A stretch of 33,795 bases of DNA from Clostridiaceae bacterium (GTDB lineage: Bacteria > Bacillota > Clostridia > Lachnospirales > Lachnospiraceae). The translations under genes and the position numbers were made by a program. Position 1 is the first letter of the stretch. Every line of letters begins with the position of its first letter. The notes under the pieces are model-generated. The model had not been told where the DNA came from and did not search any database. It saw only the letters and a program-made list of their open reading frames with translations. Below are positions 1 through 33,795 of the stretch, piece after piece. The stretch is from contig CAJSZV010000036.1 in the NCBI GenBank assembly GCA_910574345.1, positions 1 to 33,795 on the forward strand, in the 5' to 3' direction.

Positions 1-245
1 AATTTCCATAGGGGTGGGCTTATTAAAGTTACCCTTTTTTACATCAACTGCTTGAAAAAAACTTTTTAAACATTTTTCATTTTACCTATTGACATTTCTT
101 AGCTGGACTTTATGTATGCCGTATAGCCGGCATGAATTGAATCCAACATAATTATGGTGGCTTTTTATCCCTCTGTTCTCTCTGCGGATAAGCAAAAAGC
201 CATAGTTTGGCAATATCCGTCAAAAGCTGCATAGAAGTCCGAACC

Positions 246-917
246 TTAAACATCCTCAGGCGTCTTAGAACTGGCCGGCTTTCCGAAATCCAGGATAACG
301 ATATCCTGATAGCTGTAAATATGCCTGCTTTCCCTGGTATCCACAGTCTGTACCATGGCAAGAATATGGACCCTGTCTCCGATACTGTACTCACTGGCAA
401 TGCCTGCCCTGGCATTGTAATATACCGCGTTGATCAGGTTGCGGTGTTCCGTGGAAAGATCAAGGCGGACGGCCAGGACCCTCTCTGTCCGCTTGACGAT
501 CCCGGCCAGGGTCCCTGTCAGGTATACCTCATTTTTCGTCTCCGGATAGGTCCGGCCAGGGATACCGAACACCTTCTCCATCTTGCTCCTGTCATGGAAC
601 ATCTCCCGGATGTAGAGACTGGTAATCTCCCTGGTCTCTCCGTTATTCTTGTCCAGCCCCAGATATGCCTGCACATAGCCTTTGATGGTTACATAATCCC
701 CTCGTTTAAAACTCCCAAACACGTCCGGGGTTATGGTATTTTTGTTGTAGGACAGAGAAGGATAATTCACCCTCACTCCGTTTTCAACCTTTCCCGACCG
801 TCTTGTGGTCGTTACTGCCGGACAGGCAACCGTGACCGTGCCGCTGTTTTCATCTCCACGGATACTTACGATCCTTCCGCAAAATACTGCTTCATTCATG
901 ATTTCACCAGGTTTCAT
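246..917 (-). CDS. OB-fold / SSB-like protein (hypothetical)
   Basis: A protein of 223 residues. The start at 917 is preceded by GAAGGAG seven bases upstream. The sequence has two consecutive segments with beta-rich, OB-fold-like texture: residues about 8-95 open with a strand pattern NEAVFCGRIVSI typical of single-stranded-DNA-binding proteins, and residues about 125-210 repeat the style with EVYLTGTLAGIV. Single OB domains of this kind bind ssDNA; a double arrangement would suit a replication or recombination accessory role, but that is inference. It is the last readable gene of the minus-strand module that also holds an SMC-like ATPase and a DEDDh exonuclease, which supports a DNA role. 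A 162-bp palindromic element separates it from the ATPase gene upstream. No enzymatic motif is visible. Confidence 0.6.
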   Translation of the reverse strand: MKPGEIMNEAVFCGRIVSIRGDENSGTVTVACPAVTTTRRSGKVENGVRVNYPSLSYNKNTITPDVFGSFKRGDYVTIKGYVQAYLGLDKNNGETREITSLYIREMFHDRSKMEKVFGIPGRTYPETKNEVYLTGTLAGIVKRTERVLAVRLDLSTEHRNLINAVYYNARAGIASEYSIGDRVHILAMVQTVDTRESRHIYSYQDIVILDFGKPASSKTPEDV

Positions 918-991
918 GTCTTGTCTCCTTCATTTTTTTCATGTTCCAGGGCATAAAAGGCCCCATAGATGGTTGATAGTGTCTGCGACTT

Positions 992-1153
992 AGAGCGTGT
1001 TTGAAAATTGCTTTCCGTCAGATGTGCGTCACAATTTGCAGGAGATTGGGTCCGAATGAGGGAGGCGTAGTGGGCTACGTTGACCGAATGAGGGCCAAAT
1101 CTCCTGCAAATTGGGGCGTGCAGATGATGGGAATGAATTGTCAAACACGCTCT
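992..1153. repeat. 162-bp MITE-like near-perfect palindrome
   Basis: The ends read AGAGCGTGTTTG and CAAACACGCTCT, which are exact inverted repeats. The whole element is symmetric about position 1072.5, with a small apex stem CGTAG-TGGG-CTACG at 1066-1079. The arms of about 80 bases stay similar throughout, with some mismatches. CCGAATGAGG occurs on both sides of the apex. No transposase is encoded and no clear target-site duplication is visible. This is the form of a miniature inverted-repeat element or of a long RNA hairpin. It lies between the ATPase and OB-fold genes, so any read-through transcript would carry a very stable stem. Confidence 0.85.
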
Positions 1154-1372
1154 CGGGAATCCCCTTACGTCTCAGTCCAATTATGGGAGAAAGCCGGCAT
1201 AAATAGGAAAAAAGAGGCAGCCCGGATGGCCACCCCTTTCACTGATCGCTGTATTTCCTTATTTCTAGGGTTCTCAACCCTTCTTTATGTATTTATTTGC
1301 TTTTTATAAATTCCGTTGATGAATCAAACCATACCCATCCCACATTGGCTCTGTCACAATCCCTCTTATCTT

Positions 1373-3202
1373 TTAATCGGGAATATACTGGGCATCCATA
1401 TCCTTAAACGCATTCCGTACATCCGCGTGATTAACCCCGCAGATAAAAATATGGTCATAGCTGTCCAAGAAATCCGGCTGCTCCATCAGCCTGCGCAGAT
1501 TGCCCAGCGCCTCCGTATCAAGGGCTTCCACATTATCAAGAAACAGCAGGCGGGTGTTGGACAGCTGGTTTAACAGATCCGTAATGAGACATACGGCAAT
1601 AATGGTCTCACCGCTGGATAACGACTCCAGAGGGATGAAGCCATGATTTGCCGGTGTCTTCATCAGGATACGCACCCCATCCTCCTGAATGAACCTCAGT
1701 TCATATCCCGGCGCAAAACTGGCGGCACGCAGGTTGCAGGTCCTGGTGAACATGGAAAGATACCGCTCCATGATTCCGGATTTCACCTCCCCCTTATCCT
1801 CCAAAGCAGAGATCAGATAGTCATAACGCTCAATACGTGCCCGAAACCGTTCCACGTCCTTTGTAAGTTCCGCTTTTTTCTGGAAATCCTCTAGGTTCCG
1901 CTTTTCGGCCATCAGTTCCTGCTTCTTTTTTGCCGTGTCTTCAGCCGGCACAGGGGACTCCGGCTTTTCTGGCAATTCTGTAAGGTTCTCCCTGCATAAT
2001 TTGATCTGCGCTGTAAGGCGCTCGTACTGGTCAAAGCTTCTTTTCTGTTCATCATATTCCTTTCTTCTTTCGATACAACGCTGGATCACGTCCTCCTTTG
2101 TCCGGATATCGGTCTGGTACAGCCCGTACAGCTGTTCATTCTCCCTGATCGACTTCTCGATTTCGCCACGGACTTCCGACTTATCCGTGGAGCAGATCAG
2201 TTTGTTTGAAATCGGGCATACCGGTTTATCCAGGCTGTCCAGGGTAAGCCGGAAAAGTTCCAGGTTATTTTTAATAATCTGCGCCTTGCTGATCAGATTG
2301 GATTTTTCCTGTTCCGCTTTGTTCCTGGAAGCCTCAATCTTCTCCCATTCTCCATCTTCCGGAGCCTGAGGCGGTGTTTCTGGCAGCTGCCCTTCCAGCT
2401 CCTTAATCCGGGCCTTCTGCCTCTGCTGTCTCTGTTTCGCTTCCTCATAGTTACGGCTCCGTTCCAGTCCCGTCTTTGCCTGAGCCTCCCGAACCAGGAT
2501 ACTTGCAAGCTCCTGTTCGATTAATTCCATAGTCTTGGAAGGCTCTTTTGGGTGCAGCCTGCCCAGTTCCGCTTCCATTCCTCGTAATGACCGTTTTGCC
2601 GCCGTCCTTTCCTCATAGAAATAGCGGCGGGCCGCTTCGATTTGCTCAATGCCGAATTCCTCCGGCATGGGCGGAAAGAATAAGGAACACTCCAGATTGA
2701 TGTCCTCCGTCATCCTGGAAAAATAATTCATGACAATATCAAAGTTCAGGCGCTCCGGAATGTATTTTAAGAGGAATGCGGACAGCTCCCCCGGCTTTAA
2801 GTGCAATAATACCTCAGAGCTGCTGGTAATCTTCACACTTTCCAATGGGTCAATTCTCTTCCTCTTCCCTTTTTCTTCCGGATTCTCTGAACGGGGAACC
2901 GGTAAGCCCGCCGTATCCGCAACAGCCAGATTCAGCGCCTCCTCGGTCACCCGTTTTCCATTGACTTTAAAGGTATTGGTTCTGCCCCGTACCCGCTCCG
3001 TATCCATGCCGTTTTTATAGAGAATCCGAACCGAAGTGTTTCTCACATCCTCAGAAGCCAGTCCGGTAATGCCAAACCGGATGGCGTCACAAAGGGAGGT
3101 CTTCCCGGCTCCGTTGGCCCCTAAGAATAAGTTCCGCTTCCTGGGGCACAGATCAAAGTCCTTGCCCCGGTAATTTTCTATCCTTATCCGTTCTAATTCC
3201 AT
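1373..3202 (-). CDS. SMC/RecF/Rad50-like AAA ATPase
   Basis: A 609-residue protein. Walker A GANGAGKTS lies at residues 28-36, directly after an N-terminal IRIENYRG strand as in RecF, SbcC and Rad50. A long charged, Glu/Lys/Arg/Gln-rich coiled-coil region fills roughly residues 190-450. The ABC signature SLSSGE is near 527-533 and Walker B LLFLDN near 552-557. The residue after the Walker B aspartate is Asn where canonical ABC ATPases have Glu. A Cys pair, CPISNKLIC, near the middle recalls but does not match the CxxC zinc hook of Rad50. AAGGAG precedes the start by six bases. The family couples ATP-driven clamp closure to DNA end or gap processing. The neighbouring DEDDh exonuclease could be its nuclease partner (inference). 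Confidence 0.88.
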   Translation of the reverse strand: MELERIRIENYRGKDFDLCPRKRNLFLGANGAGKTSLCDAIRFGITGLASEDVRNTSVRILYKNGMDTERVRGRTNTFKVNGKRVTEEALNLAVADTAGLPVPRSENPEEKGKRKRIDPLESVKITSSSEVLLHLKPGELSAFLLKYIPERLNFDIVMNYFSRMTEDINLECSLFFPPMPEEFGIEQIEAARRYFYEERTAAKRSLRGMEAELGRLHPKEPSKTMELIEQELASILVREAQAKTGLERSRNYEEAKQRQQRQKARIKELEGQLPETPPQAPEDGEWEKIEASRNKAEQEKSNLISKAQIIKNNLELFRLTLDSLDKPVCPISNKLICSTDKSEVRGEIEKSIRENEQLYGLYQTDIRTKEDVIQRCIERRKEYDEQKRSFDQYERLTAQIKLCRENLTELPEKPESPVPAEDTAKKKQELMAEKRNLEDFQKKAELTKDVERFRARIERYDYLISALEDKGEVKSGIMERYLSMFTRTCNLRAASFAPGYELRFIQEDGVRILMKTPANHGFIPLESLSSGETIIAVCLITDLLNQLSNTRLLFLDNVEALDTEALGNLRRLMEQPDFLDSYDHIFICGVNHADVRNAFKDMDAQYIPD

Positions 3203-3216
3203 AAATTTCTCCTTCC

Positions 3217-3894
3217 TTATCTTCCCTGTTTCTGGCAGGTTCCTGTTTTTGTCATGTCATAGGCCGTATAGATGGACCGTTCATTTAACTCCCTGTCCAG
3301 GTACTCATAAGCCTCTCCGCAGCGGAACCAAGCATAGCTTTTGATTCCGCCTTTCGGCTCCAGGGCCTCTCTGCAGCGCTTCATCATCTGCCGGTCTATG
3401 ACCTGAATCACCGTGGACTGCATAGCGCCCTGGCGGTCTTTGCCAAGGTAGAGCCCCATACTTAAATAAGGCTCCCCTTTGCTGCTTATTTTGTCCTTCA
3501 TCCATGTTACCAGCCCGCCTATGGCATTTCTGGCATAGTCATGGTTTTCATCCGGAGGGAAGGTGATGACACCGCCATAGACCACCCGGTAACCGTTGCC
3601 CTGCTCAAAATCCCCCATGGGGAACCGGACAAGGGCCGCAACCACACTGCCAATCCGAAACCGCTTTTTTCTGGCAATCTCCGCCCAGGGAATCCCTTCC
3701 TTCCCATCCTGGCGCGGTTCCTGGTTCTGAAAGATAATCCTGCTTCTTGCCTCTTCCATCCGTTTTTCCGTCTGGCTGTACCGGTCATAAGCCACGGTCA
3801 GCTCATACTTTTGGGGAGACACATCCTGAATCTCACAGACTTTTCCGATAACCAGGAATATCTCCTCATTCTTTTTCATGAATATTCCTTTCAT
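3217..3894 (-). CDS. Hypothetical protein of DNA-metabolism module
   Basis: 225 residues, not recognised. The start at 3894 has AGGAGG five bases upstream, overlapping the stop of the 465-residue gene; an internal ATG at 3879 also has a weaker AAGGA site. The N-terminal third (VIGKVCEIQDVSPQKYELTV) has the strand pattern of an OB or SSB-like fold, followed by a mixed alpha/beta region with several Gly-rich turns. There is no signal peptide or membrane segment. It sits between the SMC-like ATPase (14 bases downstream) and the 465-residue gene (9 bases upstream), so it is almost certainly co-transcribed with them. Function unknown; participation in DNA binding is a guess from context. Confidence 0.7.
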   Translation of the reverse strand: MKGIFMKKNEEIFLVIGKVCEIQDVSPQKYELTVAYDRYSQTEKRMEEARSRIIFQNQEPRQDGKEGIPWAEIARKKRFRIGSVVAALVRFPMGDFEQGNGYRVVYGGVITFPPDENHDYARNAIGGLVTWMKDKISSKGEPYLSMGLYLGKDRQGAMQSTVIQVIDRQMMKRCREALEPKGGIKSYAWFRCGEAYEYLDRELNERSIYTAYDMTKTGTCQKQGR

Positions 3895-3903
3895 AGTGCC
3901 CTC

Positions 3904-5301
3904 CTACTTTGCTTCCGACAAGGGAAACGCCTGGTTTCTCCCTTTCTCCCCTTCCAGTTCCACGTAAGCTGCCCCGGAAATACATTCCCGGAATTTTCGG
4001 ACCGTCTCCTGGTTCATGCCTTCCTTTTCCATATAAGGCCGCAGGGTCTCCGATAAGGAAAAGATGTCCATGACCAGATCATAAGCCGTATAATGGGCAT
4101 GATCGTCAATATGGTGCCAGTCTATGGCCCTTAAAACAGAATCCATACGTTTTTTACTTAAGACCTTCACCATACCAAGCTGCTTGAACACCTGCTTGTA
4201 AGCGGCAAGGACTGCCTTATGGTTTTTGATGGTCCCGTTATGGCACTTAGACAGGTCAAGCCCTGGAGGCGTGATGTCAATTTCCTTCAGCTCCATCAGT
4301 CTCCCCGGAAGCCGGAGATACTGTCCAAGGACACACTGGCGGATGTCCTCCTCCACCTTATCCAGATTTCCATCCATAAGGCTTTTACCACGGTGTTCCT
4401 TGGCATAAGATGTGTCATATACCACTGCGCCGTTTTCTTTTAACTTCCAGTATCCTCTTACCACAAAGGAGCTTTCCCCGATGTCCGAGGTCTGGATCTC
4501 CACACAGGGCACCATCGGCCTTGTGAAACCATAAAGGCCCTGCAGCTTCTCCCCGTACTCCTCAAAGGAAAAGGAAATCCTGGCACGCTTATGGGTAATG
4601 TCCCACCCCTCACATCTCATCGGACCCAGCCCGCCGTACACAATGCCGCCGTCCGGCCTGCTCTCCATGTCATGCCCCATAAGATCCTTATACACCACAC
4701 AGATCTCATGTAAGGGGATGGGCCGGTAGCTGCTGCTCATCATGGCGAAAATCTTCCCTACCTGCCGGTACTGCTTAATCACCAGGGTCACTTCCTCCTC
4801 CCGGTCTAAAAGCTGGGCCATGAAAATATCCCTGGCAAGGCTGTGTTCCCGCATGATATCGCTTGCAATCCCCAGCCGTTGGGCCATGGTATTGGCGGCA
4901 AGGGAGGACACATAATAAACCGCGTCCCCGCTGGCGCTTTCCCGGTTGATTACCATGGTAGGATTTTGTTCCATGGTCTCTCTCATCAGTTCCGAATCCG
5001 CAGGCAGTTCGCCTGTCTGTAACGGGAGCAGCTTCTGGGTGGGAAAGCTGTATCCGGGGATCTGGGCTGTTTTTCCGTCCTGCCAATAGTTTCCGGGGTC
5101 CAACCTCCAGGCACGTAAGATACCGGGAAACTGCTCCTGATCCTGTTTTTCTTCCTTCATAATGCTTAAAAGGGACAAGGACCGTAAGCACACCTTTGTG
5201 TAATAGGTGTGGGTATCAATATCCTTGACCGCTGCTTCAAAATCGTCTTCCTGTTCTCCGCTGATTTCATAATCGTCCAACAGAAATCTGGCGTCTTTCA
5301 T
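3904..5301 (-). CDS. Hypothetical protein, possible DUF932-like
   Basis: 465 residues with AAAGGAG seven bases before the ATG. The sequence is soluble and mixed alpha/beta, with no nucleotide-binding loop. The stretch around residues 175-205 (QVGKIFAMMSSSYRPIPLHEI) resembles the core of DUF932 / phage-plasmid-like proteins, which are often found near recombination and SSB genes in mobile elements; I cannot confirm this without a profile search. The C-terminal third is helical, with a His cluster (WHHIDDHAHYTAYD) that could bind metal or just be structural. It is the first gene after the tandem structured repeats at 5531-5782 and leads an apparent transcription unit with the 225-residue gene and the ATPase. 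Confidence 0.7.
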   Translation of the reverse strand: MKDARFLLDDYEISGEQEDDFEAAVKDIDTHTYYTKVCLRSLSLLSIMKEEKQDQEQFPGILRAWRLDPGNYWQDGKTAQIPGYSFPTQKLLPLQTGELPADSELMRETMEQNPTMVINRESASGDAVYYVSSLAANTMAQRLGIASDIMREHSLARDIFMAQLLDREEEVTLVIKQYRQVGKIFAMMSSSYRPIPLHEICVVYKDLMGHDMESRPDGGIVYGGLGPMRCEGWDITHKRARISFSFEEYGEKLQGLYGFTRPMVPCVEIQTSDIGESSFVVRGYWKLKENGAVVYDTSYAKEHRGKSLMDGNLDKVEEDIRQCVLGQYLRLPGRLMELKEIDITPPGLDLSKCHNGTIKNHKAVLAAYKQVFKQLGMVKVLSKKRMDSVLRAIDWHHIDDHAHYTAYDLVMDIFSLSETLRPYMEKEGMNQETVRKFRECISGAAYVELEGEKGRNQAFPLSEAK

Positions 5302-5530
5302 ATGTTTACTCCTTTCCAGCCAGAAAACACGTCACTGGCGCGTTTCTGGCATACCGGGCATAACAGTCCATGGCGCCAGCCCTAGCCTGTTTAAACGAAA
5401 GCGGCCAGCTGGCACATGGAAGTATGGGTTTCTAAGATCCTTTCAAATTTTGTTTTTCTCAGCCATCTCTGTCCTCCATCCTTTCTCTGGGTTTCATGGA
5501 AATTATGAGGATAGAACACTGTTTATAGGG
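5302..5530. other. Intergenic region upstream of 5301, no gene seen
   Basis: These 229 bases contain no convincing coding frame. They include the ribosome site for the gene starting at 5301 and presumably its promoter, but I could not pick a clear -35/-10 pair. A CCAGAAA...TTTCTGG inverted pair lies near 5321-5350. The structured tandem repeats begin at 5531. Confidence 0.5.
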
Positions 5531-5782
5531 AATCGAGTGTGTCTTTTCTCCCCTGCTCGCTATGCGGCCTACACGCTGCTTTAGCGGTATATTCCCCTAT
5601 GTGGGTCTGCGCAATCGAGTAGAGGAGGCTTCTCCACTTACACGCCCAGACACCCGTCAGCTTGGCTGACATATTTCCTCTGGGTACCTGTGTACAATCG
5701 AGTAAGGTAGGCCTCTCCCCCTACTCGCACACGGCCCGTATACCACTTTAGTGGCACACTTCCTCTGCATGGGCCTGTGCAT
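5531..5782 (-). repeat. Three tandem ~83-nt structured repeats (candidate ncRNA array)
   Basis: Three diverged units begin with AATCGAGT on the + strand: 5531-5612, 5613-5695 and 5696-5782. Unit 3 folds clearly. CGAGTA (5699-5704) pairs with TACTCG (5722-5727). GCACACGGCCC (5727-5737) pairs with GGGCCTGTGC (5771-5780) with one bulged base. GTATACCAC (5738-5746) pairs with GTGGCACAC (5751-5759) over a TTTA loop. Unit 2 keeps the layout with different bases: GTCAGC/GCTGAC (5656-5661/5665-5670) and CAGACACCC/GGGTACCTG (5647-5655/5682-5690). Unit 1 has CGCT/AGCG at 5574-5577/5583-5586. A one-sided bulge reading AGAGGAA on the minus strand is kept in two units and nearly kept in the third. Changed stems with retained pairing argue for selection on RNA or ssDNA structure. 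The minus orientation follows the flanking genes and is inferred. Confidence 0.75.
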
Positions 5783-5835
5783 AAAAAAAGAGAAACAAGT
5801 ATCCGCCTGTTTCCCTTTCGTTATGATACCTTGAT

Positions 5836-6717
5836 TCATTTTTTAGAAATCTGTATGCTGCCTTTCCATCTGGCAAGGTCTGTCTCCGAATGACAATTGG
5901 TCGCCTTCATTACCTGTAGAATGACATACTCCATGTCATACCTGGAAATCATGTCCGAAATCTCTTTTGTGGACCAGACATGGGTAAGGCAGTCAAAATA
6001 CAGCGTGGTGTCCTCTGTCTCCACATAAATCCGTTTCTGCCTTTGATTTCGTGGATTCTCCCACCTTGCTATCCGTACTACCTTTGTCCGAATCAGACGC
6101 TGAGCTGACTTGCGGCACTTTTCCCGGCACCGGTCAATACAGCCGTTTGCCACCAGAAGCGTGGCCATGGTGTCACCCTCCGCATTATGAAACTGGGTGA
6201 TTCCATCAGCCAGACCAAGATAATTGGTGACAGAGCCAAGCTTATAATTCACGGTCTCCCCCGGAAGGATTACTGCTTTTACTACCTTGTAGATGTCAAT
6301 GGATTCCTGAGGTGCAAAGACTAAGCCATTCCGTGTATATATGGCGTCCATAAATGGGTCGTCAAACTGGAGATTGTTGTATCCCACCACCGTCATATCT
6401 TTAAAAAAGCCGGCAATCTCATGGATTACTTCTGCCTCCCTTGGCATTCCTACCAGGAAATCATCGGTGATTCCCGTAAGTTCCACGATTTTTTCCGGCA
6501 GGGCGTAGCCAGGGTTGATATACCAGGCCCGACTCTCCATCTCCTCAAAACCATCCTCACAGACAAAACATTTCCTGGCGGATATCTGGATTACATGGTT
6601 CTTCTCCGGTGAAAGCCCGGTTGTCTCACAGTCATAGATAACGGCTGCCATATTTTCCTTCAGGAAACGCAAGAATTTTTCCGCTGTGTTCCCTGAACGG
6701 TAAAACTCTCTTCCCAT
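5836..6717 (-). CDS. DEDDh 3'-5' exonuclease (DnaQ/RNase T superfamily)
   Basis: 293 residues. All five catalytic positions of the DEDDh family can be placed: Asp29 and Glu31 in YDCETTGL, Asp119 in NNLQFDD, and His177/Asp182 in HNAEGD. This predicts two-metal-ion hydrolysis of single-stranded DNA or RNA from the 3' end, acting in the cytoplasm. The C-terminal ~90 residues (from about 200) are an extra domain after the nuclease fold with a basic stretch, possibly for substrate or partner binding. GGGAG lies nine bases before the ATG and overlaps the end of the upstream gene, so the two are translationally close. The array of structured repeats follows its stop codon. It could supply the nuclease activity of a module whose motor is the SMC-like ATPase. 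Confidence 0.88.
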   Translation of the reverse strand: MGREFYRSGNTAEKFLRFLKENMAAVIYDCETTGLSPEKNHVIQISARKCFVCEDGFEEMESRAWYINPGYALPEKIVELTGITDDFLVGMPREAEVIHEIAGFFKDMTVVGYNNLQFDDPFMDAIYTRNGLVFAPQESIDIYKVVKAVILPGETVNYKLGSVTNYLGLADGITQFHNAEGDTMATLLVANGCIDRCREKCRKSAQRLIRTKVVRIARWENPRNQRQKRIYVETEDTTLYFDCLTHVWSTKEISDMISRYDMEYVILQVMKATNCHSETDLARWKGSIQISKK

Positions 6718-6723
6718 TCTGTC

Positions 6724-7410
6724 TTACTCCCTTAAGTTGATGTTGTGACGCTTAATATAATCTTTGGCTGACATGACAATTTCTTTCATATTGTCGCTGG
6801 GATTGGTAACATCATAGAGCATGGAAAGAGTCCTGCGCCCATCCGCGCTCTTTACCATATCCGAGATCCAGTTGTCCTTCCTGTTTTTGTATTTCCCCAC
6901 AGGAACCTGGAAATCATCCGCCTCCCGTCCGTCAGGCTTAGGTGGCTGCTGCTGGGATTTCTCCCCGCCTTTTGGAGAATTTCCAGCAGTACCTGCCGTG
7001 TTTTCCATCTTCCTGCTTTTGTCTGTGGCCGTGTTTGGCAAGGAATCCGCTGCCCTGGTATTGCTGGTTGCCGCGCCTCCTGCGCCATTTCCAGATGGGC
7101 CTTTTCTTTCTGTCTGAGCAGGCGGCGTTCCCTCTTCCGTCCTTCCACCGGAACCTTTATCCGCCTCTTCCATGTCTTTTCCATAAAAGTCACACAAAGC
7201 CATATACCCTGCGCACTGCTGGGCAATGGACAGTTCCTTATCCGCCGCCATCCGTACAATCCTCCGGATACCCTGCTTTTCAGATACCGTGCAGGTCACG
7301 GCCGAGTAGTTTTCCGTAGCTGTGATTGCCTCATAATCCACAAACAGTCCGTCCTCTAAGGCACGTTTTTCCATAGCAAGAAAACATGCCGAAGCCTTTT
7401 TTAATCCCAT
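6724..7410 (-). CDS. Hypothetical protein with ExoX-like C-terminal segment
   Basis: The best start is the ATG at 7410, with GGAGGAG just upstream, giving 228 residues; a longer frame to 7533 has no ribosome site. Residues 1-80 are helical and soluble. Residues about 85-165 are low-complexity (Gly, Ala, Pro, Lys, Thr), a probable flexible linker. The C-terminal ~60 residues contain VPVGKYKNRKDNWISDM, which resembles the small GKYKG-type domain found at the end of ExoX and related exonucleases. The domain order (globular, linker, small domain) and position directly upstream of the DEDDh exonuclease suggest a DNA-binding or annealing partner of that nuclease; this is inference and the N-terminal part is not recognised. 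Confidence 0.65.
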   Translation of the reverse strand: MGLKKASACFLAMEKRALEDGLFVDYEAITATENYSAVTCTVSEKQGIRRIVRMAADKELSIAQQCAGYMALCDFYGKDMEEADKGSGGRTEEGTPPAQTERKGPSGNGAGGAATSNTRAADSLPNTATDKSRKMENTAGTAGNSPKGGEKSQQQPPKPDGREADDFQVPVGKYKNRKDNWISDMVKSADGRRTLSMLYDVTNPSDNMKEIVMSAKDYIKRHNINLRE

Positions 7411-8138
7411 CTTTCTCCTCCAGTTCCAGATAAAAAGAATCAAAGGGCATTCCATAACGATGTCCTCAACTCCTTGTTTTATGTTTCTATGGGAATTATG
7501 GGGTAAGACTTTGGAAGATAAGAAGGTAAACACCCCATGGACTACAGAATTTCTCTATTCTCTTTTTAAGGTGCAATCCAATATTTCCCGGCTTTTCATA
7601 CAAAGCCTCTCATTCAAAGGGCGGCCCTCTTACCAAAGCCCTTTCACCAGGCAAAACAAGCCTGAAAATCATAGGAAAATGTGTTTTTAAAGGGAATGTG
7701 CTTTTGATTGTCAGAAATTCAAACAACAGAACATATCTTTTATAAAAACTTAGAAGAATATAAAAAATGCCCATGGAAACAGAGAACCATCGGACATATT
7801 GTAATCGGATACCGCTTCTATCCTTATTTCTAATATAGGGTTTTACCCAAGATTTCAGGCTGTCTGACTGTGCGACATTGCCAGAGATTTTTTTAACCGG
7901 ATACTTGTTAACCGGTTTTTCTTTCCGTCTATTCCACGCTTTAGAATCACCATATACTCCTGACCGATTCCGGAAGCAAGAACAGGCATACAAATCTCCT
8001 TCTCCAGAATCTGTTTTTTTTATCCAAAAAAGGGATTGTATGCCTATCTCGGTTTAAACCCTCGTTTTAAGGTATAGTATCGCCCTTTTCACTTTTGCGA
8101 TATAGGGCATTACACTATATTTATGGAGGTGAATAAAC
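7411..8138. other. Long intergenic region without supported gene
   Basis: About 730 bases between divergent genes. Open frames present, such as one at 7610-7993 on the minus strand, lack a ribosome site and have unlikely composition, so I call none. The left end should carry the promoter of the minus-strand DNA-metabolism module and the right end that of the XRE gene at 8139. Base composition is more AT-rich than the neighbouring genes. Confidence 0.5.
8078..8102. promoter_or_regulatory. Inverted repeat, possible XRE operator
   Basis: TATCGC (8078-8083) and GCGATA (8097-8102) are exact inverted repeats 13 bases apart, about 37 bases before the XRE start codon. TATAGT at 8073-8078 could be a -10 element. 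The position suits an autoregulatory operator; this is inferred from location only. Confidence 0.4.
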
Positions 8139-8489
8139 ATGGATATTCCAAAAACGCTTTTTGCTACCATGATCAGAAACGCCCGGATGGACCGGCATTG
8201 GACGCAGGAGGAGCTTGCGGAAAAGCTTGGTCTCTCTCCTGCTTACCTTGGCGATCTGGAACGCTACAAAAATACACCCAGCCTTCCGGTGTTCTGCAAC
8301 GCTATGCGGATTCTGAATCTTTCCGCCGATGATTATGTCTATCCCAATGGGAATGACAACAGTACTACATATAAGCAGCTGCTTCGCTTACTGACCCACT
8401 GTGATGAACACCAACTTCGGGTACTGCTGGCAACTGCGGAAGCCCTGCTGCAGCCGGCTCTGGAACTTAATAATCATTTTACCAAATAA
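8139..8489 (+). CDS. XRE-family helix-turn-helix regulator
   Basis: 116 residues. ATGGAGG lies about nine bases upstream of the ATG. An HTH_3/XRE domain fills residues about 8-62: the WTQEELAEKLGLS helix pair followed by AYLGDLERYKNTPSL fits the Cro/CI recognition helix. The tail to residue 116 is helical and may dimerise. It is a DNA-binding repressor or activator in the cytoplasm. An inverted repeat sits in its promoter region, and a bidirectional terminator hairpin follows it at 8574-8607. No target operon is evident beyond its own gene. Nearest relatives are regulators of mobile elements and small chromosomal regulators; I cannot tell which. Confidence 0.88.
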   Translation: MDIPKTLFATMIRNARMDRHWTQEELAEKLGLSPAYLGDLERYKNTPSLPVFCNAMRILNLSADDYVYPNGNDNSTTYKQLLRLLTHCDEHQLRVLLATAEALLQPALELNNHFTK

Positions 8490-8573
8490 ATCTGTACCGT
8501 TTATGATAAAAGTCTGATAAATTCTTATATTTCTACATGATTTGACAAGCCCAACTGTCATAATCCTATCTGA

Positions 8574-8607
8574 AAATGGCTCATTCCGTATGGGGAGTGA
8601 GCCATTT
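8574..8607. terminator. Bidirectional terminator hairpin
   Basis: AAATGGCTCATTCC pairs with GGGAGTGAGCCATTT (one G-U pair) over a short loop. It lies between the convergent XRE gene (+) and the small minus-strand gene ending at 8620. T residues follow on the minus strand, so termination is best supported for that direction. Confidence 0.75.
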
Positions 8608-8619
8608 AACTATAGAGAA

Positions 8620-8964
8620 TCAACTTCTGATTTTTTCAATCATCCTTTCTACATTCGGGTTGCTTTTCAGGATACCCAGTCCGGCAAGCAGCTGGATACA
8701 GTCAACATATCCCTGGCAGTATGCCGTTTGCTCTTCTACAAAGGCCTGGTGGTTCAGGCTGTCGATATAGTTTTCAATACATGCTTTCTGATCAGATGTC
8801 ATTACCTCCAACACATCTTCAAGCTCTTCTTCTGCCTCTTTCTTAAGCCTTAATGCCTCCTCTGCCTCCGGCAGCCGGATATAGCTTTCCCTTTTCACAT
8901 CCTCACAGTGCAAGGTATTCAGAACCGTTCCTATTTTTTCCCAGACAATGTTCTGCATTTCCAT
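8620..8964 (-). CDS. Small acidic conserved-type protein (possible DUF6809)
   Basis: The ATG at 8964 has AAGGAG four bases upstream; the ATG at 8958 with a spacing of ten is an alternative. Upstream extension to 9102 has no ribosome site and would run across the divergent promoter. The product is 114 residues, mostly helical and acidic, with an EEAEEELEDVLEVM segment and a C-terminal YCQGYVDCIQLLAGLGIL. I recall similar short Lachnospiraceae proteins annotated DUF6809, but cannot verify this. It has no known function. It is divergently placed relative to the XRE gene at 9111 and may be controlled by it. Confidence 0.65.
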   Translation of the reverse strand: MEMQNIVWEKIGTVLNTLHCEDVKRESYIRLPEAEEALRLKKEAEEELEDVLEVMTSDQKACIENYIDSLNHQAFVEEQTAYCQGYVDCIQLLAGLGILKSNPNVERMIEKIRS

Positions 8965-9041
8965 AGTTCTCCTTCCATTTCTATATGATAAAGATACCTT
9001 AATTATTGTAATCAATTCATAGAATTTGGTTTTTTCTTCAA

Positions 9042-9110
9042 ACTTCATCTTTAGAAGTATATTACCATTTTGATTCGGTAAAATCAATCCTAGATACTTC
9101 ATCTTTAGAA
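9042..9110. promoter_or_regulatory. Repeated operator-like sites in divergent promoter
   Basis: ACTTCATCTTTAGAA occurs twice without mismatch, at 9042-9056 and 9096-9110, 54 bases apart; the second copy touches the start codon of the XRE gene. Each contains a TTC...GAA dyad. Between them lies an inverted repeat TTGATT-N6-AATCAA (9070-9087). The region is divergent between 8964 (-) and 9111 (+), so these are good candidates for binding sites of the adjacent XRE protein. Confidence 0.6.
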
Positions 9111-9374
9111 ATGAGGGAAGGAATGAAGATTTACTGGAACGGTGAGTCGAAGAACATTATTGGAAACAAAGTGAAAGAATTGCGGAAGGCCCAGGGGATT
9201 TCTCAGAAAATGCTTGCCGCACGGCTGCAAACGGAAGGGTTTGAATTTACAGATCTGACAATTTTAAGGATTGAGCAGGGGAAGCGGTTCGTGCCGGATT
9301 ATGAGATTGTGGCGATTGCCAGTTACTTTCATGTATCTGCGGATTATCTTTTGGGGATTGAGGGAAAAGAATAA
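9111..9374 (+). CDS. XRE-family helix-turn-helix regulator, small
   Basis: 87 residues if the first ATG is used. Neither the ATG at 9111 nor that at 9123 has a well-spaced ribosome site; GGAAGGA lies between them and is too close to the second. A leaderless or weakly translated message is possible. Residues about 15-80 form an XRE domain: VKELRKAQGISQKMLAARLQ, then FTDLTILRIEQGKR, ending in the FHVSADYLLGI signature common in Firmicute XRE proteins. It likely represses its own divergent promoter through the repeated sites upstream. A terminator-like hairpin with a T tract follows the stop codon. Confidence 0.82.
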   Translation: MREGMKIYWNGESKNIIGNKVKELRKAQGISQKMLAARLQTEGFEFTDLTILRIEQGKRFVPDYEIVAIASYFHVSADYLLGIEGKE

Positions 9375-9426
9375 GCAACATTGTCGCTGAATTGGTTTTC
9401 CGCGATATATGCTGCTTATTTTTTGT
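9370..9426 (+). terminator. Rho-independent terminator after XRE gene
   Basis: AATAAGCA near 9370 pairs with TGCTTATT near 9413-9420, with a further interrupted stem inside (TCGC/GCGA), followed by a T-rich run. It overlaps the stop codon of the XRE gene at 9372-9374. Confidence 0.6.
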
Positions 9427-9454
9427 AATAACTTAAAATTGTTTGATACACTGG

Positions 9455-9877
9455 CTATCCATCCAACGCACCATTAAACTTATAACCAATCCCCCATACC
9501 GTCAAAATATAAATTGGCCTCGCCGGATCTGGTTCGATCTTCTTTCTGATTCTATGGATCAGACTTACCACATTGTCTTCTGCACCCAGGTAGGGCAGAT
9601 TCCATACCTGTTCGTAGATTTGCTTTTTAGAAAATACTTGTTTGGGATGACTGGCTAATAAGTAGAGGATATCGAACTCATAATTGGTCAATTCAACATA
9701 GATGCCATCTCGTTTGAAAGTCCGGTATTTTAGATCGATCTCAATACCATTGTACCGTATGCTGTTGGTTGTAGAAGAATCATTTCTCATTTCACTCTTG
9801 TTCTTTTCTTTGAGAAATTGGAATAGCTCTTTAAAAGTACTTCCGTCATCATACAATATCATTAGCATTTTCTTCAT
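9455..9877 (-). CDS. Winged-helix OmpR-type DNA-binding protein lacking receiver
   Basis: 140 residues. The C-terminal ~95 residues are a Trans_reg_C winged helix: IRYNGIEIDLKYRTF, ELTNYEFDILYLLASHPKQVFSK, then the recognition helix NVVSLIHRIRKKIEP and wing WGIGYKFNG. The N-terminal ~40 residues are far too short for a response-regulator receiver and show no phospho-acceptor aspartate pattern. A GGAAGG site about eleven bases before the ATG supports this start, so it may be expressed as is. It is either a stand-alone winged-helix regulator or the remnant of a two-component response regulator; no histidine kinase gene is nearby. The adjacent broken MATE gene shows that this stretch has been decaying. 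Confidence 0.75.
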   Translation of the reverse strand: MKKMLMILYDDGSTFKELFQFLKEKNKSEMRNDSSTTNSIRYNGIEIDLKYRTFKRDGIYVELTNYEFDILYLLASHPKQVFSKKQIYEQVWNLPYLGAEDNVVSLIHRIRKKIEPDPARPIYILTVWGIGYKFNGALDG

Positions 9878-9980
9878 TTTTTGCTATGCCTTCCATCGCC
9901 GTTGTTTATTATTCTATCTATATCTCTGTTTCAGGAGCCACGTTTTATATTTGTTTCTATTATTGCAATTCCGATATTTG

Positions 9981-10422
9981 AAGATAAGTAACTCAGGCTT
10001 CCATCATGTCATCTTCCACTTCCCCAAAGAGCACCCTTAAAAGCTACCTGTTCAACATCAGCACAAAACCAGTGATGAAAATGGAAAATGCTTTTGGCAC
10101 CATAAGAAGTTGCCTGAAAGACCGATTACAGTTCTCCTGATTCCTCCTGCCTATATACTGGCTCACCACGACAACTCTGCCGGCAACCAGCGCAGAAAAC
10201 AGATAAATGAAAATGGTATTAAACATATTCACCAGGGCGTCCCGATACTGCTGCCTCCCCGGCATAGCTTACCATAAAGGTGTCCGCCACTCCCACCAGA
10301 ACCGCCAGAAGCTGTTCCATAAATAAAGGCATAATTAACACTTTTAAGTCCTCATTGGAAAATATTTTCCTCTCTCTAGGAATCATCCTTTTGGGTTCTA
10401 TTAGTTTTACCAGAAGCCTCAT
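9981..10422 (-). pseudogene. MATE-family efflux transporter, N-terminal remnant
   Basis: The frame starting at 10422 has GGGAGG just upstream, 13 bases after the flavodoxin stop, so the start is intact. It encodes a MATE N-terminus (LIMPLFMEQLLAVLVGVADTFMVSYAGEAAVSG). Near 10230 the frame shifts: ALVNMFNTIFIYLFSALVAG continues in another frame. It then meets an in-frame TAG at 10044-10046, yet MATE-like sequence (LLRVLFGEVEDDMMEA) carries on to about 9995. The remaining two thirds of the usual ~450 residues are absent. Intact members export cations or drugs using Na+ or H+ gradients. This copy is not functional. Confidence 0.85.
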
Positions 10423-10435
10423 GCTGTCCTCCCGC

Positions 10436-11170
10436 CTAATCCTGCCCTATATCCCCAAGCCACTTTTCCACACTGCTCTGGGCGCTGTCCGCCCCCGATC
10501 CGCTGACCGCAAGTCCCTCAAGAACCGTTGCTCCGCTTTCCAGCTCTGCAATGGTTCCCGGCGTTCCCGACAGCCCACTGCCACCGCTAGTACAGAATGG
10601 AGCAATGGTCTTTCCGCTGAAATCATAAGTATCAAAAAACGTGTACAGAATCCGCGGCATATCCCCCCACCAGATTGGATATCCCACATAAACAATCTCA
10701 TATTGCTCAAAATTCGTTATGCCGCCTTGTATAGCAGGACGGGCATCCGGGTCGTTCTGCTCCGCAGTTGCCCGTGTGGTGGAATCACTGTAGTTTAAAT
10801 CCTCCTCTGAATAGGGTTCCTGCGGCACAATCTCATAGATATCCGCCTCTTGCAGCCCTGCAAGGGTCTGCGCAACCGCTTTTGTATTCCCTGTAGCTGA
10901 AAAATATACCACCAGCGCCTTTACTTCCCCTCCTTCCGGGTCCCCCAATGACGGTTCCTCATCCGTTTCCAGCCCGTTTTCCTCCTGCACATCCGAAGAC
11001 GGCTGAGTTCCCTCTGTATTCTCTCCTTCCGTGCTTTTCTCCTCTGCCGCCTGCACGGATGCCTCCGGCGGGACGCTCCCGGACAAATCCTCTTCCTCCT
11101 TCCCGCTGCCGCAGGCAGCAAGGCCAAGTACCAATGCCAGTGTCACAAAAACAGTAAACAGTTTCTTCAT
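10436..11170 (-). CDS. Flavodoxin-domain lipoprotein
   Basis: 244 residues with AGGAGG nine bases before the ATG. Residues 1-20 are a lipoprotein signal peptide ending in the lipobox LAAC (Cys20). A Glu/Ser/Gly-rich linker runs to about residue 80. A flavodoxin domain follows: the FMN phosphate loop SATGNT in VVYFSATGNTKAVA, then YPIWWGDMPRILYTFF and FCTSGGSGLSGTPGTI, which line the isoalloxazine site. Flavodoxins are one- or two-electron carriers and are normally cytoplasmic; the lipobox predicts attachment to the outer face of the membrane. It is the distal intact gene of a six-gene cluster with two other exported flavodoxins. The redox partners are unknown, and how FMN is loaded outside the cell is not shown by the sequence. 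Confidence 0.88.
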   Translation of the reverse strand: MKKLFTVFVTLALVLGLAACGSGKEEEDLSGSVPPEASVQAAEEKSTEGENTEGTQPSSDVQEENGLETDEEPSLGDPEGGEVKALVVYFSATGNTKAVAQTLAGLQEADIYEIVPQEPYSEEDLNYSDSTTRATAEQNDPDARPAIQGGITNFEQYEIVYVGYPIWWGDMPRILYTFFDTYDFSGKTIAPFCTSGGSGLSGTPGTIAELESGATVLEGLAVSGSGADSAQSSVEKWLGDIGQD

Positions 11171-11242
11171 AAATAAATTCCTCCTTTTTCGCCTGTTTAT
11201 AACAGTTCAGATACCCCTGAACCGTTGCGTCTATTTTTCCAT

Positions 11243-12172
11243 TCAATACCAGTCATGCTTCTCATTCCGGTCAAGTGCATTGATTTGCTCCATCTCGTCT
11301 GCCGATAAAGTAAAATGATACAACTCCATATTCTCCCTGATATGATTCGGATTGCTGGAACCAGGGATAACCACAACATTTTTTTGCAGATTCCAGCGGA
11401 GAATCACCTGTGCAGAAGACACCTGATGTTTTCCGGCAATCTTAGTGATTACCGGATCACCCAGCAGTTCTGCCGTATGCCCTCTGCCTCCCAATGGATA
11501 CCATCCCTGCACAACGATTCCCTGTTCCTGAATGAACGGAATAACATCATTTTCCTGATAATAGGGATGAATCTCATTCTGTATCAGCGCAGGAACCGTA
11601 TCTACCTGAGAAAGAAAATCTGTCAGTTCCTCTATATACCAGTTGGACAGACCAATAGAACGAATTTTTCCAGCCTCCACAAACTGTTCCATGGCTTTAT
11701 ATGCCTTTACATCATTTTCATCCGGATGATGTAACAGCATCATATCCACATAGCCAATATTCAGCCTGTCCAGACACGCCTGAATAGACTGCTCCGGATG
11801 TTCCATCTCGCTTCCAGGATATAATTTGGTAATCACAAACACATCTTCCCGTTCAATGATTCCCTCATCTATGGCCTGCCTGACAGCCTCCCCTATTTCT
11901 TGCTCATTCCCATACGCAGAAGCGGTGTCAATGAGACGCACGCCACTGGACAACGCTGTTTTTACAGAATTGATACATTCATCCCCATGAAGACTATAAG
12001 TTCCCAGACCATTGACCGGCATTTCATAGCCGCTGTTCAGCAGCACGGTCCTGGTCTCAAAATTAAATTCCGCTTTTACAGCTGTCCCATTTTTCCCCTG
12101 TCCACTTTTTCCATATACGGTTATAGCAAACAGCAGCAATAAAATAAGCGCGGCCCCAAAGGTTTTCTTCAT
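11243..12172 (-). CDS. Aldo/keto reductase with N-terminal signal anchor
   Basis: The ATG at 12172 is preceded by AGGAGG nine bases upstream and gives 309 residues; a longer frame to 12271 only reads into the neighbouring gene. Residues 4-20 are a hydrophobic segment (FGAALILLLLFAITVYG) after two lysines, so the enzyme is probably anchored or exported; no lipobox Cys is present. The AKR catalytic tetrad is complete: Asp82, Tyr87 in DTASAYGNE, Lys116 in ITKLYPG, and His148 (or His149) in LLHHP. GLSNWYIEEL and IPGSSNPNHIRENM are the expected NADP-site motifs. AKRs reduce aldehydes and ketones with NADPH. NADPH is not normally available outside the membrane, which makes the signal segment puzzling. 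It lies between the two flavodoxin lipoprotein genes. Confidence 0.87.
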   Translation of the reverse strand: MKKTFGAALILLLLFAITVYGKSGQGKNGTAVKAEFNFETRTVLLNSGYEMPVNGLGTYSLHGDECINSVKTALSSGVRLIDTASAYGNEQEIGEAVRQAIDEGIIEREDVFVITKLYPGSEMEHPEQSIQACLDRLNIGYVDMMLLHHPDENDVKAYKAMEQFVEAGKIRSIGLSNWYIEELTDFLSQVDTVPALIQNEIHPYYQENDVIPFIQEQGIVVQGWYPLGGRGHTAELLGDPVITKIAGKHQVSSAQVILRWNLQKNVVVIPGSSNPNHIRENMELYHFTLSADEMEQINALDRNEKHDWY

Positions 12173-12200
12173 CTCAATCCGCCTCCTTCCCCAATTTCCT

Positions 12201-13640
12201 CTATGAAAGTCCCAGTCCCAAAATCCACTGCTCCACCTCCATCTCTGCCTGCTCCATATGATCTCCGTCAAATGCGATTCCCTCTAAAACATTGGAATCC
12301 GAAATTATGTTCGCAATATCCTCATAACTTCCGCCTGCCCCATATCCCTGATGAGTACAAAATGGGACTACCGTTTTTCCTGAAAAATCATATTCCTGAA
12401 GAAATCCCCGAACCGCCTGGGGAATTGTTGCCGCCCATACCGGATATCCAATAAAAACAGTTTTGTAATCCTCCATGTTCAATGAGTCTTCTTTCAGTTC
12501 AGGAATGACTCCTTCTTTTATCTCTCTATGATTTTGCTCCACCGTTTCGTCAAAATCCGCCGGATACATGGTCCTGGTCTGAATCAGATGAATCCTTCCG
12601 CCCACCTCATTCTGTATCAGCCGGGCAGCATATTCTGTTATTCCATACCGTTCATTTCCCCTTACCATCATACTGGCAGAACTGTTGGCATCCGTTCCTT
12701 CCGGATATTCCGTATTTCCAACCCGTGAGAAATACGCAATCAATACATCCGAACCATTTCCCTGCTCCACGGGCCGGGCGGCCTGTTCCTTCTGATCCTC
12801 TATTGGAACCAGTTCCTGCTCCCTGAGCCATTCCTCCACTTTTGGCTGCGCCTGCAAAATATCGGCCCGGTAAATTCCAAGAGGTTCATATACAACTGCC
12901 GTCTCTGGCAAAGCACGCTCCAGTTCCCGCACGGTAGCGCCAATCCCGCCAGTTCCATGGGCACAGAAAGGAACCACCATTTTCCCGGAAAAGTCGTAGC
13001 TTTCCAGAAATGTGACCACTGGCATGGGAAGGGAACTCCACCAGTTAGGGAACCCGATAAATATGGTTTCATACTCATCAAATCCCTCCACCTGGGATTT
13101 TAACTCCGGTCTTGTTCCATGTGCCCTTTCCTCAGACGCCCTGTCCATACATTCGTTATAGTCACTGGGATAGCTTTCCACTGTCTGAATGGAAAACAGA
13201 TCCCCTCCTGTCTCCTGATGTATCCAGTCTGCAATCATTGCCGTGTTCCCCGGCTGTACCAGACTGGCCGAGCTTATTGCGTCCGTTCCATATCTGCTGG
13301 CATCTCCCATGGCCTCATAATGCTCCATAGCACTGGCCACCGCCCTATCCTGGTCTGTCACCACTGTATTATCCGCCCAGGTAAAATAAGCAATCAATGT
13401 TTTCTCATTGGATTGTTCCTCGCCTGCTGCCTGCATCATGCCCGTCCCTGATACCGTCCGGGCTGCAGCCTGGGTTGTATCTGTCCTAAGCACGTTTCCG
13501 GCTGCTGCCGGTGTTGTATCTGCCTCCGGCACAGCTCTCACGAAAGCCAGCCGTCCCTCTGTGGCCCCCGATGCCTGGGTACATGCTGTCAGACACACGG
13601 CGGCGGCCGACAGTATCCCCATTATCTTCCAAATCCTCAT
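12201..13640 (-). CDS. Double-flavodoxin-domain lipoprotein
   Basis: 479 residues; AAAGGAG lies ten bases before the ATG. The signal peptide ends in lipobox LTAC (Cys20), followed by an Ala/Thr-rich linker. Two flavodoxin domains occur in tandem: about 82-280 (TLIAYFTWADNT, FIGFPNWWSSLPMPVVTFL, FCAHGTGGIGATV) and about 295-479 (VLIAYFSRVGNTEY, FIGYPVWAATIPQAVRGFL, FCTHQGYGAGGSY). Both are of the long type in which the phosphate loop is followed by an insertion ending in a second GNT or GIT motif. Such fused pairs could hold two FMNs and pass electrons along one polypeptide. The gene is 28 bases upstream of the aldo/keto reductase. Function as an extracytoplasmic electron carrier is inferred from the lipobox. 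Confidence 0.87.
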   Translation of the reverse strand: MRIWKIMGILSAAAVCLTACTQASGATEGRLAFVRAVPEADTTPAAAGNVLRTDTTQAAARTVSGTGMMQAAGEEQSNEKTLIAYFTWADNTVVTDQDRAVASAMEHYEAMGDASRYGTDAISSASLVQPGNTAMIADWIHQETGGDLFSIQTVESYPSDYNECMDRASEERAHGTRPELKSQVEGFDEYETIFIGFPNWWSSLPMPVVTFLESYDFSGKMVVPFCAHGTGGIGATVRELERALPETAVVYEPLGIYRADILQAQPKVEEWLREQELVPIEDQKEQAARPVEQGNGSDVLIAYFSRVGNTEYPEGTDANSSASMMVRGNERYGITEYAARLIQNEVGGRIHLIQTRTMYPADFDETVEQNHREIKEGVIPELKEDSLNMEDYKTVFIGYPVWAATIPQAVRGFLQEYDFSGKTVVPFCTHQGYGAGGSYEDIANIISDSNVLEGIAFDGDHMEQAEMEVEQWILGLGLS

Positions 13641-13664
13641 AAATCTGTATCTCCTTTCGTTACT

Positions 13665-14426
13665 TTAATGGTCCCGCCGCCAGACAGGCGGCATGCATTC
13701 CGGCATGCCAAGTGTGCCTGCCAGACTTTCATGTGCGGTGGTGCGTCCGCTGCCGGCGCATACAGGTTTTCTATGTCCGCCCTGGCTTTTTAGTATCTTT
13801 CTCCCACAATAAGCCAGATAAATAAAGAATCCTGTCATCGCCAGATAATCCCCATAAAACAAAAGCCTTGACTCGCTGTAATCAAGAAACACAAATTCTG
13901 TCCGCAAAAAAAGATAAGTAACAATATCTCTTTTTAAAAAGACCCAGCCTCCATACATGGCAAGTCCTGCTGCCAGGAGCCTTAACCTCCCCATCCTTTT
14001 CTGCTGCCTTCCAAACATCCCAAAGACTATGCCCCAGTGCAGCCCCAGATGAACTGCCGTCAAAACAAAACTCCAGTAAGCCGCTGCCATATGAAGCAGC
14101 CTTCCCATCCTGGTCATTCCACGAATCGGCAAAAAGGAAAAAACATAGCGGGAAAGAATAACCGAACTTACCATCAAACCGATCATTCCCATAAGCAGCA
14201 GCATATTCACTGTCAAAGTCAAAGCCCGCATTCTGTCGTATCTCCCACGAAACAGACTCCTATACCACTTCCGGTTCATCACCTGATGTATAATAAAAAG
14301 TAAAAAAATTCCTGCTCCCGCCCATTCGTGAGCCGCCTCACCCCAGAGCTGATAACCCATCAGAAACAAAAGAAGAATCAGCATGGACAAGTCTATGGCC
14401 ATTTTCAAAAGCTGCCTTTTTTTCAA
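13665..14426 (-). CDS. Membrane protein, DUF4405 / cytochrome-b-like
   Basis: I place the start at a TTG codon (14426), since GGAGG lies seven bases before it; the longer frame to 14519 has no ribosome site and overlaps the upstream gene. The product has 253 residues with about six hydrophobic helices. Histidines within or near helices (AAHEWAGAG, FIIHQVMNR, LLHMAAAY, AVHLGLHWG) match the DUF4405 type, in which paired His could hold b-type haem. This would make it a route for electrons across the membrane to the exported flavodoxins (inference). The last ~35 residues, after KILKSQ, are encoded by a copy of the dispersed repeat (13674-13770), so the native C-terminus was replaced or extended. 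A palindrome sits in its promoter. Confidence 0.75.
   Translation of the reverse strand: MKKRQLLKMAIDLSMLILLLFLMGYQLWGEAAHEWAGAGIFLLFIIHQVMNRKWYRSLFRGRYDRMRALTLTVNMLLLMGMIGLMVSSVILSRYVFSFLPIRGMTRMGRLLHMAAAYWSFVLTAVHLGLHWGIVFGMFGRQQKRMGRLRLLAAGLAMYGGWVFLKRDIVTYLFLRTEFVFLDYSESRLLFYGDYLAMTGFFIYLAYCGRKILKSQGGHRKPVCAGSGRTTAHESLAGTLGMPECMPPVWRRDH
13674..13770. repeat. Hairpin-rich dispersed repeat, short copy
   Basis: It shares with 15164-15384 the order CCGCC-loop-GGCGG, GGCGGCATGCATTC, then GCCAGACTT, CATGTG, GGTGGTGCGTCCG, CGCATAC and GGTTT. The loops and some stems differ: CCGCC AGACA GGCGG here against CCGCC GATTA GGCGG there. A GCATGC...GCATGC stem is specific to this copy. It overlaps the 3' end of the membrane-protein gene. 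Confidence 0.75.
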
Positions 14427-14450
14427 TTTCCAACCTCCACTATAGGTTTT

Positions 14451-14465
14451 CTGACACAGTGTCAG
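14451..14465. promoter_or_regulatory. Perfect 15-bp palindrome, probable operator
   Basis: CTGACACAGTGTCAG is a perfect dyad around one base, 25 bases upstream of the TTG start at 14426. TAATAC next to it on the minus strand could serve as a -10 element, which would put the dyad over the transcription start. This form (TGACAC-N-GTGTCA) is typical of TetR-family operators. No TetR gene is in the window. Confidence 0.6.
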
Positions 14466-14490
14466 TATTACATCAAAAATATATAGCCGT

Positions 14491-15078
14491 TCACTCCAAC
14501 CCAGAGATTTCCATTTCACCCGATATCTCCCCGATCATTTCCCCTCCGGATACCACCTTGCCCAGTTCATATAAAGAGCCGTTGGGATTATAGCTTCCAT
14601 AAAACAGTACCACATCCCCCCATGGCTCATAATAAGCCAAAGTTCCCACACTGCCGTCTGTAGACGGAGCATTTGTCACATCCAGTTTCTCCGGCGGGTA
14701 AAAAGTCTTTTCATTATTACTGAAATCCTCATTCTCCACAGTCATTGGAAGCTGTTCATAAAGCTCCCTGGCCGCTGTACTGTCATTTAGCGCAAAGGTG
14801 ATTACATTTCCGTTTGCCTTTATCTGAATCATTCTTGCGCTGCTGTCTGTCTCTGCCATTTGCGTACCGCTCCTTTTCGTTTCATCTATATTCTCTGTTT
14901 CCGCAGTCACCTCAAAATAGCTTTCCATATCCTCTGTCTCCCCATCCGTCTCAAAACGGCTTTCCGTCTCTGTAACCTCTGTTACAGAAACATTTCCCGT
15001 ATCTGCTTTCTGACGCTGGCAGCCGGCCAGCGCTCCCGCAAGGCAAAGCAGCATTCCCGCTTTCTTCCATGTCTGCAT
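14491..15078 (-). CDS. Cyclophilin-like-fold lipoprotein
   Basis: 195 residues. AAAGGAG lies thirteen bases before the ATG, a rather long spacing. The signal peptide ends in lipobox LAGC (Cys20). A Thr/Glu-rich linker runs to about residue 80. The C-terminal ~110 residues match the bacterial cyclophilin-like fold (Cyclophil_like): IQIKANGNVITFALNDSTAARELYEQLP, FYPPEKLDV and the glycine-rich GTLAYYEPWGDVVLFYGSY. This family lacks proline isomerase evidence and often accompanies flavodoxins and aldo/keto reductases in Firmicute gene clusters; its biochemical role is unsettled. Here it is predicted on the cell surface, like its neighbours. The palindromic operator follows, before the membrane-protein gene. 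Confidence 0.82.
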   Translation of the reverse strand: MQTWKKAGMLLCLAGALAGCQRQKADTGNVSVTEVTETESRFETDGETEDMESYFEVTAETENIDETKRSGTQMAETDSSARMIQIKANGNVITFALNDSTAARELYEQLPMTVENEDFSNNEKTFYPPEKLDVTNAPSTDGSVGTLAYYEPWGDVVLFYGSYNPNGSLYELGKVVSGGEMIGEISGEMEISGLE

Positions 15079-15163
15079 AATCCGTCTCTGTCTCCTTTCT
15101 GATGTATATCCGCAGCCTGACCGGACCTTGCCAGGCAGGCTTGTTTTTCTGCTTACTGTGAAA

Positions 15164-15384
15164 GTTCAGCGCTCCGGCGCTGAACTGTGCGAAAACGGGG
15201 TCACGAAGTGACATATTCCACTCCCGTTTTCTGCACATCCGCCGCCGATTAGGCGGCATGCATTCTGGGTTGCTGTGTGCCTATGGCACACGTTCAGCAA
15301 CGACCGAAACGGAGCGTAGACCCCAATGCGCCCGCCAGACTTACATGTGAGGTGGTGCGTCCGATGCCGGGCGCATACTGGTTT
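15164..15384. repeat. Hairpin-rich dispersed repeat, long copy
   Basis: About 220 bases made almost entirely of stem-loops on the + strand: GTTCAGCGC-TCCG-GCGCTGAAC (15164-15185); AAAACGGG...CCCGTTTT enclosing GTCAC-GAA-GTGAC; CCGCC-GATTA-GGCGG; GTTGCTG and CAGCAAC enclosing GTGTGCC-TAT-GGCACAC; and GCGCCC...GGGCGC. The right end reaches the stop codon of the gene ending at 15383. A shorter diverged copy is at 13674-13770 in the same orientation. Both are probably members of a larger genomic family. Confidence 0.78.
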
Positions 15385-16192
15385 ACCGGAGTAAGCCAAG
15401 GCTCGAAAGCCATGGCTGGATTCCGCTCACGTCATTGACTCTGCGCCCATCTGTCACATTGGAATCCGGACAGCTTCTGCGGATATCCCGGACGCTGGTT
15501 TCCACACCGCTGCCTCCGCTGGTGCAGAAAGGAACAATGGTCTTGCCGCTGAGGTCATAGGTTTCCAAGAAAGTAAACACCGGCATAGGCGCTGTCCCGT
15601 ACCAGATCGGATAACCCACATAAACCGTATCATACTGGTCCATATGATCCACCAGGGCAGTAATAGCGGGCCGTGCCTTTGTATCCAGCTCCCGCTCTGC
15701 ACGGCTTAAGGTTGCCTCATAAGATGAAGGATAGCTTTCTATCGCTTCGATCTTCACTATCTGCGCCCCGGTCAATTCATGAATCCTCTCTGCCGCTCTC
15801 TCCGTTGTCCCTGTACGGGAAAAATATACAATCAACTGATTACCTGAAATCGCGTTCTTCTCCTCCTTCTGTGTCTGGGCTTCCCTTGCCACCACCACAC
15901 CGTTTTCTACCCAGGCGCCATCCCTGTTGACCTGATATCCGTCCGGTGTAACCGTATCTGCTGCCATCCAGCCCTCACTGTCAAAATAATAGCATTCAGC
16001 GGTTCCGTCCTGATTTCCATCCAGCCACTGCCATCCGGACTTTGCATAGGTTCCGTCCTCATAGTCATACCACCAACGGTTTTGATTTGATCCGGTACCT
16101 GTCTTCCATCCTGCGGCCAAAGCCGTCATCCCAAAACACAGGCTCATCAAAGCACTGACCAGACACAAAAATATCCATCTTTTCCTTTTCAT
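15383..16192 (-). CDS. Secreted flavodoxin with cell-wall-binding-like N-terminus
   Basis: The ATG at 16192 has AAGGAG five bases upstream and gives 269 residues. Residues 1-27 are a classical signal peptide ending ALAAG. Residues about 29-98 hold choline/glucan-binding-like repeats rich in Trp, Tyr and Gly (NRWWYDYEDGTYAKSGWQWL, CYYFDSEGWMAADTVTPDGYQVNRDGAW split by short turns). Residues about 119-269 are a flavodoxin domain: VYFSRTGTTERAA phosphate loop, YVGYPIWYGTAPMPVFTFLE and FCTSGGSGVETSV. The combination predicts an electron carrier attached to the cell wall. It is first in the exported redox cluster and has its own promoter at 16256-16285. The stop codon falls at the edge of the hairpin repeat, so the native C-terminus may have been trimmed. 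Confidence 0.87.
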   Translation of the reverse strand: MKRKRWIFLCLVSALMSLCFGMTALAAGWKTGTGSNQNRWWYDYEDGTYAKSGWQWLDGNQDGTAECYYFDSEGWMAADTVTPDGYQVNRDGAWVENGVVVAREAQTQKEEKNAISGNQLIVYFSRTGTTERAAERIHELTGAQIVKIEAIESYPSSYEATLSRAERELDTKARPAITALVDHMDQYDTVYVGYPIWYGTAPMPVFTFLETYDLSGKTIVPFCTSGGSGVETSVRDIRRSCPDSNVTDGRRVNDVSGIQPWLSSLGLLR

Positions 16193-16255
16193 TTTTTCTC
16201 CTTCTTTCTTCTCACAGTAATAAAAAGCGCAAACACGCCCTTTATCTTTACACAC

Positions 16256-16285
16256 ATTTTAGAACAACTTATTAAACAAGTCCAA
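16256..16285 (-). promoter_or_regulatory. Sigma-A promoter of exported flavodoxin cluster
   Basis: On the minus strand, TTGGAC (16285-16280) and TAAAAT (16261-16256) are separated by 18 bases, about 64 bases before the start at 16192. It is the best housekeeping-type promoter in the region and sits between the terminator of the catabolic cluster and the first flavodoxin gene. Confidence 0.6.
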
Positions 16286-16382
16286 TACCTTCATTACATT
16301 TCATTCAATGCTTTTTTGGCATTTCTTAAAATACTGAACAAAATGATTTGATTAATAAGTATGATAAGAGATTCATCATGAA

Positions 16383-16427
16383 AGATATTAAGAAAATGCA
16401 GGCCATTTATCGTAAACTGGCCTGCAT
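16383..16427 (-). terminator. Terminator of the catabolic cluster
   Basis: On the minus strand ATGCAGGCCA (16427-16418) pairs exactly with TGGCCTGCAT (16405-16396), and the stem extends through GTTTA/TAAA-type pairs. A T-rich run (TTTTCTTAATATCTTT) follows. It lies 14 bases after the stop codon of the lactonase-like gene and separates the two clusters. Confidence 0.8.
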
Positions 16428-16440
16428 CTTAATATCTGGT

Positions 16441-17283
16441 TTATTCATACCACTCCGGCGATTTTTTATATGTCTGATAATCTTTCACATCATGACCGAA
16501 AAACACAACGCCCTTTTCCTGCTCTGCTATTTTCCTGCACTTTTCAATGCTTTCTCCAAATTCTTTTGGACAGGCACACATTCCCGGAAGCATTGCGGGT
16601 GGGCCGTAATTCGCGGCATTATAAACAGCATCTGACGGGAAAACAGCGGTTCCAAAGCCCTCTGTACGCACGACTAATCCCATGGTTCCCGGCGTATGTC
16701 CCGGCAGGTGGATCAGTTCCAGATCTTCTGCCAGCTTTACATCCCCTTTCACCAGCCGGAAGCTGATTCCTCCAAGGCCGTTAAACTCATGGCGGACATA
16801 GCCGTCATATCGATACCTTATTTCCTCACAGTCATAAATATTCGAGAGCAGAAATCCATGGCGGGCTTCCTCCTCCTGAACCATGATATCTTTTCCCGCT
16901 TTTGTCCCGCAAAACAGCCGCAGATTCCCGGCATGGTCAAAATGCATATGAGACAAGATGATTTGATCGATGTCCTCCACGGATAATCCCAGTTCCGCCA
17001 GCCGATCCTTCAATCCGCGAAACCGCCTTACCGGATACTCTTTCAGAAGATTTTCAGGCCAGCGAAGCGGATACTCATCATCAATCCCCGTGTCATAGAG
17101 AACATTTCCCAAAACCGGATGCTGCACCAGAACACAATAACAGGGAATGGGCCATACAATTCTTTTATGCGCGTCTTCCAGCTGTTCTCTCTCCGTCAAG
17201 GTAACGTGCTCAGCCTTGTACGCGTCAAAATCTCCCATATCCAAAAGGGTAAAGCGGGTTTTCCTCACTTTCTGTTTCGTCAT
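16441..17283 (-). CDS. Metallo-beta-lactamase-fold hydrolase, AHL-lactonase-like
   Basis: 280 residues; GAGGAG lies seven bases before the ATG and overlaps the region just past the upstream stop. The binuclear zinc ligands are complete: HxHxDH at His112, His114, Asp116, His117; His196 in HLPGHTPGT; Asp218 in FPSDAVYN; and His264 in FFGHD. The length and layout fit the AiiA/AttM lactonase branch. The family opens lactones, including acyl-homoserine lactones, but membership does not fix the substrate. As last gene of a catabolic cluster it more likely opens a cyclic ester intermediate, or a lactone substrate, than quenches quorum signals (inference). No signal peptide. Confidence 0.88.
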   Translation of the reverse strand: MTKQKVRKTRFTLLDMGDFDAYKAEHVTLTEREQLEDAHKRIVWPIPCYCVLVQHPVLGNVLYDTGIDDEYPLRWPENLLKEYPVRRFRGLKDRLAELGLSVEDIDQIILSHMHFDHAGNLRLFCGTKAGKDIMVQEEEARHGFLLSNIYDCEEIRYRYDGYVRHEFNGLGGISFRLVKGDVKLAEDLELIHLPGHTPGTMGLVVRTEGFGTAVFPSDAVYNAANYGPPAMLPGMCACPKEFGESIEKCRKIAEQEKGVVFFGHDVKDYQTYKKSPEWYE

Positions 17284-17299
17284 ACACCTTCTCCTCAGA

Positions 17300-19210
17300 T
17301 CAGATCGTTGTTCCCAATACTGCGCCGCGGTAAATTGCTTCTACTGCGTTTCCGGCTTTTGCCGCGTCTCCTACCGTGACCACTTCCGCCTGGATTCCCT
17401 TTAATTCTTCCGCCAGCGTCTGATTCGACCTGGTTCCAAATGCCAGGATAATGCTGTCAAAGCCCCTAAGGCTGGTTAACTGGCTGTTCTTTTCATAATC
17501 CACTCCATCCGGACAGACCGCTTTCACCGTAGCAGAGGTAATCATATCCACACCATTGGCACGCAGCCGTTCAAGAAGCAGCTTCTGGGTTGCCGGATGG
17601 TCATCCATGGCAATTTTGTCCCTCATCTCGATGATCGTGACCTCATATCCATGTTCTGCCATAAAATCCGCCGTCTCTGCCCCCTGAAGGCCGCCGCCCA
17701 GAATAAGTGCTTTGTTTCCCGGCGCGATCTTTCCAAGAAGGATTTCCCTGTTGGCGATGCATCCGGAATCCTTAAGGCCGGGAATGCCGGGAACCAAAGG
17801 GGTGCCGCCTGTGGCGATCACCACGATGTCCGGATTTAAGGATTCGATGAAAGCTCTGTCTGCTTTTGTATGAAAACGCATCACAACGCCATGCTTTTTA
17901 CACATATTGCTGTAATACACACAGGCTCTTGCCAGCATCTGCTTGTGGGGAGGAATCGCCGCGATCCTAAACTGTCCGCCGGGATAGGCGCTCTGCTCAA
18001 CCAATTCAACCTGATGCCCCCGGGCGGCCGCAATCCATGCCGTTTCCATCCCTGCGATTCCGGCGCCGACTACCACCACTTTCTTTTTCGTTTCTGCCGG
18101 TTCTATCTTAAGCACCGTCTCTCTCATGGAAAATGGATTTACCATACATCCCCGAAATTGTCCGCCGTGGCCATAGCTGCCATAACACCGCTGTAAGCAT
18201 CCCACACAGGGGCAGATCTCTTCTTCCTTCCCCGCTGCCGCTTTGTTGACAAAGGCAGGGTCCGCAAACAACGATCTTCCCAGGGTAATAAACTCCACAT
18301 TCCCTTTGCGCAAAAGGCTCTCCGCATACTCCGGCTCGTTGATTCTTCCTGCCACCGCAACAGGAATCCCCACTACCTTGCGGATTTCCTCTGCCGGGTC
18401 CGCGTTATACCCTGTTTTTACGGCCGCCGGGGCAATCCCGTAGCCTACGCCGTTCATTCCGCCGGATACATCGATCAAATCCGCTCCCGCTTCTTCAAGA
18501 AGCATCGCCAATGCGGCAGAATCCCTTCCCAGATTGCCATCCGATACCATATCATCGCCATTTAGGCGGACACTGACCGGATAGTCATTTCCGCAGGCTT
18601 TCTTGATTCCCTCTATGATCATCACCGGAGCCTTTGCCCGTCCGGTAATTCCTCCGCCGAATTCATCAGTTCTCCGATTTGCGCTGGGAGAAACGAAATC
18701 ATTTAACAGATATCCATGGGAGCAGTGTACTTCCACCATATCAAAGCCTGCTTTTTTTGCCCTGACAGCGCCGGCAATAAACGCATCAATCAAATCATAT
18801 ACATCCTGAGTGGTCATCTCATAGGGGGTTACCCTGTCTGTCTGTTTCATAATCGCAGAAGGCGCCATTACACGTACCATAGAACGCCTTCCTCCATGCT
18901 GAAGCTGGAGACAGATTTTCGCGCCATGTTCATGTACCGCATCTGCCAGTTTTTTCAGGCCGGGAATTTTACCATCATCCGTCACAGAAATCTGATGATC
19001 GGATGATCTTCCGTCCTCCGTTACAAAGCAATACTCCGTGATGATCATTCCAACGCCTCCGTCCGCGCGGGCTGTCAGATACGCGATTAACGGATCGGAG
19101 ATGGTTCCGTCCGGATTGCCCAAAGCTGCGGACATAGGAGCCATAATCGCACGGTTTTTCAGTTCCAGGGAACCTATTTTCGCTGGTGATAAAAGCTTTT
19201 TGTACTTCAT
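17300..19210 (-). CDS. Old-yellow-enzyme/2,4-dienoyl-CoA-reductase-like flavoenzyme
   Basis: The ATG at 19210 has GGGAGG seven bases upstream, giving 636 residues, the family's usual length. Residues 1-~330 are an FMN-binding TIM barrel (NRAIMAPMSAALG, then HCSHGYLLNDFVSP with the RTDEFGG loop). A [4Fe-4S] motif CxxCxxxC-x12-C occurs near 340-357 (CVGCLQRC ... GC). A second FAD/NAD part follows, with GAGIAGMETA and LGGGLQGAETADFM. This is the architecture of FadH and of BaiCD/BaiH, which reduce conjugated C=C bonds of enoyl-CoA or steroid enones using NAD(P)H. The reaction here is therefore probably reduction of an unsaturated, perhaps CoA-linked, substrate. It is 17 bases upstream of the lactonase-like gene. 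Confidence 0.93.
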   Translation of the reverse strand: MKYKKLLSPAKIGSLELKNRAIMAPMSAALGNPDGTISDPLIAYLTARADGGVGMIITEYCFVTEDGRSSDHQISVTDDGKIPGLKKLADAVHEHGAKICLQLQHGGRRSMVRVMAPSAIMKQTDRVTPYEMTTQDVYDLIDAFIAGAVRAKKAGFDMVEVHCSHGYLLNDFVSPSANRRTDEFGGGITGRAKAPVMIIEGIKKACGNDYPVSVRLNGDDMVSDGNLGRDSAALAMLLEEAGADLIDVSGGMNGVGYGIAPAAVKTGYNADPAEEIRKVVGIPVAVAGRINEPEYAESLLRKGNVEFITLGRSLFADPAFVNKAAAGKEEEICPCVGCLQRCYGSYGHGGQFRGCMVNPFSMRETVLKIEPAETKKKVVVVGAGIAGMETAWIAAARGHQVELVEQSAYPGGQFRIAAIPPHKQMLARACVYYSNMCKKHGVVMRFHTKADRAFIESLNPDIVVIATGGTPLVPGIPGLKDSGCIANREILLGKIAPGNKALILGGGLQGAETADFMAEHGYEVTIIEMRDKIAMDDHPATQKLLLERLRANGVDMITSATVKAVCPDGVDYEKNSQLTSLRGFDSIILAFGTRSNQTLAEELKGIQAEVVTVGDAAKAGNAVEAIYRGAVLGTTI

Positions 19211-19230
19211 TATTTTTCCTCCCAACCTTC

Positions 19231-20169
19231 TTATACCCGATACTCAAGGAGGCAGTTATCCACAATCGCCTTTCCCGTTTCTTTATTGATCATCCGGTAG
19301 ATCAGTTTCCCTTCCTCCACCTTCCAGGCCAGGAATTTCACCGGAGTGTTGGGGAAAGTCACGCTCCTAAGCTGGGTTGCCACATGGAGCACTCTCTCCG
19401 GCTCATAGGGAATAACCGCCTGGATCGCTAGTCTGGCCGCAAAACCTGCGGAACAGAGTCCCGGCATAAACGCACCTTTATACCCATACCCTTTTCCAAC
19501 TTCCGGGTCGATGTGGGTGGTATAGGTATCACCAGTCAGTCGGTAGAGGGCCGCGAGATTATCGGCAATATGGTCATCACACTGGAAATCCGGTTCTCTG
19601 TCCGGATAGTTCATCTTATTGGAAACATATTTCGGCCTCCCGTTATTTCCGAATGCCGCGATCAGATGCTGGCTTCTTAAGGTACATACAGGATTTCCGG
19701 CAATATCATACATTTCCATCTTACACTGGTTCACCACGCCCTTTTCTCCCCAGTCAAAAATCTCTTCCACGCTGTCTTCCGTGAGAATCTTTCCGCACAG
19801 CGGGTCAATGGGTTTGTGCATGATAAAATCAACCCCCATATGGAGCCGATTGGGAATATATCCGTCCAGCGCGTCAATGATCAGATCACCGGGGATTTCG
19901 TTTGGCGCATAGGGCACCCTTCTCTGAGGCTGCATCGTAATGGCATTGAGATAGGCGGTGAGGACAAAGGAGGGAAGAGCTTTTAGTCCCTGGGGATATC
20001 CCTCCCATACATAGGGAAGATCATCTTTCGAGCAGCCTACCCCTAATGCATACAAAATAACATCTCTCCATGTATACTCAAAAAATCTCGGACCAAGGCC
20101 CTTTCCGATAATGGAATCAAAATCCGGGGTTGGGCGGGTATGCCAGTCAACTTTTTCAATATTTGCCAT
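19231..20169 (-). CDS. MaoC / hydratase-2-like protein
   Basis: 312 residues, the length of double-hotdog type-2 enoyl-CoA hydratases. The second hotdog carries the hydratase-2 signature in altered form: LTGDTYTTHIDPEVGKGYGY, with the catalytic Asp (214) and His (219) kept and the usual Asn-Pro replaced by Tyr-Thr. The first half (residues 1-~170) is the non-catalytic hotdog that binds the acyl chain. Known members add water to trans-2-enoyl-CoA giving (R)-3-hydroxyacyl-CoA. It lies between the carboxymuconolactone-decarboxylase-like gene and the enone reductase. A CoA-linked enoyl substrate would fit the two CoA-transferases in the same cluster. Confidence 0.85.
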   Translation of the reverse strand: MANIEKVDWHTRPTPDFDSIIGKGLGPRFFEYTWRDVILYALGVGCSKDDLPYVWEGYPQGLKALPSFVLTAYLNAITMQPQRRVPYAPNEIPGDLIIDALDGYIPNRLHMGVDFIMHKPIDPLCGKILTEDSVEEIFDWGEKGVVNQCKMEMYDIAGNPVCTLRSQHLIAAFGNNGRPKYVSNKMNYPDREPDFQCDDHIADNLAALYRLTGDTYTTHIDPEVGKGYGYKGAFMPGLCSAGFAARLAIQAVIPYEPERVLHVATQLRSVTFPNTPVKFLAWKVEEGKLIYRMINKETGKAIVDNCLLEYRV

Positions 20170-20193
20170 GATTATTTCCTCCTTGTTCTATGC

Positions 20194-20976
20194 TTATTGT
20201 TTTTCTGCTTCAACTTCCCTGATTGCTTCTTTTAAAATCGGAACCCCCATGGTTACTGCGTGAATCCCAAGTGTGCTGACGATATGGAGCACATCCATAA
20301 TCTCATTTATACTTGCCTCATAATCCAATGCCCTGGAAATATGATACCGGATCTGTTCCGGATGCAATGTAACTGGAGCTGCGTGAACCGCGATATAAAT
20401 TAACTCTTTTTCCTTTGGAGACAAGGGGCCGTTATTCCACGGGCCTTCCTCAAACTCGGCAAATGTCTCAAAATATTCGGGATCCAGCTTTAAAATATTT
20501 TCTTTTTCTTCCGACCAGTATCCGTTATGTTTTTCCATATAGTCCTTTTTCAACGCCTTTTGACTGTCTGTAAGTTCTCTGGCAGCAATGCTGATTCCTC
20601 TGTGCTGAAGTTCATCTACCAAAAGAGGAACACTCATCTCATGGCTGGTAACCCCTACCATACAGGTAATCTCCAGGACTTCAAGGATTTCTTTTACATC
20701 AATTCCCAACTGAAGAGCATGCTTCATATGATTTTTCAGCCCATTGGCATTTAAACAGCCGGTTACACTGTCAATGGCAATACAGATAAATTTCCTCATC
20801 CGGATATCCAGATAATTCCGTTTATCGGGCACGGAAGAATATCTGGCATAAGAAGCCACGATACTGGGATCCAGTTCCAGAATGGTATCCCACATGGCGC
20901 TCCATTTCCACGCCCCTCTTGCGTCAATAAACTTCTGTTTCGCTTCTTCCTGATATGCAGACCACTTTTTTTCCAT
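20194..20976 (-). CDS. Carboxymuconolactone-decarboxylase-family protein, two domains
   Basis: I choose the ATG at 20976, with GGGAG eight bases upstream, over that at 20991, which abuts the previous stop without a ribosome site; this gives 260 residues. Two CMD/AhpD-type helical domains are present, about 45-135 (RMRKFICIAIDSVTG ... HMKHALQLGIDVKEILEVL) and about 165-255 (LSPKEKELIYIAVHAA ... HISRALDYEASINEIMDVLHIVSTLG). Neither has the CxxC of AhpD peroxidases, so peroxidase activity is unlikely. CMD proteins decarboxylate gamma-carboxymuconolactone or act in poorly defined steps of aromatic and other catabolism. It follows the esterase gene without a gap. Confidence 0.85.
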   Translation of the reverse strand: MEKKWSAYQEEAKQKFIDARGAWKWSAMWDTILELDPSIVASYARYSSVPDKRNYLDIRMRKFICIAIDSVTGCLNANGLKNHMKHALQLGIDVKEILEVLEITCMVGVTSHEMSVPLLVDELQHRGISIAARELTDSQKALKKDYMEKHNGYWSEEKENILKLDPEYFETFAEFEEGPWNNGPLSPKEKELIYIAVHAAPVTLHPEQIRYHISRALDYEASINEIMDVLHIVSTLGIHAVTMGVPILKEAIREVEAEKQ

Positions 20977-20991
20977 ATTGTTTTCTCCCAT

Positions 20992-21813
20992 TTAAAAATC
21001 ATAGATCTTCTTTTCCGGATAGCGTTCCACCGGAAGCCATTCCAGAAGCCGGTACAGATTGCGATCCCAAAATGCCCAGTCATGGGCTCCTTCATCCTCA
21101 AGATAATCCACCGAGATGCCTGCCTGGACTAAAAATTCATGATACGCCCGATTGCATTCTAAAAGCGGGTCATCCTTTCCTATTGCCATAAAAATCTTTG
21201 GCAATAGCTTTCTTGCTTTTACAACATCCATAGCCAGCTTATGGTAATCCGCCGGGCTTCCGTTTAATTCCTCTTCTTTTCCAAATACAGCTTCAAAAAA
21301 CGACCGCCTCTCCAGCAGTCCGGCCGGTGTACCCTCCCCTTGGGGATAGTTGTCCGCCAGAGCTGCCGTTGACAATGCACCTACATACCCGAAGGTATCC
21401 GGATAACGAAATGCACTGTAGAACGCTCCCAATGCTCCCATGGAAAGCCCGCCCACAAAGGTGTCTTCACGCTTATCCGACAGCCGAAACATGGTTCTTG
21501 TAAAGTTAACCAACTCTTCCCCCACAAATCTGCCATAATGATTATATTGGATATCATTATAGAAGCTGTTTTCACCGGCAGGGAGAATCACTGCCAGATT
21601 CCGGTCCTTTGCCCATTTAAAAATCCGAGTGCTGGTCAGCCAATCGTATTCTCCGCCATAAAGCCCGTGAAAAAGATATAATGTTTTTAAAGGCTTCTCT
21701 TTGCTTCTAAGGCATTCTCCATCCATCTCCCGTTTATCAATGGGAATCACTGCCATAAAATTCACCATTCGTTTTAGTGACTCTGAAAAGAAATTTGCCT
21801 TTACAATTGCCAT
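20992..21813 (-). CDS. Alpha/beta-hydrolase esterase (EstA/EsterD type)
   Basis: The start ATG at 21813 (MAIVKANFF) gives 273 residues; a frame reaching 21906 would read through an intergenic hairpin. The ribosome site is a weak AGAGG. The nucleophile elbow is GGLSMGALG with Ser124; Asp214 or Asp215 in GKDD and His244 in EGAHDW complete the triad. Layout and the LFHGLYGG oxyanion motif resemble tributyrin esterase EstA and S-formylglutathione hydrolase. It probably cleaves a short-chain ester, perhaps the entry step of the pathway (inference). There is no signal peptide, so it acts on an imported substrate. The next gene starts directly at its stop. Confidence 0.9.
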   Translation of the reverse strand: MAIVKANFFSESLKRMVNFMAVIPIDKREMDGECLRSKEKPLKTLYLFHGLYGGEYDWLTSTRIFKWAKDRNLAVILPAGENSFYNDIQYNHYGRFVGEELVNFTRTMFRLSDKREDTFVGGLSMGALGAFYSAFRYPDTFGYVGALSTAALADNYPQGEGTPAGLLERRSFFEAVFGKEEELNGSPADYHKLAMDVVKARKLLPKIFMAIGKDDPLLECNRAYHEFLVQAGISVDYLEDEGAHDWAFWDRNLYRLLEWLPVERYPEKKIYDF

Positions 21814-21842
21814 ATTTTTACCTCTTTTCGCTCTTCCATATA

Positions 21843-21876
21843 CAATACCGGCATGCCTCCAGGAATGCCGGTATTG
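21843..21876 (-). other. Stable hairpin inside the catabolic operon
   Basis: CAATACCGGCAT (21843-21854) pairs without mismatch with ATGCCGGTATTG (21865-21876) over a 10-base loop. It lies between the SDR stop and the esterase start. No T run follows on the minus strand, so it is more likely an mRNA-processing or stability element than a full terminator; partial attenuation is possible. Confidence 0.65.
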
Positions 21877-21883
21877 CCTTCCT

Positions 21884-22717
21884 TTATAAGTAGCAGCCAC
21901 AGTCAACAGTCAGCACTTCACCGTTAATGCAGCGTGACATATCGCTGGCAAGGAAAAGAACCGCATAGGCCTGGTCAATCTCCCATGGATGCACGGTGCG
22001 GACGGTACGCGCGTTGCGTACCTCATTCATCACACCCTCCGCCAGAGTCTGGGGACCGCCGTCATCATGGGCATAAGCGGTAGGGCTGGGCGTATGTCCC
22101 GGAGCAACGGCATTGCACCGGATACCGGTTCCCGTACACCGGATAGCTACGTTCTTGGTCAGAGTGTTTAGCCCTCCCTTGGTAGAACAATAGGCAGCTC
22201 CGCACATGGGCCGTCCGCCATTGGAAGAAGAAATGTTGATAATATTTCCGCTGTCTTTTTTCAGGAAATACTTTACTGCTTCACGGCAAAGATACAGGGG
22301 CCCCTTCATATTGGTGTCTACGACCTGATCGATGATATCATCGCTGACCGCGTCAATGGTGATCAGCTCACCCTTTCCTGCGTTGTTGACCAGCACATCA
22401 ATGTCTCCATAAGCCTCCAGGGCTTTTTCAATCACCTTTTTACAATCCTCCGGTTTGGAAGAATCTGCCGCGATTCCGCAGATCTCTCCGCCGGTCTTCG
22501 CTTTAATGTCAGCGATAGCCGCATTCAATTTTTCTTCTCCCCGGGCAGTCACAAAGACCTTTGCTCCCTGCTCTACCATCACCTCTGCCATTTTCTTTCC
22601 CATGCCATAGCTGGCTCCGGTCACGATAACAACTTTCCCTTCCATCATTTTGTTGAAATTCTTGATGGTAAAGCCCTCCTCAAAACGGCATGTTTCGTCA
22701 ATTCGATGTCCTGACAT
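21884..22717 (-). CDS. Short-chain dehydrogenase/reductase (SDR)
   Basis: 277 residues with AGGAGG nine bases before the ATG. Classical SDR motifs are all in place: TGASYGMG (33-40) for the cofactor, NNAG (111-114), and the active site Ser163/164, Tyr176 and Lys180 in YCSTK. The sequence ends in the usual INGEVLTVDCG. An extra ~24 N-terminal residues precede the Rossmann fold. These enzymes interconvert alcohols and ketones with NAD(P). The absence of an Asp at the end of strand 2 (VTARGEEK) suggests NADP rather than NAD. It is likely the intact counterpart to the frameshifted SDR on the other side of the permease gene. Confidence 0.92.
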   Translation of the reverse strand: MSGHRIDETCRFEEGFTIKNFNKMMEGKVVIVTGASYGMGKKMAEVMVEQGAKVFVTARGEEKLNAAIADIKAKTGGEICGIAADSSKPEDCKKVIEKALEAYGDIDVLVNNAGKGELITIDAVSDDIIDQVVDTNMKGPLYLCREAVKYFLKKDSGNIINISSSNGGRPMCGAAYCSTKGGLNTLTKNVAIRCTGTGIRCNAVAPGHTPSPTAYAHDDGGPQTLAEGVMNEVRNARTVRTVHPWEIDQAYAVLFLASDMSRCINGEVLTVDCGCYL

Positions 22718-22760
22718 AAAATTTTCCTCCTGAAATGAATATAGTATTACTTTGATTCTG

Positions 22761-24080
22761 TTAAATCCCTACAGCTACGCAAATGATTGTTGCCACAACG
22801 GTTACACATAAGGGCACAAGCACAGATACGGCAAAGCTGTGACGGTATGCGTCCTTGTGAGTCAGCCCCAACAGGTCATAGACCAGAAACAGGCCGGAAG
22901 AGTGGGGCAGGGTATCCAGAGAACCGGAGGCAATGGCCACCAGTCTGTGGAGAACCGGCAGATTTGCTCCGGATGCCATAAACGTGGGCGTCATCGTTTC
23001 ATACATAATCCTTTGTCCTGAGGAAGAACCGCCGGCAATGGCACATACGATACAGGTTACCACTACGGCTAACAAAAGCGGATTCATATTCAGGCCAAGA
23101 GCCCAGTCAATAATATCCTGATAAGCCGGGGTCGCCTTGACGACTGCGCCAAACCCAAGGATGGCCGCAATCCCGCCGATGGATGCAACGCCGCTTGTCA
23201 TCCCCTCAGTGAAAAGCTTCAGCCATTTTACCTTTCCAAAAAACCGGTCCGCGTTCAGCACAATGACCATAACGCTTCCGATTACCATGGCCATGACCGC
23301 GATCAGAGTCGCGTTCACTCCCTTGTGGCTGCCGATGACAATAATGCCGATCAGGCAGATAATGGTTAAAAACCCTTTCCATGCTGCCGGCAGCTGGCTT
23401 GCGTCAATCTCATAATTTTTCGGGTCCACGTTGGCCGGATAACTCCACTCCTCTTTCCGTTCCCGGGCTTTTTTGGAAGCCCATTCCCCATACAACGCGC
23501 AAAGCACAAACATGACAATGCCGCAGATAATGCCCATCACCGGCGCCGCGTTTAACGAGGTTCCCAGATATTCCGTGGCAACCAGATTGGACAGCTGGGG
23601 AGAGCCTGGCAGACAGGTCATGGAAAAGGTAGACGAGCCGGCACTGAAGCAGATAACGGTCAAATGCCTTGGCAGATTCGCCTTTTTCAGCATGGTGTAT
23701 AAAATCGGAGCCGCTGCGTAAATCACCACAAACAGGCTGATTCCCCCATATGTCAAAATGCCTACGATAATAATCCCTACTAAAATCACATGTCCGGTTC
23801 CAAACCACTCCGTAAACTTATTGCCAATAGCAGTGGCGCATCCGGAGATATCCATCAGCTTGGCGTAGAACGCAGAACTGACAAAAAGCAGCATATAACT
23901 GGTGAACGCGCTTGCGTAACCCGGCACAAAATCACCGGCAAGAGTTTGATAAATCGGCATGCCGTTAAAAATAATGGCAATCAAAGCGCCGGCCATGGCA
24001 AGGGGCAAAGCACCCAGCCCCTTATACGCAAAGATAATCAGAAAAACAATTGCCAAAATAAGCCCCAAAATTCCCAACAT
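22761..24080 (-). CDS. GntP-family permease
   Basis: 439 residues with about 12 hydrophobic segments. The sequence starts with LGLILAIVFLIIFAYKGLG and contains FVVIYAAAPILYTMLKKANLP, GSPQLSNL and the C-terminal GSLDTLPHSSG that typify GntP/gluconate:H+ symporters and their CitMHS-like relatives. The family imports hydroxy-carboxylates such as gluconate or citrate-like acids with protons. AAGGGG precedes the ATG by eight bases. Placed inside the catabolic cluster, between two SDR genes, it most likely imports the substrate, which would then be a polar organic acid rather than a steroid (inference). Confidence 0.9.
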   Translation of the reverse strand: MLGILGLILAIVFLIIFAYKGLGALPLAMAGALIAIIFNGMPIYQTLAGDFVPGYASAFTSYMLLFVSSAFYAKLMDISGCATAIGNKFTEWFGTGHVILVGIIIVGILTYGGISLFVVIYAAAPILYTMLKKANLPRHLTVICFSAGSSTFSMTCLPGSPQLSNLVATEYLGTSLNAAPVMGIICGIVMFVLCALYGEWASKKARERKEEWSYPANVDPKNYEIDASQLPAAWKGFLTIICLIGIIVIGSHKGVNATLIAVMAMVIGSVMVIVLNADRFFGKVKWLKLFTEGMTSGVASIGGIAAILGFGAVVKATPAYQDIIDWALGLNMNPLLLAVVVTCIVCAIAGGSSSGQRIMYETMTPTFMASGANLPVLHRLVAIASGSLDTLPHSSGLFLVYDLLGLTHKDAYRHSFAVSVLVPLCVTVVATIICVAVGI

Positions 24081-24098
24081 TGCTTTTGTCCCCTTTTC

Positions 24099-24879
24099 TT
24101 ATCGTTTCTGCTGCCATGCGGTATCGCAGTCTTGTGCCAGGAATTTTCCTCCGCTGCACTCCAGCACCACTCCATCGATATAGGACGACATATGGGATCC
24201 CAGGAACAAAGCCACGTTGGCAACCTCCTCCGGCTCTATGTAAAGCAAAATTCTTCGCCACTCTCTTCACATCTTCCTCACTGCGCCCTGCCGCTGCCTG
24301 CATGGCCGTATTGATCGTGCCGGGAGCCACGGCATTGACGCGGATGCCAAAAGGCGCGAATTCCGCCGCTGACATACGGGTCAGCCCGTTGATTCCATAT
24401 TTGCTGGTGCAGTACGCGCTGCGGTACATGGGAGGCATAAGCCCTCCGAAGGAAGCCACATTGATAATCACGCCGCCCCCCTGCTCCTTCATCACCCGGC
24501 CTGCGGCCTGAGTCCCTACGAAATAAGAATTTAAGTTGGTTCTCATAATCTGGTTCCATTCCTCCAGTTCCAGTTCCAGAATGGATTTCACCACGGTAGT
24601 AGCCGTATTATTAATCCAGATATCAATCCTCCCAAAATCCTTCTTCACTTCATCCACAAAGCCATAGAGCCTGTCCGAGTCGCTGACATCCACACTTCTC
24701 ACATAAAGGTCAAATCCTTTTTCCTTAAACTCTGCCCTGGCCTTATCCAGCTTTGCCTGAGATCTGGAGCAGATGGCAACCTGGCAGCCTTCCTTCGCGA
24801 ATGCTTCTGCCATGGCATATCCTATTCCCTCAGAACCGCCGGTAATGGCAACTACCTTCCCCGTTAATTTTAAATCCAT
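24099..24879 (-). pseudogene. SDR gene with frameshift near 24236
   Basis: The N-terminal ~215 residues are a good SDR: TGGSEGIG (13-20), INNTA, and YCTSK active site. Near 24236-24244 the frame shifts by one base: AKNFALH continues, in another frame, as IEPEEVANVALFLGSHM and ends DTAWQQKR at a TAA at 24099-24101, 18 bases before the permease start. The family normally reads ...RIGEPEEVA... here, so an eight-base deletion between two AGA triplets would explain the change. Without correction the first frame runs on to 24022, into the permease gene. It is either a real recent mutation or a sequencing error. If intact it would be an alcohol/ketone oxidoreductase. Confidence 0.85.
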
Positions 24880-24893
24880 AACTCGCCCTCCTT

Positions 24894-25712
24894 TTATTTT
24901 TTAATATCCAGCTCCAGACACGGCCCCACGATTGCTCCAAAAGCGGCCCCCAGGGTCAGCTGATCCGTGTTGAGAACCACAGCAGAACATCCATCTTCAA
25001 TTACCTTTTGTACATCTGCTGCCGTCTGGCCGTTTGGCCCTGCGGACGGACATGCCATAAAGCCGATATTCCTTTTTCTGCACCCTTCTAATACCTTTAA
25101 ATACCCTTCATTTACCTCTGAAGTAAAGGTTCCGTCTTCATTTAAGGAACCGCAGGCCTGACCATAATCTGCTTTTCCGAACATCACCATATCCCTTCCC
25201 GGCAAAAGCTCATCCAGGATCTCATCCAGATTCTCGATTGCCTCCGGATCCTCGATCATAGGCACAAACACCAGATCCTCCACATGCTTTAAATACTTCA
25301 TCCAGTTTTTCGCCTCAAAGCCGTCTGCGTGATTCGACCGGCAGCAGCTGGCATTTCCATTTGGCGGGTACCTGAGAGCTCCCTGAGCCGCTTTACACTC
25401 TGCCCCGTTTTTAATATGGGGAACCAAAATTCCCCGGGCACCCATCTCCATATAATTTCTCATCAAATACGGAATCATTTCCGGTACCCGGACAAAAGGA
25501 ACCACCCGGTTTAACTCCGCTGCCAAAATCAGTTTTTCTGTTGTCTCTCTCTCCATGGCTGTGTGTTCATTATCAATCACCACAAAGTCAAATCCAACCG
25601 TACCGGCAATATCCAGCACAGCCGTATCCCTCAGATAGTTGAAAAAACCCACCGGCGCTTTTCCCCTGTTTACCTTTTCCAGAAAAGGATTTTTCTCAAA
25701 TAAATCGCGCAT
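24894..25712 (-). CDS. HpcH/HpaI-family aldolase
   Basis: 272 residues; AGGAG lies four bases before the ATG. Family motifs: FDFVVIDNEH with His50, FVRVPE, the metal ligands Glu154 in MIEDPEA and Asp182 in GKADYGQ, and a C-terminal helix. Class II pyruvate aldolases of this family (HpaI, GarL) cleave 4-hydroxy-2-oxo acids to pyruvate and an aldehyde. Some relatives act on CoA thioesters (citrate lyase beta, malyl-CoA lyase). In this cluster it is the likely C-C bond cleavage step, releasing central metabolites. It lies 14 bases downstream of the PPC-domain gene and 15 upstream of the frameshifted SDR. Confidence 0.88.
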   Translation of the reverse strand: MRDLFEKNPFLEKVNRGKAPVGFFNYLRDTAVLDIAGTVGFDFVVIDNEHTAMERETTEKLILAAELNRVVPFVRVPEMIPYLMRNYMEMGARGILVPHIKNGAECKAAQGALRYPPNGNASCCRSNHADGFEAKNWMKYLKHVEDLVFVPMIEDPEAIENLDEILDELLPGRDMVMFGKADYGQACGSLNEDGTFTSEVNEGYLKVLEGCRKRNIGFMACPSAGPNGQTAADVQKVIEDGCSAVVLNTDQLTLGAAFGAIVGPCLELDIKK

Positions 25713-25725
25713 GGTCTCCTCCCTA

Positions 25726-26328
25726 CTACTTTTCCTCTGTCTTTACCAGATTCTGATAAAACCCAATCTTATGATCTATGGTTGCCTGCAGTTCCACGCC
25801 GCTGATTTTCGCGATAATCACCGTAAAATGAGACGGCTTTGTGGGATCTCCGGATGCAACCTTCGTTCCAGGCATCAGATGGCCGCATACGGTATAATCC
25901 GCATTGCTGGCCACGCAATGGGCATGAATATAAGGAGTCCCGGGGCCGTACTCGCAGCCTACCATGGGCCACTTATCGGCAGGACCTTCCCACAGCCCGG
26001 GAACTGTTGGAAACATCCGTTCCACTACCCCATCCGGTGTATCTCCCTGGGCAAGATTGCATACCGTGGAGCCGATGGTTCCCTGAAGGCTGATCTCACA
26101 CTTTCCATGCATGGTTCCAATGGAAACATTGGTAGGACAGAGCTTGGGATTGATGGGAAAATGCTGGTAGGTAAAATCCACCGCACTGCCGCTGCCGTCT
26201 AAGATAATTCCTGTCTTAATCTCTTTTTCCCTGCAAATATCATATAAAGCTTTCAGGATGTCCTCGCCTGGTTCAAACCTGGCAAAAATCACTTCTTCAA
26301 TTTTTCCGCTTTCGATTAACCGTGCCAT
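25726..26328 (-). CDS. PPC/DUF296-domain protein
   Basis: 200 residues, slightly longer than the usual 120-150-residue PPC (DUF296) domain. FARFEPGEDILKALYDICREK and the trimer-core GIILDGSGSAVDF are the family's landmarks, followed by YIHAHCVASNADYTVCGHLMPG with two conserved His. In plants the domain accompanies AT-hooks; the bacterial stand-alone proteins are of unknown function and are often found in catabolic clusters, perhaps as enzymes using the metal-like His pair. There is no AT-hook here. It is 12 bases downstream of the CoA-transferase. Enzyme or regulator remains open. Confidence 0.82.
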   Translation of the reverse strand: MARLIESGKIEEVIFARFEPGEDILKALYDICREKEIKTGIILDGSGSAVDFTYQHFPINPKLCPTNVSIGTMHGKCEISLQGTIGSTVCNLAQGDTPDGVVERMFPTVPGLWEGPADKWPMVGCEYGPGTPYIHAHCVASNADYTVCGHLMPGTKVASGDPTKPSHFTVIIAKISGVELQATIDHKIGFYQNLVKTEEK

Positions 26329-26340
26329 GCCGTATTCTCC

Positions 26341-27567
26341 TTATTTCGATTTCGAATAGATTGCCTTCTGGGCCTCTGCCACTTTTTCCATAACCGGATC
26401 AAACATCTGATGAAGGGTTTCTTCATCCGTCACCTCACTGAGCACTTCAAAGGTATTTTCACCCAGCTCCGCCGCGGAATACTCGGTTTCCCGCTCCAGC
26501 CCGCTCATCAGAATCGGGTTCCCCGGCACCTGAAAGGTCACGCCATTGGCGTATGTGGCATTCACGATGGTCTTCCGGTAGGCGACCTGAGGATGATTGG
26601 CAACCGCTTCAAAGTCATTGATTTTTCCGTATACGCATTTGCCCTTGAACAGCATATCCGCCACTTCTTCGCTGGTATACTGGGCAAATACCCGGTTCAC
26701 CTCCGCGTCAATCGCTTTATAATCGGCAGCCCTCTGGGTCATGGTAGCCCATCCTTCATTAGCAAACCACTGAGGCTGGTTCAATGCCTCGCAGAAGGTC
26801 TTCCACTGGGCGTCCGTACCTACGGTAATCATCAAAGATTTTCCGTCTTTGCACTGATAAGCGCCGATGGGCGCGCTGGAAGCGTAGCTGTTCCCCATAG
26901 GCCTGGGCACCTTTCCCGTCTTTAAATAAGAACTGAACTGATTCTCCAGGCAGAAGATCAGGGAATCCATCATGGAAACATCCACCCTGCGGCCATGCCC
27001 CGTCTTCTGGGCCTCCAGAATCCCCATGAGGGTGCCGATGCATGCCATCAACCCGCCGGAATAATCCGCGATGGAGCCGCCGCTTTTTACCGGTTCTCCG
27101 CCCTCCGGGCCGGTAATGCTCATCATGCCGGATTCCGCCTGTACCGTCTGATCAAAGGCGGCGTGGCCTGCATAGGGGCCGTTCTGTCCATAGCCTGAGA
27201 TGGAGGTAAATACAATCTTAGGATTGATCTCTTTCAGCACATCGTAATTAATCCCGAATTTCTCCATGGTACCCGGTTTGTAGTTCTCGATCACCGCATC
27301 CGCCGTCTTTACCAACTCCAGGAAGAGTTTTTTATGAGCCTCGTCCTTCATATTCAGGACAATGCTCTTTTTTCCCCTGTTTCTTGTGGCGAAATGGCTG
27401 CTTACATCCCGGTCAATAATATTGCCATAGCGGGTATTATCTCCTATGGGCGGATTTTCGATCTTAATCACCTCCGCGCCAAAGTCAGATAATAACAAGG
27501 TACACATAGGGCCAGACATAAACTGGCTGAAATCCAGGATCCGGAAGCCTTCCAATGGTTTGCTCAT
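26341..27567 (-). CDS. CaiB/BaiF family CoA-transferase (complete)
   Basis: The start at 27567 has AAGGAG upstream, giving 408 residues; the longer frame to 27636 lacks a ribosome site and would begin inside the sigma-54 promoter. Class III CoA-transferase motifs: LDFSQFMSGPMCTLLLSDFG, RNRGKKSIVLNMK, the catalytic Asp139 in HAAFDQ, and TGPEGGEPVKSGG. These enzymes move CoA between carboxylic acids through an aspartyl-CoA anhydride, activating the substrate without ATP. A dedicated -24/-12 promoter at 27621-27636 lies 54 bases upstream. The gene upstream is a shorter paralogue, so the two may form an interlocked heterodimer (inference). Confidence 0.93.
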   Translation of the reverse strand: MSKPLEGFRILDFSQFMSGPMCTLLLSDFGAEVIKIENPPIGDNTRYGNIIDRDVSSHFATRNRGKKSIVLNMKDEAHKKLFLELVKTADAVIENYKPGTMEKFGINYDVLKEINPKIVFTSISGYGQNGPYAGHAAFDQTVQAESGMMSITGPEGGEPVKSGGSIADYSGGLMACIGTLMGILEAQKTGHGRRVDVSMMDSLIFCLENQFSSYLKTGKVPRPMGNSYASSAPIGAYQCKDGKSLMITVGTDAQWKTFCEALNQPQWFANEGWATMTQRAADYKAIDAEVNRVFAQYTSEEVADMLFKGKCVYGKINDFEAVANHPQVAYRKTIVNATYANGVTFQVPGNPILMSGLERETEYSAAELGENTFEVLSEVTDEETLHQMFDPVMEKVAEAQKAIYSKSK

Positions 27568-27620
27568 GTTTTCTCTCCTTTTCTTTAATTTGTGTTTTTT
27601 ATTTCTGTTCTTTATAAAGT

Positions 27621-27636
27621 GCAACTTGCATGCCAA
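27621..27636 (-). promoter_or_regulatory. Sigma-54 (-24/-12) promoter, internal
   Basis: Minus strand TTGGCATGCAAGTTGC: GG and GC with exactly ten bases between, close to the consensus TGGCAC-N5-TTGC. It precedes the intact CaiB-type gene by 54 bases. TGTGC/TGTCA half-sites at 27651-27730, inside the 3' end of the previous gene, are upstream of it and suit an activator. Confidence 0.85.
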
Positions 27637-27644
27637 AAATTTCC

Positions 27645-28760
27645 CTATGACTTTGTGTCAAATATCCGATTCATGTCACATTCCTGACACAATTTTGTGT
27701 CACTTATTTTTGTGCCGGCAGATTTGTGCCCATTGATCATCAGTGGATTGGAGGGCACGGTCATTTTTGTCCCGTCAGGAACAGAGATTTCCATAAACAT
27801 CTGCCGTTCTTTTGCCTGAGGATGGTTTACCACATCCTCAAAATTATTAATCTTCCCGTAAATGCAGCTTTTCGTCTGGAGCAGCTCCATCAGCTCGTCA
27901 CAATCGTGCTCCATAAACGCGGCGGTAACCTCCTCCCCCAGCTGGGCATAATGCCTCAGGCGGCCGTTCAGATCCCGATAATCCGGGTTGTCAAGCCATT
28001 CCGGATGTCCCAGGACATTGGCAAAGTTCTCCCATTGGGCCTGGGTGGCAACGGATATCATCAGCTTCCTGCCGTCCCGGCAGGGATAATCCCCCACCGG
28101 AGCCGAAAGGGCATAATGGTTTCCAATGCGTCTTGGAATTTTCCCGGATTTCAGATAAACGCTGTACTGATTCTCCAGCCCATATAAAAGGGAATCCATC
28201 ATGGATATATCTATTTTTCTCCCCTGCCCGGTACGGGCTGCATCAATTAACGCCATCAATGTGGCAATACAGGCATTGGCTCCTCCGGCGAAAGCCGCGA
28301 AATCGCTTCCGCTGCGGACCGGTTCTCCCCCTTCCGGCCCGGTAACCGACATAAATCCGGACTCAGCCTGAATCACTCCGTCATCATACCCATGCCTCTG
28401 CGCATATGGCCCTTTTTGGCCAAATCCCGTCACGGAAGTATATACCAGTCTGGGATTTTGGCTGCATAGTGTGTCAACAGTCAGATTCCACTGTGACATC
28501 TGTAAATCAGGCACAGATGTCACAATTCCATCGATTTTCGGCAATGAATCTTTCAGCCATTTCCTGTCTTCCGGCATATCCGGACGGAACAAAAGCCTGA
28601 TTTTTCCTCTGTCACAAATCCGAAAGCTTTTATTACTATCCGGGAACTCCAGACGGAGTACTTTTGCGCCATAGTCAGAAAGCAAAAGCGCCGCTATCCC
28701 CTCTGCTCCCGAAGTTCCCATTTCCACGATTGTGATTCCCTCTAATGGTTTTGGATTCAT
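27645..28760 (-). CDS. CaiB/BaiF family CoA-transferase, short paralogue
   Basis: 371 residues; AGAGG is seven bases before the ATG. It aligns along its length with the next gene: VYTSVTGFGQKGPYAQRHGYDDG keeps the catalytic Asp (127), and TGPEGGEPVRSG is retained. But the CoA-contact region is shortened and altered (RICDRGKIRLLFR instead of RNRGKKSIVLNMK), and the N-terminal active-site segment is weak (MGTSGAEGIAALLLSDYG). The last ~25 residues beyond the alignment are encoded by the activator-site region of the internal promoter. It may be a non-catalytic or specialised partner of the complete enzyme. Twelve bases separate it from the dehydrogenase upstream. Confidence 0.88.
   Translation of the reverse strand: MNPKPLEGITIVEMGTSGAEGIAALLLSDYGAKVLRLEFPDSNKSFRICDRGKIRLLFRPDMPEDRKWLKDSLPKIDGIVTSVPDLQMSQWNLTVDTLCSQNPRLVYTSVTGFGQKGPYAQRHGYDDGVIQAESGFMSVTGPEGGEPVRSGSDFAAFAGGANACIATLMALIDAARTGQGRKIDISMMDSLLYGLENQYSVYLKSGKIPRRIGNHYALSAPVGDYPCRDGRKLMISVATQAQWENFANVLGHPEWLDNPDYRDLNGRLRHYAQLGEEVTAAFMEHDCDELMELLQTKSCIYGKINNFEDVVNHPQAKERQMFMEISVPDGTKMTVPSNPLMINGHKSAGTKISDTKLCQECDMNRIFDTKS
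27651..27730. promoter_or_regulatory. Putative activator sites for internal sigma-54 promoter
   Basis: TGACACAA-TT-TTGTGTCA is a dyad at 27685-27702. TTTGTGCC occurs at 27709-27716 and 27723-27730, and related TTTGTGTCA at 27652-27660. They match the GGCACAAA half-sites near the activator gene and lie 15-95 bases upstream of the -24 box. The region is also the 3' coding end of the short CoA-transferase gene. Confidence 0.55.
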
Positions 28761-28771
28761 GTCATATCCTC

Positions 28772-29752
28772 TTATTCTTCTGTGTCAATCCCGCAAAGCG
28801 CCACTTTCGCCCAGCGCTCATACAGTTTCTGAACCTGGATACAATCCGCATCCTCCCCTTCCTCAGCCTTGGGGATTGCCAGAATCTGCGCAGTCAGGTT
28901 ACCGAACAGAGAGGGGATTCCCATATCCTTGCTGGCCGAATTGAAAAGCCCCACATCCTTGCTCATGAGTCCCAGAGAGAAGTTCCAGTTTTTCCCCGGA
29001 AATACGATATTGGGGAACTTCATGGTGGCCGCATGGTTTGTGCCTCCGCTGGAACCGATCACCTGTACCGCCATATGGGGATCAATCCCGGCTCTGGCAC
29101 AGACAGCCACCGCCTCTGTGGTAGCCGCGGCACAGCAGGCGGACAAAAAGTTATTGGCACATTTGATCATGTCTCCGGATCCGCTGGGTCCCATATAGGT
29201 GACCTTATCCGGATTTCCCATAACATCCAGCACCGGCTTCATGGCCTGAAACGTTGTCTCTTTGCCGCCGCACATGATGGTAAGGGTCTGAGCCGCCGCT
29301 CCGCTTGTGCCGCCGCTGACCGGAGCGTCCAGAAGTTCAATTCCCTTCTTCTCCAGGATAGCTGCCAGCTTTTTCGTGCTTACCGCGTCGGCAGATGTCA
29401 TATCAATGATTACAGTACCCGGCTTACATACCTCCATAACCCCGTCTTTTCCCAACACCACATCTTCTACCTGCTGGGATTTGGGAAGAGAAAATACCAG
29501 GATATCGCTGTTTTCTAAAAGCTCTCTCTGAGAGCCGCAGGCGATTCCCCCATTGGCAAGCATCCAGTCAATGGCCTCTGTTTTCGCCTTTTCATCCGGC
29601 ACCAGCCCGGAAAATCCATGTCTCTGGGCGCTTTCTCTCCGGTAAGTAGGAAGGTTTACGCTGTAACCACTCTTTACCAGTCCATGGCAGATGGGGAAAC
29701 CGATGGCGCCCCATCCTAAAAATCCAAACCTTTTTTCCTTTAAATCACTCAT
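28772..29752 (-). CDS. 3-hydroxyisobutyrate-dehydrogenase-family oxidoreductase
   Basis: 326 residues. The Rossmann motif reads GWGAIG (13-18), a regular GxGxxG. The substrate site DAPVSGGTSGA is at 142-152, and the catalytic Lys197 is in GDMIKCANNF. These three motifs define the beta-hydroxyacid dehydrogenase family (3-hydroxyisobutyrate, tartronate-semialdehyde, 6-phosphogluconate types), which oxidise a beta-hydroxy acid with NAD(P). An insertion in residues 37-60 is longer than usual. It lies between the DUF6282 gene (37 bases) and the short CoA-transferase gene (11 bases). The true substrate is unknown. Confidence 0.9.
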   Translation of the reverse strand: MSDLKEKRFGFLGWGAIGFPICHGLVKSGYSVNLPTYRRESAQRHGFSGLVPDEKAKTEAIDWMLANGGIACGSQRELLENSDILVFSLPKSQQVEDVVLGKDGVMEVCKPGTVIIDMTSADAVSTKKLAAILEKKGIELLDAPVSGGTSGAAAQTLTIMCGGKETTFQAMKPVLDVMGNPDKVTYMGPSGSGDMIKCANNFLSACCAAATTEAVAVCARAGIDPHMAVQVIGSSGGTNHAATMKFPNIVFPGKNWNFSLGLMSKDVGLFNSASKDMGIPSLFGNLTAQILAIPKAEEGEDADCIQVQKLYERWAKVALCGIDTEE

Positions 29753-29789
29753 TTTTTCGCTCTCCTTTTTTATTATTTTTAGATCCTGC

Positions 29790-30680
29790 TCATTCTTGGA
29801 TATCCAGCAGTGTGGCAGGATTTTTCTTGCACATCAACTCCACTTCTTCTGGCGCGCACCCAAATTGGATCATCATCGCGATGAAATGGCGCATCCCGTC
29901 AGCCGGCGACATATCCCACACCTGTGCCAGATCCGTTCCCATAAGGCTTCTCTCTGCCCCTACCAGCTTAACGCAGTCCACATAATCGCTGGGATCCATG
30001 CTTCCCAGGCGGGGCATCAGCGTCCCATACACATGCTCAATATAAATACCCTTGGCTGCCAGTTCCTTGATTTCCTCCAGGGTAAACCGGCTTAATTCCG
30101 CCAGAGGATGGGTTGCCACCATCTTTGTGATCCCCAGTTCAATGGTCGCGTCAAACATTTTTGTACTTTCCTCATAGGACATATGGCCAGAGCAGACAAC
30201 CATGCGGTACTGCTTTGCTACCTTTAAAATGTCATAGACTTCCGGCTTCAGATTTTTATGGTCATCCAGAATGGAGATTCCGCCCTCTCTTCCGAGATAA
30301 GTCCGGCAATGCTTCGCATCCATGGCCGGAAACCACAGGACTTTACACCCGATTTTTGCCATAGCTTCAATGGTTTCCGCCGCATGGGCCAGGCCTCCCG
30401 TTGTGGTATAGCCAATCACCACGCTGCCGAACACGCGCAGTTCAGGCGTCAGATTCCTTTCAATCAGAAAAGCATCCGAAGCGGTATTATAGGAAAAGCT
30501 TTTTAAGACGATTCCCTTCATTCCCGCGTTTCGGGCCATGCAGGCAACCTTCACACTGTCGAGAGGACGCTCCGCCAGGGGATCCGGTCCCGGATGGATA
30601 TGCATATCGATACTTCCCTTCCAGATATCATCGATAATCCGTCCGTCAATCCGTCCAAGAGGTTTGTTGCGTACTGCCAT
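29790..30680 (-). CDS. DUF6282 / amidohydrolase-like protein
   Basis: 296 residues; first gene after the main sigma-54 promoter. IDMHIHPGPDP with His27 and His29 is the beta-strand-1 metal motif of the amidohydrolase superfamily. SGHMSYEES and MVATHPLAE give further His ligands, and LMGTDLAQ the terminal Asp. This matches DUF6282, a TIM-barrel branch without assigned function. It probably hydrolyses a C-N or C-O bond or decarboxylates in a metal-dependent way. Its position as first gene of the cluster suggests an early step. AGGAGG is upstream of the ATG. No signal peptide. Confidence 0.85.
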   Translation of the reverse strand: MAVRNKPLGRIDGRIIDDIWKGSIDMHIHPGPDPLAERPLDSVKVACMARNAGMKGIVLKSFSYNTASDAFLIERNLTPELRVFGSVVIGYTTTGGLAHAAETIEAMAKIGCKVLWFPAMDAKHCRTYLGREGGISILDDHKNLKPEVYDILKVAKQYRMVVCSGHMSYEESTKMFDATIELGITKMVATHPLAELSRFTLEEIKELAAKGIYIEHVYGTLMPRLGSMDPSDYVDCVKLVGAERSLMGTDLAQVWDMSPADGMRHFIAMMIQFGCAPEEVELMCKKNPATLLDIQE

Positions 30681-30720
30681 AATCGTTTTCCTCCTTTTCG
30701 ATGTTCTACTATATTAAACA

Positions 30721-30736
30721 GCAAGTTCCATGCCAA
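30721..30736 (-). promoter_or_regulatory. Sigma-54 (-24/-12) promoter of catabolic cluster
   Basis: Minus strand TTGGCATGGAACTTGC: the invariant GG and GC are ten bases apart, as required. It lies 41 bases before the DUF6282 start and shares the first eight bases (TTGGCATG) with the internal promoter at 27621-27636. It predicts RpoN-dependent transcription of the cluster. Confidence 0.88.
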
Positions 30737-30784
30737 AAATTTTCATGTAAAAGGCATGGATTTTTTGTAAAACCGTGAAAATTT

Positions 30785-30848
30785 TGGCACACAAGCTTCC
30801 ATTTGGCACAGTTTTGTGCTATACTACAGGCACAAAATTGGCACAAAA
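30785..30848. promoter_or_regulatory. Array of activator half-sites (GGCACA)
   Basis: GGCACA occurs at 30786, 30805, 30829 and 30840 on the + strand and its complement TGTGC at 30815. TTTTGTGC (30812-30819) and GCACAAAA (30830-30837) form an exact dyad with a 10-base gap; GCACA-N4-TGTGC is another at 30806-30819. The two last copies are 11 bases apart, one helical turn. They lie 50-110 bases upstream of the -24 box and just before the activator gene, fitting both activation of the cluster and autoregulation. Confidence 0.72.
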
Positions 30849-30871
30849 CACAGAACCCACAGGAGGATCCC

Positions 30872-32893
30872 ATGCCTTTCGAAAATTTCCGCTATGTACC
30901 CTATGAAGTCCTGAATCAAGAGCGCAAAAAGCTTTCCCGTCTGTACACCTTTATCTGGCGTTATATCAGCAAAACCATATCCTTAAGTTCCCACAGCCGC
31001 TATGCCATGGCACTTTTTTCCAGAGACGGGATTCTTCTGGATCTGTTTGCCCGGGAGAATTACACGCTGGAATGTTATCTGAAAGACGGAATCCGGGCCG
31101 GAAGCATCTGGAAGGATATTGGCCATAACGCCGTCCGGCAGGGAATCATCGGACGGGAAAGCCTCTCAACCATTGGAGAGGAAAATGAACTGCCCGCGCT
31201 GAAACAGTATGCCATCTACTATGCCCCCATCAGCATCTTAAGCCCCTATGAACCCTATGATCAGATGGAGGAATGTGGCCTTGCCATTATCGCCTCTCTG
31301 GAAAACGCATGGGAGGATTATCTGACACTGATCCGCGGCACTGCCCATGATATGATGATTACCCTGCAGTTCAATAACATCGCGACCATGTATTATGAGC
31401 GTAGCGGAAAAGGCATTCTCTCCATTGACAATATGATGAGCAGTTCCGGACAAAACCTGGCAACTTATTACAATGAGGAACTGTTCAAGACCCTGGAAAT
31501 CCCTCCCATGGATCTGTACTATGAACCGGTTGAGGCGCTGATCGACCCCCTTCCCGCCAATAGGGAATTGTGGGACATCGTCTTGAATCACCGCACCATC
31601 GCGAACCAGCCTCTGGAGGTAACCAGCCAGGGAAAAACCGTGGAAGTGATCGCCTCCACAGACGCTTTCAACCAGCCCATGATTAATGCCCATGGGGTGG
31701 TATTCTACTTTACAACTCCCCAAAAGCTGACTGCCGAGCTCTCCAGGCAGGTGGCCAATGGCGCCGTCAAGACATTCAAAGACATCATCGGGGAGGATAG
31801 CAGTCTGAAGCACCTGATCCAGAAAGCCAGACAGATGGCACGCACAGACAGCAATATTATGATTCTGGGGGAAAGCGGAACAGGAAAAGACGTATTTGCC
31901 CAAGCCATCCATAACGCAAGCTCCCGCCGTGGGAAACCTTTTATTGCCCTGAACTGCGGTGCTCTGCCCAAAGACCTGGTAGAAAGCGAGTTGTTTGGAT
32001 ATGAGACCGGCGCCTTTACCGGCGCCAAAAAGAATGGAAATATCGGAAAATTTGAATTGGCCAACGGAGGAACGATCTTCCTGGATGAAATCGGAGAAAT
32101 GCCTTTAGACCTTCAGGCAAAGCTTCTGCGGGTCACAGAGACGAAGCAGCTTATGAGGCTGGGAGGAAACAAATACATCAAAACAGATGTCCGCATTATC
32201 GCTGCCACCAATGCCAATATCGAAGAAATGATCGGGCAAAAACGGTTCCGGGCAGACTTATACTATCGTCTGAGTACCATGAAGCTGTTTTTACTCCCTC
32301 TGCGTGAGCGGCCTGATGATATTGTCCTTCTGGCGGAGCACTTTATCCGCTGTATTTCAAAAAGAATCGAAAAGCCCAATATCATGAGATTTTCTCCCCA
32401 GTCAAAGGAACTGCTCCAAAGTATGGACTGGCCGGGAAATGTCCGTGAACTGCAGAATCTGATGGAATGTATCGTTCAGCTTTACCCCGGCGATATCATT
32501 CTTCCGGAATATATCCTGGACAATATATCCCAGCATTATTATCCGGGACTGCCGGACGTGCCACGGGTTCCCGCCCAGCCGGCTCCTGACACGCCGCCCG
32601 GACCGGACCGCCGAACGCCTGAAACCTCATCCTCCCCAGATGCTTCCGTTTCTAAAGCTACTGTGCCGGCTTCTGCCCAGGGCCAGCTTCCAAATTCAGC
32701 TGCCAGAACTCCCTCTGCTGCGCCTGCTGCCATCAAACGCAAACGCCTCACCAAAGACGACTTATTAAAAGCACTGGCTTCCTGCGGCAATAACCGGTCA
32801 GAAGCCAGCGCGTATTTAGGGATTTCCAGACGGACACTTTACCGAAAACTGGAAGAGTTTGGAATCGAAGCCAAGTTTTCCGGCAATTCGTAG
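30872..32893 (+). CDS. Sigma-54-dependent transcriptional activator
   Basis: The ATG at 30872 has AGGAGG five bases upstream and gives 673 residues; an upstream ATG at 30803 has no ribosome site. Residues about 1-310 are a sensory region of GAF/PAS-like type, as in AcoR/PrpR-style regulators, with no phospho-acceptor domain. The AAA+ domain has Walker A GESGTGKD (about 331-338), the sigma-54 contact GAFTGA (about 380-385) and Walker B GTIFLDE (about 400). A Pro/Ala-rich linker precedes a Fis-type HTH at about 628-670 (NNRSEASAYLGISRRTLYRKLEE). It should bind the GGCACA array and open RpoN promoters when a small-molecule ligand is sensed. It is divergent from the cluster it faces. Confidence 0.95.
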   Translation: MPFENFRYVPYEVLNQERKKLSRLYTFIWRYISKTISLSSHSRYAMALFSRDGILLDLFARENYTLECYLKDGIRAGSIWKDIGHNAVRQGIIGRESLSTIGEENELPALKQYAIYYAPISILSPYEPYDQMEECGLAIIASLENAWEDYLTLIRGTAHDMMITLQFNNIATMYYERSGKGILSIDNMMSSSGQNLATYYNEELFKTLEIPPMDLYYEPVEALIDPLPANRELWDIVLNHRTIANQPLEVTSQGKTVEVIASTDAFNQPMINAHGVVFYFTTPQKLTAELSRQVANGAVKTFKDIIGEDSSLKHLIQKARQMARTDSNIMILGESGTGKDVFAQAIHNASSRRGKPFIALNCGALPKDLVESELFGYETGAFTGAKKNGNIGKFELANGGTIFLDEIGEMPLDLQAKLLRVTETKQLMRLGGNKYIKTDVRIIAATNANIEEMIGQKRFRADLYYRLSTMKLFLLPLRERPDDIVLLAEHFIRCISKRIEKPNIMRFSPQSKELLQSMDWPGNVRELQNLMECIVQLYPGDIILPEYILDNISQHYYPGLPDVPRVPAQPAPDTPPGPDRRTPETSSSPDASVSKATVPASAQGQLPNSAARTPSAAPAAIKRKRLTKDDLLKALASCGNNRSEASAYLGISRRTLYRKLEEFGIEAKFSGNS

Positions 32894-33699
32894 TATTTTT
32901 TTCTCATCAGCGCAACAAGCAGAATCAGGTTCGTCGCCAAAAGAACGGGAGCACCCAAAAACGCAAGATGATAGCTCCCAAAATAATCATAGAATGCGCC
33001 CCAGATGGGGGAACCGGCGGCAACACCAAAAGCCGTTGCCATGGAAACATTCCCCCAGATAGGCGCGTATTCCTTTAACCCAAAAATTTTGCGGGTGATC
33101 AGCGGAAACAGCACCGTTGAGGAGGCGATTCCCAAGGCCGCCAGCAAAGACCCTCCTATGAGAGCAGGCAGTGTTTCTAATGACAGAATCCACATTCCCG
33201 CCATATAAGCTCCATAGCAGATGATCGTGGTGGGAATGGCTCCCAGCCGGTCATACGCCTGTCCCAGCACAATTTTCCATAAGATCAGGCCCAGGCTGAA
33301 AACAATCATAATCTTTCCCGACTCTATGCCGGACATCCCCGCATCCTGAAAGTAGGCAGGTAAATGCTGGGAGCACACCATAATGATATTGCAGAGCAGC
33401 ACACACCCGATCAATAGGTAAAATCCTTTGCAATGCAGCGCCTCTTTATAGGTCAGGCCATATTTTTCAGCCGCGCTTTTACCTTTTTCTTCTCCGGTAT
33501 CTGGATATTCCCGGATCAAGCAGGCAGCGCCAAGCATCACCAACCCCCACAGTACTCCACACAGCACATATCCCATCCTCCACCCATGGTTATCCATAAA
33601 AGAAGGCAGGATTCCGCTCATAAGCATACTGCAGATTCCGGTTCCGGACATCACAAGTCCTGTGGCAGAGCCGCTGTTTTTCTCGTCAAAGAAACGATT
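32839..33699 (-). pseudogene. MFS transporter interrupted by group II intron
   Basis: The reading frame 32839-33699 encodes the later part of an MFS permease, from the end of the fourth transmembrane helix region (NRFFDEKNSGSATGLVMSG, just before a TAA codon inside the intron sequence) through about eight more helices. Helices 1-3 and the start codon are not present. The frame breaks exactly at 33699/33700, where group II intron sequence starts on the other strand. Because the intron is antisense to the gene, it could not be spliced from its mRNA. The last 55 bases overlap the 3' end of the sigma-54 activator gene. MFS proteins of this type move carboxylates, and it may have been a second transporter of the pathway. 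Confidence 0.85.
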
Positions 33700-33795
33700 G
33701 TGCGCCCGTTAGGGTGTATGCCATAAACCGCCTTTAGCAAGCGGTAGACAAAGATATCAAAGAAAGGACGGTGAAAATTTATAGTCTATCATTCC
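33700..33795 (+). mobile_element. Group II intron, 5' end (continues beyond window)
   Basis: GTGCGCCCGTTAGGGTG at 33700 matches the conserved 5' boundary of bacterial group II introns (GUGYG start). Next comes a domain-I-like hairpin, ACCGC...GCGGT near 33727-33747. The intron-encoded reverse transcriptase and 3' end would lie beyond 33795. The insertion site is antisense within the MFS gene. Only 96 bases are visible. Confidence 0.75.

Follow-up and report, generated by a model that had tools for sequence, protein, structure and literature searches.

What could a bacterium achieve by placing four flavodoxin domains outside its cytoplasm, together with a membrane protein and an aldo/keto reductase (AKR)? 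This question is raised by contig CAJSZV010000036.1, of which a stretch of 33,795 nt, referred to as the window, was analyzed. As proposed in a preliminary description, an exported-flavodoxin cluster is present: six genes, labeled A to F, are all encoded on the minus strand (10436-16192), and their domains were confirmed by Pfam (Table 1). The four Flavodoxin_4 domains are distributed over three exported proteins with signal-type starts, namely, A, C (two domains), and F. Export was called by simple sequence rules rather than by SignalP. These rules identified a lipobox with Cys20 in A and C, the two flavodoxin lipoproteins foreseen, and also in the cyclophilin-like lipoprotein E, and a hydrophobic start in B, D, and F. 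The suspected wall-binding-like region was located in F, which also matches Choline_bind_2 (4.2e-8). None of the 25 other window genes has a lipobox, and a comparably hydrophobic start was found in one of them (22761-24080). Gene A starts 72 bases downstream of B. Because promoter-like sites were no more common than in shuffled sequences (9 versus a mean of 9.4), the operon limits rest on gene spacing; terminator-like sites numbered 9, compared with 5.6 in shuffles. Scanning the genome contigs with a single-protein query returned one locus only, and an alignment query is preferable.

Table 1. Features of the six-gene cluster, with positions in the window.
Feature	Position	Strand	Support
A, Flavodoxin_4 lipoprotein (Cys20) lacking the flavinylation insert	10436..11170	-	Pfam 1.6e-43
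B, exported-type AKR, N-terminal hydrophobic segment	11243..12172	-	Aldo_ket_red 2.5e-48
B, site IPGSSNPNH, at the place of the NADPH 2'-phosphate Lys/Arg, here Gly/Asn/His	11342..11368	-	
C, twin Flavodoxin_4 lipoprotein (Cys20)	12201..13640	-	Pfam, two stretches, 6.1e-44
C domain 1, flavinylation-type motif DAISSAS	13263..13283	-	
C domain 2, flavinylation-type motif DANSSAS	12672..12692	-	
D, DUF4405 membrane protein, probable cytochrome b	13665..14426	-	Pfam 1e-9
E, Cyclophil_like2 lipoprotein (Cys20)	14491..15078	-	Pfam 4e-27
F, exported Flavodoxin_4 protein lacking the flavinylation insert; start resembling a signal peptide, followed by a choline-binding-like repeat	15383..16192	-	Pfam 2.2e-35

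The only DUF4405 match in the genome is D, whose translation probably starts at the TTG at 14426, seven bases past a GGAGG. The several His residues noted earlier in this protein include five, His33, His47, His112, His126, and His130 (numbered from the TTG start), that are invariant in an alignment of 43 of the 46 candidate rows, three short ones having been omitted. The predicted structure (pLDDT 87) contains six long helices; this count was preferred since simple hydropathy undercounts helices, giving 3 segments in D and 5 to 6 in fusions. With its domain, six helices, and four conserved central His among the five invariant ones, D shows the pattern of the DUF4405 cytochromes b, and it is probably one of them and may bind haem. 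Haem b has been reported in another DUF4405 protein, and the family was described as arranged like MsrQ, by Huang et al. 2024 (PMC11334425). Comparison of the D model with solved structures by Foldseek gave no confident match, and no fold was assigned because, among the VIA rows, cytochromes are mixed with ion channels and the latter score higher.

Links emerge between DUF4405 genes and exported flavodoxins in relatives. With export called by a crude signal rule, 29 of the 43 DUF4405 gene rows have an exported flavodoxin within 4 kb, a set that includes the window, counts one broken gene twice, and scores contig-edge loci as misses. No flavodoxin at all was found in 10 rows and only an unexported one in 4; the exported flavodoxin within this distance is motif-bearing in 14 of the 43. 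Relatives also possess DUF4405-flavodoxin fusion proteins, and in L011 a single run of genes comprises apbE, Cyclophil_like2, and DUF4405 along with several exported flavodoxins. Orthologues consistently devoid of signals and of the membrane gene were not seen.

The three flavodoxin proteins differ in a feature that the preliminary description had overlooked. In both domains of C, an insert with a DAxSSAS motif is located between strand 1 and helix 1, and the alignment, which comprised 50 of 89 domains from relatives and the 4 window domains, shows that it is absent from A and F. An insert at this position characterizes ApbE-flavinylated Flavodoxin_4 in PMC11334425, and the C inserts fit the published description of a [S/T]GA[S/T]-like motif, with Ser in the place of Gly. 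The modeled second domain of C matches 4ici, 4j8p, and 3klb. To judge from sequence, C is therefore a Flavodoxin_4 protein with sites at which ApbE may attach FMN covalently. In a set of 119 rows, the motif was present in 29 of 94 exported but in 1 of 25 non-exported flavodoxin domains (p = 0.003, to be taken only as a guide given the relatedness of the rows and the crudeness of the export rule); the single non-exported case lies at a contig start. One non-exported flavodoxin row, L119, begins within the motif region and falls in a motif clade. Tandem duplication as the origin of C was ruled out, as its two domains fall in different supported clades of the tree.

The single ApbE match of the genome, which has a lipobox-like start, lies on contig C10, and none was found on the contig analyzed. 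In the relatives L011 and L079, apbE is part of the cluster. The presence of ApbE is itself uninformative as a discriminator, since it was found in 18/18 versus 14/17 genomes (G013, one of the 18, was assigned from a truncated gene). The genome also has a single Cyclophil_like2 match, E; Cyclophil_like2-AKR and flavodoxin-Cyclophil_like2 fusions were seen.

Exported flavodoxins beside DUF4405 are of a kind that has already been published: the accessible part of PMC11334425 describes such neighborhoods and two Flavodoxin_4 proteins flavinylated by ApbE. The present cluster shares with them an exported Flavodoxin_4 with motif insert, an adjoining DUF4405 gene, and an ApbE in the genome. It differs from the clusters in that part of the paper in the twin-domain protein C, in two exported flavodoxins without attachment site, and in an exported AKR, a term absent from the main text, and Pfam identified neither apbE nor an FMN transporter or exporter among the six genes. 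The contrast drawn there, with flavinylated flavodoxins being exported and unflavinylated ones cytosolic, needs to be qualified, because exported flavodoxins with and without the site occur here in one cluster.

The AKR, whose tie to exported flavodoxins had likewise escaped the preliminary description, is the new part of the cluster. B falls in a single AKR clade of 36 rows with support of 100/100, and a signal-like start is visible in 33 of them. In the 34 rows checked, a lipobox was seen in 24 and, as in B, a hydrophobic segment ahead of the first domain in 9; 1 (L173, kept among the 34 rows and the 13 fusions) begins inside the flavodoxin and allows no judgment on its signal. Fusion of flavodoxin and AKR was observed in 13 of the 36 rows, and 13 further rows have a flavodoxin within 2.5 kb, one of these neighbors being itself a fusion; DUF4405 is found within 6 kb in 7 of the 36. 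The label "fused to flavodoxin" requires 9 changes on the AKR tree, at least 6 of them on starred branches, and such fusions are present in two more families of the phylum (L200 and L202). A direct split of A from fused flavodoxins is without tree support, so that only a functional pairing of A and B is proposed. By eye, genes resembling iron-type alcohol dehydrogenases, SDRs, and hydrolases recur near AKR loci. No description of an exported AKR or of a flavodoxin-AKR link was found in the literature searched, and AKRs are generally regarded as enzymes of the cytosol that use NAD(P)H.

B has the AKR domain and catalytic Asp, Tyr, Lys, and His in common with the 2,5-diketo-D-gluconate reductase-like AKRs represented by 1vp5, its best solved match. 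Asp82, Tyr87, Lys116, and His148, which we take to be the catalytic tetrad, are invariant in four exported members, as are Ser176, Asn177, Gln198, Glu280, and Asn281, presumably the dinucleotide contacts. Unlike the 1vp5 type, the B clade is of exported type, is frequently fused to flavodoxin, and has IPGSSNPNH in place of IPKTVRRER, that is, Gly/Asn/His at positions where Lys/Arg/Arg of 1vp5 presumably contact the NADPH 2'-phosphate. Gly replaces this Lys in 34/34 rows of the exported clade, whereas Lys is found in 17/22 outside rows; the comparison excludes L193 and L194, which lie in the clade but lack a signal call, and counts among the outside rows L079 4111, called exported by the crude rule, since it clusters among the cytosolic rows and its extension seems to stem from a misassigned start codon. 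The change is not exclusive to exported AKRs, given that Gly occurs in 4/22 outside rows. An extra residue in the GGRG loop was found in 34/34 versus 0/22 rows.

We consider it fairly probable that the cluster forms an extracytoplasmic flavin electron chain leading from D via C and A/F to the exported AKR B. The idea of such a redox chain had been put forward before and is well supported by the DUF4405 neighborhoods, the fusions, and PMC11334425; the roles suggested for it, extracellular electron transfer or envelope reduction, are candidates. In the chain that we infer, including its electron direction, substrate, and loading with FMN and haem, D as a two-haem cytochrome b would carry electrons across the membrane. 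C would hold two FMN, attached by the single ApbE of the genome, and act as a fixed two-flavin relay; A, through its lipid anchor, and F, through its wall-binding-like region, may bind FMN non-covalently and pass electrons on. With these electrons, B would reduce an external aldehyde or ketone, a coupling backed by the fusions, and E may serve the flavodoxin/AKR proteins as an accessory part, as the Cyclophil_like2 fusions suggest. Since B retains the tetrad and the nicotinamide-site residues without the NADPH-phosphate Lys, it probably uses a bound dinucleotide recycled by flavodoxin, not free NADPH. B and its relatives may tentatively be seen as an undescribed AKR class that works outside the cell as terminal enzyme, with flavin electrons from DUF4405 recharging or replacing the held dinucleotide. 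The footprint of this would be the recurrent fusion and fission of flavodoxin and AKR, together with Gly for the NADPH-phosphate Lys in all exported rows tested.

Electrons might also travel in the reverse direction, from an AKR acting as dehydrogenase of an external sugar, alcohol, or aldehyde through flavodoxin and DUF4405 to the membrane quinone pool. AKR chemistry is reversible, the tetrad residues are intact, and the dehydrogenase-, SDR-, and hydrolase-like genes recurring nearby would suit this reading, but the genome is rich in FMN_bind (29 matches), and the one such protein scanned is an FMN_bind/FAD_binding_2 protein, a kind known to consume electrons outside, so that we regard reversal as unlikely. 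Rather more doubtful is an independent AKR that uses NADH from lysed neighbors while the flavodoxins serve other partners. The Gly site would then reflect NADH use: the sites at which Lys is replaced by Gly and Arg by His presumably match those of 2,5-DKG reductase, which was reportedly engineered to an NADH form (K232G), and the five presumed dinucleotide contacts are invariant in the four members mentioned above. Against this stand the fusion of 13 of the 36 clade members to flavodoxin and the repeated shifts of this label on the tree. It is improbable that the chain repairs oxidized envelope proteins like the Gram-negative MsrPQ, with DUF4405 in the place of MsrQ, which it resembles in arrangement according to PMC11334425, as no methionine sulfoxide reductase domain was found in the six proteins (neighbors in relatives having been partly scanned). 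Capture of external FMN for uptake, compatible with A and F lacking a covalent attachment site, is very improbable given that the covalent-type motifs of C, the His-rich D, and the AKR or DUF4405 fusions in relatives favor electron transfer.

The preferred chain to an exported AKR has partial counterparts. Glucose-fructose oxidoreductase is also exported and keeps its nicotinamide cofactor bound; it belongs to a different family, and we know of no flavodoxin partner for it. The flavin-based extracellular electron transfer of the Listeria type likewise employs an exported flavinylated electron carrier, but its domains and membrane proteins differ. The flavodoxin-AKR lipoprotein is a single polypeptide and hence directly testable. 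If the proposal is true, flavin-based extracytosolic metabolism would come to include carbonyl chemistry on the surface of gut-type bacteria, which would represent a new way to power cell-surface chemistry.

The six genes A to F form a minus-strand cluster that runs from F to A in reverse alphabetical order (see the table), and their Pfam domains bear out the domain content assigned in the preliminary description, namely, flavodoxins, a cyclophilin-like protein, an aldo/keto reductase (AKR), and a DUF4405-type membrane protein. Genes E to A are tightly spaced, with gaps of 64 (E-D, using the TTG start of D), 24 (D-C), 28 (C-B), and 72 bases (B-A), and about 300 bases separate F from E. Lipobox and signal assignments in the cluster were made by pattern rules, not by SignalP; the same rule identified a lipobox in none of the 25 other window genes. 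The protein encoded immediately downstream of A had no receiver domain match. The long upstream run looks like a catabolic operon; the hydrophobic protein encoded at 22761-24080 matched no Pfam family at 0.001.

Features of the cluster, its surroundings, and related loci (window positions unless a fetched locus, L, or a contig of the window's own genome, G000, is named)
Feature	Position	Strand	Content
Cluster	10436-16192	-	Six genes
A	10436-11170	-	Flavodoxin_4; lipobox, Cys20
B	11243-12172	-	AKR; N-terminal hydrophobic segment, without lipobox
C	12201-13640	-	Flavodoxin_4, two stretches; lipobox, Cys20
D	13665-14426	-	DUF4405; membrane protein
End of D	13668-13823		C-terminal repeat matches
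E	14491-15078	-	Cyclophil_like2; lipobox, Cys20
F	15383-16192	-	Flavodoxin_4; signal-peptide-like start, choline-binding-like repeat
Downstream of A	9455-9877		Short Trans_reg_C protein
Upstream run	16441-32893	-	MBL-fold, BaiCD-like flavoenzyme (below NCBIfam cut-off), esterase, two SDRs, HpcH/HpaI, two CoA_transf_3, 3-hydroxyisobutyrate dehydrogenase-like, DUF6282
Regulator	30803-32893	+	Sigma54_activat; adjoins the minus-strand run
Triple flavodoxin	L011:4678-7425		Two Big_2 stretches, three Flavodoxin_4, one Cyclophil_like2; exported type, 916 residues
Hydrolase fusions	L131:856-2517, L122:2866-4452		Exported-type fusions of a motif-bearing flavodoxin with an esterase or alpha/beta hydrolase domain
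DUF4405 fusions	L093:6426-8702, L099:8046-10253		Single proteins: DUF4405, FGE-sulfatase-like, Flavodoxin_4
FGE lipoprotein	L074:10421-11863		FGE-like domain and flavodoxin, without DUF4405
Cyclophilin-AKR fusion	L180:6365-7846		Cyclophil_like2 and AKR; exported type
apbE region	G000:C10:25835-35653 (L167)		Triple FMN_bind protein, Hpre_diP_synt_I, FMN_bind/FAD_binding_2 protein, and the genome's single ApbE match, all within ~10 kb

Two kinds of exported flavodoxin occur in the cluster. Both domains of C possess an insertion after strand 1 that contains DAISSAS or DANSSAS, whereas in A and F the first strand runs directly into the helix. According to PMC11334425, a [S/T]GA[S/T]-like motif is flavinylated by ApbE, and in Flavodoxin_4 proteins encoded near apbE the flavinylated residue sits in an insertion at the same place, as confirmed in vitro for two of them. 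On this basis, covalent attachment of two FMN is predicted for C, and loose FMN binding for A and F. Among 119 flavodoxin domains of the fetched loci, the flavinylation-type motif was present in 29 of the 94 exported and 1 of the 25 non-exported rows, as classed by a crude export rule. With a mean pLDDT of 92.5, the AlphaFold model for the second domain of C matches two Flavodoxin_4 structures, 4ici and 4j8p, as well as 3klb, which has FMN bound. The two domains fall in different clades, so C seems to be two fused paralogues. The triple flavodoxin of L011 has the motif in its middle Flavodoxin_4 domain only.

An alignment of D with 42 relatives revealed that His33, 47, 112, 126, and 130 are invariant, and the D model has six long helices (mean pLDDT 87). 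Haem b has been reported in a DUF4405 protein (PMC11334425). In the L093 and L099 fusions, the DUF4405 part is followed by an extra hydrophobic segment (residues 240-258), the FGE-sulfatase-like domain, and the flavodoxin; one further segment after six helices would put the flavodoxin outside. Over its final 26-50 residues, D resembles three further sites in the genome (contigs C8, C17, and C21; 44-68% identity), which suggests that a dispersed repeat extends into the end of this gene.

Within 4 kb of 43 DUF4405 rows, which were picked by similarity to D and include the window, with one broken gene entered twice and loci truncated at contig ends scored as misses, any flavodoxin was found in 33 cases, an exported one in 29, an exported one with the motif in 14, Cyclophil_like2 (home-made profile) in 6, and apbE in 1. 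Locus L011 of Lachnospiraceae bacterium strain X68 combines its triple flavodoxin with apbE, more exported flavodoxins, Cyclophil_like2, and DUF4405. In the window's own genome, DUF4405, Cyclophil_like2, and ApbE have one match each, the last with a lipobox-like start, and FMN_bind has 29; together with the content of the apbE region, these matches indicate that the host has the equipment for flavin-based chemistry on the outer side of the membrane. The presence of ApbE was rejected as a discriminating mark because it is too common.

Matches to B were found in 36 of 299 family genomes and 7 of 398 phylum-wide genomes (E up to 1e-70; own genome counted in both). In the tree, 36 of the 58 AKR domains, three of them from one locus, form a single clade (support 100/100), of which 21 are labelled exported, 13 are fused behind a flavodoxin, and 2 are without a signal call. 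The 34 exported or fused rows comprise 24 with a lipobox, 9 with a hydrophobic segment ahead of the first domain, and one (L173) that begins inside its flavodoxin. Apart from the 13 fusions, 13 members have a flavodoxin within 2.5 kb (one such neighbour is itself a fusion) and 10 have neither; the Cyclophil_like2-AKR fusion is counted among these 10. DUF4405 lies within 6 kb of 7 of the 36, once on the opposite strand. On the AKR tree, the label "fused" must change 9 times, at least 6 of them on starred branches. Of the three loci opened from other families after the search across the phylum, two likewise carry flavodoxin-AKR fusions. The motif was not seen in flavodoxins fused to an AKR, that part of L173 being missing. 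The window's genome has a second AKR of the clade in L113, a lipoprotein whose gene lies 663 bases from that of a lipoprotein flavodoxin. The fusion of L189 (same gene as in L160) starts with a twin-arginine-like signal, which would allow export with bound cofactor.

The cofactor site of this clade is altered. The best solved match of B, the 2,5-diketo-D-gluconate reductase-like 1vp5, has IPKTVRRER where B has IPGSSNPNH. Gly occupies the Lys position in all 34 rows taken as exported, whereas the 22 outside AKR rows have Lys (17), Gly (4), or Ala (1) there, and one residue of a GGRG loop is present in 34/34 exported-type but 0/22 outside rows. The residues with catalytic roles in AKRs (Asp82, Tyr87, Lys116, and His148) and those that contact the dinucleotide (Ser176, Asn177, Gln198, Glu280, and Asn281) are invariant across an initial alignment of four exported members. 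The simplest reading is a functional AKR that is no longer selective for NADPH, located where no free NADPH would be expected and joined physically to a flavodoxin.

Electrons may pass from D to C, then to A or F, and finally to B, which would reduce an external carbonyl using a bound dinucleotide recycled by the flavodoxin. The main rival is a reverse flow, with B acting as an external dehydrogenase. What the sequences themselves show are the export signals (by pattern), the motif, the His pattern, the clade, the fusions, and the cofactor-site change, while haem b in a DUF4405 and flavinylation of two Flavodoxin_4 proteins were demonstrated in PMC11334425. The cluster belongs to a published kind, the exported Flavodoxin_4/DUF4405 chains; what is new about it is its twin flavinylation-type flavodoxin, its combination of the two kinds of exported flavodoxin, and most of all its exported AKR.
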